A stretch of DNA of 49,634 bases from Halodesulfovibrio spirochaetisodalis (GTDB lineage Bacteria > Desulfobacterota > Desulfovibrionia > Desulfovibrionales > Desulfovibrionaceae): NCBI RefSeq assembly GCF_001672295.1, contig NZ_JXMS01000028.1:1-49634 (forward strand). The letters run 5' to 3'. Below are positions 1 through 49,634 of this stretch, piece after piece. Each line of letters begins with the position of its first letter. Position 1 is the first letter of the stretch. The position numbers and the translations under genes were made by a program. The notes beneath the pieces were generated by a model. The model worked only from the letters and a program-made list of their open reading frames with translations. It had not been told where the DNA came from and made no database searches.

Positions 1-1434
1 AACAGTGCCTACGTCCTGCCCTTCCTCAATCCCTTCTTGAAAGAGGGTCGCAAACTGCTGGGCATCAACAAACTGCTCACTGGCTTCAGTAGGGAACACA
101 CTGTTAATGAACTCGCCAAGAGCTTCAGGAGAACGCTCAGCAAGCTTGCTTTTTGCAACCGCATCTGAAAGGGCAGAAAGCTGCACGCCATTTTGTGTAG
201 CCAACAGACCAGCTTGCCTTTTGTCCTCCACACGCTCTGCAACCTTGGAAACCCCACCGGATGAACCAAGTATTATCGCGCCAACAGCAACATCAACGTT
301 CTTCAAGCTGGCAATCACATCACTTACAACCCCGTCCATGTCCTTACCTTTAGCAAGGGCAGAAAACGCGGCCTGAAACGGCTCTTCAAGATACTCCGTA
401 AAACCTTCTGCTGCACCGGCAGCACCACGCCGCGCAAGGTTCTGCATGATGGTTTTTGTAGGAATTTTGCGGGTAAGCTCTTCCAGACCTACCTTGTTCA
501 GCAAGCCCACAACCACACCAAAACTTGTAGCAGCGGTCGCAGCGTCCGCCTGATCCACACCGTCACGCACCAAGTCTTCGTACAAACTTGCAGCTTCCTG
601 TAACCCGCCAACCACGGAAGGAACCGCAAGGCTACCTCCAGAAACAGTATACGCTGCTACCATCGGCAACATGCTTGATGCTGCTTCGCCAACCTGCGTA
701 ACAAGGTACTCTGGATTCACAAGAAGCTGCGGATTATCCCACAACGACTTGGTGACATGCTCCGGTAACGCAAGCAGTTCTGAGTTTAAGACCTCATCGT
801 TTATGTACTTGGACTGAGCAAGGTGAAACTGTTCGCTGCGTTTAAAAATTCCAGTGTGTCCAGTTCCAAGCGCATCACCTATTCCATGTTCAACAGAGTC
901 CAAAGTTCCAGATAAATACGCCATGCTTTGGTTGTAGAACTGAAAAACTTTAGGCACTGCGCGGCCTGCTGTCTTACCAAGCGCTCGAAAGGGATTTGAT
1001 TCCTGTTCTATTCTGATTAAATTCTCAAGATCGTCATGGGCCATGCCTGCATTTACAGGGTCACGCATAAAATACATGGTTCCGCCAGCATCCATAGTTT
1101 CCATCAAACGTTGCTGGCGTTCCGCTCTGTCCTGCGCAGAAAGCTGATCATAGTTTTGCTCAACAAAATCGGCATCCATACCTGTGCGCTTGGCAATCTT
1201 CTGCGCGTCTGCAACCGTGTCCGGATTACGGGTAACAGCATACTCCAACATCGGAGCTGCACTGCGCGGCAACCCTTCAAAAAGAGAACTGTCCACCTGC
1301 GAAACATCCGCGTCAGCTAAACGGCTTCCACCTGTAGATACAGGCGCCTGTTCCTGCTCCTCATCAACACGCGGGAGCCCTTCAAAAACAGAACTATCAA
1401 TCTGGCTCACATCAAGATTATTTAACAAACCCAT
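1..1434 (-). CDS. Large internal virion (DNA-ejection, gp16-like) protein, truncated by window edge
   Basis: The frame is open from an ATG at 1434 to the left edge (478 codons, no stop), so the gene continues outside the window. It follows the gp13-, gp14- and gp15-like genes, the position of the large internal core protein (T7 gp16) that is ejected into the host and forms part of the DNA channel. The visible part is hydrophilic at the N-terminus, with two Ala/Gly/Val-rich stretches in the middle that could insert in membrane. A 15-residue motif of the type DVSQ(I/V)DSS(V/L)FEGLPR occurs twice, at residues 8-22 and 43-57. The start lies 3 bases left of the upstream stop codon. The role is inferred from gene order; I see no lysozyme or protease motif in this part, and many such proteins carry further domains in the unseen C-terminal part. 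Confidence 0.6.
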   Translation of the reverse strand, partial: MGLLNNLDVSQIDSSVFEGLPRVDEEQEQAPVSTGGSRLADADVSQVDSSLFEGLPRSAAPMLEYAVTRNPDTVADAQKIAKRTGMDADFVEQNYDQLSAQDRAERQQRLMETMDAGGTMYFMRDPVNAGMAHDDLENLIRIEQESNPFRALGKTAGRAVPKVFQFYNQSMAYLSGTLDSVEHGIGDALGTGHTGIFKRSEQFHLAQSKYINDEVLNSELLALPEHVTKSLWDNPQLLVNPEYLVTQVGEAASSMLPMVAAYTVSGGSLAVPSVVGGLQEAASLYEDLVRDGVDQADAATAATSFGVVVGLLNKVGLEELTRKIPTKTIMQNLARRGAAGAAEGFTEYLEEPFQAAFSALAKGKDMDGVVSDVIASLKNVDVAVGAIILGSSGGVSKVAERVEDKRQAGLLATQNGVQLSALSDAVAKSKLAERSPEALGEFINSVFPTEASEQFVDAQQFATLFQEGIEEGQDVGTV

Positions 1435-1436
1435 GG

Positions 1437-3167
1437 CTACCCCTTTTTCTCGGTCAACAGCTTGTACACTTGCTGTGCTGAAGCTGGAGACACAGCTATT
1501 TTCTCACGAAGCATCACAGAAATTACTTTTTTCAAATCTGCCTCGTCCATGCGTTCATACACAGGTAGCCATGCCTTGTTGTGTTCACGGAGCAGCTTGG
1601 TATTTTTCATATCCACACCGAGCGCTCGTGTTGTCACCTGAAGTTTGCCGCGGTTTGCTTCATCCACTTCCGGCATGAATTCAGCTAGATTTCCGGCTGC
1701 AATTGCTTCTGCGCGAGTCACGCCTTTATCGCCTCCGTACCAGCTTCCACCCGGGATAACCCCTTCCTGCTCCATCTGCTTTTTAAAGGCTAAATTTGTT
1801 GCCATCTCTTCTTTAAGGTTCTGCGGATTCCGTTGCTCATAAAAGGCCGTGTATGCAGCATGAAGCGCGTTGTACTCCTTCATTTGTTTGGGGTTGTTCA
1901 TCTTCTTGTTGTAGCCAAGCTCTGCAAGCACACGGTTCACTTTATCCACGGTAAGTTTTGGAACCTCACCCTTACCCACCTTGCGCAACGTTTCCTCCAG
2001 CTTGCGTTGATGGTTGCGGGAAATGCCCGCGTAGTGCGTTTGCAGCTCCTCAACAGAACGGATATCCTTTTTCAGTACAGCCTGTTCAACCTGCGCGAGT
2101 TTTTCCAAGTCAGTCAGGCCGGAAGGATTCAAGATTTCGCTCGCCTGCGCGGTCAGCTCCTTTTTCAGTTCCGGTGGAGCGCCTTCGATGATCGACGCAA
2201 GCTCTTCAGAAGCTGCGCCCCTGTTTTCAGGGTCAACCTCAACAGCCCGAACCTGCGCAACAAGTTCTTCTTTCTGCGCTTTCTTAGCTGCAACAACAGA
2301 AGCCGTTTCCTCTGCACCGCGCATTTTCAAACGCGCCACAAGCTTGTCATGCAAAAGCGGATTATCTGCGTACGTTGTATGCACGTAGTCCAGATTCTCC
2401 TTCAGGCTCTTGCCGTTACCTGAAAGCTCGTTGGCAAGGGTTATGCTCTGTTTTGTCGTCTCTGTGTCTTTGAACTTCTCCGCGTACACAGCCTTTGTGC
2501 TGTCGGTTATGCCAAACTCTGCAAACCGCTTTAACGCCTGCTCTGGCGCACGTTCATACAACGCCTTCCATGCGTTCTGCTTCATGCCAGCATAGTCTGC
2601 CATGTACGCTTCTTTCTGTGAGGAACGCAGCGCACCGGAGGAAACAGCCAGATCAAAAATTTGCCGTGCCTCTGCATCATGCGCGGCTATGTTTTCAGGA
2701 GCGGCCTGCATTTTCTGCTGAAAGGTCTTCATGGTGGCGCCATACTTGTCTTGTGCCACCACAATGCGTTGCTGATGCTCAAACCCTGCGTGCGCTTTTA
2801 CTCGTTGAGCGCGTTGCCCTGTGGTGTACTGCTGAAGAGCGTTGAGGGCGCGTTTTGAAAGCCCTGCTCCCAGCGTCTGCACCTGCTGGCTCTCAGCCTT
2901 TTGGTAATCCTGCGTAAGACCTCCGGCATCTGAGCCCACACGTTGCGCGGCCTGCGTATCAAACTCCAGATTCCAGTTGTCGTACTTAGTCTTGGCTTCA
3001 AGGAACGATTCGTTATCTTGCCGAACCTGTTCTTTTTGTGCGATATCCGCCACCATACGCCCCAGCGTGGCTACGTTCTGCCCCTGCACAGAAACATCCT
3101 CCAACGTGGCTGTAGGTGAGTAGGAAATCTGTGATCGGCTGTAGGATGTACCGGGTATTTTAACCAT
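1437..3167 (-). CDS. Internal virion protein, gp15-like (576 aa)
   Basis: This is a long, soluble, Gln/Glu/Ala/Lys-rich protein predicted to be almost entirely helical, with no membrane segment and no recognised enzyme motif. Its size and place between a gp14-like and a gp16-like gene fit the middle internal core protein of T7-type virions (gp15), which is ejected into the periplasm with gp14 and gp16. The ATG at 3167 is preceded by a GGGGGAACG ribosome site. It ends 2 bases before the next start, so the genes are probably translationally coupled. Sequence-level similarity to gp15 cannot be claimed by eye; the assignment rests on order, length and composition. Confidence 0.55.
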   Translation of the reverse strand: MVKIPGTSYSRSQISYSPTATLEDVSVQGQNVATLGRMVADIAQKEQVRQDNESFLEAKTKYDNWNLEFDTQAAQRVGSDAGGLTQDYQKAESQQVQTLGAGLSKRALNALQQYTTGQRAQRVKAHAGFEHQQRIVVAQDKYGATMKTFQQKMQAAPENIAAHDAEARQIFDLAVSSGALRSSQKEAYMADYAGMKQNAWKALYERAPEQALKRFAEFGITDSTKAVYAEKFKDTETTKQSITLANELSGNGKSLKENLDYVHTTYADNPLLHDKLVARLKMRGAEETASVVAAKKAQKEELVAQVRAVEVDPENRGAASEELASIIEGAPPELKKELTAQASEILNPSGLTDLEKLAQVEQAVLKKDIRSVEELQTHYAGISRNHQRKLEETLRKVGKGEVPKLTVDKVNRVLAELGYNKKMNNPKQMKEYNALHAAYTAFYEQRNPQNLKEEMATNLAFKKQMEQEGVIPGGSWYGGDKGVTRAEAIAAGNLAEFMPEVDEANRGKLQVTTRALGVDMKNTKLLREHNKAWLPVYERMDEADLKKVISVMLREKIAVSPASAQQVYKLLTEKKG

Positions 3168-3175
3168 CGTTCCCC

Positions 3176-3571
3176 CTACCGCAGCAGTGAATATGCACTG
3201 GAGCCAGCGCTTGCCATGCCGTTAAACATGGTCGATGTGCTACGGGCATATCCGCGGTTTTCAATGAGTGCCGCTTTAGAGTTGCCTTGGTAGTATGCAG
3301 CAACCGCGTCCATGTTGGTTTCTACGTCTGTCTGCTCCATCACATTTGCAGCAGTGCTGTCCGTGTCCACAACAACACCGCTTGCCGCGTAGGAAGCACG
3401 TTGCGCCCCAACCAGCCTGCGCCCCTCTTCGCGCTTTACAGAAGCGTTGTACGCGCCAACGGCTCTGGCCTGTTTGCTCTCATCATCTGCAAGCTGCTGT
3501 TGCTGATCTGCTGCCTGCTTGCTCCCCACAACGCTTAACGCTGTACCCACAGCTGCCGCTACCATCGCCAT
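3176..3571 (-). CDS. Internal virion protein, gp14-like (131 aa)
   Basis: This is a small protein with an Ala/Val-rich hydrophobic N-terminus (residues 2-20), then a Gln/Asp/Glu-rich helical stretch, an Ala-Ser-Gly-Val-rich middle, and a helix ending in a Ser/Ala/Gly-rich tail. This layout (short hydrophobic start, QQQQ-rich helix, conserved SGV.VD-type centre) is typical of the gp14-like internal core proteins of podoviruses, which form the outer-membrane pore of the ejection channel. The start at 3571 has a GAGGAGG-type ribosome site about 10 bases upstream; an ATG two codons downstream is an alternative. It lies between the gp13-like and gp15-like genes. Confidence 0.6.
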   Translation of the reverse strand: MAMVAAAVGTALSVVGSKQAADQQQQLADDESKQARAVGAYNASVKREEGRRLVGAQRASYAASGVVVDTDSTAANVMEQTDVETNMDAVAAYYQGNSKAALIENRGYARSTSTMFNGMASAGSSAYSLLR

Positions 3572-3574
3572 ACG

Positions 3575-4027
3575 CTACGCCTCCTCTGCCGGAGCGATGA
3601 AGGCATACAGATACCTGTCCAGCAGGTTCTCACCTGTTGCCCTGCACACCCCTTCACGCTCAAAGCCCAAAAATTCAATAAATCGCAACGCCCGTTCATT
3701 CTGCATGTTCATGAGCGTTTCAAAACGCACCATCCCTCTTGCTCGCCCGTTGGAAATCAGCTTTTTTAGTACCTTCACCAACAGCAGCGGGTAACGCTCC
3801 CCGGCAGAAGAAACAACAAGATAGACACCGCACGTTTTCCCCAACCGGACCCCACCGGAACAGAACAAAATTTCACCGTCCTGCAGCACAGTCACGGCTT
3901 CATCTGACATGGCAGAAAAGTACTGCCCATGCGCTTGCAGGTTTACGCCTGCAAAGTCCGGCTGGTCAGAGTCACGCATGGTTATGTTCAGCAAGTCTTC
4001 CGGCTTAAAAGGTCGAATCATCGGCAT
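3575..4027 (-). CDS. GNAT-fold virion-associated protein, T7 gp13-like (150 aa)
   Basis: The N-terminus (residues 4-20) has the IRPF.PEDL look of a GNAT-type acyltransferase fold, and the C-terminal half includes a MNMQNERALRFIEFLGF segment (about residues 107-123), where GNAT proteins carry the N.RA..F.E..GF motif. In podoviral late operons a protein of this kind sits between the tail tubular B gene and gp14, and corresponds to T7 gp13, needed for virion morphogenesis. Whether this copy binds acetyl-CoA is not evident: the usual R/Q-x-x-G-x-G/A loop is only loosely matched by SNGRARGM (about 92-99). It starts 3 bases downstream of the tail tubular B stop; ATG 4021 is an alternative start. 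Confidence 0.6.
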   Translation of the reverse strand: MPMIRPFKPEDLLNITMRDSDQPDFAGVNLQAHGQYFSAMSDEAVTVLQDGEILFCSGGVRLGKTCGVYLVVSSAGERYPLLLVKVLKKLISNGRARGMVRFETLMNMQNERALRFIEFLGFEREGVCRATGENLLDRYLYAFIAPAEEA

Positions 4028-4029
4028 AG

Positions 4030-5760
4030 CTACACCGTCACTTCAATTTCACGGATTAACGCCAGCAGCGAGAACGGCAGCGGATCGCTGCCAAACACAG
4101 ACACTTTAGGGTTGTTGCTCCAACCCGTAGCCACGGAAGGTAACTCTAAATCCCCTGTAAACGGTGTGACCGGCTTGTGCATAGCGTTGTTGACGCTACG
4201 CAAAAACGTATCGCGCTCCGCATCATCACCCACCTTGTAGCGCATGCCCACGGAGTGCAGAACGCGTAGCGTTACTTTCACAAGGCGCTTTATCACCCCT
4301 TGCCCTGTTCCTTGCGGGTGTCCGCCTTCCGGCTGCAACGGTGTTACGCGGTATGTGTAGCCAAGCCCTACAACGATGGTATCTGCTGGAGAATCAAGCG
4401 TGATGGAGCCGTTCTGCACCACCTTTTCCTTTTGCACACCGCCGTCTGCCAACACCTGCACGGTCATGCCGTTAAGATGCTCAAGGCCGGAAACACTCGA
4501 AAGCTTGCTACCCTGGTATGAAAGCCCGCAGTCCACATAAAAACAATCTGCATCGTCCAAGTTATCGCCCTGCCACGGGCTAGCCATCTGTTCTATGCAC
4601 ACCCTTCCGTTTCGTCTCACAGCAAGCCAAATCTCGGTGTAATCTTCTGCGCTGTTAGCGCACACAGAAAGTACGCGCCCCTGTGTAGTGTGCCGGTGCC
4701 ACGCATACACCTTCTGGTCGCGCAGGTAGGTCATGGCTGCCAGTGTACCGTCTTCCAACACACACCAGATGATTGAATCAGGGTCTTGCTGCCATGCAAG
4801 CTGCTTTACACGCGGGCGTAGCAGATGTTCAGAAAGCAACGATGCCTCAAGTGGCACAAAGCCGTCCTGCTCATAGCTGTAGATAAACTCACGCAGCTTT
4901 TTACGATCACGGGAAACAAACAGGGTGGATGCCCCGATAAGCATCGGCGGAACATGTGCAGCGCACCCAACGTTGCTATGTCGAACCGCCTGAACATCGG
5001 TAGGCGTCACCCCGCCTTTTTGTGATCCGGAGAGCGTCCACTCTCCGCCACTGGTCAACACCACAAGCGAACGGGCAGGAACCATGCCGCGAATCTGGTT
5101 CACTTGGTCAGAATCCAAAGCAAACCCACCGCCAGAGTCATCCTGTTTTGCATCGCCGCCCATGTGTAAAAAGTTACCTGTCTTAGAGAACCACAGCTTC
5201 TGCGGATTGTTCGGGCAGCCGCTCCACCATGTGCGCTGCTGAAACAAGCTGATACGTGCCGGCCAGTTTCCTCCGCTCCACTCAGATGGCTGCGAACTAA
5301 ACGAACATACAGCAACGCTAAACACGTCCGGTCCCGTGCGTTGCAGCTTGCGCGGCTGATGGTTCGGGTGGCAGATAAACAGCACATCCGCAGACTGTGA
5401 AAATTGCAGCTCGTGCACTTCCTGCGCTGTGTACGGCAAGGTCAGTTCACGCGGGGAACCGCCGTTCATAAGCTGCCCGCCATCACGCCAAAAACGCACA
5501 TATCCTGCGCCGAACTCAAGCACATACGTCTGAATGTCGTTAAAAGAAAAATCCTTCAGGCGTGGCGAATTGTTTCCCTCTTTGGCAAAGCCCCTAAAGC
5601 GTGTCCCCATCCTGCGAGTTGCGCCGCCATGAGGCCACACAATCAGGTTTTCCAGCTCTTCACAGGCGTTCGCTCGCTTCTGAAGGTCAACATGTCCGGC
5701 AAGGCGCGGAGACCACTCGCCGCTCGTAAAATTTGTTTGTATCTGTCTATGTTCCGGCAT
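4030..5760 (-). CDS. Tail tubular protein B-like (tail nozzle), 576 aa
   Basis: The N-terminus (QIQTNFTSGEWSPRLAGHVD, residues 6-25) and the following RRMGTRF segment are characteristic of the podoviral tail protein placed directly after the gp11-like adaptor: 'F..GE.SP.l.gR.DL.ky...c..l.N..v.p.GG..RR.GT.F'. The remainder is beta-rich with many Trp and Tyr residues, as expected for a nozzle ring. A good AAAGGAACGTC ribosome site precedes the ATG at 5760. It lies between tail tubular A and the gp13-like gene. Family membership is clear from the N-terminal motif; the nozzle role is inherited from related podoviruses. Confidence 0.8.
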   Translation of the reverse strand: MPEHRQIQTNFTSGEWSPRLAGHVDLQKRANACEELENLIVWPHGGATRRMGTRFRGFAKEGNNSPRLKDFSFNDIQTYVLEFGAGYVRFWRDGGQLMNGGSPRELTLPYTAQEVHELQFSQSADVLFICHPNHQPRKLQRTGPDVFSVAVCSFSSQPSEWSGGNWPARISLFQQRTWWSGCPNNPQKLWFSKTGNFLHMGGDAKQDDSGGGFALDSDQVNQIRGMVPARSLVVLTSGGEWTLSGSQKGGVTPTDVQAVRHSNVGCAAHVPPMLIGASTLFVSRDRKKLREFIYSYEQDGFVPLEASLLSEHLLRPRVKQLAWQQDPDSIIWCVLEDGTLAAMTYLRDQKVYAWHRHTTQGRVLSVCANSAEDYTEIWLAVRRNGRVCIEQMASPWQGDNLDDADCFYVDCGLSYQGSKLSSVSGLEHLNGMTVQVLADGGVQKEKVVQNGSITLDSPADTIVVGLGYTYRVTPLQPEGGHPQGTGQGVIKRLVKVTLRVLHSVGMRYKVGDDAERDTFLRSVNNAMHKPVTPFTGDLELPSVATGWSNNPKVSVFGSDPLPFSLLALIREIEVTV

Positions 5761-5769
5761 GACGTTCCT

Positions 5770-6336
5770 TTACCGTGATCTGCGGTATCCGAGCTTGGCA
5801 GATTTCCATTTGTTCGTGCGAATATCCTTCGGGGTTGTTTCCCGTGTGGTGGTATGAATAGCGCGCCTCAAACACACCAACGCTTTCTGCTCCAACTTTT
5901 CTGACAGCGACTTTTTAGACGTCAGCGGCATAGCCAAACGAGAAGCCAGCTCGTACACAATCGCATCCTCCAACGCCGCATCATAAAGCTTGGTATCCGT
6001 GGAAACGTACTTGATAGAAACGTCCTTCTGGTCAGAAAGAATCACCCCGCTTTCAATGGCGTACGACGTTTCAGGGTACACGCTCACAAGCACCGCATAG
6101 TCAACCGGAAGCACATGGGCATACGCGTACTCCCACGCAGGCTTATCCGGGCTGCGGTTCAGCTTTGCACGGCGCAGGCAGCAAGGCCACGGGTGCGCAC
6201 GCAACACAGCATCCCGTGCAGGCTGCCAAGAACGGCTGGCAACTTCCGCATACACCGTTCCGTCGCTAAGCTCCGAGATGGCAGGCGCGTTAACTTCGCC
6301 AAGCGCTCTGTTGATGATGGTGAGTGTTTTAGACAT
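5770..6336 (-). CDS. Tail tubular protein A-like (head-tail adaptor), 188 aa
   Basis: The protein opens with TIINRALGEVNAPAISELSD and contains the segment SWQPARDAVLRAHPW (about 35-49), followed by a YAYAHVLPVDY stretch. This matches the gp11/tail tubular A adaptor family, where 'in.AL..lGa..i.sl.d.s..a......y...rd..L..hpW..A..r' is conserved. Such proteins form the ring joining portal to tail nozzle. The AUG at 6336 has a GGAGG ribosome site about 7 bases upstream, and that GGAGG belongs to the hairpin repeat at 6342-6403, so the repeat supplies the translation signal. The gene is followed by tail tubular B after 9 bases. Confidence 0.8.
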   Translation of the reverse strand: MSKTLTIINRALGEVNAPAISELSDGTVYAEVASRSWQPARDAVLRAHPWPCCLRRAKLNRSPDKPAWEYAYAHVLPVDYAVLVSVYPETSYAIESGVILSDQKDVSIKYVSTDTKLYDAALEDAIVYELASRLAMPLTSKKSLSEKLEQKALVCLRRAIHTTTRETTPKDIRTNKWKSAKLGYRRSR

Positions 6337-6341
6337 GGTGT

Positions 6342-6403
6342 GCCTCCGGCGGCTGGGGAAAACCTTTGCAAAGGTTTTTCCCCAGACCCCTTTCCAAAAC
6401 TTT
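6342..6403. repeat. GCCTCCGGCGG hairpin repeat, copy 1
   Basis: The gap between two late genes holds GCCTCCGGCGG, then a long inverted repeat at 6353-6385 (arms CTGGGGAAAACCTTTG and CAAAGGTTTTTCCCCAG, differing by one A), then GACCCCTTTCC. A second element with the same plan (GCCTCCGGCGG, hairpin, GACCC) lies in the opposite orientation at 9257-9312. This looks like a dispersed extragenic palindromic element. On the minus strand its edge provides the GGAGG ribosome site of the tail tubular A gene. Confidence 0.7.
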
Positions 6404-6457
6404 ATGAGGACGACTGCGACAAGTCGGTTTCAAGCCGCAGCCTACGGCGCAAAGAAC

Positions 6458-6901
6458 TTACAAGTTCTGAATCGCCTCTTCGAGGACAGACTTGTTTTCG
6501 TTATCCGCAACAAGTTTTTTCAGATTAGCAACCTGTGCCTGAAGCGCTGTTGCGACCTCAGCAGACTTTGCAAGGGCTTCGTTTTCCTGTTTCAACGATA
6601 CAGCGGATTCGAGCGCGGTATCGCGTTCAAGCTCTACGGCTTTCAGCCGCTTTCCTTGCTCTGTAAAGTCTGTAAGCAAAACTTCATGTACTCCTTGAAG
6701 TTCTGCTAATTCTTCACCGGAAACCAGCTGGTTATCTTCTTTCACTTCAGGTTGTTTCGGATGTACAAGCAGCTCTTTGCCTTCTTCGTCCATCGCTTCC
6801 CAAGATGCAGCAGAGACAGATTCAGAGAACTTCTCAACTGCACCTTTTTCGTAGATTTCGCCGCCATAAAAGCAGCGTTTTTTTGCTGTAAATAAGGGCA
6901 C
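6458..6901 (-). CDS. Small late-operon coiled-coil protein (147 aa, GTG start)
   Basis: The reading frame extends further upstream, but an AGGAG site followed after 8 bases by GTG at 6901 marks the likely start, 12 bases past the previous stop; the product then begins MPLFTAKKRCFYGGEIYEKG. After this beta-like head (basic residues, YGG.IYEKG) the protein is Glu/Leu/Lys-rich, with a long coiled-coil forecast at about residues 55-140. Position between the capsid cement protein and the adaptor suggests a head-completion or accessory structural role, but the family is not one I can name. The downstream gap holds the hairpin repeat rather than an immediate next start. Confidence 0.6.
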   Translation of the reverse strand: MPLFTAKKRCFYGGEIYEKGAVEKFSESVSAASWEAMDEEGKELLVHPKQPEVKEDNQLVSGEELAELQGVHEVLLTDFTEQGKRLKAVELERDTALESAVSLKQENEALAKSAEVATALQAQVANLKKLVADNENKSVLEEAIQNL

Positions 6902-6912
6902 GGCACACGCTC

Positions 6913-7302
6913 CTAGCGGGTTGCGTACGGGTACACATCCACCTTGCCGACACACGCACCGTCAGACACAAGGTCACACTTGATAAAGCGCTTTGCCTGA
7001 GAAGGCAGCACAGCTTCACCAAGGTGCTTACCAGCGACATATGCGCCCGCCTGAAACGTGACACGGCACATTTCCTTGTACGTACCATCTGCTGTGTCAC
7101 AATCTTTCACCACCAAATGCAGCACCTTTGTAGACGGAATGGTCACAGCAGTTTTACAGCGCACAGTTACGCCCGTGCCACCAACAGAACCGGACAACTT
7201 TGCAGGCCCACCTGTAAGCGCTGTAGTCCCAGAGTTCGGCAACGTGACAGCCTCTCCCAAATACTCCCCATACTGCGGGAGTCTGTTATCAAACATTCGC
7301 AT
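6913..7302 (-). CDS. Bbp16-like capsid cement protein (129 aa)
   Basis: This short beta-rich protein follows the major capsid gene. It starts MRMFDNRLPQYGEYLGEAVT, and has a Gly/Thr/Ser-rich middle and a VVKDCDTADGTYKE segment of the type 'l.l.ds.t.dgtf..l', seen in the Bbp16 family of BPP-1-like phages, which decorate or cement the capsid. I chose ATG 7302 because AAGGGG lies 7 bases upstream; the frame is open 7 codons further. It overlaps the ribosome site of the next gene. It is separated from the capsid gene by an unusual 125-bp inverted repeat, which could lower its expression relative to capsid. Confidence 0.6.
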   Translation of the reverse strand: MRMFDNRLPQYGEYLGEAVTLPNSGTTALTGGPAKLSGSVGGTGVTVRCKTAVTIPSTKVLHLVVKDCDTADGTYKEMCRVTFQAGAYVAGKHLGEAVLPSQAKRFIKCDLVSDGACVGKVDVYPYATR

Positions 7303-7351
7303 GAGAAAACCCCTTGCTTGCAATGTTTTTTTAAACCCTCACCACCCGCAA

Positions 7352-7476
7352 ACGTTGACCTGTAGGCGGTGAGATACAAGGCACAAGAGAAAGCCAAGGG
7401 CGAAATGTAGTCAGTCCTACATGAGCGTTTGGCTTTCTCGCAGTAACGCCGTAGATCGCTGCCTACAGGTCAACGT
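7352..7476. repeat. 125-bp nested inverted repeat after the major capsid gene
   Basis: The outer arms ACGTTGACCTGTAGGC (7352-7367) and GCCTACAGGTCAACGT (7461-7476) are perfect complements. Inside, GAGAAAGCCAA and TTGGCTTTCTC pair, followed inward by CGAAATGTAG/CTACATGAGCG, leaving a loop of about 6 bases near 7412. The segments between the arms are partly complementary, so almost the whole 125 bp can fold into one long hairpin. The right arm includes the last codons and stop of the capsid gene (stop at 7463-7465). There is no T-tract, so it is not a plain intrinsic terminator; a processing or attenuation signal or a small palindromic mobile element are possible. Confidence 0.8.
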
Positions 7477-8380
7477 GCTGTTCGGTGCCGTCCATGAAGT
7501 TGAATGAGGTCTGAATCTCAACACCGTTCCAGTGGGTAAAAGTACGGTTGATGTTCTTGGTATCCGTTGTTGTCTGCATGCTTTTGCCTTTATGCTCGTT
7601 AAGCAGCGTCTGGCATTTTGGATGGCAGAAAATGTACGTGTTTGAAGAGTTAGACGCTCGACAATCTGCAAGCATATTGTCGATCATGTCAGCGGTTGGC
7701 TTGTGTTCTTTGTCGATATTGCGGATTGCAGCAATTTTTTTCGGATTTGCAAGCAGCAGTCCCATGTAGGCTTTTAGCGCTATGCCATAGACAAGAACCC
7801 CATCTTTATCCTTGTACAGTCCACCGTTGTTAATCGGTTCAACATCCATGATTGCACCCATTTTAAACCCTGCCGGAGAATACAATCCGCACAATTCATC
7901 CTGCGTAAACGTCACAGCAATCATGCTGTATCCATCACCAGAAGCACCAGCATCTACCACCTTGTTATGCTCATGCGCATACGGCAAAAAGTTGTTGTAG
8001 ATAATGGCTGTTTCCGCTGACATGCCAGACTCGCGTTGCGTCTTGGGAAGTTTTTTAGCGAAATATTTTTCCTTACCGCCGAAGGCCTTAGCACGATCCT
8101 GCGGCACTTCAATTTCACCACCAAGAATAGCCAAATCGGTCTTTTTGATATCGGCTGACACACTCATGGCAGGCAGCGGCGCGTTCATGGGAACCCAGCC
8201 AGCACCCTGCACACCGGACAGCTCTTCGTGGTTATGCCAAAGCTCATGAGAAGAAGGAGCCAACGGCAAGATACCCAAAATCGGAGCTTCTTCCGTAATC
8301 GTGTCCACCTGATGAGGCTGCTTTTTGCAGTGCTCGTTACTCAACTCTTTGAGTGTCCCCATTAAAAAGTCTTTACCCAT
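7463..8380 (-). CDS. Major capsid protein (305 aa)
   Basis: Position (after the scaffold gene, before a small cement protein), length and a very strong ribosome site (GGAGGTATCGC before ATG 8380) point to the major head protein. The N-terminal part has the pattern of a helical arm followed by ITEEAPILGILPL and a Trp-containing loop, as in the BPP-1/epsilon15-type capsid group, followed by a mixed alpha/beta body with no enzymatic motif. The C-terminus ends in a beta-rich segment with W.GVEI. The coat fold (HK97-type or its BPP-1 permuted variant) is expected from the family, not visible by eye. The last codons lie in the arm of a long inverted repeat. Confidence 0.8.
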   Translation of the reverse strand: MGKDFLMGTLKELSNEHCKKQPHQVDTITEEAPILGILPLAPSSHELWHNHEELSGVQGAGWVPMNAPLPAMSVSADIKKTDLAILGGEIEVPQDRAKAFGGKEKYFAKKLPKTQRESGMSAETAIIYNNFLPYAHEHNKVVDAGASGDGYSMIAVTFTQDELCGLYSPAGFKMGAIMDVEPINNGGLYKDKDGVLVYGIALKAYMGLLLANPKKIAAIRNIDKEHKPTADMIDNMLADCRASNSSNTYIFCHPKCQTLLNEHKGKSMQTTTDTKNINRTFTHWNGVEIQTSFNFMDGTEQHVDL

Positions 8381-8429
8381 GCGATACCTCCGTATCTGCG
8401 CTGTTATAAAAAAGCTGTACCCATACGGG

Positions 8430-9194
8430 CTACTTCATGGCCTGTTTCAGCCACTCTTCCGTGCTCATCTCTTCATCTTCCCCGCCACCTGCTCCGGCAC
8501 CGTGAAAACTGCCGTCTTCGCCGGTAAGTCTGCCAAGCTCTGTGATGGCCTTCATGGCGTGCGTTACGCGCAACCCCTTGGAGGCATCGATACCAAGCGC
8601 CTTTAAGCCGCGCTCAAGCATGGGCAGCGCTTCCTGTGCTTTGTCCCCGTACACTTCCTTCAGCACTGTTTCCGGCTTTTGTGCTTCAAGGTCGGCCTGC
8701 TCTGTAGCTTTGGTGATTTCCGTAACGTTGCTTACGTAGTCTCGGAAAATACCTTCCGCCTGATGCGGCAACAGACCGTGCTTCGCTGCCATTTCCGCAA
8801 ACAAGGTTGCATCACCGGACACGTCCCAGCCTGCAGGCGTTTCTATGCCTTCAAACTGGGTAGGGATTTTGTATTCATCTGCCTTTTCAAACGCTCCGTT
8901 CTGGCGGACAAATTCGAGATACTTTTCCGGTGTAGAGAAATCCGGTGTATCCGCGCCCTGTTCGCCGCCTTGCGCGCCTTCTTGGCTACCGCCTTGCCCT
9001 GAACCTTCATCACCTGCAGCCCCACCGCCTTGCTCTCCAGCGGCACCACCTTCGGCATCTGCTGCGCCTCCAGACTCTCCACCACCGGATTCGCCACCTT
9101 GAGCACCTTCAGCAGCGCCGCCAGCTTCACCACCGCCTGCTCCTTCCTGAGCAAAACCTAAACTCGGTGTCATCGCTCCAAATAATTTCAACAT
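8430..9194 (-). CDS. Scaffolding protein (254 aa)
   Basis: Residues 17-82 are a low-complexity stretch made almost only of Gly, Glu, Ala, Ser and Gln. Then comes a conserved-looking TPEKYLEFVRQNGAFEKADEY-like core (about 87-107, shown here only in part), a helical region and an acidic, Gly-rich C-terminus ending EEWLKQAMK. Very acidic, helix-rich proteins encoded just before the major capsid gene are typical phage scaffolds that guide procapsid assembly and then leave. ATG 9194 has an excellent AAAGGAGATTGAT site. The Gly/Glu repeats are encoded by a GGAGGC-rich DNA stretch that can slip during replication, so length may vary between relatives. Confidence 0.75.
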   Translation of the reverse strand: MLKLFGAMTPSLGFAQEGAGGGEAGGAAEGAQGGESGGGESGGAADAEGGAAGEQGGGAAGDEGSGQGGSQEGAQGGEQGADTPDFSTPEKYLEFVRQNGAFEKADEYKIPTQFEGIETPAGWDVSGDATLFAEMAAKHGLLPHQAEGIFRDYVSNVTEITKATEQADLEAQKPETVLKEVYGDKAQEALPMLERGLKALGIDASKGLRVTHAMKAITELGRLTGEDGSFHGAGAGGGEDEEMSTEEWLKQAMK

Positions 9195-9256
9195 ATCAAT
9201 CTCCTTTCCTGCATAACGTTCCTTGCCTGCGGTTAGCCCATCCCTTGCACGTTAAC

Positions 9257-9312
9257 GGGTCGAGGGGGATTCCCCCTCGCGGATGCAAGGCAGAGCCTGC
9301 CCGCCGGAGGCA
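9257..9312. repeat. GCCTCCGGCGG hairpin repeat, copy 2 (inverted relative to copy 1)
   Basis: On the minus strand the gap reads GCCTCCGGCGGGC, a spacer, GCGAGGGGGAATCCCCCTCG (a near-perfect palindrome at 9261-9279), then GACCC. It shares its start and end motifs with copy 1 at 6342-6403 but has a different hairpin core. It lies between the stop of the Bbp19-like gene and the scaffold gene, in an otherwise tightly packed operon. Confidence 0.65.
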
Positions 9313-9321
9313 TCACAAAAA

Positions 9322-9552
9322 CTACCCTTTCAAAATATCCAAAACCTCACGCACCAAGGCTTTACGCGCCCCGTGGTGAACCATGTCTTCGTGCTTTTTG
9401 CCCATGGCGTATGTTGGTGCATCAAACCGCGCCTGCTGCTGTAAAAACGCAAGCAGGGTTGTACCGTCTTCTGTGTCGAAAACGCGCTTGATTGCCTGCT
9501 TCATCTCGATGGAAACCGGATGCGAATCTTCTTGTTTTTTTCGCTTCATCAT
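9322..9552 (-). CDS. Bbp19-like small phage protein (76 aa)
   Basis: This small basic protein has the outline of the Bbp19 family of BPP-1-like phages: a run resembling 'vF.t.dG..lL..L...c.f..p.y', here VFDTEDGTTLLAFLQQQARF (about 24-43), followed by a Gly-Arg-containing helix (HHGARKALVREVLDIL). The function of the family is not known to me; it is regularly encoded between portal and scaffold. Its ATG overlaps the portal stop by 4 bases (9549-9552), a classic coupling overlap. The gene is followed by the second hairpin repeat before the scaffold gene. Confidence 0.6.
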   Translation of the reverse strand: MMKRKKQEDSHPVSIEMKQAIKRVFDTEDGTTLLAFLQQQARFDAPTYAMGKKHEDMVHHGARKALVREVLDILKG

Positions 9553-11276
9553 TGGGCACCTCCCAGCTGCTCCAATGCCTGTGAAATGTCGTCTGCCTTT
9601 CCTGCCACGCTGCCCATCTTGTCTGCTGTTTCCACCATGCTCTTGTCTGCTTCCAGCTGAGCAGCTTCTTGCGCCTGCTTTGCACGCTGCTGGCGCTCTG
9701 CATCCCGCTGCTGCGTATCTTTGAGATACTTTGCCGGATACCCGAACAGGTCTTGCGTATCCCGAGCAATTTCATCCAGATTAAAGTTGTCGAGCACAGA
9801 CGGATTCGCGTTGATAACAGGGGCTAGGTACTCAAACGCCCGCTGGAAAGTCTGCGCCTCTGATGCCTTTTGTGCCATGGTGATGGGAGAAACATAGGCA
9901 ACCTTCAAGCGGGAGATCACACGCTCTTCAAGCATCTGCTTGAGAATTTTTGGTTGTTCAGGAATATCCCCGCGCCGCTCGAGTATGCCGTTCATGCGTT
10001 CCACAAAAACTGGAAGGAACTCCGTTGCAAGCCGCCCCCACATAGGCAGGAGCAACATCATTTTTTTAGAATCGCGTATGGCTACCTCGTAGGCCGTCAT
10101 GTTCGGCCCACCCACCATTTGCAACTGATCGTTAAAAAAGATGGTGCGTATTTCTTCTGCGCGTTCCTTGGTAAGCACATGCACACCGCTTACGTCAGCT
10201 GTGGAAGGCAGCGGATGTATGCCGCTGCTGCGCTCACCTGTAACGCCGTTTCCATCGTAGTAATTTGTTGCGCCGGAATCTGTATTCACACCGCCCTTGA
10301 ACATGTTGCTGTCAACAGCCAGCGGCGGGTCGCACTGAATCTCTACAGCTGCGTTCTTGGATTCTTCCTGACTGTGCAGCAGGCGGATATGCGGCAACGC
10401 TGTATGCCCAGCACCACGCCCCCACGGGGCAGAGCCGGAGAACTTGGAGAAGCGCGCAAACATAAACGGCTGCTCCCTGTATCCGCCTTCAGAAAGAAGC
10501 TGGTTTGTCTCTTCTTCCCAGAACACAGAGGCATATTTAAATTTACTCGGAATCGTCGCTTCGTCTGACCACTCACCCTGTTTACGAGGGTAAATCGCCT
10601 GCCACACGTACACGGTTTCTTCCAGCTGCTTCTGGTCTATCTTGCGTTGTACCGCATCGGAAAACGTACGCTTCTGCCAAATATCTGAGTACAAACCACA
10701 CTTACGCCTACCCCAGCGCTCCTGCACTTGGCGCACCGTCAGTTCCAGCCGACGGAAAAGCGTATCTACTGTTCCGTACCGATTCTCCGAGATAAAACAC
10801 TCATGCGGAGAAAGGGATGTAAACGGAATCGCAGAATCATCTTCCGGATCATCGATGAACAAGCCCATCTGCCCGAAACAGCCGTAGTCGAGATAGCACT
10901 CGTTCATGGTGGCATCGAAGCCGCTTTCCTCATGCTTGCAGGCATCCATGATGATTTGTGCGATGTTAGAAGCCCACTCGCGCACCTCTTTGGGCAAATC
11001 TTCTGTGCCAGTTCCCACAAGCGCTGTGTGCATCCACGTCTGTGCTGGGTTTGTCAGTAACGAGTGAATGCCAGCAGCAAACTGATGCAACGCATCTTCA
11101 GGAACTGAACTCCACACAAGTTCGCGCTCTTCGTCCCTGTCAGCTGTACTGCCGAAAAAACGGGCTTTCTCCGGCTGCAAAAACTCAGCAAGCTCCTGCC
11201 ATGCAGTTTCCGCTTCTCTGCGGCTCTTTTTCAGCACGGTAAGACGTTGTTGCAGCTCTTTCACAAGATGATGCAT
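9549..11276 (-). CDS. Portal / head-tail connector protein, T7 gp8-like (575 aa)
   Basis: The protein forms the dodecameric ring through which DNA is packaged and ejected. Its length and features fit the head-to-tail connecting family of T7-type phages: an N-terminal helix with SRREAETAWQELAEFLQP, the segment WSSVPEDALHQFAAGIHSLL (about 51-70) with L.NP..TWM following, and in the middle a DPPLAVDSN stretch and MTAYEV..R. (about 392-400). The C-terminal 60 residues are an Ala/Gln/Glu-rich helix typical of the portal barrel. The start at 11276 lies 2 bases after the preceding stop. It is followed with a 4-base overlap by the Bbp19-like gene. Confidence 0.85.
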   Translation of the reverse strand: MHHLVKELQQRLTVLKKSRREAETAWQELAEFLQPEKARFFGSTADRDEERELVWSSVPEDALHQFAAGIHSLLTNPAQTWMHTALVGTGTEDLPKEVREWASNIAQIIMDACKHEESGFDATMNECYLDYGCFGQMGLFIDDPEDDSAIPFTSLSPHECFISENRYGTVDTLFRRLELTVRQVQERWGRRKCGLYSDIWQKRTFSDAVQRKIDQKQLEETVYVWQAIYPRKQGEWSDEATIPSKFKYASVFWEEETNQLLSEGGYREQPFMFARFSKFSGSAPWGRGAGHTALPHIRLLHSQEESKNAAVEIQCDPPLAVDSNMFKGGVNTDSGATNYYDGNGVTGERSSGIHPLPSTADVSGVHVLTKERAEEIRTIFFNDQLQMVGGPNMTAYEVAIRDSKKMMLLLPMWGRLATEFLPVFVERMNGILERRGDIPEQPKILKQMLEERVISRLKVAYVSPITMAQKASEAQTFQRAFEYLAPVINANPSVLDNFNLDEIARDTQDLFGYPAKYLKDTQQRDAERQQRAKQAQEAAQLEADKSMVETADKMGSVAGKADDISQALEQLGGAQ

Positions 11277-11278
11277 AG

Positions 11279-11563
11279 CTACTCACCAAACTTGTTCTTT
11301 TTCTTTGTTTCAGCGGAGCCGGTAAGCTGAGCCGTCTTCAAGCTGTCACTGCTGCCCACACTACCGCCCATCAACGTACCGCTGCGCCCTTTGTTGAACG
11401 AAGACTTCTTGCGCTCTTCTGCTTTCTTTTCTTCAATCGCTCTTTCTTCCTTCTGGCGCTCTGCGCTGTAGCCAGCATCCGCGGCAGACTTTGGTTCTTC
11501 CTTAAAAATTAAACCGCCGGGGTCGACGACTCGTTTCAAAACTTTTTTTGCACCACCGCCCAT
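11279..11563 (-). CDS. Small head-operon protein between terminase and portal (94 aa)
   Basis: This small, very polar protein starts MGGGAKKVLKRVVDP, continues with a Lys/Glu-rich charged helix (about 30-55) and ends in a Gly/Ser/Thr-rich segment with GTLMGGSVG and a KKKNKFGE tail. It has an excellent GGAGGTAGAT ribosome site before ATG 11563 and sits within 3 bases of both neighbours, so it is almost certainly real. Comparable small proteins occur between terminase and portal genes in podoviral clusters, but their role is not known to me. It has no membrane segment and no cysteine. Confidence 0.6.
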   Translation of the reverse strand: MGGGAKKVLKRVVDPGGLIFKEEPKSAADAGYSAERQKEERAIEEKKAEERKKSSFNKGRSGTLMGGSVGSSDSLKTAQLTGSAETKKKNKFGE

Positions 11564-11565
11564 AT

Positions 11566-13083
11566 CTACCTCCGTCTTTTCCTGCCGCGTGTTGTTGTTG
11601 CGTGTGTTGGCGTTTCCCGCTGAACTGGCGGCTTAAACCCGACAGCCGAGTAACGCATGGAGTCCGCACCGTTGGATGCCCAATCGTGCAGCGGCTGACT
11701 TTCAAAGCACCCGCGATCTTCGTTCCACTTTTTGCGGTAGTGCCGCAGTGCTTTAAGCCCCTGCGTACATTTCACCTTGTCAAACCAGCAGGAAGGCAAC
11801 AGCGTGCGCACAGCGTCAATGCCGTCCTGCACAGAGATGGACGGGCAAATCTCAAACTTGATTCCAAGCTCCTTGGCCTTTTCCAAGCGGCTTTTACCGG
11901 TTCCAAGCTCACGTACGCGGATATCGTGCGGCGCGATGTGCACGCCGTAGCGATAGCCAAACTGTTTGGCGAACTTCTCCAAAATCCCTGCGTAGTGCTC
12001 CAAACCTTCGCCGCTGGCCTCGTAGTAATTTATGTATCTGCGCTGTCCTGCAGGAGAGTGCTGGAAGAACCAGATCGGGGTAGTGTCGCTCATGCCCAAG
12101 TCCCACGAGGTATGCACCTGCAACAGCGGGTCAAACGGAACATCGCACACACGCCCCTGCGCTTCTGCCTGCGCCATGTGAGTACCGTAGTAGGCACCTT
12201 CCACGGTCTGCGCGAAAGCCTCTTCCGGCGTGGTCGGGTACTCGCGCTTCATGTCTTCCTTAAGGTTGTTCTCCATCACGGAGTACCAAGCCTTCTGCTC
12301 TGGGGAAAATTTGAAGCCGAGCTTGCCCTCCATCTCAACAAAGTACTTTTCCTGCTCAGGAGTCAGACGCACGGAACCGGCAGGCAGCACATAGTCCGCC
12401 CGCTGATGCCACGGGAAAAAATGGAATTTAAAATCTAGGTTGGTCAGCTCTTCACCAAGGCGGGCTTTGCGCTGCGCCTCATCGCAGGTATCAAAAAACA
12501 GGCCGGAGTCCCCTTCTGCTGTGGACTCAAACACAACGATACCGTCAGTCGGTACGGTAGGCAGCGCACCAGTTTTCACTTCCTTTGCGCGCTGCGGAAA
12601 ACGGGCGGCAATCTTCCCAAGCTCGGACACGTGCAGAAAATGCAACGTGCCCGAACGGAAAGACAGGCCAACAGCAATGGAAGAGTTGTTACACATCAAC
12701 AATTCCTGTGCGTTTTCGGCCTGCGGATGCAACCCCGGAACCGTTAGCAAGGAGGGAGGAAGATTCTTGAACGCGTAGAGAACCTTGTCGCGATAAATCT
12801 TTTTCACATCATCCATGGTCTGCGCGATGATGCCGACACGGGTGTTGGAATTGAACAGGCACAGATCAAGTCCGAACACGCACGAAAAAGTGGTAAAGCC
12901 AAGCTGCCGCGCTTTTAAAATTACGTTGCGCGTGTGCATGTGGCTGATGAAATGTGTCTGTTCCGGATTCAGCGTAAAGCGCACGCTGTCCCCGTTTTTG
13001 TCGATGATCTTGTACAGGTTGTTCAGCCGCCAGAAACGATTAGCCAGCTTCATTTTCATGTCGTCGTAGACTACGCTTGGCAT
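11566..13083 (-). CDS. Terminase large subunit (505 aa)
   Basis: This is the ATPase/nuclease motor that packages phage DNA. The degenerate Walker A typical of terminases, LKARQLGFTTF, is at residues 56-66, and the ATPase Walker B-like region LHFLHVSELGKI is at about 147-158. A DLG segment (TSWDLGMSDTTPIWF, about 327-341) fits the first acidic residue of the C-terminal RNase H-like nuclease. Length is normal for the family. ATG 13083 has a GGAGGAGG site that lies inside the end of the small-terminase gene, with a 13-base overlap, so the two subunits are probably co-translated. Confidence 0.9.
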   Translation of the reverse strand: MPSVVYDDMKMKLANRFWRLNNLYKIIDKNGDSVRFTLNPEQTHFISHMHTRNVILKARQLGFTTFSCVFGLDLCLFNSNTRVGIIAQTMDDVKKIYRDKVLYAFKNLPPSLLTVPGLHPQAENAQELLMCNNSSIAVGLSFRSGTLHFLHVSELGKIAARFPQRAKEVKTGALPTVPTDGIVVFESTAEGDSGLFFDTCDEAQRKARLGEELTNLDFKFHFFPWHQRADYVLPAGSVRLTPEQEKYFVEMEGKLGFKFSPEQKAWYSVMENNLKEDMKREYPTTPEEAFAQTVEGAYYGTHMAQAEAQGRVCDVPFDPLLQVHTSWDLGMSDTTPIWFFQHSPAGQRRYINYYEASGEGLEHYAGILEKFAKQFGYRYGVHIAPHDIRVRELGTGKSRLEKAKELGIKFEICPSISVQDGIDAVRTLLPSCWFDKVKCTQGLKALRHYRKKWNEDRGCFESQPLHDWASNGADSMRYSAVGFKPPVQRETPTHATTTRGRKRRR

Positions 13084-13571
13084 TCTGCCTCCTCCCCGTC
13101 GGGAACAAGGCCACGCTCTGCCGGTGTAAGGGTTCTGGTGTTACCGTCCAGATCAGCGATAAGGTCAGAAAGTTCACCGCTGCCCTGCTGCGCCTGTTCA
13201 CGCTCTGCCCGGTCGAACACGGTTTTGATGGCGTTTATGTTCGGCACAACCATCTTACGGACGCGCTTGGTTTCGCGCATCTCTGTTGTCTTTGTTACTC
13301 TGTTAAGAACTGCCTCTTTCGTCACTTCCGTATAGCTGAACCCCTTTGTCAGCTTCAGCAAAGAGCTACGCGCAGTTTCCAGCGCAAAATCATCATCCCC
13401 GCCAGCGCAAGCCGCATCGAACTCTTCATGCTTCTGCCGCCAATCCCATATGGTGGTCTTGCTTACACCAAACAGACGCGCAAGCTGTGCAAGGGTAAAG
13501 TTACCCATGGCACAAGCCTCACGCGCCTGCTTTGCGTAGCTTTTTCTGTAGGAAGATTTACGGCCCGCCAT
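13071..13571 (-). CDS. Terminase small subunit (166 aa)
   Basis: The first 60 residues are an arginine/lysine-rich arm and a clear helix-turn-helix (LAQLARLFGVSKTTIWDWRQ, about 28-47) of the kind small terminases use to recognise the packaging site. A coiled, charged middle follows, and an acidic C-terminal tail that could contact the large subunit. It is encoded immediately upstream of, and overlaps by 13 bases, the large subunit gene, the canonical arrangement. ATG 13571 directly follows the upstream gene's stop after 2 bases. Confidence 0.85.
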   Translation of the reverse strand: MAGRKSSYRKSYAKQAREACAMGNFTLAQLARLFGVSKTTIWDWRQKHEEFDAACAGGDDDFALETARSSLLKLTKGFSYTEVTKEAVLNRVTKTTEMRETKRVRKMVVPNINAIKTVFDRAEREQAQQGSGELSDLIADLDGNTRTLTPAERGLVPDGEEAECQA

Positions 13572-13573
13572 GG

Positions 13574-13897
13574 CTACTTGCCTGCCTTCATGGAGGTAAG
13601 CAGCTTGTAAATATCGTCGATTCTTCGGTTCTGGTAATCGTCCGCTTTGGTCTGCTGCTCAATGGAACGCTGCACGCTGCGCACGCCCTGTTCAAGCCTG
13701 TTCACAGCGCCCATGTCCGTTTGTATGGCACGGATAGCCTTAGCGTTGGTGTTGGCCTGTGCCTCCACGTCTACGATACGTTCGTAAAACGCAAAGGCAC
13801 AGACTCCAACCATAGCCAAGCTTTTGAGGATAGTAAGAATCGTAGGGATGTTGATTGTCTTATCCAGACAAAAAGAGGAAGGCGGGCACTTCTTCAT
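13574..13897 (-). CDS. Small membrane-anchored coiled-coil protein of the lysis/packaging region (107 aa)
   Basis: The protein has a short N-terminal stretch with two Cys, one transmembrane segment (about residues 17-40, ILTILKSLAMVGVCAFAFY), then a heptad-like Asp/Gln/Arg-rich helix to the end. The shape (one TM plus periplasmic or cytoplasmic coiled coil), next to a holin-like gene and before the terminase, suits an inner-membrane spanin or a structural accessory protein. It has no outer-membrane lipoprotein partner that I can see nested in it, so the spanin idea is only a possibility. It ends 2 bases before the small terminase. Confidence 0.5.
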   Translation of the reverse strand: MKKCPPSSFCLDKTINIPTILTILKSLAMVGVCAFAFYERIVDVEAQANTNAKAIRAIQTDMGAVNRLEQGVRSVQRSIEQQTKADDYQNRRIDDIYKLLTSMKAGK

Positions 13898-13909
13898 ACA
13901 GGCTACCCG

Positions 13910-14434
13910 CTACAACTTTGGTCGCTGTGCTTCGTCTTTACGAAAAGAGCCTAAAGAAGAGCCAAGGTAGTAGTTAACAACTGCACCAAAGGCAGTGCCA
14001 AGGGAGCCAAGCAACAACAAGGCTGGCTCGCTCACCTGCGGAGCAGATACTACTTCGCGCAGCATCCAGAAAAAACCGCAGATAACCACAAGAGAAACAA
14101 TGCCGGTAACCCAAGCGCCACCGTGACCGGCCTTAGCAAGCGCAATCTCACGCGCTCTTGCATCCTGAACATTACGTAACTCAGCATCGAGCTGTGCTTT
14201 CTGCCACCCGATCAACTGCGCCTGCTGCTGTGCCTCAAGCTCTTTCAACTTCAAGAGCGTTTCAGGATTCTGCTTGATAGCCTGCTCAACCGCCTGCGGA
14301 GAATCCTCACACCCAAGGAAAGAGGCAACAAGAGTACCGGCAGCACCGGCAATCGCCCCAACCGGCCCACCTAACGCAGCACCCAAAATCGGTGCACTTT
14401 TGGCTACAACAGCGCCTATGTCTTTCCAGTCCAT
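13910..14434 (-). CDS. Holin-like protein with C-terminal membrane segments (174 aa)
   Basis: I start the gene at ATG 14434 (MDWKDIGAVVAK), which has a GTGGGG ribosome-like stretch; the longer open frame above it is poor protein-like sequence. The product has a Gly/Ala-rich hydrophobic region (about 17-38), a Gln/Leu/Glu-rich helix, and two strong membrane helices (about 103-123 and 138-155). This is the layout of the three-TM holin family found in gene-transfer agents and phages. Holins form the membrane lesion that times lysis. The endolysin is not next to it in this window. It is the first gene of the late leftward cluster. Confidence 0.6.
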   Translation of the reverse strand: MDWKDIGAVVAKSAPILGAALGGPVGAIAGAAGTLVASFLGCEDSPQAVEQAIKQNPETLLKLKELEAQQQAQLIGWQKAQLDAELRNVQDARAREIALAKAGHGGAWVTGIVSLVVICGFFWMLREVVSAPQVSEPALLLLGSLGTAFGAVVNYYLGSSLGSFRKDEAQRPKL

Positions 14435-14581
14435 GCCAACACCCCACATAGTAAAATCGATAAAGATTTTATTCGTGGGGATTGTCCGGTGTTGAGCACC
14501 AAAGAAGCCAGAAAAGACCCAAAAACAACAGTTCCAACCGCCCGACAATCGCACGGACAATCACCCCGAATGATTAGCGGG

Positions 14582-14610
14582 AGTATAACATGGGTTTTTA
14601 AGGTGGTTCA
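14582..14610 (-). promoter_or_regulatory. Candidate late promoter
   Basis: On the minus strand a TATACT -10 box (14582-14587) lies 17 bases from a weak TGAACC -35 box (14605-14610), about 150 bases upstream of the first late gene. Nearby, GGACAATC-like octamers occur three times (14479-14486 on the minus strand, 14542-14549 and 14553-14560 on the plus strand, positions approximate), which may be an activator site. Only the -10 box is a good consensus match, so this is tentative. Confidence 0.3.
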
Positions 14611-14786
14611 GTCAGGGAAGGGTGGGGAAGGTTTGGGGAGGCGGGAGCATAGTTGACATAAGTCTGAAGACACCACCAAACGAAAATAACATCTTTAAAT
14701 AAAAACTATTGGCGTTTACATAAAGGATAAAGAGTTGTAAGCAACAACTTACTTCAAAAAATACTTTATTACATGCTGGGTGGGTT

Positions 14787-15674
14787 ATGACGAAACTAAA
14801 AACTCAACTGGAAAACGCTGCTGAAATTAAAGCAACACTACAGCGCCTCAACATCAGACATACGATTGATGATGTCGATGTAGAATGCTGTGTAGTCTAC
14901 TTACCTTGTAGCAACGGTGTATGTGATACAGCACTTCTTTTCGAGATAATCAAAAATGGTCTTTTAACGAACTTCGCATTGTCATATTCAGAAATACAAA
15001 AGAAGCTTGCATTTGCACCGGATGATGCTGTTGAGGCACTGCTAAATAAATCCATTCGGAAACTAAGCAAAAAAACAGCCCATGGAGAACTAGGTGAGTT
15101 ATTACTGTTTACCATCCTTGATGTATACCTCACTGCGCCTAAGATATTGAGTAAAATTTCGCTTAAAACATCGCCACGCATGCCTGTTTTTGGGGCAGAC
15201 GCAGTTCATGCGCAATATATTGATGGAAATCTAAGGCTTTATCTTGGAGAATCAAAGCTCTACAAAAACTTTAATTCTGCAAAAACAAAGGCATTGAAAT
15301 CAATTCAAACTTCTTTTGATCAATACGGTCAAGATTTTGATCTAATTGAAAGTTACATGGATTTCCCTGAAATGACTCCGCAAGGGCAACACGAACTTAT
15401 CAAGTTGTTAAACCCTTTCACAAGAGACGCTGTTTTTTCTCCAGATATGCTCTATACTCCATGCTTTATCGGCTTTGAAGATCCAAAACTTTTTGCAAAT
15501 AACAATAACTACATCAATCGCTATAAAATTGTTGCTAAATCGCACCTCGATAGTTTTTACAATTCTGCACAAAGAGTAGGTGTATCTCCCCACAAAACAG
15601 CCTTATTAATTCTACCTTTTTCCTCAATTAAAGAACTCGTACTTGGGTTTGTTGACTATATGGAGATTGCTTAA
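14787..15674 (+). CDS. hamA: Hachiman defence protein HamA (DUF1837-type nuclease), 295 aa
   Basis: HamA is the effector of the Hachiman anti-phage system; with the helicase HamB it senses damaged or foreign DNA and degrades DNA. The family core is visible: HGELGELLLF at about 99-108, GADAVHAQY at 136-144, and YLGESKLY at 152-159. Together these give the acidic/lysine set E101 or E104, D138, E155 and K157 of a PD-(D/E)XK-type nuclease. Length is normal for HamA. The stop and the hamB start share one base (TAATG), so the pair is translationally coupled. The region is much more A+T-rich than the late operon beside it, a sign of separate acquisition. A GGGTGGG stretch precedes the ATG. Confidence 0.85.
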   Translation: MTKLKTQLENAAEIKATLQRLNIRHTIDDVDVECCVVYLPCSNGVCDTALLFEIIKNGLLTNFALSYSEIQKKLAFAPDDAVEALLNKSIRKLSKKTAHGELGELLLFTILDVYLTAPKILSKISLKTSPRMPVFGADAVHAQYIDGNLRLYLGESKLYKNFNSAKTKALKSIQTSFDQYGQDFDLIESYMDFPEMTPQGQHELIKLLNPFTRDAVFSPDMLYTPCFIGFEDPKLFANNNNYINRYKIVAKSHLDSFYNSAQRVGVSPHKTALLILPFSSIKELVLGFVDYMEIA

Positions 15675-18160
15675 TGCCAACATTATATACTGCACTCTCA
15701 CAGAACATCATTGAAACCCCAGAGTATGCGAAAGCAGTCAATGTTCTTTTCGATGCATATATCAAAAAAACAGCTGGTGAGCCTTTCGAATTACCTATCG
15801 ACACTCAACAAAAGCTGTCCACTTCTTCGCAGTACTTTTATCAATCCGATAACCAAGCTCACGTGAATGAAGGTGCTAATCTCTTATCAATGCTACTATT
15901 TGTAGCAGGCGAAGACACGGCGGAACTTATCCCAATTGCAAAGCAAGTTTATTCAGATTCGGGTGATTTCCCCAACCTTAAGCTCCTTGAAAATAAATTC
16001 CAACAAGTCAAATTTAAACTCAGTGTCTTTTCAAAAACGCAAAATGAGTTACGACAAACTTTAAACACAATCGAAGCTGTTTCCCATCCTCTAACTGACT
16101 ATCAAAGAAACCTTTGGGAAGATCTCAAAAATGATGAAGATGTGATCACAGTTGCCCCAACCTCCACAGGGAAAACTCACATCATCTTACAATACATCGT
16201 AGAGGAAGTAGCTTCAGCTTATGAAGCTTTTGCAGCTATTGTGGTACCGACACGTGCCCTTATCTCAGAAGTCGCAAATAACCTTTATGAAATTGCCAAA
16301 AGCAAAGGGTACGAAAACAACATCGAAATCTGTACTGTCCCTAAGGACGGTACTTTTAATGATAAAACGATATTTGTTATGACTCAAGAACGCTTATTTG
16401 AGTTACTCCAAGGTCAAGCAATTTCTTTCGATTACCTATTTATTGATGAAGCACATAACATCTCAGATAAGAGCCGAGGGGTTCTCCTTCACTTAACACT
16501 CCAACACGTCCTTGAAGACAGCTCTCCACAAATAATCATCAGTATGCCTTCTGAACAATATCAGAACGCATTTGAATCAGTATTCTCTGATGTTAATTTT
16601 TCAAGACAAATTGTAGCACACTCCCCTGTTGCAAAAGTTTTTATCTCCACAAAGCTGAAAGGAAGAAACATCGAGCTATCAAAACTCGGCTCTGACTCTT
16701 TGTGTGTTATTCCAAAGAATTTTACTGGAAGTAAGCTTGCAGATCTTGCCTATAGATTAGGGCAAGGCGAAAGCAACATCGTATACCGCAACAAAACCAA
16801 CGAATGTGAAGATGTTGCACGTGATATCGCAAAAAATATTCCAGAAGAAGTTAATTCAACTAGATTATTTGAAGCAGCGGACTATGTCGAAAAATTCTTA
16901 CATGAAGACTTTTCGTTAGCAGATAACTTAAGAAGAGGTGTCGCCTTTCACTATGGCCCATTGCCGGGAGTGATCAGGAGGATGATTGAAGATTTAGCTA
17001 GAGAAGGGGAAGTAAAATTTATCGCATGTACTAGCACATTGGCGGAGGGGGTTAATCTACCAGCAAAAAACCTATTCCTCATAAATCCAATGCAGATTGT
17101 ACCTTATAGCGCACCAGATAGATTGGAAGATGTTCGTCTAGACAACATCACAGGTCGCGCAGGAAGAATGCTAGAACATCTATCTGGTAATATTTTTCTT
17201 ATCGATCAAACAGAATGGACATTCAAAGATTATTTTGATGATATTAAGAAAGAAGAAAAAATTCCAATTTTCTTCAATGTGTTAAATGAAGATATCGAGA
17301 ATGTAATCAATGCATTAACAGGAACATTCGATTCCCAAGAAGAGGGACAATATACTCTCTACACTATTGCTAATAAATTAGTTCGTGAGTACGGCAATGA
17401 AACTCTATCAACCACGCTTAATGCACCAGAGCTATCACTTCCAGCTAACAAACAAGCAAGCTTAGTTGCGAGCATCAAAGCTGCTTACGAAAACCTAAAA
17501 GTCTCTACATTTACTTTAGAAGCAAATCCAACTATTGGCTACATCCAGCAGAACAGACTTTATCAATTTCTGAGTAGCCAAAGAAACATTGATGATTGGG
17601 TACTGCCTCACCCTATGTCAGCAGACTTGTACCCAAGACTTCTCACAATCTGCAACACCTTAAAGGATCAAGGTATTTTCTTCCCCACTCACTCAAGTTC
17701 TGAGTTTATTTCCAGCTTAGCTAAAAAATGGATTCAAGGAAAACCACTGAGAACAATCATAAACGACCAAATTGTATATGACAGTGGAAAAGAAAGAATT
17801 CCTTCCTGCAACAAAAGTGTTCGAGACGTTATCAAGACTGTAAATACAGATATACGCTTTAAATTCGCAGCAGCGTTGCGATGCTATCATCTAATTTTGA
17901 CTGAAGTACTATCCAAAATGAAATCTGATACTATATCTGTAAAGCTTCATACTTTTATAGAAATCGGAGGCTGCAGTGAACGAATCATTAACTTAGTTAA
18001 TATGGGTCTAGCACGCGAAGCAGCAATCGAAATTCACAATATTCTTCCTGATAGGATTCGTATTAGTTCTTTTGAAGAATTAAAAAAGCTGTTCGAGTCA
18101 AACAAACTTGAACAGCTTCACGCAGTAACCCAAAAAGAATTGGTTAAACTATTTTCATAG
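15674..18160 (+). CDS. hamB: Hachiman defence protein HamB (superfamily 2 DEAH helicase), 828 aa
   Basis: This is the helicase partner of HamA. The N-terminal 140 residues are helical and family specific. They are followed by the helicase core: motif I APTSTGKTH (161-169), a PTRAL motif Ia (192-196), DEAH in LFIDEAHNI (258-261), a CTSTLAEGVNLPA motif (about 456-468) and the motif VI NITGRAGRM (about 493-501). The last 250 residues are a helical C-terminal domain. The layout and neighbour make Hachiman the clear call rather than a generic repair helicase. The reading frame is intact, with no frameshift. The 3' end overlaps the convergent gene by 17 bases. Confidence 0.85.
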   Translation: MPTLYTALSQNIIETPEYAKAVNVLFDAYIKKTAGEPFELPIDTQQKLSTSSQYFYQSDNQAHVNEGANLLSMLLFVAGEDTAELIPIAKQVYSDSGDFPNLKLLENKFQQVKFKLSVFSKTQNELRQTLNTIEAVSHPLTDYQRNLWEDLKNDEDVITVAPTSTGKTHIILQYIVEEVASAYEAFAAIVVPTRALISEVANNLYEIAKSKGYENNIEICTVPKDGTFNDKTIFVMTQERLFELLQGQAISFDYLFIDEAHNISDKSRGVLLHLTLQHVLEDSSPQIIISMPSEQYQNAFESVFSDVNFSRQIVAHSPVAKVFISTKLKGRNIELSKLGSDSLCVIPKNFTGSKLADLAYRLGQGESNIVYRNKTNECEDVARDIAKNIPEEVNSTRLFEAADYVEKFLHEDFSLADNLRRGVAFHYGPLPGVIRRMIEDLAREGEVKFIACTSTLAEGVNLPAKNLFLINPMQIVPYSAPDRLEDVRLDNITGRAGRMLEHLSGNIFLIDQTEWTFKDYFDDIKKEEKIPIFFNVLNEDIENVINALTGTFDSQEEGQYTLYTIANKLVREYGNETLSTTLNAPELSLPANKQASLVASIKAAYENLKVSTFTLEANPTIGYIQQNRLYQFLSSQRNIDDWVLPHPMSADLYPRLLTICNTLKDQGIFFPTHSSSEFISSLAKKWIQGKPLRTIINDQIVYDSGKERIPSCNKSVRDVIKTVNTDIRFKFAAALRCYHLILTEVLSKMKSDTISVKLHTFIEIGGCSERIINLVNMGLAREAAIEIHNILPDRIRISSFEELKKLFESNKLEQLHAVTQKELVKLFS

Positions 18161-19004
18161 AAGTAGAAAAATAACTAAGGGCATTGAGAAGAACTTCCTT
18201 TGCCCTTTTTTCATCAATAAAATTCTTGCGAAGCAGCAATTCAGAATTAAAAACAGCATAAACAGTCCCCAAGTTTATGCTAACATGCTGCTCCTCTCTA
18301 TCAACAGCTTGCACAGCAAGGGCGCTGCACCCTTCATTTTCTATCAATTCATCTAGGTAGTTACAGGTTTCGGCTTGATCATATTCTTCTAGGTCGGAGA
18401 TAGTAAGCGCCAACTTCGATCTTTTTAAAAAACGAGTTTGGCTAATTCCTTCCAACAGCATTGGGACTCTATTAGGCTGCTCAAATAATTTAGCAAGATC
18501 TACTGTAACTTTTATCTCTTTAAAAATTTGAACTTCTTTAAGTTTCTCATATTCTGTCTCGCGCGAAACTTGCTCGACTACAATTTTAGATGTCCGTTCT
18601 GAACTAAATTGCTGCAGTACTGTTACTGCAGTCGATTTTAGACTATCACCTGGGCAAGTTGTAAAACCAAGTATGACTTTTCTATCTGGAACTAATACGA
18701 AATAAAATGGATCTCCAATAATTCCTTGGTTCAAAGAAATACCAGTGATCGCCCCATCATTTAACCCTCGCGTTTGCCAAGTATTTCTCTCCCTAACCAC
18801 AGATAAAAAATAACACTCATTTCCTTCCAATCCAAAGCTATCCTGCATTTTGATCAAATATTTCTTATCACGTATATTTATTAGCCTTGTTGGCTTATCT
18901 AGGCTTTTGCTAGAATCATGGACGGCAATAAAATCATCAAAGAATGAACCATATGCTTTTATCGAAAAGACTTTTACAGCAACTTTCTTTTTCAACTTAC
19001 TCAT
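18144..19004 (-). CDS. Unknown protein convergent with hamB, faintly RexA-like (286 aa)
   Basis: I do not recognise this family with confidence. The protein is soluble, mixed alpha/beta, with a beta-rich N-terminal half (residues 8-60, 95-125) and a helical C-terminal third. By eye the pattern GDPFYFVLVPDRKVILGF (about 103-120), followed by a region resembling IVVEQVSRETEYEKL, is laid out like the middle of lambda RexA, but this is a weak resemblance that needs a profile search. A GGGGAG site precedes ATG 19004. It is convergent with hamB, overlapping its last 17 bases, so the two stay together; a regulator, immunity factor or an independent exclusion gene are all possible. Its A+T-rich composition matches hamAB. 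Confidence 0.6.
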   Translation of the reverse strand: MSKLKKKVAVKVFSIKAYGSFFDDFIAVHDSSKSLDKPTRLINIRDKKYLIKMQDSFGLEGNECYFLSVVRERNTWQTRGLNDGAITGISLNQGIIGDPFYFVLVPDRKVILGFTTCPGDSLKSTAVTVLQQFSSERTSKIVVEQVSRETEYEKLKEVQIFKEIKVTVDLAKLFEQPNRVPMLLEGISQTRFLKRSKLALTISDLEEYDQAETCNYLDELIENEGCSALAVQAVDREEQHVSINLGTVYAVFNSELLLRKNFIDEKRAKEVLLNALSYFSTSMKIV

Positions 19005-19194
19005 AATACTCCCCGCATCCTACTCACAACTTTTATCCCGACCTCGAAGGAACAAGCAATCGCCTGTTATTATATAACAATATAGCAATGCATATATTCT
19101 AAATTGACTCTTACACCATTTGCTCAAAACTCACCAGCACCTGAAAGTCTAACTATTTTTTTCATATCCTACTAACAGCCGCAAAGCTCATTAC

Positions 19195-19374
19195 CTATCT
19201 CCCCTGCCTTACCAGCCACACCGTCAACGCATTCACTTCAGCCCCGTAGGTGCGCCCGTCCTTGTAGATCGGCGCACCTTGTTCATGCCATTTCTTAACA
19301 GTCCGACGACTTCGGCCAAACTCTTTACATATCTGTTCAAGACTCTTCAAAACCTTCGGTGCCACAACTGTCAT
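19195..19374 (-). CDS. Small helix-turn-helix protein, excisionase- or Nu1-like (59 aa)
   Basis: This short frame starts at ATG 19374 with a GGAGGGG site upstream, located in the end of the preceding gene. The product begins MTVVAPKVLKSLEQICKEFG and has a winged-helix-like SLEQICKEFGRSRRTVKKWH motif (11-30), then a wing with GAPIYKDGRTYGAEV and a final WLVRQGR. This is the layout of phage DNA-binding proteins such as excisionase/AlpA or the Nu1-type DNA-packaging domain. It is the third gene of the int-HTH-HTH cluster, so a recombination directionality role is reasonable but unproven. Confidence 0.6.
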   Translation of the reverse strand: MTVVAPKVLKSLEQICKEFGRSRRTVKKWHEQGAPIYKDGRTYGAEVNALTVWLVRQGR

Positions 19375-19378
19375 CTCG

Positions 19379-19579
19379 CTACCCCTCCGTGCCTAGTACT
19401 TCGCGTTCATCTAAAAATTTTTCCAGAGCCGCCTGCCGGATTCGGTACATGGGCTTTGCTGCTGATCCGATGTTACTGGCGCGCAGCTCTCCCTTGCGGA
19501 TAAGCTTACGCACAACCTCAACGCGTACCCCAAGAGCGGCAGAAACATCCTTTACGGTCAGCGTTACACTTACACTCAT
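19379..19579 (-). CDS. Helix-turn-helix (MerR/excisionase-type) protein, 66 aa
   Basis: The protein consists of one winged helix: LTVKDVSAALGVRVEVVRKL (about 7-26) forms the helix-turn-helix, IRKGELRASNIG the wing, and MYRIRQAALEKFLDERE the closing helix. This is the standard 'helix-turn-helix domain, excisionase-like' architecture. Its ATG overlaps the integrase stop by 4 bases, so it is cotranslated with the recombinase. It probably acts as a recombination directionality factor or a local regulator of int. Confidence 0.7.
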   Translation of the reverse strand: MSVSVTLTVKDVSAALGVRVEVVRKLIRKGELRASNIGSAAKPMYRIRQAALEKFLDEREVLGTEG

Positions 19580-20205
19580 GCTCTCTCTCCTATGCTGAAA
19601 CTGCGCACCGCACCACGTAGATGCTCGTTCCGGAACGCAAGATAACTCTCGGTACTCCCCACGCTCTTGTGCCCGAGCGCCTTGGCAGTCTCGCGGTAGG
19701 CATCCACACCAACGCCCTGTGCGACAAGATCAAGCATATGCTCATACACGTTGTTGCCAAAGGTCTTACGCATGGAGTGCGTTCCCAGCTTGCCGGATAA
19801 CCCGCACATGCCGAACGCACGGGATAGAATCTGGTACGCCCTCACCCGTGTAATCGGGCTATTCTTCCCTTGCCGAGACTTGAACAGATAGCTGTCGTGG
19901 TTCCACACGCCGCGCTTCTGCATAACGTAGATCAACGCAAGAACAGCCTCTTGCGCTTGAGGATTCATAAACACCTGCCTGCTCTCATGCTTGCCTTTCA
20001 TGTTCCGGCGCAGCACTTCCACCTCTGCCCGTACACGCTTGTTCTGCACCACATCACGCACCCGCAGAGAAAGCAGCTCAGAAATCCTAAAACCGCTCAT
20101 CACACCAAGAATAAACAACGTCCTGTCCCGCTGCGCATCGTACCCGGTAAAGCTACTTGCAACCTGCTGCACTTCTTCAACAGAAAGCGGCCTGCACCCC
20201 TTCAT
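19576..20205 (-). CDS. int: Short tyrosine recombinase (phage integrase), 209 aa
   Basis: The catalytic domain is complete: R40 in SGFRISELL, K72 in KGKHESRQV, H143-x-x-R146 in THSMRKTF, H179 in LGHKSVGSTESYL and nucleophile Y188. The protein starts almost directly at the catalytic domain and lacks the N-terminal arm-binding and SAM-like core-binding domains of usual 320-400 residue phage integrases; it is closer in size to FimB/FimE. I chose ATG 20205, which has GAGG 5 bases upstream. It is followed by two overlapping HTH genes. It lies in the middle of the prophage, about 12 kb from the tRNA end, which is unusual for the enzyme that does integration. Confidence 0.85.
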   Translation of the reverse strand: MKGCRPLSVEEVQQVASSFTGYDAQRDRTLFILGVMSGFRISELLSLRVRDVVQNKRVRAEVEVLRRNMKGKHESRQVFMNPQAQEAVLALIYVMQKRGVWNHDSYLFKSRQGKNSPITRVRAYQILSRAFGMCGLSGKLGTHSMRKTFGNNVYEHMLDLVAQGVGVDAYRETAKALGHKSVGSTESYLAFRNEHLRGAVRSFSIGERA

Positions 20206-20573
20206 TTGCACCTCATGAAAAATGTTAAACTCAGCAACCTAACGCGCTGCTGAAATCCTGCCCGAAAAATTCCGCTCTCAACCGCCCTTGTCCTCATCCA
20301 CTCAAAAACTCAGCGTTCGGAAATAGAAGCTTAACTCTTTGTAATTTAATTCAATCCACAATCTGACGTTTGTTCGGAAATAAAAACCACTCCGTGAAAC
20401 AATTCAGCACCTTTGTAGAAAACGCAGCACCCGTTTAAAACGCGTCTAGCACGGTCTAGCTGCATGAGATTTATGTTTGCTGAGTCTGTTAAGCTCATAA
20501 AGCTTCAACGCGCTAACAACCTACTTTTATCTAGAGAGTTTACATTTAACATCAAAAGCTTTAATCGTCTTAT
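20206..20573. other. Gene-free interval upstream of int
   Basis: No convincing gene lies here. There are two GTTCGGAAATA repeats (about 20317 and 20371), a GTCTAGCACGGTCTAGC repeat near 20443-20459 and A+T-rich sequence. They could be recombinase or regulator binding sites; nothing here matches the 3' end of the tRNA-Arg gene, so I see no attachment core. Confidence 0.4.
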
Positions 20574-21140
20574 ATGCTTAACATTTTTAACAACCTTACT
20601 GATTACACATCGGATGGCGGAAACCTTGATGAACGAGGAAAAATTGCGATTAGATATGCAATCGTTGCAATCCTATTAAAGCTTTACTCTCTTTCACCTG
20701 TAGACTTTTCTTCAGTAAAAGAAGCACAAAGCGCTTCATCTATTGTTACTCAATATTTATTTACGGTACTTCCTGAGAAGGCACTCTACATATTTACGAT
20801 AGTAAACATGTATACAATGCTAGCTTTCTTTTTCTTTTATTTGGGAACCTATTCATGGATACTTTTACAAGCAGACAAAACTCCATTTGACAAAACGAAC
20901 CGGTCTTTCTTTCAAATTATGAAGAAAGATATTTCTAGCTTACAGAACAAATTCGAAAAATTTATATATTATACATTTCTCCCATTGGCTTTTTTGGCAT
21001 TTTATCTATCTAAATGCCTTCACTGTCTTCACAGAGCATTTTCAAGAATAGTGCCTGGATTATTTGGAATGGTGGCATTCTTCGTGACAATTAAGGAATT
21101 CTGTAAACTAGTTATCTTGTCATCTGATATACTCCCCTAA
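20574..21140 (+). CDS. Membrane protein of unknown function, likely prophage moron (188 aa)
   Basis: The gene is A+T-rich compared with its neighbours and lies on the opposite strand, convergent with the M15-like gene (21-base overlap), which fits an independently transcribed 'moron'. The product has a soluble N-terminus of about 25 residues, hydrophobic segments at roughly 26-42, 76-98, 130-146 and 158-182, and a Lys/Phe-rich cytoplasmic loop between the second and third. I do not recognise a family. No clear ribosome site precedes ATG 20574, so the start is uncertain. Superinfection exclusion is a common role for such membrane proteins but nothing in the sequence proves it. Confidence 0.55.
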   Translation: MLNIFNNLTDYTSDGGNLDERGKIAIRYAIVAILLKLYSLSPVDFSSVKEAQSASSIVTQYLFTVLPEKALYIFTIVNMYTMLAFFFFYLGTYSWILLQADKTPFDKTNRSFFQIMKKDISSLQNKFEKFIYYTFLPLAFLAFYLSKCLHCLHRAFSRIVPGLFGMVAFFVTIKEFCKLVILSSDILP

Positions 21141-21650
21141 CCCCGCTCTATTCCCCTTCACACCAACCACCCACACGGCTTCACCGTACCGCTCGTGCTG
21201 GCCTCTATCGAAGTGGAACCAACTCATGCCGTCGAAAGCTTCTATGCGCTGGATGTGTTCAAACTCCGGCGCATTTGTTTTTGCTTGCATGTCGGCCCAT
21301 ATCTCAGTGGGTGTCACGTGAGTAAACTTGCAGTCAAAAGCGCGGAACAACCTGTGTTCAGAAAGCGTAGCACCTTCCTCGCACTCCCAAGGTCGATACC
21401 CGGCGAAACGAAAGATATGCGCCTTGCTAAGATCAAGCGCATCGGCTTCGCTAAACGCCTTCCAGTTATTCACCATGCAGGAGCCGTAACGCTTGCGCAG
21501 CAGATCGAGCGTAACAAGCGCTAGCTGGTCAAAGCAGCGAAACAACTTCTGCGGGTTACTCGCATACACCTGCTGCATAGGTTTTGGCAGCAGAGGAATC
21601 GGCGGAATAAGCTCTTCGATTGCAAAATGTTCTGGAATAAAATTACTCAT
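21120..21650 (-). CDS. M15-type peptidase-like protein (176 aa), possible cell-wall endopeptidase
   Basis: The sequence has the order of motifs seen in M15 (D-Ala-D-Ala carboxypeptidase/L-Ala-D-Glu endopeptidase) enzymes: an N-terminal HFAIEELIPP (about 7-16), the zinc-ligand stretch SEHRLFRAFDCKF (about 96-108, giving H..[5]..A.D), and a later WFHFDRG (about 144-150) that would provide the third ligand. The usual Gly of HxxGxAxD is Arg here. I start at ATG 21650, placed 5 bases after AAAGGAG. The enzyme would cut peptidoglycan cross-links, so it could be the endolysin missing from the late cluster. Its place at the end of the replication operon, not beside the holin, is odd and leaves the role open. 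Confidence 0.55.
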   Translation of the reverse strand: MSNFIPEHFAIEELIPPIPLLPKPMQQVYASNPQKLFRCFDQLALVTLDLLRKRYGSCMVNNWKAFSEADALDLSKAHIFRFAGYRPWECEEGATLSEHRLFRAFDCKFTHVTPTEIWADMQAKTNAPEFEHIQRIEAFDGMSWFHFDRGQHERYGEAVWVVGVKGNRAGLGEYIR

Positions 21651-21834
21651 CATATCTCCTTTGCTCTGTTGAATTTTCACACCCCGCACAATCTCTGACA
21701 TACCGCCATTGCCACCCGACCAGCTTGCACGGCCTCAAGTGCGGAAACTTCTCTTTCCATTCCCGCGCCTGCTCCCAGCTGATGCAGCCAATGGACTCCG
21801 GCGAGGGCGGCGAAAATTTACACCCTGCTGCCAT
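21643..21834 (-). CDS. Small Trp/Cys-containing phage protein (63 aa)
   Basis: This short protein, starting MAAGCKFSPPSPESIGCISW, has two central Trp-rich stretches and a CAGC pair near the C-terminus that with the two earlier Cys could bind a metal. It overlaps the end of the upstream gene by 17 bases and the start of the M15-like gene by 8 bases, a compact phage operon pattern that supports it being translated. I do not recognise the family and can assign no function. Confidence 0.5.
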   Translation of the reverse strand: MAAGCKFSPPSPESIGCISWEQAREWKEKFPHLRPCKLVGWQWRYVRDCAGCENSTEQRRYDE

Positions 21835-22222
21835 GCTGACGCGGCATATGCTTTGCCGGACTTGTGGCGTTGACCCTGTCTAAGATGCTGGCAATGTTAT
21901 CCAAGGCAGTCTTGCAGTACTCTTTGCTTACCGGCTCCGGCGCAGCTGCAAGCGCCTTTTGCTGCGTTGCATCCACCTCGGAGCGCAGCAACGTCAGCTG
22001 TTCCAGCACATCCTTGCCGGTGGGAATAAAATTATTCTTCACCCGCCAGCTCCGGATAACCGCAATAAACTCCGCCTCCGTCACTTTGTGGGGCAAAATG
22101 TCTTCCTGCAGCATGGCTGCCAGCTCCTCAAGCTCGGTTACGCGATACCGACTCGCCGGATGCAAGCGCAGGTTGAGCCTGCCCAGCTCCAAGCGAATCA
22201 GCGCCGTTGGTACCTGTCGCAT
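21818..22222 (-). CDS. Phage replication-region protein (134 aa)
   Basis: This helical protein has a basic N-terminus, a WRVKNNFIPTGKDVLEQL segment (about 59-76) and an Ala/Glu-rich C-terminal half. ATG 22222 has a very good GGGAGG site, although it lies 95 bases inside the replication gene in another frame. A second candidate, ATG 22114 after GAGGAG, would avoid the overlap. Its position right after a replication initiator suggests an accessory such as a helicase loader, by analogy with lambda O-P, but there is no Walker motif, so it is not an AAA+ DnaC-type loader. Confidence 0.55.
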   Translation of the reverse strand: MRQVPTALIRLELGRLNLRLHPASRYRVTELEELAAMLQEDILPHKVTEAEFIAVIRSWRVKNNFIPTGKDVLEQLTLLRSEVDATQQKALAAAPEPVSKEYCKTALDNIASILDRVNATSPAKHMPRQHGSRV

Positions 22223-23066
22223 TCAATTCCTCCCGCAGTTGATTCAAATACTCAACTTCCTGCCGCTGCTCCAAGTCCACACACTCGCGGTATGACCTCG
22301 GCTGCGGAACCTGCCCGTGCTGCGGCACAGCTGCCGCCCGTGGCTTATCCTGCTCACGCGAAAGCCAGCTGGTAATAAACGCCTTAATGCCCCTGCGCGT
22401 CTTCCTGCGCGTCTGGTTCCCGATAAGCCAGCCCTTCATGGCTCTTAATGCTTGTGACACATCCACGTTCGGGTACAGCGGCGCAAGCTCTGCCACAAAC
22501 TCCTGTGTCACCTCGAATGCAGAACCATCATTCAGCGGCAAAGTACAAATAAGCGTCTGCTGAATTAGCGGCGTCGATTGTTCCTCGAACTCTGGACAAT
22601 AAATACTGGGAGATTCATTGGGAGGTTCTATGGGAGATTCTGTGTCCCACTTTTGGTACTGGTGCCCGTCCCACTTTTGGGACTGGTGAGGAGTACTTTT
22701 TGGGCTATGCCCACTTTTGGACATGGTTACCTTTTGGGTCTGGTACATGTCCCTATTTTGGGCTTGGTTACTTTTTGGGACTAGTGTTTCTTCCTCACGG
22801 CCACGCACCCCGATCAAAACGTATTCGGGAACAGATTTGTTATAGCCAACAGATCGACCTGTTTTTTCGATCAAGCCTTTCTCACGAAGACGCTTTAAAA
22901 CCGCCAAAACTGTTTTACGATTTAGCCCAGCATCCTTGGCCAGTCGTGAGACAGAGGGATAGCAGGTGTGATCTTCCCCTGCCCTGTCTGCCATAGAAAG
23001 CAGTACTATTTTATCAGTCGACTTTAGCTCTTGTTTCCAAGCCCATGTTGTTGCATCAAGGCTCAT
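22128..23066 (-). CDS. Phage replication initiator, HTH type (312 aa)
   Basis: The N-terminal domain is a winged helix as in O-like initiators: WAWKQELKSTDKIVLLSMAD (9-28), then CYPSVSRLAKDAGLNRKTV and VLKRLREKGLIEKTG (about 35-70). A Ser/Gln/Pro/Trp-rich linker (about 95-145) is encoded by the iteron-like DNA repeats at 22645-22785. The second half contains a helical NVDVSQALRAMKGWLIGN segment and a Lys/Arg-rich ITSWLSREQ motif typical of phage replisome organisers. AAGGATG precedes ATG 23066. It is the main gene of the leftward early operon and probably binds the repeats inside its own gene to open the origin. Confidence 0.75.
   Translation of the reverse strand: MSLDATTWAWKQELKSTDKIVLLSMADRAGEDHTCYPSVSRLAKDAGLNRKTVLAVLKRLREKGLIEKTGRSVGYNKSVPEYVLIGVRGREEETLVPKSNQAQNRDMYQTQKVTMSKSGHSPKSTPHQSQKWDGHQYQKWDTESPIEPPNESPSIYCPEFEEQSTPLIQQTLICTLPLNDGSAFEVTQEFVAELAPLYPNVDVSQALRAMKGWLIGNQTRRKTRRGIKAFITSWLSREQDKPRAAAVPQHGQVPQPRSYRECVDLEQRQEVEYLNQLREELNATGTNGADSLGAGQAQPALASGESVSRNRA
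22645..22785 (-). repeat. Seven iteron-like direct repeats inside the replication gene (candidate phage origin)
   Basis: A motif of the form CCCACTTTTGGGACTGGT (plus-strand spelling) recurs with TTTTGG cores starting at 22651, 22675, 22698, 22715, 22732, 22756 and 22773. The spacings are 24, 23, 17, 17, 24 and 17 bases. Most copies share an (A/T)CTTTTTGGG(A/T)CTGGT pattern. The repeats encode the Gln/Lys/Trp-rich linker of the HTH initiator. This mirrors lambda, where O-binding iterons lie inside the O gene, and makes this the best candidate replication origin. Confidence 0.7.
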
Positions 23067-23205
23067 AATTCATCCTTACTACCTTTCATTACTTGTCATT
23101 ACTTTGCACTACTCACAGAAGTTACAAACATTTTTAGAAAGTCTCCTTTTATGCTAACCAGTTAAATTCTCACACATAAAAGATATAACTTAAAAGGAGA
23201 CCCTC

Positions 23206-23430
23206 ATGACTAAAACTTGTCCATTTGCAAAAGAGATCGCATCAAAGAACACGTTTATCGACGCTTCCACCAACCCCTCTGGCCGATTAGGTGACCATGA
23301 GTGCAGGTTGACGGAATGCAAATTTAACGAAGCAGGCCATCTCTGCCGCATTAATGCTATTTTCAATTATCAGCGTGATACAAACGAACTAGTGCGAAAG
23401 CTTGCAAGCCGGTTAGGCATCAGCGTCTAA
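23206..23430 (+). CDS. Small Cys-rich protein, divergent from the replication gene (74 aa)
   Basis: A textbook AAAAGGAG ribosome site precedes ATG 23206. The product has five Cys (CPF near the start, then HEC, TEC and HLC), which could bind zinc, and a helical Arg/Lys-rich C-terminus (ELVRKLASRLGI). It is read rightward from the 140-base gap it shares with the leftward replication gene and converges, with an 11-base overlap, on the next gene. I do not recognise the family. An isolated opposite-strand gene in the early operon suggests a regulatory or lysogen-expressed small protein. Confidence 0.6.
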   Translation: MTKTCPFAKEIASKNTFIDASTNPSGRLGDHECRLTECKFNEAGHLCRINAIFNYQRDTNELVRKLASRLGISV

Positions 23431-23644
23431 CTTCTTCAACAAGCTTCATCACATCAAAAACAACTGTCGCTGCGGGGTTAGTCCCTTGAGCGCTGCAAAG
23501 CTTTCCATTCTCATCAAGGTGAGCGGTCACATGAAAGCAGGCAATACGATCATACCCGTTTACTGCACCGTGAATGCTGACCCATTCTGCCTTTGCAGCG
23601 GCAGTTTCAACCTCTTTCACCAGTTCAGATAAAGTCATAGCCAT
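23420..23644 (-). CDS. Small early-operon protein of unknown function (74 aa)
   Basis: ATG 23644 follows a GGGAGAATAAG site, 2 bases after the stop of the CII-like gene. The protein starts MAMTLSELVKEVETAAAKAE, then has a beta-rich middle (SIHGAVNGYDRIACFHVTAHL) and a closing helix. I do not recognise the family. It belongs to the leftward early operon between the immunity genes and the replication gene. Confidence 0.55.
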   Translation of the reverse strand: MAMTLSELVKEVETAAAKAEWVSIHGAVNGYDRIACFHVTAHLDENGKLCSAQGTNPAATVVFDVMKLVEEVRR

Positions 23645-23645
23645 C

Positions 23646-24101
23646 TTATTCTCCCTGCTCCTGCTCGTACAACGTCACCGTCTGCCGCACCTCGTCCACA
23701 TGCTTATCCAGTAACGCCCTAACGGCGCGCATGTCCTGCCCGTCGCGTATGGCCTCGTGCAGCTGCACAAGCGTGGGGTAATCTTCCAGACACTCAGCGC
23801 GCACGTCATCACACGTTGGCTTTGCCTGTTCCACAGGCACGCAGGTAAAACCGGCTGGTAGCGCCATAAACTGCAAAATCGCTTGGGCGGTATCTGTGCC
23901 GCCCACCTCGTGCAGGTTCTGAAGCAGCACGCGCACCCTGTCGATCACAGGCCGTGCGTTATCTCCTTCCAAATCAGGATTACGCATTTGCCGGTACAAC
24001 TGCTTTTCCCCCACCTGAAAAATCTTCTTCAGCAGCCCCATTCCAAGAACTGACTTGGCATCAATCATCAGTTCCCACGGCTGCAAATTGTTCTTGGGCA
24101 T
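23646..24101 (-). CDS. CII-like phage regulatory protein (151 aa)
   Basis: The segment VIDRVRVLLQNLHEVGGTDTAQAILQF (about 51-77, shown here in pieces: VIDRVRVLLQNL, GGTDTAQAILQF) followed by MALPAGFTCVP resembles the helical core of the CP76/CII-type phage regulators, which promote lysogeny. The C-terminal part is helical and acidic, suiting an oligomerisation domain. I prefer ATG 24101 (AAGGGAG about 8 bases upstream) over the TTG two codons earlier. Its place directly after the cro-like gene matches the position of cII in lambdoid phages. Family membership is tentative. Confidence 0.5.
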   Translation of the reverse strand: MPKNNLQPWELMIDAKSVLGMGLLKKIFQVGEKQLYRQMRNPDLEGDNARPVIDRVRVLLQNLHEVGGTDTAQAILQFMALPAGFTCVPVEQAKPTCDDVRAECLEDYPTLVQLHEAIRDGQDMRAVRALLDKHVDEVRQTVTLYEQEQGE

Positions 24102-24147
24102 GTCCAAAACTCCCTTGCAAGGTAGACAGTTCTATAAAAACTTTCGC

Positions 24148-24396
24148 CTACCCTTTTTGACTCACATTGCTAAAGTCAGGTACCCCTATCGGTCGCACCT
24201 GTGCGAATAACTCCGGCCTCAGTTCTTCAATGGGAATACCCAACTTTGCATAATACCGGAGCGCGGCCTCCCCGCCGATCTTCCTTTGTCCATTGCAATG
24301 ACGAAGAACGGCTGAATGATGCAACCCGCACATACGGGCAATATCCGCAACGGTGCACGCGTGATCGTGTCGATATTCTTCAATTTTATTTTTCAT
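24148..24396 (-). CDS. Cro-like helix-turn-helix regulator (82 aa)
   Basis: I start at ATG 24396 (MKNKIEEYRHDHACTVADIA); the upstream part of the frame is non-protein-like and crosses the divergent promoter gap. The helix-turn-helix is CTVADIARMCGLHHSAVLRH (about 14-33), followed by a short GEAALRYYAKLGIPIEELRP tail. It is read opposite to the repressor gene at 24499, the standard cro/cI layout, and should turn on the leftward early operon while blocking the repressor. A second possible start is ATG 24420. The intergenic region 24397-24498 should contain the shared operators, but I see no clear dyad. Confidence 0.65.
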   Translation of the reverse strand: MKNKIEEYRHDHACTVADIARMCGLHHSAVLRHCNGQRKIGGEAALRYYAKLGIPIEELRPELFAQVRPIGVPDFSNVSQKG

Positions 24397-24498
24397 ACCC
24401 ACAACTGTGACACGAGGCATTTTAGTTATGCAACCCCCAAAAATGTGGAAGTGAAAAAGGTGGCACAAGACATTGCTAAAAAAGATAAAAAAACACGC

Positions 24499-25041
24499 AT
24501 GGCTAAATATGATCCAGAAAACGCTCATGCGTGGAATGTAATTCTTGCTGAAGTCAGAAAATTAAAAGCTGGCGGACAGCGACAGCACGAAATTGCTAAA
24601 ACGATGGGTGTCAATAGAGATACTGTTTCTCGCTGGTTAAGCGAGGAACGAGGTGGAGAACGCACCACATTTGGTGCAATGCTTCGCTATGCAGACGCTC
24701 TGGGCATTCCGTACAACAACCTTCTCGCTAAAGGTGAGCTGAAACCAGAAGCCGCAGCGGTGCCGGCAACACAGTTCAGCAAAGCCGTAGCCAAGGTGCT
24801 CGAAGGATTCGCCCAGGATGATGATACCACCGTTACCGACATTGCAAAGCAAACAGGCTTGCCAGCAGTAGAGGTAAACGCGGCTCTGGCAGGAGACACA
24901 CAACCTTCACTCGAGCTATTTCATCAACTCTGTAAAGCAATCGGAGTGAAGGACACTATCGTCTTGAATCGAGCAGAAAAGCTCATTGAAGAGGAAGAAA
25001 AAGACACTACTGCTAGCGCTGCAGCAACTAGATCAGCGTAA
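24499..25041 (+). CDS. CI-type prophage repressor with two HTH domains, no protease domain (180 aa)
   Basis: The N-terminal Xre-type domain contains QRQHEIAKTMGVNRDTVSRW (about 34-53). A second, more distant helix-turn-helix-like unit follows (TVTDIAKQTGLPAVEVNAAL, about 114-133), then a DTIVLNRAEKLIEEEEK tail. It faces the cro-like gene, as a lysogeny repressor does. There is no S24 peptidase domain, so RecA-driven self-cleavage is not expected and induction must work differently, for example by an antirepressor. ATG 24499 is the first Met after a long open stretch without a good ribosome site; GTG 24460 is a possible earlier start. Confidence 0.6.
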   Translation: MAKYDPENAHAWNVILAEVRKLKAGGQRQHEIAKTMGVNRDTVSRWLSEERGGERTTFGAMLRYADALGIPYNNLLAKGELKPEAAAVPATQFSKAVAKVLEGFAQDDDTTVTDIAKQTGLPAVEVNAALAGDTQPSLELFHQLCKAIGVKDTIVLNRAEKLIEEEEKDTTASAAATRSA

Positions 25042-25207
25042 GGGTCATTCGCGGGGGCGGCTCTCAAAAGCCACGGGTGCAGTATTGTTCCAAAAAAAAC
25101 CACTATCTACGCATAGTTTTACCGAGAATATTCAAACAATAACACATCAGATGGCATATTTTTTACAGCAAAATGTAATACAAAATAGTTTGACTCACGC
25201 AAAAAAA

Positions 25208-25222
25208 GTATCATAGTGATAC
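25208..25222. promoter_or_regulatory. Palindrome over the mqsR start, candidate operator
   Basis: GTATCATAGTGATAC is a perfect 6+6 palindrome with a 3-base centre and covers the GTG start codon of the toxin gene. A TTGACT -35-like box lies at 25190-25195. Type II antitoxins such as MqsA usually bind a palindrome in their own promoter to repress the operon, so this is the natural candidate site. Confidence 0.5.
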
Positions 25223-25569
25223 CTGAGAGCAAAGTTTTGGGCAACAGAGATCGCAATACCAAACGAAAACCAGAATACCTGCTATCGACGGTAAAAAAAC
25301 TGGTAACATCAAACGATGTAAAAATTTCAATAAATGCAATTCGAGATATTGAAGGTGCAGGACTGACCCAAATGGTTATTCCTGAAATTATTCTTCAATT
25401 GCAACCAACCGATTTTCATATAAGCTCATACTACCCAGACACCCCTGATAAACGTTGGCAAGACGCATATAAGACCTATTTTGAAGGCCAGAGCCTATAT
25501 GTTAAATTTAAAATTACTTCCTCCGGTGAGTTACTTATTATTACCTCATCAAAGCCTAATTCAGACTAA
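25216..25569 (+). CDS. mqsR: MqsR-family mRNA interferase toxin (117 aa)
   Basis: The protein aligns by eye along its length with E. coli MqsR: KRKPEYLLSTVKKLV (about 17-31) matches the KR.PH..L..VKKLV start, then IILQLQPTDFHISSYYPD, then WQDAYKTYFEGQSLYVKFKI (about 81-100, quoted as WQDAY and YVKFKI) and LLIITSSK at the end. MqsR is a ribosome-dependent, GCU-specific mRNA endonuclease. As in E. coli the toxin gene is first in the operon. The GTG start lies in a palindrome; an in-frame TTG at 25237 is an alternative. It is followed after 17 bases by the antitoxin gene with its own AAGGAG site. Confidence 0.85.
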   Translation: MIPESKVLGNRDRNTKRKPEYLLSTVKKLVTSNDVKISINAIRDIEGAGLTQMVIPEIILQLQPTDFHISSYYPDTPDKRWQDAYKTYFEGQSLYVKFKITSSGELLIITSSKPNSD

Positions 25570-25586
25570 ACACTAAGGAGCAATCC

Positions 25587-26345
25587 ATGACTATCAGTGA
25601 TGCCATATGCCCTTTCTGCGAAGCTGGAAGGGTTACCCCTAAGTTAGGAAGAGATTATTCATATCAAGACGAGACGATTCACCTTGCAACATATGAATCA
25701 TTCGTGTGTGATGAGTGTGGCGAAGAGTTTGTTGATGCTAAAGCCAACGCAGAATCTTCACGTAAAATAATCGAATTTCAAAGACAAGTTGATGGATTAC
25801 TTTCTGCCGCAGAAATTATCCAATGCAGAAAGCAGTATGGGTTAAATCAAAAAGAATTTGCTGACTTACTAGGTGTTGCTGAAAAATCTTTCGCCCGATG
25901 GGAAACCAGCACAGTCAAACAGGGTACACAAATTGATAACTTGTTACGTACCTACCTAAAATACCCAAAAGCTGTAGATGCATTAGCTGACTACGACACG
26001 TACAAGCTTAAAATAGAAAAAGCGTTATCAAAAGCATCTATTCTCACAACTCCCTCTAAACCTCAACCACATGAAAGCTACTTAAAAACATTAAAAGTTA
26101 AATATGTCATAAAAACGGTTGAAAGCGACGAGCAACTTGATGAGGGTACAAACAATTTTATACAACTACTTAGAGTAGCACTTAGCAGTTCTAAATCAAT
26201 GGGAAAAGAACTTGGCTATAAAGAAGGTAAGCTCCGTGCGGAGATTGCTCAGCAAATAGAGAGGCATCACAAAGCTAGAAATGCAGAAGAAAGCCACTAC
26301 GTACCAATACCAAGAAAGTCACTTAACATGCAGTCAAAAAGATAG
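25587..26345 (+). CDS. mqsA: MqsA-family antitoxin with extended C-terminus (252 aa)
   Basis: The N-terminal zinc domain has C8-x2-C11 and C41-x2-C44. An Xre-type helix-turn-helix follows (LNQKEFADLLGVAEKSFARWE, about 86-106; core QKEFADLLGVAEKSFARW), as in E. coli MqsA (131 aa). This protein continues for about 120 more residues, Lys/Glu/Ser-rich and predicted disordered to helical. In toxin-antitoxin-chaperone (TAC) systems such an extension is the 'chaperone addiction' segment that makes antitoxin stability depend on the SecB-like chaperone encoded next. It should neutralise MqsR and repress the operon. The start has TAAGGAGCAATCC upstream. Confidence 0.85.
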   Translation: MTISDAICPFCEAGRVTPKLGRDYSYQDETIHLATYESFVCDECGEEFVDAKANAESSRKIIEFQRQVDGLLSAAEIIQCRKQYGLNQKEFADLLGVAEKSFARWETSTVKQGTQIDNLLRTYLKYPKAVDALADYDTYKLKIEKALSKASILTTPSKPQPHESYLKTLKVKYVIKTVESDEQLDEGTNNFIQLLRVALSSSKSMGKELGYKEGKLRAEIAQQIERHHKARNAEESHYVPIPRKSLNMQSKR

Positions 26346-26348
26346 CTT

Positions 26349-26735
26349 ATGAAAGTACACAATATAAATTTAGTACATGTTGAATTTTATGGTAATGCTC
26401 TTTCAGATAAGCAATCAGGCGATATTTCTATTGCCGTTCGTCGTGAATACCACATCTCTGATGACAAAAAATATTTAACCGTAATTTTGGGTCTTAAGAC
26501 AACAGATGACGAGGCAGCCCCTTTTTCTTTCCGAATTGAATATGCGGGACTATTTTTTATAGAAAAAGATGATCAAAAACGAATAGAAGAGATTGGGCAA
26601 AAAGACGCCCCCGAAATGATGCTACCGTACTTGAGAGAAACCGCAACATCATTACTCTTGAAATCAGGCTTCCCCCCTATCGATATTCCTTCTCTTAACT
26701 TTGACAATATTCAATTTCCATCACAGGAAGATTAA
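26349..26735 (+). CDS. SecB-like chaperone of a toxin-antitoxin-chaperone system (128 aa)
   Basis: The C-terminal half carries SecB hallmarks: FSFRIEYAGLFFIEKDD (about 56-72), APEMMLPYLRETATSLLLKS (about 86-105) and GFPPIDIPSLNFDNI. The N-terminal half is beta-rich as in SecB. Its place right after an extended MqsA, with 3 bases between the genes, makes it a dedicated TAC chaperone (as Rv1957 is for HigBA) rather than the housekeeping SecB. It should bind the antitoxin extension and allow toxin inhibition; phage takeover that disturbs the chaperone would free the toxin. A strong terminator follows directly, closing a three-gene operon. Confidence 0.85.
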   Translation: MKVHNINLVHVEFYGNALSDKQSGDISIAVRREYHISDDKKYLTVILGLKTTDDEAAPFSFRIEYAGLFFIEKDDQKRIEEIGQKDAPEMMLPYLRETATSLLLKSGFPPIDIPSLNFDNIQFPSQED

Positions 26736-26744
26736 TAAACATTA

Positions 26745-26766
26745 CCCCGCCTCTGGCGGGGTTTTT
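26745..26766 (+). terminator. Intrinsic terminator of the mqsRA-chaperone operon
   Basis: The stem CCCCGCC (26745-26751) pairs with GGCGGGG (26755-26761) across a TCT loop, followed by TTTTT. It lies 10 bases after the chaperone stop. Confidence 0.9.
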
Positions 26767-26849
26767 AATGTCCTGCAGCAGAAGCAGAAACTCCCACAGC
26801 TACCAATCCACAGCTCACCATCAAAACTCTACAAACACAACTCACCTAA

Positions 26850-27170
26850 TCACTGAAACGCTAATAAAAAGCTAGAAAACATGTATATTCCAATAAATAT
26901 CAGGATCAAATAGGACAAATTTTTCCAAAAAGCATGCCCCATATAATTATCAGTACTTCTTTTCAGCCCTACAACAGCCACGATAGAATATGGTATACGA
27001 ACAAACTGAAGCAGCAGTAACATACCTGCTTTGGTGTGAGTGTCCAAGGAGTCGGCACAAATAGTTCTATCTAAGGCGATAATAAATAGCAGAATAAATA
27101 GCACATTGAACACCCAAAAGGCCTTCCACAACGGATATTGGCCTCGCCAAAGTTGTTTTAACCACCCCAT
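26850..27170 (-). CDS. Small membrane protein, LWRGxYPL family, paralog 1 (106 aa)
   Basis: The protein starts MGWLKQLWRGQYPLWKAFW, then has three to four hydrophobic segments (about 19-33, 47-66 and 83-105). Between them is the motif LKRSTDNYMGHAFWK (about 69-83), matching the family pattern 'W(K/R)SA..Y.G..FW'. Three relatives lie at 27181, 27663 (both in the prophage) and 48115 (outside it). The family is widespread and uncharacterised as far as I know. It is the last of three leftward tandem copies; the ATG is 10 bases from the neighbour's stop. Confidence 0.65.
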   Translation of the reverse strand: MGWLKQLWRGQYPLWKAFWVFNVLFILLFIIALDRTICADSLDTHTKAGMLLLLQFVRIPYSIVAVVGLKRSTDNYMGHAFWKNLSYLILIFIGIYMFSSFLLAFQ

Positions 27171-27180
27171 GTTACTTTCC

Positions 27181-27492
27181 TTAAATATTAGAAAAAAGTT
27201 TTACGAAAAAACCTAGAACAAAAAACAAAAGAGTACCCTTGGCACAATATTTCCAAAATGTACTTCCTGTGTATTTAGTCGCACTCTTCCAAGTTGCAAC
27301 GCCCCAGATAATCGCCCAAAAATAAATAAAAAACGCACCTGTAACAAAAGTCAAAGGTGAAGGCTCTGCTGAGATATTCCGCAAAAGAATTGGTATTACG
27401 ATCACCGTAAGAAAAAAACCGCCTAACCCAACACACCAAAAAGTAATATGAAGTGGATATTCCCCTCGCCACAGCTTTCCTAAAAACCGCAT
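27181..27492 (-). CDS. Small membrane protein, LWRGxYPL family, paralog 2 (103 aa)
   Basis: The N-terminus MRFLGKLWRGEYPLHITFW is nearly identical to paralog 3. Hydrophobic segments lie at about 18-36, 47-63 and 83-100, with the family motif ATWKSATKYTGSTFWK (about 65-80). The upstream sequence (27493-27580) is clearly related to that of paralog 3 (28014-28110), including a TCCTTACTATTATTTATAT block, so the genes arose by duplication together with the control region. A CTAAGGAGC-like AAGGAG site precedes the ATG. No function is known to me. Confidence 0.7.
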   Translation of the reverse strand: MRFLGKLWRGEYPLHITFWCVGLGGFFLTVIVIPILLRNISAEPSPLTFVTGAFFIYFWAIIWGVATWKSATKYTGSTFWKYCAKGTLLFFVLGFFVKLFSNI

Positions 27493-27662
27493 AACTGCTC
27501 CTTACTATTATTTATATTCGCATCACCCACCTGCCCTATATATTTTTTTTTATCAAGAGCCGTCGCATGTCAGTTTTTCTTTGGCGATCTCACGCCAAAA
27601 ACATTTCCACTTCCACAGCAGACTTCCGTACTCGTCATTAACTAGCCTCATTGTCGACCTGC

Positions 27663-28013
27663 CTAAACAAGCCCCAAGCTAGCCAACCCTTCATACGTAA
27701 ATCGTACGAATTTAATGCACGCCATAATCACCGCTAATTTTGCTGCTCCCTTCCAAAAAGGAACTCCTTCATACTGTTCTGCACTTTTCCATATCCCCCT
27801 CAAGGCAACAACCATGTAAGCGGGAAATACAATAAAACTGCAAAGAAAAACTAATTCTGCGGCTCCTAAACTTTCTGCCCCCATCCTCTTAATACTGGCT
27901 GACAAAGAAAAAATGAACACTGCAAAAAGGATATAGCCAACAGCGCAGCCAAAGCACCAAAAGCTTATCCATAGCGGATATTCCCCTCGCCACAACTTTC
28001 CTAAAAACTGCAT
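27663..28013 (-). CDS. Small membrane protein, LWRGxYPL family, paralog 3 (116 aa)
   Basis: The protein starts MQFLGKLWRGEYPLWISFW. Hydrophobic segments are at about 19-39, 52-68 and 88-101, and the family motif is IWKSAEQYEGVPFWKG (about 73-88). It is slightly longer than its paralogs, at both the first loop and the C-terminus. The start follows TAAGGGGAAGTT. The shared promoter-side block shows that each copy has its own control region rather than one operon promoter. The conserved Trp and charged residues at the N-terminus (KLWRGE) would lie on the cytoplasmic face. Confidence 0.7.
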   Translation of the reverse strand: MQFLGKLWRGEYPLWISFWCFGCAVGYILFAVFIFSLSASIKRMGAESLGAAELVFLCSFIVFPAYMVVALRGIWKSAEQYEGVPFWKGAAKLAVIMACIKFVRFTYEGLASLGLV

Positions 28014-28384
28014 AACTTCCCCTTACTATTATTTATATCTACTTTATTCCCCTGCCCTATATATATTTTTTTATCAAGAATCTGCCTTGTGTCATTTTTT
28101 TCTTGACGAAAAAATCTGCCTCATGTCACACTTTCTTCACGCCGCAAGAAAAAGCCAAACACAACGCGAGATTATCACCGTTGTTAGTCCGCAATCTCTT
28201 GGGTGCCAATCTGGAGAGTTCGCAAAGTCGGCTTTCTGGAAAGGATTTAGTTTCGCGAACCGCAGGGCTGCGCTGTGCAGCCGATTCATAGTCTCCATTG
28301 TTTGGAGGGTGAGCTCGGCGGTTCCATGTACGGAGCCGCCCTACGGGGCGCGAAAATACAAACTCGCTAGCAAGGTGAACGACC
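28014..28384. other. Gene-free interval left of the right-arm cluster
   Basis: The left 100 bases are the duplicated upstream block of the small membrane genes. Next come TATCAAGAATCTGCC and GACGAAAAAATCTGCC repeats (28072-28125). The remainder (28140-28384) is G+C-richer and open in several frames, but with no start plus ribosome site. A GGAGCCGCCCTACGGGGCGCG hairpin-like stretch lies near 28337-28355. A small RNA is possible but I cannot support one. Confidence 0.35.
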
Positions 28385-28513
28385 ATGACCAGCTACAGAG
28401 AAAAGCAACTGCCGAGTATCGGCTTTATCAACCGTCTTTGCATGGCGGGCGTACTGCTTCTGTTTCTTTCAGCAGTGCTAAGCCTTGGCGAGTTTCTTAC
28501 TGGTGCAATGTAA
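28385..28513 (+). CDS. Very small single-TM protein (42 aa)
   Basis: This short frame starts at ATG 28385 after AAGGTGAACGACC. The product MTSYREKQLPSIGFINRLCM continues into a strongly hydrophobic helix (AGVLLLFLSAVLSLGEFL) and ends TGAM. It is read in the same direction as the following phage genes and stops 75 bases before the next. Its composition is protein-like, but with only 42 codons it could still be chance. Confidence 0.4.
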   Translation: MTSYREKQLPSIGFINRLCMAGVLLLFLSAVLSLGEFLTGAM

Positions 28514-28587
28514 TTTCCAACCAGCAAAGGATGCGGGCAGGTGCGGGGTTTATCCTTCGGCCCCGCCCTGCCAATGGGAGAGAAGCT

Positions 28588-28821
28588 ATGTTTAGTCTCA
28601 CGCTCACAACATCGAGCGGAATTTGCAAAGTGGACGAACTGCCAGCGCAGTTCAGCAAAAACCTTGCATACGCCCCACGCCATCTCAAAGTGGCAAAGGT
28701 GAACGGCAAACCGGTAACAGACTGCTGCGACACATGCGGTCGGCCGATCTGCCAAGGCGACAGCTACACCACCCGCAACGGGCATGTCTGGTGCAACACC
28801 TGCTTGCCGCAAAGCAACTAG
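28588..28821 (+). CDS. Small zinc-finger protein (77 aa)
   Basis: The frame is open much further upstream, but ATG 28588 after GGGAGAGAAGCT gives a sensible phage-sized protein starting MFSLTLTTSSGICKVDELPA. The C-terminal third has CCDTCGRPICQGDSY and WCNTCL, that is two CxxC knuckles plus extra Cys, a treble-clef or LIM-like zinc site. The stop lies 8 bases before the next ATG, whose AGGAG overlaps the stop. The function is unknown; it may bind nucleic acid or protein. Confidence 0.6.
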   Translation: MFSLTLTTSSGICKVDELPAQFSKNLAYAPRHLKVAKVNGKPVTDCCDTCGRPICQGDSYTTRNGHVWCNTCLPQSN

Positions 28822-28829
28822 GAGCGGTT

Positions 28830-29438
28830 ATGCCTGTAGTCATCTGCCCTTCCTGCAAAACAGAGCACTTTGTCCGGTCAAAAAAAGGGAACAAACTCTG
28901 CAAAAAATGCTGTGCTGCGGCTATCAGCAAAAAGAAAAAGGCCAAACCTCGCAAGCCACCACGCAAAGGCAAAATGGTGCCATGCGAACGCTGCGGGACT
29001 GAGTTCTACCAGCATGTATCCCGTCTAGAATCCGGTAATGGTAAATTCTGCTCAAAAAAATGTGCGTACGCAGCAAAAAAGGAAGCAAAGCGCATAGCCA
29101 ACACCGTCAACTGCCCGTGGTGCGACAAAGTGTTCGTTAAGCGGTCAGAGCAAACATATTGCTCCCGCTCATGTGCTGCAGCAGCCGTCCATGCACGCAA
29201 CAACAGCGCAGATAAAAAGACAGCAAAGCGTACCTGCATTGTGTGTGAAAAAGAATTTACGCTTGGTGTCAGCAACAGAATTTGCAGCCACGCTTGTTTG
29301 GTTCAGCACAGAAAAGAGCTTGGCTGCCACCCAACAAAGTATGCGCTGGAGTCTGACCCGTGGGAAACCGGAGCCATTCCACCAGATCGCTTTGCCCGCG
29401 ACATGTTCCGGCAACCTGATCCAGTGCTGGGGTTCTGA
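28830..29438 (+). CDS. Multi-zinc-ribbon phage protein (202 aa)
   Basis: I count four Cys-pair modules: ICPSCKTEHF with LCKKCC (about 5-28), PCERCGTEFYQH with FCSKKCAY (about 51-74), NCPWCDKVFVKR with YCSRSCAA (about 88-112) and TCIVCEKEFTL with ICSHACL (about 129-152). The second to fourth resemble MYM/FCS-type zinc fingers (CxxC...FCS..C). A long Lys/Arg-rich linker (about 33-50) would bind nucleic acid. The last 40 residues are acidic and unlike the rest. ATG 28830 follows AGGAG by 5 bases. A DNA- or RNA-binding regulator is likely; the precise role is unknown. Confidence 0.65.
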   Translation: MPVVICPSCKTEHFVRSKKGNKLCKKCCAAAISKKKKAKPRKPPRKGKMVPCERCGTEFYQHVSRLESGNGKFCSKKCAYAAKKEAKRIANTVNCPWCDKVFVKRSEQTYCSRSCAAAAVHARNNSADKKTAKRTCIVCEKEFTLGVSNRICSHACLVQHRKELGCHPTKYALESDPWETGAIPPDRFARDMFRQPDPVLGF

Positions 29439-29671
29439 TGCAGATACGCCAACGCCCACTGCCTACGGAGGTTATCCCCAAAAACACATGGATAATCATC
29501 CAGCAGCCAACCAAGCAGATTCGCGCCATCACCTGCGAAGAAAGCGAAATTATAGACGGCAAGCACGTAGTCAAAGCCAACGGCTACGGCTTTTCCGGAA
29601 AAGAAATTCCGGTTTCAAAGATTGTTAAGAGAACAAAGCTGGCTGAGAGGAAAGAAGACCATGCCAATTGA
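29438..29671 (+). CDS. Small beta-rich phage protein (77 aa)
   Basis: The ATG shares its first base with the previous stop (TGATG), which indicates coupling. The product MQIRQRPLPTEVIPKNTWII contains two probable beta hairpins and an SGKEIPVSKIVKRTKLAERK basic C-terminus. It overlaps the next gene by 11 bases. I do not recognise a family and can assign no function. Confidence 0.5.
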   Translation: MQIRQRPLPTEVIPKNTWIIIQQPTKQIRAITCEESEIIDGKHVVKANGYGFSGKEIPVSKIVKRTKLAERKEDHAN

Positions 29672-29933
29672 GCAAACAACAACGGTCTGGGAGTGCGAAC
29701 ACTGCTTCAGAGAATTCGATTACGAAGACGATTGCGCAGAGCATGAGGATAGATGCGAACGCAATCCAGATTACAGCGAAATTACTGGCGATGCAGTAAC
29801 GCCACTTTGTGACTTTTGCGACCGCTGCACAAAAGAAGGCTATCGCAGCCCAGAGTGCAAACTGCTCTATCCAGATAACTCTGTCCGCGATTGTCTTCTA
29901 TTTACACCTGCGCGCGACTTACCAACCTGCTAA
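29661..29933 (+). CDS. Acidic zinc-finger-like protein (90 aa)
   Basis: ATG 29661 has GAGGAAAGAAG upstream inside the previous gene. Residues 9-30 contain WECEHCFREFDYEDDCAEHE followed by DRC, close to a C2H2 finger (C-x2-C-x12-H-x3/4-C type). A second Cys set, LCDFCDRC and PEC, lies at about 52-68. The whole protein is strongly acidic, which suggests protein rather than DNA binding, possibly a DNA-mimic or inhibitor type. The function is unknown. Confidence 0.55.
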   Translation: MPIEQTTTVWECEHCFREFDYEDDCAEHEDRCERNPDYSEITGDAVTPLCDFCDRCTKEGYRSPECKLLYPDNSVRDCLLFTPARDLPTC

Positions 29934-29960
29934 CGCAACAGCGAACACAAGGATTTAACC

Positions 29961-30662
29961 ATGGAAAAATTACAAGAAGTGATGAACGAAGTTTTCGTTG
30001 AATACGAAAAGTCCGGCAAAATTAAAGAGCTTTTCGAAAATAATATTGAAAGCTGCATTGCGAAGGTTGTTGAAGAAGAATTTCGCTATAGTGGTAAGGC
30101 TCGAAAAGCAATAAAAAGTGCCATTGAAAAAGCATTACCCGAAAATATTGAAGCCACTCTCAATATTGTTGAATACAACCACGTTGTTTCCAACATTCTT
30201 AAAGAAAAATTGGGGGGACTGTTCACAGAAGAATCCAAGCGCATGGCAGACAACTTGGTTGATGACCTGCTTGAGGTTCCTGCTAAAGAAATCACCTTGC
30301 ACGAACTCGCCGAGGCTTTTGTTGAACAATACAGCGAAGAAGCTCAAGAGGAAGATTGGGGATACCCACAGATTAAACTTGAGGATTCACACTATAGCTG
30401 GGCAGACGACGGGGAATTCTACAATATTACATTTAAACCACATGAAGACTCTTGGCGTGATGAGATAGTACTTCGTGTGCATCAAGACAAAGTGCACTCC
30501 GTGAGATTTGGGGATGAAGAAAAATACAAGAAGAAATTCAGCGGGCATGACGCTCAAGTCCATGACTTTGAAAAGCTTGTGTTCCAGCTTTATGCCTGCC
30601 GTATCAAGCTTGTCCGTGGTGACTTTGACGAAGATAACTACTCGTATCCAGATCGTTACTAG
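29961..30662 (+). CDS. Hypothetical phage protein (233 aa)
   Basis: The first 100 residues are helical and charged (MEKLQEVMNEVFVEYEKSGK, then a repeated I/L-x2-A/V pattern). The second part is a beta-rich, Asp/Tyr/Trp-rich domain (about 128-190), followed by a short helical end with a DNYSYPDRY tail. I do not recognise the family. The helical part with regular KAIKSAIEKAL stretches suggests oligomerisation. It is well separated from its neighbours and uses the same codon style as the other right-arm genes. Confidence 0.5.
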   Translation: MEKLQEVMNEVFVEYEKSGKIKELFENNIESCIAKVVEEEFRYSGKARKAIKSAIEKALPENIEATLNIVEYNHVVSNILKEKLGGLFTEESKRMADNLVDDLLEVPAKEITLHELAEAFVEQYSEEAQEEDWGYPQIKLEDSHYSWADDGEFYNITFKPHEDSWRDEIVLRVHQDKVHSVRFGDEEKYKKKFSGHDAQVHDFEKLVFQLYACRIKLVRGDFDEDNYSYPDRY

Positions 30663-30664
30663 TG

Positions 30665-30853
30665 ATGAACACCATCACCGCACAGGACAAGTCATTACTC
30701 CTCATCGCGGCACTATCCTTCTGCCCTGTTATCGGAGCAGCTTGCAGCATAATCACCCTTCTCGGTGCTTTTTACGAAGCCACCACCCGCGATTGGAAAA
30801 TGTTTATTGTATCGCTAACACTAGGCTCTACAGCCTGCTATATTTGGAGCTAA
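30665..30853 (+). CDS. Small two-TM membrane protein (62 aa)
   Basis: The protein starts MNTITAQDKSLLLIAALSFC and is hydrophobic at about 9-34 and 46-61, with a short polar loop (EATTRDWK) between. It begins just after the previous stop (GTG 30662 is an alternative start) and ends one base before the next ATG. Small membrane proteins of this size are common among phage accessory genes; no family is recognised. Confidence 0.5.
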   Translation: MNTITAQDKSLLLIAALSFCPVIGAACSIITLLGAFYEATTRDWKMFIVSLTLGSTACYIWS

Positions 30854-30854
30854 T

Positions 30855-31109
30855 ATGAAAGAAGAGATGATCGAACCAGCACCACGTGGCGCACAGCATT
30901 ACCCGATCAGAGTGATCGAAACAGACAAGATGCTTTTAACCACCCAAGAGGTAAGCGACCTTACAGGAATCCCCGCAGCCACCCTCAACGCTTGGCGCTG
31001 CCGCAAGCAAGGCCCCCGCTATGTAAAATTCCCCCGCGGAGTCTTCTATAGGCCAAGTACACTGAAGAAATATTTCGAATCGTGTGAGGTTCGGACGGTT
31101 GATATGTAA
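30855..31109 (+). CDS. AlpA/excisionase-like helix-turn-helix protein (84 aa)
   Basis: The core is LLTTQEVSDLTGIPAATLNAW followed by RCRKQGPRYVKFPRGVFYRP (about 27-67; core quoted as TQEVSDLTGIPAATL and GPRYVKF), the pattern of the helix-turn-helix 'AlpA/HTH_17' family, in which 'GP.y.k.g..v.Y....l..w' is typical. Such proteins are excisionases or activators of integrase. It is the last gene before the probable prophage end at tRNA-Arg, the place where excisionase genes often lie, although the integrase itself is far away. It ends at a terminator. Confidence 0.7.
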   Translation: MKEEMIEPAPRGAQHYPIRVIETDKMLLTTQEVSDLTGIPAATLNAWRCRKQGPRYVKFPRGVFYRPSTLKKYFESCEVRTVDM

Positions 31110-31117
31110 CGAAGAAG

Positions 31118-31138
31118 CTCCCTGTTAGGGAGTTTTTT
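31118..31138 (+). terminator. Intrinsic terminator after the right-arm operon
   Basis: CTCCCT (31118-31123) pairs with AGGGAG (31127-31132) across GTT, followed by TTTTTT. The stem overlaps the last codons of the minus-strand gene that ends at 31125. Confidence 0.85.
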
Positions 31139-31844
31139 CTATTGCAATGTCGATTGCAGCAACACAGCGTTCAATACTGGACAACACTTCGTCATAGAAC
31201 TCTGACTTTCTATACTTAGCCATGCAGTAGTCATCTTGCCTTTTTACCCACGACAACCCACTAAGTCTTCGCGTTATCTCCTTATTACCTTTTGCTGCGA
31301 GCTCCTTTCGAAGTGCACCTAACTCTAGCAAACAAGATTGAGCACACAACAAATCATTCTTATGATTAACAAAAAGAGATCTAAGCATTTCACCACCCTT
31401 AGGTGCTTCATTAATAGAATGAATACTATCTATGCACGAAAAAAATTTTATTGGTAAGGAGGGTGAAACTGTTGCTAACTGGTATATACTATGAGTGTCG
31501 TAATACTCAATTACAATCGGACGCAATGCCTTTCCTTTCAAAATCTCATCATAAGGAAGATAACCCGCTGCATGAAGTTGGCTATCAACTATATTACAAA
31601 GTTGCCATGTCCATCGCAACACACTGTTTTCTTGCACTGCAATAACTGCTGATGCATACCTCAACTCACGCATCAGGAAATTAATTTCATTTTTAACTTC
31701 AATTTTTCGACGTGTTTTCTCTGCCAACCAAGTACCTACAAAAACACCACCTACAGCAAAAAAACCATTAATTATCAGTGAGAGGTAATCAGACGGGACT
31801 ACCACTTCGAGAACTTCTGCATGGAGGCCAATCGGAAAATCCAT
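31125..31844 (-). CDS. Single-TM cytoplasmic-domain protein at the prophage edge (239 aa)
   Basis: The N-terminus is periplasmic or very short, followed by one transmembrane helix (about 20-41, SLIINGFFAVGGVFVGTWLA), then a KTRRK stop-transfer and a roughly 195-residue helical cytoplasmic domain with no known motif. AGGAGAAATAA precedes ATG 31844. It is A+T-rich and read toward the phage right arm, so it is probably an independently expressed cargo gene, the last gene before the integration site. TM-anchored helical proteins of this size are common in defence loci, but I have no family evidence. Confidence 0.55.
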   Translation of the reverse strand: MDFPIGLHAEVLEVVVPSDYLSLIINGFFAVGGVFVGTWLAEKTRRKIEVKNEINFLMRELRYASAVIAVQENSVLRWTWQLCNIVDSQLHAAGYLPYDEILKGKALRPIVIEYYDTHSIYQLATVSPSLPIKFFSCIDSIHSINEAPKGGEMLRSLFVNHKNDLLCAQSCLLELGALRKELAAKGNKEITRRLSGLSWVKRQDDYCMAKYRKSEFYDEVLSSIERCVAAIDIAIEKTP

Positions 31845-31898
31845 TTATTTCTCCTAACGTTGCTTTATTTCACCAAACCTTTTAGTTTTTTATAATGA

Positions 31899-31938
31899 TT
31901 GTCAACATCCGTCCCCCATGTTGACAATACGTTGACAA
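31899..31938. repeat. TTGTCAACAT inverted/direct repeats beside tRNA-Arg
   Basis: TTGTCAACAT (31899-31908) and ATGTTGACAA (31918-31927) form a perfect inverted repeat with a 9-base spacer; ACGTTGACAA (31929-31938) is a near-copy of the right arm. Such sites next to an attachment site may bind the integrase, a directionality factor or a regulator. Confidence 0.5.
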
Positions 31939-31976
31939 AAAAAGGGTTACAAATTCTTTCGAATTCGTAACCCTTT
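31937..31976 (-). terminator. Terminator downstream of tRNA-Arg
   Basis: On the minus strand AAAGGGTTAC and GTAACCCTTT form a stem with a partly paired inside (31941-31976), followed by seven T residues (A run at 31937-31943). It starts 9 bases after the tRNA CCA. Confidence 0.75.
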
Positions 31977-31984
31977 GAAATCTA

Positions 31985-32061
31985 TGGTGCGCCTGACAGG
32001 AGTCGAACCTGTGGCCTGCCGCTTAGGAGGCGGCTGCTCTATCCAGCTGAGCTACAGGCGC
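31985..32061 (-). tRNA. tRNA-Arg (anticodon CCT); probable prophage attachment site
   Basis: The minus-strand sequence begins GCGCCTGTAGCTCAGCTGG and ends in an encoded CCA (77 nt). It folds into a full cloverleaf with acceptor GCGCCTG/CAGGCGC and anticodon loop CTCCTAA, which reads AGG codons. Its 3' end points into the prophage, and phage genes stop within 1 kb of it while chromosomal genes begin on the other side. The 3' half is therefore the likely attachment core. The matching att copy must lie left of the window. Confidence 0.95.
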
Positions 32062-32074
32062 GTTTGAGATGGGA

Positions 32075-32104
32075 GTTCTACTCCCAATTTTAGGAAAAGG
32101 TCAA
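32075..32104 (-). promoter_or_regulatory. Promoter of tRNA-Arg
   Basis: The minus strand has TTGACC (32099-32104), an 18-base spacer and TAGAAC (32075-32080), giving a start about 7 bases before the tRNA. The remainder of the gap to 32426 is A+T-rich and holds no gene that I can see. Confidence 0.6.
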
Positions 32105-32426
32105 GGAAAACTCTGTAATGGTTAGTTATTAAACCAACGCGCTTGCTTTATTCCAAAAACTCCTTTTTATCCGCACAGTTTCTTTTCTATTTCTGCCTGC
32201 CACGTTCTTTTGATTGTATTCAATACACATTCCTGCTACTGCGCATTTTTAACTAACAAACATTTTTTGATAGTTAATAGTGACTGTAATTTTTCCTTAC
32301 AGCATGCTGCGTAGCATTACAAAAGAATTACTCCTTTTTGCATATTGCGTTAACTATTAACGCATTATTCATCCCAAGCACACAGCATGCCCGTAGCCTT
32401 ATTTTTTACATAATATTGAGATACAT

Positions 32427-33317
32427 ATGGCGAACTCTCGCACTTCTTCCCTGCTTAACGTTGTGGCAGGGGCTATCTGTATTAGTTTTTCGGCAGTCTT
32501 TGCAAAACTGGCATCAACAAGTCCTGATGTATCGGCATTTTACCGGACATTCATTGGTGGCACTTGTCTGCTTATTATTGCTGTGCTGCACCACCGTAGC
32601 GCACTAATGAGCTTATTAAAAAAGCATAGTGTACTTCTCTGCGCCGGCGGACTGTTTCTCACACTTGACTTAACAGCCTGGCATCGTTCCATTAATATTT
32701 TAGGCCCTGGTGTTGGCACCATCCTGATTAACTTTCAGGTGTTCTTCCTCGCAATCGCAGGATGGATTTTCTTTAAGGAACGCCTGTCGCTGCGATTTGT
32801 TTTTGCAGTTCCGCTGGCATTGGCAGGACTCTGCATGCTTATCGGCATTACAGTAGACAGCTTCCTTACAAGTGAATTTTCAGGAATAGGACTTGGGCTT
32901 TCTGCCGCACTTTGGCTTGCATTATATACTCTTATGGTGCGCTACATCCAAATGCAAAGTCCATCAGTTTCACCAATTGCGGTTGTTGCGCTTGTATCTC
33001 TTGCATCTGCTGCAAGCATGGGGCTGTTTTTTATCTGGAACTCCACCTCCATTGCGATCCCGACGGCAACTGATGGAATGTGGCTTTTCCTATACGGGCT
33101 TGTCAGCCAAGCTACTGGCTGGCTACTTATTTCCCGTGGATTACCGGGGATTCCAACATCACAAGCTGGCCTTACCATTCTAATTATGCCTGCCCTGTCA
33201 TTCATTTGGGATATTCTCTTTTTCGCGCGACCTGCCGGAATGATGGAGCTTGCAGGCAGCATCCTCGCTCTCACAGCCATTTGGCTTGGCACCTCATCCC
33301 AAGCGCCTGCAAAATAA
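32427..33317 (+). CDS. EamA-family (DMT superfamily) transporter (296 aa)
   Basis: Ten hydrophobic helices are arranged as two EamA repeats (about 4-135 and 146-290), the layout of the drug/metabolite transporter superfamily. Features include AICISFSAVFAKLAS near the start, a conserved FYRTFIGG (about 37-44) in the first repeat, WIFFKERLSLRF (about 111-122) with the typical Glu-Arg pair, and WDILFFARPA in the second repeat. The substrate (amino acids, metabolites or drugs) cannot be told. It is a chromosomal gene with its own terminator, the first outside the prophage. Confidence 0.85.
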   Translation: MANSRTSSLLNVVAGAICISFSAVFAKLASTSPDVSAFYRTFIGGTCLLIIAVLHHRSALMSLLKKHSVLLCAGGLFLTLDLTAWHRSINILGPGVGTILINFQVFFLAIAGWIFFKERLSLRFVFAVPLALAGLCMLIGITVDSFLTSEFSGIGLGLSAALWLALYTLMVRYIQMQSPSVSPIAVVALVSLASAASMGLFFIWNSTSIAIPTATDGMWLFLYGLVSQATGWLLISRGLPGIPTSQAGLTILIMPALSFIWDILFFARPAGMMELAGSILALTAIWLGTSSQAPAK

Positions 33318-33331
33318 ACAAAAAATTTTGG

Positions 33332-33369
33332 AGCCAGATAGCGCACTTTGTTATCTGGCTTTATTTTTT
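33332..33369 (+). terminator. Terminator after the EamA transporter
   Basis: AGCCAGATA (33332-33340) pairs with TATCTGGCT (33352-33360), followed by TTATTTTTT. It separates this gene from the convergent efflux operon. Confidence 0.85.
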
Positions 33370-33378
33370 GCCATCAAA

Positions 33379-34497
33379 CTACTGTGTCCGGTAACGAAAC
33401 ATAACGGCAGCAGCCGGCATTGTCACAACAGAAATAAGCAGTAGTGGCCAAACATGGTGCCACATAGCAAATGAATCTGTGCCAGTCAGAAAGACATCCC
33501 GCAATCCTTGCACAACATACTTTAAGGGATTGATTACAGTTGCACGCTGTAACCACATAGGCATATTGCTGATGGGCGTTGTAAAACCTCCCAACAACAC
33601 CGCAGGCATAATAAAAACAAATGCTCCAAGAAGTCCCTGCTGCATTGTTACCGAAATAGCCGAAACAAACAGTCCCACTCCTACAATTGCTATCATAAAC
33701 GCCAGCAACACGAGTACCAGCGCTGCAACTGTTCCACGAAAAGGCACGCCGAACCAGTACACAGCGGCGATGGAAAGTAGCACTGCATCTAAAAAACCAA
33801 AGAAAACGCAAGGAAGCGCTTTGCCAATTAAAATCTCAGCAGGTTGAAATGGCGACACAAGCAACTGGTCAAATGTTCCGAATTCACGTTCCCGTGCAAC
33901 AGAAAGGGAGGATAAAATCATCACAATGACCATGCTGATAATCCCTCCTAAAGCCGAAACAATAAACCATCGTGTTTCCATATTTCTATTAAACCATGAA
34001 CGCTGAATCAGTGCGACCTGACTTGATTCAACAAGATTCCCCCTGTGCAATGATTCCCCAAACTGCTGGACAATTTCCTCAACATATCCCAGTGCAATGG
34101 ACGCCACGTTGGAATTACGTCCATCAGCTACAACCTGCACCGTTGCAGGTTCCCTTTCTGCAATCTTATCTGCAAAATCTCTGGGAATATGTATCACCAA
34201 CCGTACCTGCTCTGTATTAATCAATTCTGCCGCCTGCACGCTTGAATCAAGAACACGTACTAATTCAAAATGCTTTGACCCGCTAAAATGACTAACAAGA
34301 GATCGGGACAACTCTGTTCTGGACTCATCAAGCAAAGCAAATTCTACATTCTGCAAATCAAATGTGGCGGAATAACTAAATACGAAAAATTGAATAATAG
34401 GCGGGATAATAAGAACAATCCTGCTTTTAGGATCAAGCAATATCATCAAGAATTCTTTTTTGATAAGTGTAATAACTCGAAAAAGCACTGAACTCAT
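33379..34497 (-). CDS. ybhR: ABC-2 type efflux permease, YbhR-like (372 aa)
   Basis: The layout is that of exporters of the ABC-2 type: a cytoplasmic N-terminus (LIKKEFLMILLDPKSRI), TM1 at about 28-46, a large periplasmic domain (about 47-170), then five TM helices (about 178-200, 230-250, 256-282, 291-312, 346-364). The family motif ER..GT.DQLL..P....E...GK (about 207-230) is present as EREFGTFDQLLVSPF and ILIGKALP. It overlaps the sister permease by 4 bases (ATGA). With YbhS it would form the membrane channel of a tripartite exporter driven by the double ATPase upstream. Confidence 0.85.
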   Translation of the reverse strand: MSSVLFRVITLIKKEFLMILLDPKSRIVLIIPPIIQFFVFSYSATFDLQNVEFALLDESRTELSRSLVSHFSGSKHFELVRVLDSSVQAAELINTEQVRLVIHIPRDFADKIAEREPATVQVVADGRNSNVASIALGYVEEIVQQFGESLHRGNLVESSQVALIQRSWFNRNMETRWFIVSALGGIISMVIVMILSSLSVAREREFGTFDQLLVSPFQPAEILIGKALPCVFFGFLDAVLLSIAAVYWFGVPFRGTVAALVLVLLAFMIAIVGVGLFVSAISVTMQQGLLGAFVFIMPAVLLGGFTTPISNMPMWLQRATVINPLKYVVQGLRDVFLTGTDSFAMWHHVWPLLLISVVTMPAAAVMFRYRTQ

Positions 34498-35621
34498 TGA
34501 GGAAGCCTCCGCCCAAGTTTCTTTCGGGCAACGCCAAGCAACACAATGCTCATGAGCAGTAATACCAGAGACGCTGGAAGCAGTACCGACCAGACTGTGC
34601 CTGCAAGAAAAAGAGTCTGGCTAATGGTGACAAAGTACTTTGCGGGAATGATCTTGCTCACCACCTGAATCGCCATGGGAGTACTTTTTAAATCAAACAT
34701 GAGACCGGAAAGGAAAAAGGCAGGGAGAAATCCGGCAAGTACCGAAGCCATTGCCGCTACAAACTGAACACGGGCCGCAGCAGATATGAATAATCCTAGT
34801 CCCAATGAAGCCATTAGAAAAAGGCTGCCTAAACAAATAAGTACAAATAACGACCCACGAAGCGGAACTTGAAACAGAAACACACCAAGTACTATGGAGA
34901 AAAACATGCCGATCATCCCCAAGACATAGTACGGGAGGAGTTTTCCGAGTAAAATCTCATTGCTTCTGACGGGGGTACTGAGCAAAGCCTCCATTGTCCC
35001 CCTTTCCCATTCCCGCGCGATAACAAGGGCAGTAAGCAACGTGCCAATCAACGTCATGATAAGCGTAAGCAACCCGGGAACAAGAGAATATGTGCTATTC
35101 GCAGCCGCATTAAACCAGATACGCGGCTCGACCACCATCACTGGTGAATAAGGCTTTCCCGATACAAGTGCAGCCCGTTCCGCCCACAGACCTATGGTAT
35201 TCTGAATATATCCTTCTACAATTCGTGCTCTATTGGAATCTATTCCGTTAAGAATAAGCTGAATAGGTGCCTCCCGTCCCGTTTCTAACAAGGTAGAGAA
35301 ATCAGAACGGACATGCAGGATACCATCCACTTTTCCTGCCTGCATTTGAGCAACAGCTTCAGGTATTGTTTTAAGTGTGACAGGTAAAAAATAACGCGAC
35401 AATGCAAAACGTCCCTGCAGTTCCCTTGCAGCAGGACCTGTATCATTAACAACAAGTGCAACAGGAACATTTCTCGGCTCAAGCGAAACCCCATAGCCAA
35501 AAAGGAGTAGCAGAATTACCGGCATGACAAGCCCTAGCAGTAAACTGCTTGGGTCACGCATAATCTGCAGCACCTCCTTGCGGAGAAAGCCGCGGAGCCG
35601 CATATAAGAAAACCCTGCCAT
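34494..35621 (-). CDS. ybhS: ABC-2 type efflux permease, YbhS-like (375 aa)
   Basis: The N-terminus RLRGFLRKEVLQIMRDPSSLLL leads into TM1 (about 25-45), a periplasmic domain (about 46-170) and five further helices. The conserved REWERGTMEALLSTPVRSNE (about 205-224) and ILLGKLLPY motifs identify the family. It is paralogous to the following permease and coupled to it. The pair plus one double ATPase and a fusion protein is the YbhGFSR arrangement of E. coli, implicated in export of drugs and cations. Confidence 0.85.
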   Translation of the reverse strand: MAGFSYMRLRGFLRKEVLQIMRDPSSLLLGLVMPVILLLLFGYGVSLEPRNVPVALVVNDTGPAARELQGRFALSRYFLPVTLKTIPEAVAQMQAGKVDGILHVRSDFSTLLETGREAPIQLILNGIDSNRARIVEGYIQNTIGLWAERAALVSGKPYSPVMVVEPRIWFNAAANSTYSLVPGLLTLIMTLIGTLLTALVIAREWERGTMEALLSTPVRSNEILLGKLLPYYVLGMIGMFFSIVLGVFLFQVPLRGSLFVLICLGSLFLMASLGLGLFISAAARVQFVAAMASVLAGFLPAFFLSGLMFDLKSTPMAIQVVSKIIPAKYFVTISQTLFLAGTVWSVLLPASLVLLLMSIVLLGVARKKLGRRLPQ

Positions 35622-35635
35622 TCCTCGTCCTTGTC

Positions 35636-37414
35636 TTACTGTTTGCCTGCCAGCGTAATGAATGCATCCTCAATTGTCGGGTCAGGGAGTTCTGCACTTA
35701 CCGCCTGCGCCCGTATTTGTGCTGGAGTCCCTGCTGCAAGCTCCTGTCCCTGCGCCATAATCAGCATATGATCGCAATACTCCGCTTCTTCCATAAAGTG
35801 AGTCGTCACAATGATAGTAACGCCTTCACGGGCAAACTTACTTATCCGTGCCCAGAATTCTCGTCTGGCAAGTGGGTCAGCACCAGAGGTGGGTTCATCA
35901 AGAAAAAGAATCTCCGGCTCATGCAACATGGCAGCAGCCATAGCCAAACGCTGTTTGTAACCAGCTGGAAGGCTTTGTGTTACAACGGCCTTTCTGTCTT
36001 CCATTTCAAATTCTCGTAACGCCCAGTTCAGTCGCTCCTCTAGCCTGTCTTTTCGTAATCCATATGCGTTTCCGTAGAATCGCAAATTCTGCAAAACGGA
36101 TAACTGCTGATACAAAGAAAATTTCTGTGCCATGTATCCTATTCTGGAACGCGCCTTTGAAGGGGTTTTGCGCATATTATTACCCGCAACAAAGATGTCC
36201 CCGCCCGAGGCATTGAGAAGCCCGCAAAGCATTCGAAACGTAGTGGTCTTTCCTGCGCCATTTGCACCAAGCAAACCAAATATCTCTCCGCGTTGCACAG
36301 AAAAAGAAATATCGTGTACAGCTGTAAACGTTCCAAATTTCTTAACAAGGCCAGATACGGTAATAACAGATGCCTCATTGCTGGGCTGATATTCTACTGC
36401 ACTCTGGTCTGAGGATGAATTTAGCGTAACCCTTTCTATTCCATCATCCCCCTGAAGCAACATGTCGACAAAAACATCCTCGAAACGAGGTGCCACAGGA
36501 GTCAGGCGAATCCCACTGCCCTCGTTTTCGCTATTGCTCTGCTGCAACAAAGGGCTATCAGCAGTCAGGACGACGCGCACCATACCGGACAGAATTGAGG
36601 CATCAATTACATCATCACGCTTGAGCAAATCACCATGCAACATTCGGGCTGTTTGTGTGCCCTGCGGAGCAATTGAAAAGACCCTGCCATCAACCTGCGG
36701 ATAAAAGCTTTTTGGCGCCCCTTCTGCCAGTTTGCTTCCTTTATGCATGACAATAATATCATCGCAACGCTCAGCTTCATCCAGATAAGCAGTGGACAAC
36801 AAAACACCTAATCCTGTTTCGTCCACCAGCTGATACACTATCCGCCAGATATCACGTCGAGACACGGGATCAACACCAACAGTTGGTTCATCCAGAATAA
36901 GAAGCTCTGGAACCTTAACCAGACAGCAAGCAAGGCCGAGCTTTTGCTTCATACCACCAGAAAGTTGCCCAGAACGTCTGTCTGTAAACTTACCCAGATC
37001 CGTCATGTCCAGCAGCCGTGCAAATTGGGAGGAACGTTCCCGCATAGGAACACCATGCAAATCTGCATATAAATCCAGATTTTCCTGAACAGTTAAATCT
37101 TCATATAACCCGAACTGTTGAGGCATATACCCGATCCGCGGACGTATTTGGTCAGCATCACGCACAATGTCGTCCCCAAAGACATGCAAGCTACCCGCCT
37201 GAGGGATAAGAAGCCCTGCAGCAAGGCGTAAGCAGGTTGTTTTTCCAGCTCCGTCCAACCCGACGAGCCCTGTTACTTTTCCAGCAGAGACACCAAACGT
37301 CAGGCCAGACAAAGCCACAACAGGATTTTTGCTTTTAGGCTTAAATACAACCCGTAATTCGTCTGCTCTCAGCAATAGCTGTGACGGTTCTGCTTGCCCG
37401 ACAGAGTCCACCAT
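35636..37414 (-). CDS. ybhF: Double ABC ATPase subunit, YbhF-like (592 aa)
   Basis: Two full nucleotide-binding domains lie in one chain. The first has Walker A GLDGAGKTT (about 53-61), signature LSGGMKQKLG (about 150-159) and Walker B LLILDEPTVGVDP. The second has GANGAGKTT (about 380-388), signature LPAGYKQRLAM, less canonical, and ILFLDEPTSGADP. The length matches YbhF (about 580 aa); RbbA-type proteins would also carry a permease domain, which is absent. The gene sits between the fusion protein and the two permeases. Confidence 0.9.
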   Translation of the reverse strand: MVDSVGQAEPSQLLLRADELRVVFKPKSKNPVVALSGLTFGVSAGKVTGLVGLDGAGKTTCLRLAAGLLIPQAGSLHVFGDDIVRDADQIRPRIGYMPQQFGLYEDLTVQENLDLYADLHGVPMRERSSQFARLLDMTDLGKFTDRRSGQLSGGMKQKLGLACCLVKVPELLILDEPTVGVDPVSRRDIWRIVYQLVDETGLGVLLSTAYLDEAERCDDIIVMHKGSKLAEGAPKSFYPQVDGRVFSIAPQGTQTARMLHGDLLKRDDVIDASILSGMVRVVLTADSPLLQQSNSENEGSGIRLTPVAPRFEDVFVDMLLQGDDGIERVTLNSSSDQSAVEYQPSNEASVITVSGLVKKFGTFTAVHDISFSVQRGEIFGLLGANGAGKTTTFRMLCGLLNASGGDIFVAGNNMRKTPSKARSRIGYMAQKFSLYQQLSVLQNLRFYGNAYGLRKDRLEERLNWALREFEMEDRKAVVTQSLPAGYKQRLAMAAAMLHEPEILFLDEPTSGADPLARREFWARISKFAREGVTIIVTTHFMEEAEYCDHMLIMAQGQELAAGTPAQIRAQAVSAELPDPTIEDAFITLAGKQ

Positions 37415-37417
37415 ACT

Positions 37418-38494
37418 CTATTGGCTCCTGCCGCCCTTTTCAGGAGTTCCTTCCAACTGCCCTGTTGTCCCTTCGGAAACATCAAGATCTGAGTTAATTG
37501 TCTTGTTTACTTTAGTATCAACAGACACCGTAACCGGCATTCCCAGTTTCAATAAATTTTCCGGATCATCTACCCATACACGGACTTCGTAGACAAGCTG
37601 CGTCCGTAAATCTGTAGTTTCAACACGTTTGGGGGTAAACTCGGCTTGCGGAGAAATAAACCCGACCCAACCTTCAAAGGGTTCCGCAAATGAATCTGAG
37701 TAAACTGAGGCAGTCATGCCTTCACCGACTCTGCCCAGTTCAGGTTCTGGCAAATAGGCTCGCACCCATTTAGGCTCGGTCATTGCCAGTGTAAACGCAG
37801 CCCGCGCTGGCGATGCCAGCTCACCAAGCTCTGCAATTCTATTTTGAATTATGCCATCCACAGGTGCCGTAAGCTCAAGCTCACCAACCCGTACCTGCAA
37901 TAACTCCACAGAGGCTTTCAGGCTATCCAACGTAGCCTTTGCCTCTGCGATATCTTCCTTGCGGTAGCCTTCTTCTGCCAAACTTAATGAATTTTGCTCA
38001 ACATCAAGCTCTGCCTTAGCAAGCGCTACATCTGCCAACGCATCATCAAGGTTTTGCTTTGTACTCGCACCGGAGGGGGTAGTTGTCTGTACCCTACGCG
38101 CCAGCTTAGTGGCATTCTCCAGACGCACTTGTGCTGCCCGAACGCGTGCCCGAGCCTGAAGAACTTCCTGAGGACGTAAACCGGTGGTAAGCCGCTGCAC
38201 AACTTCCTGTTGCGCATTTACTCGTGCCACAGCTTCATTCAATTGTGCGGTAAGACGATCTTTTTTCAATACAGCAAGCACCTGCCCGCTTTGCACAACA
38301 TCTCCTTCATCCACAAACATCTCTTCAATATATTCCTGCTCACTAAACGTGAGCTGAACAGTTCGAAGATCAATCTGGCCATATAAAACAACGTCATCCG
38401 CATCTACTGACAAACGAGATGGAGCAAAATACCACCAAAATATGAGAGCAACACAGACAATAAGAATAATCAGCAATAATTTTCGTTTACTCAT
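37418..38494 (-). CDS. ybhG: HlyD-family membrane fusion protein, YbhG-like (358 aa)
   Basis: The protein has an N-terminal signal anchor (about 5-23, LLLIILIVCVALIFWWYFA), a first half of the biotinyl-lipoyl-like domain, a long coiled-coil hairpin (about 80-205), the second lipoyl half with LTAPVDGIIQNRIAELGELA (about 208-227), and a beta-barrel end. It links the inner-membrane transporter to the outer-membrane channel. It overlaps the outer-membrane factor gene by 8 bases. The last 25 residues are a Gly/Ser/Thr-rich tail. Confidence 0.9.
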   Translation of the reverse strand: MSKRKLLLIILIVCVALIFWWYFAPSRLSVDADDVVLYGQIDLRTVQLTFSEQEYIEEMFVDEGDVVQSGQVLAVLKKDRLTAQLNEAVARVNAQQEVVQRLTTGLRPQEVLQARARVRAAQVRLENATKLARRVQTTTPSGASTKQNLDDALADVALAKAELDVEQNSLSLAEEGYRKEDIAEAKATLDSLKASVELLQVRVGELELTAPVDGIIQNRIAELGELASPARAAFTLAMTEPKWVRAYLPEPELGRVGEGMTASVYSDSFAEPFEGWVGFISPQAEFTPKRVETTDLRTQLVYEVRVWVDDPENLLKLGMPVTVSVDTKVNKTINSDLDVSEGTTGQLEGTPEKGGRSQ

Positions 38495-39980
38495 TTACCC
38501 GCTCCTTTGCTGTCGTCGTTTGTGCTTTACCAGACAACTGCGCTACCGAACTGTCAGCTATATCCCAACCGCCACCAAGTGCTCTGTATAAATGAATGAC
38601 TTCACCAAGTTCCTGCTGGCGGGCAACAACGAGAGCGTCATTGATATCAAGTTGTTCTAGATCACTTTGTATAACGGAGTCCTTTCCGACTAGTCCGCCT
38701 CTAAACAATTGTTCAGTCAACTCCACCGTTTTAACCACTTGCTGCAACGCGCAAGATAGCTCCTGAACTTGTTTATTGCGTTGAGCCACGCCCACCGCAC
38801 TGTTTTCCACTTCGGCAACAGCTTCTACAACTGTTTGCTGTAATTGATATTTTCGCTGCTCAGATATCGACTCCTGCACAGCAATCTGGGCGTCAATACG
38901 CCCTCCGGTGAAAACAGGAAGTAACACCCCACCGCCAAAGGCATACACAAGGGTATCTGCATGAAATAACTTTTCCACATCAGAAGTCTGAAAACTCAGC
39001 ACACCGCCTAATGCAATCTTTGGAAACCGCTCTGCCTTGGCTGCACCGATAAGAGCAACCGATGCTGCATACTCCTGCTCTGCTTTTCGGATATCAGGTC
39101 TACGCGAAAGTAAGCTTGCCGGCACAGTCAGCCCCGCAACCATAGGTACCTGAAGCTGACACCCTTGGTTGAAAGCAAACTTACTCGGTGGAACTCCAAG
39201 CAATGTAGCAATGCTGTTTTCTGCAAAATTTTTTGCCTGAAAAAATGTATGCTGCTGCGCTCTGCTTTCACGTACGGCAGCTTGTGCCAACAGCAACTCC
39301 TGAAGCGTTCCGGTTCCTGCATGGAACCGTGATTCAGTAAGAGCAACCCGCTGTTCTTGCAAAGCCATTTTACGTTCTGTTAACCGGATGCGCGATTCAA
39401 GGGCACATGCATCCACATAGCTTAATGCAAGCTCTGCGACTAGAGATACCGCTGTATCTCCATATGCTGCACGATTTGCCTCAATGGTATTATCTGCTGC
39501 TTCCACCAGACGCTGCACACGCCCCCAAAGATCAAGCTCCCATCCAGCCAGTGCTGCGGCAGCAAACAAGTTCGTCTGGTTTCCCCCCGGAACTCCAAGT
39601 AACCCTTTTGCGTCATCAGCTGCCCGTGTCCGTAAGCCATAGCCGCCAAGATATGCTCTTGGAAGCAGGTCAGCACGTGTAACCCCTCGCTGAGCTCTAC
39701 TTTCAACAATACGCTCCCGCGCAATTTTGAGAGAAATATTTTGTCTGAGCAGTGCCTGCACCAACCTGTTCAATTCAGCATCATCAAACTGTGTCCACCA
39801 GCGGACAGCAACATTATCATTCTGAAGCAAAGGAGCACATACTTTCCATTCTGTACCTGTAAATTCTGTAAGATTTGGCTTTTCATAATCTGCTCCTACT
39901 TTGAAACAACCGGTTACTGTTATGCTTAAAAGCAAACATGCACCTATAAGAACAAGCCACTTTCCAGAGTACCCTTTCAT
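38487..39980 (-). CDS. Outer-membrane efflux lipoprotein, NodT/OprM type (497 aa)
   Basis: The product begins with a lipoprotein signal ending in a lipobox ITVTGC (about 22-27), then VGADYEKPN and two repeats of the outer-membrane factor fold. Family motifs include WWTQFDDAELNRLV (about 59-72), GWELDLWGRV (about 144-153), and RRPDIRKAEQEYAASVALIGAAKAERFPKI (quoted as RRPDIRKAEQEYA and GAAKAERFPKI). It forms the trimeric channel that lets the ABC exporter discharge outside. It is the first gene of the operon; I chose ATG 39980 over an upstream GTG. YbhGFSR of E. coli lacks its own such gene. Confidence 0.9.
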   Translation of the reverse strand: MKGYSGKWLVLIGACLLLSITVTGCFKVGADYEKPNLTEFTGTEWKVCAPLLQNDNVAVRWWTQFDDAELNRLVQALLRQNISLKIARERIVESRAQRGVTRADLLPRAYLGGYGLRTRAADDAKGLLGVPGGNQTNLFAAAALAGWELDLWGRVQRLVEAADNTIEANRAAYGDTAVSLVAELALSYVDACALESRIRLTERKMALQEQRVALTESRFHAGTGTLQELLLAQAAVRESRAQQHTFFQAKNFAENSIATLLGVPPSKFAFNQGCQLQVPMVAGLTVPASLLSRRPDIRKAEQEYAASVALIGAAKAERFPKIALGGVLSFQTSDVEKLFHADTLVYAFGGGVLLPVFTGGRIDAQIAVQESISEQRKYQLQQTVVEAVAEVENSAVGVAQRNKQVQELSCALQQVVKTVELTEQLFRGGLVGKDSVIQSDLEQLDINDALVVARQQELGEVIHLYRALGGGWDIADSSVAQLSGKAQTTTAKERVNE

Positions 39981-40067
39981 ATGCACAACTCTACAATGTT
40001 GCTGGTTATCAAAAACTGTTTGTATATTGAGCCATACACTTTTTTTATTTTTTTATTAACTCCTTAG

Positions 40068-40104
40068 ATAAAAAAAAGCCCGCTCACCATATGGCGAACG
40101 GGCT
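40068..40104 (-). terminator. Terminator after the TPR gene
   Basis: On the minus strand AGCCCG and CGGGCT (40077-40082/40099-40104) form the base of a hairpin with a further GCCATATGGTGA-type inner stem, followed by a run of T residues (A run 40068-40077). Confidence 0.8.
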
Positions 40105-40130
40105 GTCTGCTTTACAAAAAAAACGGACAA

Positions 40131-40847
40131 TTACATTTTATCAATGCAGATACTGAGATTCTGCTCACAAGCTTTTGCCATTTCAGAATCTTCCTGTCCA
40201 ATGCGCTTGCAACAAGCCAGCGCTTCTTCCAGAGCTTCTTTCGCCTCTGCGAATTGGCCTGTAAGCATCAAAGCAAGCCCTTTATTCATAACAGAAAATG
40301 CTGTCTGCTCGTGATCGCCGAACACTTGCTTTTTGATATCAATTGCCTGCTGATGCAGCTCGATTGCTTCTTCAGGTTTTCCCTGCTCTTCACGCAAACG
40401 ACCCAAGTTACCAAGACAATCTGCAACTTCCGGACTGTTATGTCCTTTTTCAGTTGTCCATATAGATATGGCTTCCATAAGTACCAGCGATGCGTTCTCC
40501 AGATCTTTCTTTGCATAAAGAATTGAAGACAGATTTAAAAAGGCATGCGCCATGTCATCAGCGGTTGTACCTTCTGCAGTCTGTAAAATGCCAATACCTT
40601 CGTTGGCAATGGCCTCTGCCTGCTCCAGGTCACCAGCGTATAATAAAATGCGGCTCGCATTCTGGATAAGCTTTGCTCTCAGAAGCATGTTATCGGGCGC
40701 AACTTCTTCCTGTAAGCCAATGCAAATCATTGCAGCTTCCAGTGCCTCCTCCATCATACCGGATTCAGCAAACTCAACAGCACGTTGCTGCAATTGAGAA
40801 ATCTGCTGCAGCCCTTCAGTTTCAGTAGTGGTATCTGTGTGTGTCAT
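40131..40847 (-). CDS. Tetratricopeptide-repeat protein (238 aa)
   Basis: I start at ATG 40847 after CAGGAGAATG. Almost the whole protein is TPR helices: ERAVEFAESG-like first helices, then A...LGNLGRLREEQGKPEEAIELHQQAI (about 150-178, in part LREEQGKPEEAIELHQ) and later GLALMLTGQFAEAKEALEEA. Five to six repeats of the kinesin-light-chain type are recognisable. There is no signal peptide, so it is cytoplasmic. TPR proteins are interaction scaffolds; the partner is unknown. It is monocistronic, with its own terminator. Confidence 0.8.
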   Translation of the reverse strand: MTHTDTTTETEGLQQISQLQQRAVEFAESGMMEEALEAAMICIGLQEEVAPDNMLLRAKLIQNASRILLYAGDLEQAEAIANEGIGILQTAEGTTADDMAHAFLNLSSILYAKKDLENASLVLMEAISIWTTEKGHNSPEVADCLGNLGRLREEQGKPEEAIELHQQAIDIKKQVFGDHEQTAFSVMNKGLALMLTGQFAEAKEALEEALACCKRIGQEDSEMAKACEQNLSICIDKM

Positions 40848-40999
40848 AACATTCTCCTGCCTGTAAAATTGCAAGAATCACACCGTTTTTCAAGTGTTTT
40901 CAGCCCGAAGCACACAAAAGTAAACTACCCGAAACTATTCAATAACGTAAGAATTCACTCTTTATCGGCATATGCAACCAGTCAACAACCCTATAAAAA

Positions 41000-41043
41000 G
41001 ATGCGAGGGTGCAACACAATCCGTTGCACCCTCGCATCATCTT
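41000..41043 (-). terminator. Terminator after the secreted unknown protein
   Basis: GATGCGAGGGTGCAAC (41000-41015) and GTTGCACCCTCGCATC (41023-41038) form a perfect 16-bp stem. The minus strand continues with TTTTTATAG. It lies between two minus-strand genes. Confidence 0.85.
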
Positions 41044-41060
41044 TACGTGAAATGACGGCC

Positions 41061-41618
41061 CTAACTCTCATTTTCCATAAGGCATGGAACTAGATTGAAA
41101 ATTGGAAAATACACATCGTCTACAGGGATTTTCATTTTTTTTGCCAATGCCTGCTTTCGATCAAGAATTGTCTGCTTGTTTTTTGCCTGCTCAACTATCC
41201 AAGTACGGATTCGAAACATTTCTTCTTCAGACGGCATTTTTTCAGCAATATATGCAACCCAGGTTGCAGCAGGTTTCCCGTCCCAGCCAATTGCCTCCGG
41301 TGCATACGTCATATCAAGCATCTGCGGGAAATACTCCGCGTACTCTTTTGATGGATAAAGCTTAACGACAATTACCTGCATTTTGCTTTTCTCAAACAAT
41401 TCTAATGCCGCAGCCTTAGCCGTATCAACCAAGTCTTTTTTCGACAATAAATGTGCTTCAGAAACAACTACGGTCGCACGCATTCGCCGCAAATCAGGTT
41501 CCTGCACATTTTCACTTTTCACAGCAACGCATTTATACTTTTTGACTTCTGCCTTACTGCTTTGCAAGGTACAAAAGACAATGAAACCTGCCAGAAATGC
41601 ACAAACTAAATATCGCAT
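41061..41618 (-). CDS. Secreted protein of unknown function (185 aa)
   Basis: Residues 1-23 are a signal peptide ending SSKA, so the protein is exported to the periplasm. The mature part has a KYKCVAVKSENV beta start, a helix with TAKAAALELFEKS, a VIVVKLYPSKEYAEYF segment (about 83-97) and WVAYIAEK. This is the outline of small secreted proteins of DUF4875 type, but I am not sure of the family. Two Cys remain in the mature chain. It lies 40 bases downstream of the large unknown gene, so the two may be cotranscribed. Confidence 0.6.
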   Translation of the reverse strand: MRYLVCAFLAGFIVFCTLQSSKAEVKKYKCVAVKSENVQEPDLRRMRATVVVSEAHLLSKKDLVDTAKAAALELFEKSKMQVIVVKLYPSKEYAEYFPQMLDMTYAPEAIGWDGKPAATWVAYIAEKMPSEEEMFRIRTWIVEQAKNKQTILDRKQALAKKMKIPVDDVYFPIFNLVPCLMENES

Positions 41619-41658
41619 AGAACCCTCTATGGATTACGTTAACTCCCCCGACTCTCCA

Positions 41659-43929
41659 TTACTTCGGCCAATCAGCAATACTTTCCTGCTTACCGTCACC
41701 TGTTACAGGAAGATACTTTTGTAACATATCCACAAGAGAAAGTTCAACTTTTTGTGCATGTTCTAACTGTAGTGACTCCATCTTCTCTTCAAGCATCTGC
41801 ACTGCCTGCTCAGCAATCTCTGCAAAAAACATTTCCATATGCTCCAGCAACGAGATTGCTTCTTCATCTGTAGAAATCCCAATTTTTCTTCCAGACTGAA
41901 TAAGCCACTGCTCTGATAATTCCGGCATAGTGAAAAGAGATACCATCAGCTTGGCGAGACCTTGCCTCTGTCCTTCTTCAATATTTACTCCCTGTGACTG
42001 AACATCGTCACCAATCCACTGCAGATACATGGCAACCAGAGCAGTCTCCGGCATTAATATCTTTTCTGTCAGCAAGCGAAAATCACTTGTGGAGCGCAAC
42101 GGCCTATAGAAAAGCTTTAGTTCCTCTTCAAAAGCCAACCTTGTTTCTCCAGAAAGGGTAAGGTCAGCTCCGACAAGCTGTGTTTCCAGTTGCTTTTGCG
42201 CGTCTTCAAAGGACAAAATATCCTTTTGTCTAACTGCATGTTCCAGATCTCCAACTTTTGCCAGTAATTGATACAGCTCATAGGGAAGAGTGAATCCTGC
42301 AATCGCGTCAGTGACCGCATATTGAAGAAGTCTTACTGATTCCAAAAATTCTTCATAGGTAATGCATTCTGCTATTCCCTTCAAAGCAAGCATCAATACA
42401 GAACCATCTGCAACCAACGAACAAGCATTCTTTGCGTTAGCCCGCAGTTCTTCCGGTATACCAGCCCCGGCTGGCACGGCTAACGCTTCCTCTAATATAT
42501 CTTCGGCAACAGATGGCACTGCAGACTGCGCAATCTGTTGCAGGTAGGAAGCCTCATAGATCAACCGCTGCGCATACGGTAGAGATTGTACGAGTGCCCG
42601 TAATGGTGCAGGTTCTTCAGCAACAAGGTTCTTCCACATGATATAATGTTCAACCACAGCAACCTGTCGGGCACTTTCTGTTATACCCGACGCAATCGCA
42701 GTAATGTTGCAATCAAAAACAGTTGAATGCGTTTTTTCAACTATCTTACTGAACAATCCCTCGTCAGGTTGTGAAACAGTCATGGCTGAACCTGAAAAAA
42801 ATGCTTTATCATAACAAACTGCTAACAGACCTGCTTTAAGCAAGTGCTGCGTCATTAAATGATCTCTTCTGCCATGCAATGCCTCAGCCTTTCGTGAATT
42901 TTGCGCAACGCCAGACAACTGAGAATTCAACCAGTCTATTTCAGATGCAAGCAAGTCCATCTCTTCTACAATGTGCGCCACTACCGGCTGCAGTGCTTTC
43001 TGTTTTGCCATTGCGTAAGTCTCTTCATCCGAAGCTGTCAGGAGCTCCATGCGTTTCTTTTGCTCAGACACAAGCAAGCCATTTGCACTTACAAAGGAAT
43101 CTGCCTGTTGCAACATGTAGCTGAGCGTACCATCTGCCACCAGTTTCTCACGAATATACGTCATCGCGGATGGGGTCTGCGTATGCAGTCGTAATAACGC
43201 CAATTGAGTTTCTGCCGCTTCTCTGGCTGACTGTCTTTCAAGTGACTTTGCCGCATCGTATGACCAGTGCTTTGTATACACTGCTGTATCTGCCTGAACA
43301 CAACAGACGCCACCGAATAGTCGATGCCAGCAGGCTTCAAACAAAACCTTACTCATATGTTCTGTTCTGGCATCTCCCATAAAAAGATCACCATGTCTGT
43401 AACTGCTTAGTCTAATTGAAATTGGAGCATGGTATGCTGCCATACCTGCCTGTTCCCATGTGCAGGAAGTAATTGCGCCTGCATCAATCAGGTACTGGCT
43501 GACCAGTTTTTGCACAGCATTAACGGCATGACTTCGTAATTCTTCACGGCTGACTCCGAACTGATCCTGCTCGCCCATGCTATCACCGTACTGGTCTTTC
43601 AATGTGCTCCAGTCATGCTTTCGCCATTCGTCAAGGTACCCGATCATATTGGCTTTAATGAGGTACATAACCTCAGGTACGTCATGCCCGAGTACAAGCG
43701 TAAGAACTTTTAGCGGATCGGTATCAGGCTCACCTGCATATTTAAAAGAAATCCGTGCGAAAATATCGCGGGTATCATCCTTATATGACGAGTTGCGGCG
43801 GACTGCCAGAGACTTGAGGACATCAAGTGACGCATCCGCATATAATAAATCAGAATGTTCTGGCTCTGAGCGAACTTCAGCACCACTTTTCTGAAACATT
43901 TTATGTATATTTTTAAGCCATTGAGTCAT
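41659..43929 (-). CDS. Large helical cytoplasmic protein of unknown function (756 aa)
   Basis: There is no signal peptide or membrane segment. The chain is mostly helical with many charged residues. The N-terminal part contains DTRDIFARISFKYAGEPDTD (about 53-72) and a Trp-rich KANMIGYLDEWRKHDWSTLK stretch; the middle has long coiled-coil-like helices (about 330-375, 540-600); the end is an Glu/Leu-rich helix (EQAVQMLEEKMESLQLEHAQ). I see no nucleotide-binding, metal-binding or catalytic motif. I do not recognise the family. It probably forms a two-gene unit with the secreted protein after it. No ribosome site is strong. Confidence 0.55.
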   Translation of the reverse strand: MTQWLKNIHKMFQKSGAEVRSEPEHSDLLYADASLDVLKSLAVRRNSSYKDDTRDIFARISFKYAGEPDTDPLKVLTLVLGHDVPEVMYLIKANMIGYLDEWRKHDWSTLKDQYGDSMGEQDQFGVSREELRSHAVNAVQKLVSQYLIDAGAITSCTWEQAGMAAYHAPISIRLSSYRHGDLFMGDARTEHMSKVLFEACWHRLFGGVCCVQADTAVYTKHWSYDAAKSLERQSAREAAETQLALLRLHTQTPSAMTYIREKLVADGTLSYMLQQADSFVSANGLLVSEQKKRMELLTASDEETYAMAKQKALQPVVAHIVEEMDLLASEIDWLNSQLSGVAQNSRKAEALHGRRDHLMTQHLLKAGLLAVCYDKAFFSGSAMTVSQPDEGLFSKIVEKTHSTVFDCNITAIASGITESARQVAVVEHYIMWKNLVAEEPAPLRALVQSLPYAQRLIYEASYLQQIAQSAVPSVAEDILEEALAVPAGAGIPEELRANAKNACSLVADGSVLMLALKGIAECITYEEFLESVRLLQYAVTDAIAGFTLPYELYQLLAKVGDLEHAVRQKDILSFEDAQKQLETQLVGADLTLSGETRLAFEEELKLFYRPLRSTSDFRLLTEKILMPETALVAMYLQWIGDDVQSQGVNIEEGQRQGLAKLMVSLFTMPELSEQWLIQSGRKIGISTDEEAISLLEHMEMFFAEIAEQAVQMLEEKMESLQLEHAQKVELSLVDMLQKYLPVTGDGKQESIADWPK

Positions 43930-44482
43930 GTCTCACCCCTGTAATGCAAAAAGCTGTACGCAGCAGGTACAGCCGATAGCACCAACTTACTCGCCAAACC
44001 GTTTTTTGTATGCCAATGACTACAAAATATCATCAGACTACTGTATGCAAAAAAAGCTGAACACAAGAGGTATTACCGTAGCAGAACTAAATTCTTCAAT
44101 CTCAGTATGTTACTTTTTTTTGCACACCCAAGGAGACGCCACATGGGGTTGGGCAACATAAAATTGCCCTGTCACCAGCACTGGACAAATTTGTTATTTT
44201 CGATACAAATAACTTCCACATTTTTAGCAAGCCATAACAGAGTGCTGCCGCAACATAGCATTACATGCTGACTTACTGCGTCTAGCAACCTTTTAATACT
44301 CTGCAATCTTGTATAAAAAACATACCTGTGTAATGACTAATCAAACGTAAGTTTACGCCCCTTGTGTTTAATAAAAACACTCAGATAATTTCATTGCTGC
44401 CGTGCGTATATTTTCTTGCTGCTTTACAAAGAAAAACTGCCGCGCAGCACAATATTTTATTTCAATTACGAGCGAGTAAACC
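43930..44482. other. Intergenic region upstream of iorAB, no gene found
   Basis: This 553-base stretch is A+T-rich. A short frame at 44145 has AAGGAG before it, but the 42 residues it encodes are not protein-like. It must hold the divergent promoters of the 756-residue gene and iorAB; I see no convincing -35/-10 pair or riboswitch-like fold. Confidence 0.4.
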
Positions 44483-46975
44483 ATGAATGCTATGAAGAAG
44501 TTATGTACTGAGGAACATGGACATAAAACAGTTCTGCAAGGCAATATTGCCTTTGCAGCCGGTTGTGTGCGCAACGGCATCCATGCTGTAGACGGCTACC
44601 CGGGAACGCCAAGCTCTGAAGTAATCGACAAAGGGTTGTCGCAAGTTCAGGATATGATCAATGTAGGCTGGTCCGTTAGCGAATCTGTTGCGCTTGCGGT
44701 TGGTCACGGTCATACTCTTGCTGGTCGTGACTGTGTTGTTACCATGAAAATTCCCGGCCTGTTTCAGGCAGGAGACGTTTTTACCAGCCTTGCAACATTC
44801 TCTGTACCACGCGGCGGGCTTGTTCTTTATGTAGCCACCGACTTTACTCCAAGCTCTACACAGCACGTAATTGATCCGCATCTTTTATATAAAAGCTCAT
44901 TCGTTCCGGTATTTGAGCCTCGTAATCATCAGGAACTGTACGAATCTTCCCGCATTGCTGCTGATCTGGCTCGCAAGTTCAATACTGCGGTCATTATCCA
45001 GCCTAGCGGTGTTCTGTGTCACAGCGAAGGCCTTATCACTCTTGGCGAAACCGCAACACGCGACATTGCTGAAGTAGCACCGATGAAGCAGCTTAACGCG
45101 CTCCCAAACCTTGCACGTATCAACTACGACCGTGTAATGGACGAGCGCATGCCTGCCCTCACCAAATACATTGAAGAAAGCCCGCTTAATCGTCACCTCA
45201 AAGGTAACGGGAAACGCGGTGTTATCACATATGGTGTGAACGCGTTATACATGGAAGAATACAAGGATCTCTACGACAATGATATTGACGTACTTTCTCT
45301 TGGATTCACCAACCCGCTTCCTATGCAGAAAATTAAAGACTTCTGTGCTTCCATTGAAGGTGACGTTTATGTTCTGGATGACGGCTACCGCTACCTTCAG
45401 GATGAATGTGCAGCTGCTGGCCTGAAAGTGATCGGCAAGCCTGACTTCAGCAAAGTGACAGAATGGACACCAGCAAGCATTGCAGCATTTCTTGGTGAAG
45501 ATATCTCCTCCAAAGCAGTAGCAGCACAACCGGTTCCACGTCCTCCAATGATCTGTGCAGGCTGCCCGTACCGTCTGTTTGCTCAGGTTGCATCGCGTAT
45601 GAAAAAGAGCGGCCAGCTCGAAGCCATTTTCGGAGATATCGGCTGTAACACTCTGCTCTACTTTATGAACGCTCTTGATACCGGTCTTGCCATGGGAGCC
45701 AGCGAAGCAAAACGCGCAGGTTACGTTCTTTCCAAACCGGAATCTGCAAATAAATGCATTAGCCTTATTGGTGACGGAACTGAATGCCACAGTGGTATGG
45801 ACGCCACACGCAATACTGTATTCAGGCACGTTGCGGGCGTAAAAGTTGTTCTCGACAACGAATGGACAGCAATGACCGGAGGACAGCCTAGCCCAAGTTC
45901 CCCAGTCAACCTTGCGGGTGATAAAAACCGCTTTGTAATGACAGACGCACTTCGCGCACAGGGAACAGATGTAGTTGAAGTAGACGCCTACAACTACAAA
46001 GATATTCGCACCAGCCTGCGTAAAGCACTTGCTGATGCTGAAGAAGGTAAATTCACCACTTTGGTTGTGCAGGGTACATGTATCCGTAAAGTTCCAAAAT
46101 CAGACTTCGGACAAAAGCTTGCTGTTGACTACGAAAAATGTATCAGCTGTGGCGCATGTAACATCTGTTCCGGTGTAAGCCTTGACGAAAACGGCCAGCC
46201 TGTCTGGAATAACATCTGTTCCGGCTGTGTTTCACAAAGTCCGGCTTGTATGCAGATGTGTCCAAAAGGCGCAATTTCTATTGTTGACCCAAGCGATGTG
46301 ACCACAGAAAAATCTTCCGTCACACTTCCTGAACCTCCACAGGATATTACCATTCCACAACTGTCTGAACAGGACAGACCTGAACGCTTGTCACTTGCTA
46401 TCCGCGGTGTTGGTGGTCAGGGGAACCTCTTCTTCGGTAAGGTTCTTGCGCAGCTCGCATTTGCTGCAGGCTATGGCGATAAAAACATTGTTAAAGGCGA
46501 AACACACGGCATGGCTCAAATGGGCGGCCCAGTTATCTCCACCTTTGCATGTGGTAACGTTCGCAGCCCGCAAATCATTCCAGGTACAGCAGATGCTTTG
46601 ATCGTTATGGAAAAAAGCGAACTTCTGCGTCCAGGCTTCCTTGGCATGCTTAAAGAAGGCGGAACAATCCTTTTTGCTGATACCGCAATAATTCCGCAAG
46701 GCTTTGATCCTGAACAGTACCCGAGCGATGAAACCATCAGCGAACTGCTTGAAGGTTACAACGTTATTAAGCTCGACATCCTTAAGCAGGCAATTGAACT
46801 TGGTGACACTACCGGCCGAAGTGCAAACGTTGTAATGCTTGGTGTACTCAGCACACTGGCACCATTCAACACACTGCCAGAGGAGTGCTGGTTAAGCGCA
46901 CTTAAAAATGTAACACCAGCTAAAATGTGGGCAGGTAACTACGCCGCATTTATGGCAGGTAAAAACCTCATGTAG
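44483..46975 (+). CDS. iorAB: Indolepyruvate:ferredoxin oxidoreductase, alpha and beta subunits fused (830 aa)
   Basis: The enzyme oxidatively decarboxylates aryl pyruvates from aromatic amino acids to aryl-acetyl-CoA, reducing ferredoxin. The IorA part has the pyrimidine-binding domain (VDGYPGTPSSEV, about 35-46), a thiamine-diphosphate domain with CAGCPYR (about 358-364) and GDIGCNTL and the GDGTECHSG motif (about 432-440), and a ferredoxin-like end with CISCGACNIC (about 553-562) plus CSGCV..SPAC..MCPKGAI. The IorB part begins near residue 635 with AIRGVGGQGNLFFGK and continues to the end. The two subunits are usually separate proteins; here one continuous frame joins them. A strong terminator follows. 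Confidence 0.9.
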   Translation: MNAMKKLCTEEHGHKTVLQGNIAFAAGCVRNGIHAVDGYPGTPSSEVIDKGLSQVQDMINVGWSVSESVALAVGHGHTLAGRDCVVTMKIPGLFQAGDVFTSLATFSVPRGGLVLYVATDFTPSSTQHVIDPHLLYKSSFVPVFEPRNHQELYESSRIAADLARKFNTAVIIQPSGVLCHSEGLITLGETATRDIAEVAPMKQLNALPNLARINYDRVMDERMPALTKYIEESPLNRHLKGNGKRGVITYGVNALYMEEYKDLYDNDIDVLSLGFTNPLPMQKIKDFCASIEGDVYVLDDGYRYLQDECAAAGLKVIGKPDFSKVTEWTPASIAAFLGEDISSKAVAAQPVPRPPMICAGCPYRLFAQVASRMKKSGQLEAIFGDIGCNTLLYFMNALDTGLAMGASEAKRAGYVLSKPESANKCISLIGDGTECHSGMDATRNTVFRHVAGVKVVLDNEWTAMTGGQPSPSSPVNLAGDKNRFVMTDALRAQGTDVVEVDAYNYKDIRTSLRKALADAEEGKFTTLVVQGTCIRKVPKSDFGQKLAVDYEKCISCGACNICSGVSLDENGQPVWNNICSGCVSQSPACMQMCPKGAISIVDPSDVTTEKSSVTLPEPPQDITIPQLSEQDRPERLSLAIRGVGGQGNLFFGKVLAQLAFAAGYGDKNIVKGETHGMAQMGGPVISTFACGNVRSPQIIPGTADALIVMEKSELLRPGFLGMLKEGGTILFADTAIIPQGFDPEQYPSDETISELLEGYNVIKLDILKQAIELGDTTGRSANVVMLGVLSTLAPFNTLPEECWLSALKNVTPAKMWAGNYAAFMAGKNLM

Positions 46976-47008
46976 TAACAGTCGTTACAACTATTTCTAA
47001 AACTGACA

Positions 47009-47045
47009 AAAGCTCCCGCTTTCATTGTGAAAGCGGGAGCTTTTT
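47009..47045 (+). terminator. Terminator after iorAB
   Basis: AAAGCTCCCGCTTTCA pairs with TGAAAGCGGGAGCTTT across a TTG loop, followed by TTTT. The stretch 47046-47341 holds no gene that I can see. Confidence 0.9.
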
Positions 47046-47341
47046 ACTTTAATGACCTCAGAGTCTAACGCTCTCTTATGCGTTTTGGAAATAACGATCA
47101 AAAGCCAATAGTACCAGATGTGTTGCCTGCGATTTTGCTCGCCCTATGTGATTATGTTAACTTGTAAAAAAATACAACTCACTCGACACTTTTCGAATAA
47201 TCAATTGCTGAGAGTCGAGCTTTGTCGTAGCGTTTTAGTAAGAATAGTTGCTAAAAAACTTGGTAACGCTGGTATACACAAGCTTTGCAATGTGTTGACA
47301 GTGTCTTCTTCCTGCAAGCACTCACTTCGCGGAGAAAACCT

Positions 47342-48016
47342 ATGTATTATGAAATTACACAAGACGGTGCCGGTTTCCTTCCCTCTGAGACTGCTAGAAT
47401 GGATGTAGATGGACTCTATATCCGCTCTTTGGCTCTGGCATACATATTCACAGGGGCTAGCGGAATTCTGCTAATAAACAGCTCTCCAGCCCTTTCTGCG
47501 TTAAGCATTCTAAAACAGATGCCGCTTCTTGGTACTCCGCATTCGCTACACATTATCCAACGGCACGAAGAAGAAACCGATGCTGCTGAATCTGTAAAAA
47601 GACTTTGCTCACGCGATCTGCCATCTCTGCAAATTACGCATGAGAGTACTGCTGCAACTTCACTACTCATGGAAACAAACGCCACAGTTATCACAGATGG
47701 GAACCAAATTTCTCAGGCAGAATTTTCCATTATAACTCCTCCCGAGCGTGAAAAACGAATGGCAATCAACTGGCTTAACAACCTCTTTCCCCCTCTTATG
47801 CTGGACGATGTACATGTGGACTTACAGTTCAACGGTGAAGTGTACCTTGAAATGCCTGTGCTGCAGCTTACGCAGCAAAGAATGAAAGTTTTGGCACGGA
47901 GGCAGGCTCGCCCAGAACCTTATATGACCGCGTTAAAACACGGGCTTTGCATGGGGCTGTTTGATCTGAGGCCTACTTTCGTCCAATCACCCTCCCCACT
48001 CACTCATACTTCCTAA
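47342..48016 (+). CDS. Unknown cytoplasmic protein (224 aa)
   Basis: The frame is open 19 codons further upstream, but ATG 47342 with GCGGAGAAAACCT is the likely start (MYYEITQDGAGFLPSETARM). The chain is mixed alpha/beta: a GLYIRSLALAYIFTGASGIL hydrophobic helix (about 24-43), then a TPHSLHIIQRHEEE segment and a helix-rich C-terminal third with LNNLFPPLMLDDV. There is no recognisable motif or signal peptide. I can assign no function. Confidence 0.5.
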   Translation: MYYEITQDGAGFLPSETARMDVDGLYIRSLALAYIFTGASGILLINSSPALSALSILKQMPLLGTPHSLHIIQRHEEETDAAESVKRLCSRDLPSLQITHESTAATSLLMETNATVITDGNQISQAEFSIITPPEREKRMAINWLNNLFPPLMLDDVHVDLQFNGEVYLEMPVLQLTQQRMKVLARRQARPEPYMTALKHGLCMGLFDLRPTFVQSPSPLTHTS

Positions 48017-48114
48017 CTGCATGGCTATGGCGTTACATTCTTGTGAATAAAATAAATGCACTTCCCCATGAGCAATTTATACTTAGCTGAATTCACACAA
48101 CAACAGAGGGTCAT

Positions 48115-48432
48115 ATGGGGATACTTGGAAAACTTTGGCGTGGCGAACTGCCACTATATATTACCTTTTGGTTTTTCGGGATGATCATTGGCACTGTAGT
48201 AAGTATTTGTGTCACAAAATTTGCGATTCAATCTGAAACTACTACTGATCCGAGCCGTATACTATGGTTGCTTATTGCTCTGCTGTATACCGGCTTAATG
48301 TGTGTAGCACTGTGGCGCAGCGCTAATAACTATGAAGGTGCTCCTATCTGGTCCATCAGTGCCCGTTTTTACTCAGCTATTCTTTTCATGTCCTTTGTCA
48401 GCTTCGCTGTAGATCTCATCAAATTGCTGTGA
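48115..48432 (+). CDS. Small membrane protein, LWRGxYPL family, chromosomal paralog (105 aa)
   Basis: The N-terminus MGILGKLWRGELPLYITFW and the motif ALWRSANNYEGAPIWS (about 64-79) match the three prophage copies at 26850-28013. Hydrophobic segments lie at about 17-36, 48-63 and 83-104. It is outside the prophage, beside the tRNA array. The host therefore has its own member, and the phage copies may have been taken from such a host. An AGGGTCAT-type site precedes ATG 48115. Confidence 0.7.
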   Translation: MGILGKLWRGELPLYITFWFFGMIIGTVVSICVTKFAIQSETTTDPSRILWLLIALLYTGLMCVALWRSANNYEGAPIWSISARFYSAILFMSFVSFAVDLIKLL

Positions 48433-48522
48433 CCCAACGCTTCATGAACGAAACTACACACGCCCAATCCACTCTGCTGGTGTACGCACTTGTATTCACC
48501 TAAAACTAAAAATATTTTTTTC

Positions 48523-48551
48523 TTGCCAAAGGCGGTACATGTCCGTAGAAC
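48523..48551 (+). promoter_or_regulatory. Promoter of the first tRNA-Tyr
   Basis: TTGCCA (48523-48528), 17 bases, TAGAAC (48546-48551). The expected transcript has a leader of about 40 bases before the tRNA, with a GGGATTGCTTCCC-type hairpin. Confidence 0.55.
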
Positions 48552-48597
48552 CCATCTCCGCTGTCAGGGATTGCTTCCCACAGCAACAATACAAACA

Positions 48598-48683
48598 GGT
48601 GGGGTTCCCGAGTGGCCAAAGGGAACAGACTGTAAATCTGTCGGCATATGCCTTCGGAGGTTCAAATCCTCCCCCCACCACCA
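48598..48683 (+). tRNA. tRNA-Tyr (GTA), copy 1
   Basis: The 86-nt gene has a long variable arm, acceptor GGTGGGG/CCCCACC, anticodon loop CTGTAAA and an encoded CCA. It differs from the other two copies at the variable arm (GGCATATGCC instead of GGCGTACGCC). Confidence 0.95.
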
Positions 48684-48691
48684 CGAATTTT

Positions 48692-48717
48692 AAGCCAGCG
48701 TTAAGCTGGCTTTTTTT
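48692..48717 (+). terminator. Terminator after tRNA-Tyr copy 1
   Basis: AGCCAGC and GCTGGCT form a stem with a GTTAA loop, followed by TTTTTTT. The same terminator follows all three tRNA-Tyr genes. Confidence 0.85.
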
Positions 48718-48910
48718 GTACTGTCTATCCTACCTCTGGAAAAAACTCTGCTGCCCTTCCTTTTTTCAGTGATATTCCTTTCTGCCTTTCGCACCCCAAA
48801 ACATGAAAACTCACTTTTTCAACCTAGAGACACTTCATTTTCAGAAACAAAATGCCATTCTCCCCACAGAATCAGCCATCAACATAAAAAATTTATGTTT
48901 TTTTCATTTT

Positions 48911-48939
48911 TTACTTGCCAAAACCTTAGGGGATATATA
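48911..48939 (+). promoter_or_regulatory. Promoter of tRNA-Thr/Tyr unit 1
   Basis: TTACTT (48911-48916), 17 bases, TATATA (48934-48939), about 16 bases before tRNA-Thr. The same layout is kept in unit 2. Confidence 0.5.
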
Positions 48940-48954
48940 AACACTCTTCTCGTT

Positions 48955-49030
48955 GCTGGCGTAGCTCAATTGGTAGAGCAGCTGATTTGTAATCAGCAGG
49001 TTGCGGGTTCAAGTCCCATCGCCAGCTCCA
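48955..49030 (+). tRNA. tRNA-Thr (TGT), copy 1
   Basis: The 76-nt cloverleaf has acceptor GCTGGCG/CGCCAGC, anticodon loop TTTGTAA reading ACA codons, T-loop GTTCAAGTC and an encoded CCA. It is followed by tRNA-Tyr after 5 bases. Confidence 0.95.
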
Positions 49031-49035
49031 GTACA

Positions 49036-49121
49036 GGTGGGGTTCCCGAGTGGCCAAAGGGAACAGACTGTAAATCTGTCGGCGTACGCCTTCGGAGGTT
49101 CAAATCCTCCCCCCACCACCA
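49036..49121 (+). tRNA. tRNA-Tyr (GTA), copy 2
   Basis: The 86-nt gene has a long variable arm, GTA anticodon and encoded CCA. It lies 5 bases after tRNA-Thr, so the two are cotranscribed. Confidence 0.95.
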
Positions 49122-49130
49122 CGAATTTTA

Positions 49131-49155
49131 AGCCAGCGTTAAGCTGGCTTTTTTT
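49131..49155 (+). terminator. Terminator after tRNA-Tyr copy 2
   Basis: AGCCAGC (49131-49137) and GCTGGCT (49143-49149) form the stem, with a TTTTTT run. Confidence 0.85.
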
Positions 49156-49387
49156 GTGCCTGCTCATCAGGAACTACAAAGTCAAATATTCATCCACCAC
49201 CGCAACGTCTGTTTTACGCTATATGAACAGGCGAAATTCCCGACTCACTTCACTCAGAACATTCATCAGCCCCATCATATCAAGCAGGCGTTTTTTCTAA
49301 CGCATGAGTCAATAAAAAAATCTCTTCAGCTACTTTTTCTCATGCTATCAGCCCGCGAACATAAAAAATTTATATTTTCTGCATTTT

Positions 49388-49416
49388 TTGCTTGCTAAAA
49401 CTTTGGGGGATATATA
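49388..49416 (+). promoter_or_regulatory. Promoter of tRNA-Thr/Tyr unit 2
   Basis: TTGCTT (49388-49393), 17 bases, TATATA (49411-49416). This is the better of the two copies at the -35 box. Confidence 0.5.
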
Positions 49417-49431
49417 AACACTCTTCTCGTT

Positions 49432-49507
49432 GCTGGCGTAGCTCAATTGGTAGAGCAGCTGATTTGTAATCAGCAGGTTGCGGGTTCAAGTCCCATCGCC
49501 AGCTCCA
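49432..49507 (+). tRNA. tRNA-Thr (TGT), copy 2
   Basis: Identical in sequence to tRNA-Thr at 48955-49030, with the CCA encoded. Confidence 0.95.
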
Positions 49508-49512
49508 GTACA

Positions 49513-49598
49513 GGTGGGGTTCCCGAGTGGCCAAAGGGAACAGACTGTAAATCTGTCGGCGTACGCCTTCGGAGGTTCAAATCCTCCCCCCACCACCA
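49513..49598 (+). tRNA. tRNA-Tyr (GTA), copy 3
   Basis: Identical to tRNA-Tyr at 49036-49121, 5 bases after tRNA-Thr copy 2. Confidence 0.95.
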
Positions 49599-49607
49599 CG
49601 AATTTTA

Positions 49608-49633
49608 AGCCAGCGTTAAGCTGGCTTTTTTTG
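49608..49633 (+). terminator. Terminator after tRNA-Tyr copy 3
   Basis: AGCCAGC (49608-49614) and GCTGGCT (49620-49626) form the stem, followed by T residues at the window edge. Confidence 0.85.
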
Positions 49634-49634
49634 T

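Follow-up and report, generated by a model that had tools for sequence, protein, structure and literature searches.

The window analysed here is one whole contig of 49,634 bases from a genome of 3.6 Mb. Its genes encode phage tail, head-tail adaptor, terminase, replication-initiation, repressor, and integrase proteins, and a block of three genes lies between the phage late genes and xis/int. An earlier note on this DNA had described the block as a prophage-borne Hachiman defence pair with a convergent third gene. The features of the locus are as follows.

13910 to 14560, minus strand: left neighbour, phage gene phrog_1544 (function of the phrog unknown)
14659 to 19203: block inserted relative to related prophages (blastn against L067, L068, L156, and L157)
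14787 to 15674, plus strand: hamA, Hachiman effector nuclease, 295 aa (PADLOC HamA1, 378.8 bits; Pfam PF08878)
15198 to 15257, plus strand: HamA nuclease motif D138 ... E155-S-K157, read from the protein sequence
15674 to 18160, plus strand: hamB, Ski2-like sensor helicase, 828 aa (PADLOC HamB1, 1220.8 bits; DEAD PF00270)
16154 to 16177, plus strand: HamB Walker A APTSTGKT, aa 161-168 (pattern match)
16445 to 16456, plus strand: HamB DEAH box, aa 258-261 (pattern match)
18144 to 18160: tail-to-tail overlap of hamB and the third gene, 17 bases
18144 to 19004, minus strand: third gene, 286 aa, bordering on DUF6731, with a RexA-like predicted fold, convergent with hamB
18708 to 18797, minus strand: part of the third protein with the strongest conservation, aa 70-99, VVRERNTWQ...NQGIIGDP, modelled for the most part as a loop of low confidence
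19379 to 19579, minus strand: right neighbour, excisionase-like HTH protein (NCBIfam TIGR01764, 33.1 bits, cut-off 28.8)
19576 to 20211, minus strand: tyrosine recombinase (integrase; PF00589, phrog_216)

The three open reading frames, the TAATG junction, and the 17-base overlap that the earlier note had read from this DNA are all present. At the junction, hamA and hamB have one base in common, with the stop codon ending and the ATG beginning at 15674. The sharp drop in G+C was found again as well, from about 0.52 outside to 0.37-0.39 across the three-gene block. Promoter and terminator scans stayed near chance level.

HamA matches the PADLOC profile HamA1 (PDLC00152) and, with 127.5 bits (cut-off 25), Pfam PF08878. 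Its GAD...GESK motif is intact. HamB matches HamB1 (PDLC00181) and the Pfam DEAD family, and APTSTGKT, DEAH, and GRAGR are all present. D ... E-x-K occurs in all 25 HamA proteins examined (17 by pattern, 8 by eye); in the 22 HamB proteins of the A6 set, the Walker A pattern was found in every one and DEAH in 19. The features by which Hachiman is recognized, a HamA with its nuclease motif and an adjoining SF2 helicase HamB, are both in place. The earlier note had named a lack of Hachiman profile matches as evidence against its assignment, and the two PADLOC scores are the opposite. On sequence grounds, we regard HamA and HamB of the window as Hachiman; defence by DNA degradation is putative here. 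In the PDB, chain 9wh1_B, titled 'DNA polymerase theta (Helicase domain only)', aligns with the window HamB over most of its length at 171 bits, far above the 39 bits of other polymerase theta chains. This chain may be a mislabelled HamB. The same genome also has a second, distant Hachiman hamA-hamB pair (G000:C12:11887-13914, L047), and no third gene was found within the flank examined there.

Phage gene matches on both sides agree with the insertion of the cassette between late genes and the integrase cluster. Terminase relatives were collected (80 loci kept of 224; a second set of 26 of 119 genomes), and 11 loci were compared with the window. Four share both flanks, four match the terminase alone, and three have no matching stretch above 100 bases. 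The four sharing both flanks are L067, L068, L156, and L157 (the latter two in genome G001), with terminases 78-82% identical to that of the window. In these four loci, the shared left flank ends by blastn at window positions 14574-14658 and the right flank resumes at 19204-19225. A comparison with related prophages lacking the block had been suggested, and the block is indeed absent from the same site in all four. Between the shared flanks, L156 has about 0.16 kb. The corresponding interval measures about 2.4 kb in L067 and L157, which carry the same pair of genes there (367 and 344 aa), and about 7.2 kb in L068. These related prophages hold different contents, or next to nothing, at this position, which makes it a variable site for cargo, and the cassette is one such load. 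The best reading of the block is exchangeable cargo of a temperate prophage. A Hachiman carried in this way would protect the lysogen.

Several observations concern the cargo itself. The 367-aa and 344-aa genes adjoin each other (L157 7942-10132 and L067 403-2593) and show hydrophobic stretches by eye. Pfam and PADLOC scans gave no match for them, and they are a candidate for an uncharacterised defence pair. In L068, positions 1366-8553 hold a PLD-like protein and the PADLOC candidate-defence ATPase PDC-S06, spread over three ORFs. Beyond the integrase of the window (20574-21140) lies a low-G+C ORF of 188 aa that looks membrane-like by eye and has no match above any profile cut-off; it is perhaps another cargo gene. 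A transposon origin of the block was considered and rejected, as no 10-mer, direct or inverted, was found in common between its ends. The region is also contained in the IMG/VR contig UViG_2751185719_000003. With exact back-translated patterns, which miss divergent copies, the cassette was found in IMG/VR in this contig only, with the same sequence.

We searched for the third gene in 297 genomes of the order. This search, which in a few genomes scored only part of the candidates, gave five matches (G000, the genome of the window, G016, G201, G228, and G225). In the first four, the third gene lies tail to tail with hamB. The match in G225 (L015 8129-8302) is a 58-residue remnant without hamAB, and the frames beside it were judged by eye to be transposase debris. 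A row from G065 (29% over 80 residues, one stop) was dropped as weak. A phylum sample of 297 genomes added one row (G552) with nine internal stops, which was dropped as well.

A wider scan of a collection with one genome per species (84,980 species) gave 22 loci; it demands one of two exact short motifs and misses remote members. The carriers include a Pseudodesulfovibrio bin, Alteromonadaceae, Aeromonas, Enterobacteriaceae, Methylophilaceae, Pseudovibrio, and others. Some are metagenome bins labelled Bacteroidota, and several labels derived from such bins may be wrong. In 20 of the 22 loci, the third gene directly adjoins a hamA-hamB pair, in convergent orientation. Of the two exceptions, L032 runs into a contig end and L034 is cut short; the frames that follow the third gene of L034 resemble an IS3-type transposase. 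That the three genes form one cassette had been a guess in the earlier note, and the relatives bear it out.

Together with the window, G016, G201, and G228, 23 distinct intact homologues are known from these searches, and all 23 adjoin hamAB and converge on hamB. This is the reverse of homologues never found near hamAB, which had been named as the outcome that would count against the proposal. In the count, L018 equals G228 and was taken once, while L161 (G978) is nearly identical to L025, and L035 to L036, and these are not independent. L038 lacks a clear start codon at the usual position. Three copies are truncated, namely those in L032 and L034 and the G225 remnant. The junction of hamB and the third gene ranges from an overlap of 17 bases (+17) to a gap of 52 (-52) in the 21 loci computed. 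In G016:C14 (L005, L006), the cassette is near an integrase and conjugation-type genes, judged by eye. It looks like the cassette rides an integrative conjugative element there, and with this setting it is not tied to prophages. Profiles and relatives thus support the central proposal of a prophage-borne Hachiman with a convergent third gene.

Single-sequence searches with two queries gave no match for the third protein in 72,556 plasmid and 50,697 phage records. HamB-like matches were found in 101 plasmid and 4 phage records, all below 60% identity and, among the 60 of the 101 plasmid matches listed, not above 32%. Because of this low identity, they do not belong to the HamB branch of the window. 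By megablast, the Enterobacter cassette was in no E. coli genome searched.

To approach the linkage from the other side, HamB profile searches were carried out in four partly overlapping genome sets (297, 321, 226, and 227 genomes). They yielded 20 distinct hamBs, of which 8 belong to the branch of the window, defined by at least 1344 bits with the A6 profile, and 12 are distant (132-376 bits). The second Hachiman of the window's genome (G000:C12) is among these 12. All 8 branch members have the third gene (window, G016, G201, G228, G978, G965, G588, and G589). G588 and G589 are centre genomes that had been chosen for carrying it; when they and the window are set aside, it is present in 5 of 5. 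Three of these five, G016, G201, and G228, had already come up when the same genomes were searched for the third gene. For the 12 distant hamBs, the loci extend at most about 1.5 kb to either side, so that a gene farther out would be missed; the third gene was found in none of them. Other Hachimans hence do without it, and the neighbour test suggested in the earlier note comes out as 8/8 versus 0/12 from the hamB side. In G965, the third gene starts roughly 1 kb past hamB and is truncated where the locus ends; a membrane-like ORF of 133 aa (L162 4368-4769) lies between the two.

In a maximum likelihood tree of 36 HamB proteins, a branch with 100/100 support separates the 24 carriers from all other sequences. 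The carrier label changes once on this tree, compared with a mean of 10.3 for shuffled labels; the tree has long branches among the non-carriers. Distances of third proteins and HamB proteins correlate with r = 0.89 (permutation p = 0.0001, n = 22). Common descent by itself accounts for the correlation, which does show joint inheritance.

A branch in which no hamAB lacks the third gene (8 of 8 in the hamB-first searches) could also be expected of a restraint, which is the main rival to the co-sensor role that we favour below. The third protein would then resemble a guard or antitoxin that covers DNA ends or binds HamAB; it would keep host replication from setting off HamA, and phage takeover would lift the restraint. 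Separate convergent transcription would suit a guard controlled by dose, but guards are often encoded in one operon with their toxin. The excerpts of PMC12278908 point in both directions, as Hachiman responds to DNA damage and risks autoimmunity, but in the system studied there HamB already restrains HamA. On balance, we consider a restraint unlikely.

Sequence comparison places the third protein near a single known family. The protein of the window had no match in PADLOC, NCBIfam, and PHROGs scans and only a chance-level one in Pfam. Among 24 members of the family, 15 match DUF6731 (PF20505) at E ≤ 1, with a best value of 4.7e-7. At a cut-off of 27 bits, the scores are 30.1 for L021, 27.4 for L033, and 24.0 for L005, with none for L031 and the window protein. 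Judged by these scores, the family borders on DUF6731. A scan of 99 relatives gave a DUF6731 match only for the third protein of G016, below the cut-off. The literature searched, one section of the wider literature, has no description of the third gene and no paper that names DUF6731. Two candidate identities were rejected over the 24 members: HamC (no PADLOC HamC and no DUF3223 in Pfam) and HamM or a protease (no MBL match in Pfam). The RexA family PF15969 gave no match in these 24 members either, with lambda RexA itself scoring 326.8 bits. Hhalign of the third protein with RexA as a single sequence gave a probability of 0.1, and a PDB sequence search with the third-protein profile had no match. 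Relatives of lambda RexA were found in 11 viral contigs (76-100% identity) and 19 phage records (46-100%).

AlphaFold2 models of the window protein and of the Pseudomonadales member L033 have moderate mean pLDDT values of 76.0 and 76.8 and rest on nearly the same alignment. In Foldseek searches against 350,542 PDB chains, two chains of lambda RexA (8TWQ) were the only matches at E ≤ 1e-3 for both models. The E-values were 7.9e-6 and 2.9e-5 for the window model and 1.9e-5 and 4.0e-4 for the L033 model, with a probability of 1.00. The next PDB matches followed at 1.6e-2 and 5.7e-2, respectively. Lower in the list for L033 is the kinetochore protein CENP-N (probability 0.69), which we take to correspond to CHL4. 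According to the available part of PMC11077077, RexA has been likened to RdgC and IML3/CHL4, binds DNA non-specifically, and consists of a globular domain split into two segments (1-139, 248-279), between which a dimerisation domain (143-234) is inserted. The same part states that AlphaFold-Multimer gives RexA in an open form, unlike the closed crystal form. The whole-chain TM-scores of our models to RexA, not taken domain by domain, are only 0.29-0.36, which could be because the open and closed forms differ.

The predicted element order of the third protein, with bounds set by us, is a globular part to about residue 147, an inserted part to about 260, and a closing C-terminal helix. This order fits the split globular and inserted domains of the RexA type in these models. 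In the window protein, the part assumed to be globular carries a net charge of +7, against -7 for the middle. Of the 15 alignment columns with a basic residue in at least 90% of cases, 12 are found no later than residue 137. Taken over whole members, the net charge varies between -8 and +5, so a basic character of the family is not clear. The charge split and the basic columns would fit a globular part that faces DNA. In BFVD, the window model has better matches in four uncharacterised phage proteins (A0A8S5S8L2, A0A8S5MSR5, A0A8S5QGP5, and A0A6J5Q1Z2; E 4.3e-13 to 1.4e-6, best TM 0.54) at 10-12% identity, which indicates that the fold is spread among phages.

The resemblance to RexA might be misleading, and the third protein might instead be a cofactor of HamAB or another enzyme in which the loop ERNTWQ...NQGIIGD could be catalytic. 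It is true that RexA gave no sequence match, that the whole-chain TM-scores are low, and that residues 70-99, the best conserved, are poorly modelled. However, RexA came first for two models, with an E-value more than a thousandfold lower than that of the next PDB match that is not RexA. In our view, a misleading resemblance is improbable.

If the RexA-like fold is accepted, the third gene could still be a separate defence or exclusion gene with its own effector that merely shares an island with hamAB. RexA acts with the membrane protein RexB, as stated in the excerpt of PMC12894663, and the prophage site takes varied cargo. The membrane-like ORF at 20574 starts 1,570 bases beyond the cassette, outside the limit of 1.5 kb used in the survey, and a membrane-like ORF occurs inside that limit in 3 of 23 loci. 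Against this, in 20 of the 23 loci no ORF with at least two hydrophobic segments was found within 1.5 kb, by a crude hydropathy measure and with some flanks shorter. A RexB-like neighbour of the third gene is thus not conserved. In addition, hamB and the third gene remain tail-to-tail neighbours in a prophage, in a setting like that of a conjugative element, and in distant bacteria, and no intact copy away from hamAB was found in these searches. Hence, we regard a separate gene as improbable.

The reading we favour is a three-gene Hachiman variant whose RexA-like third protein would act as a DNA-binding co-sensor or licensing factor for HamAB; we put its probability at roughly one half. In other Hachimans, HamB senses damaged DNA and activates HamA (excerpt of PMC12278908), and RexA is held to be a DNA-binding sensor that activates RexB (available part of PMC12894663). 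By this co-sensor reading, the third protein would adopt a two-domain fold of the RexA type and form a dimeric clamp on DNA without sequence preference. It would help HamAB to recognize phage replication or recombination intermediates, and HamAB would then destroy the DNA, in the effector place held by the RexB ion channel in lambda. Transcription from the opposite side would allow the dose of the third protein to be set apart from that of hamAB. The data establish the gene linkage, the branch restriction, and the fold prediction; DNA binding, contact with HamAB, a role in defence, and a benefit to the lysogen are our inferences. The cassette may represent a third type of Hachiman, HamAB plus a DNA clamp of the RexA type, in which a lambda-type sensor is wired to a nuclease-helicase and not to an ion channel.

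Hachiman is usually described as two genes, and this branch carries a third wherever we looked. It gives direct access to the question of how HamAB distinguishes the DNA of a phage from that of the host. In lambda biology, it has long been an open question what RexA senses, and a RexA-like protein joined to a nuclease-helicase that is tractable in vitro could make it testable. For annotation, the third gene is a marker of a subtype that is now scored as plain HamA1/HamB1. If a third type of this kind is borne out, clamps of the RexA type would be a sensor module that can be exchanged among the defences of prophages and hosts.

Among known systems, Hachiman type I has the same two core genes, order, junction, and motifs; the cassette of the window differs by its third, convergent, conserved gene. 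The solved chain labelled HamB, 8vx9, is distant from the window HamB (38.5 bits). Lambda RexA (PF15969, PDB 8TWQ) is similar to the third protein in predicted fold, length, element order, and, in the window, prophage carriage. The third protein differs in that it has no sequence match to RexA, is linked to hamAB, tail to tail with its presumed partner, and has no conserved RexB-like neighbour. DUF6731 (PF20505) overlaps partially in score with the family, with the window protein unmatched. The BFVD phage proteins (A0A8S5S8L2 and three others) are the best structural matches of the window model, yet only at the low identity given above.

Extra genes on a Hachiman base are already described. 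In Hachiman type II (PMC8565338, in excerpt), there are likewise three genes built on hamAB, with a HamC that is DUF3223, in about 3.8% of systems; the third protein of the window type does not match HamC/DUF3223 in any of 24 members. HamMAB, in the available part of PMC12799240, has likewise gained an extra gene, the MBL pro-nuclease HamM, along with a protease-HamA. The window HamA, with 295 aa, has no protease fusion and an intact nuclease motif, and the third protein has no MBL match. The earlier note had held that a third partner falls outside the usual description of Hachiman. This stands insofar as the gene matches neither HamC nor HamM, but not in the sense that extra genes are new to Hachiman. 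No paper in the literature searched joins the terms RexA-like, defense system, and helicase, and a review that covers Hachiman, HamB, and RexA treats them apart in the portion available. Measured against HamC and HamM, the extra genes known from the excerpts in print, a three-gene Hachiman with a RexA-like partner appears to be a new form.
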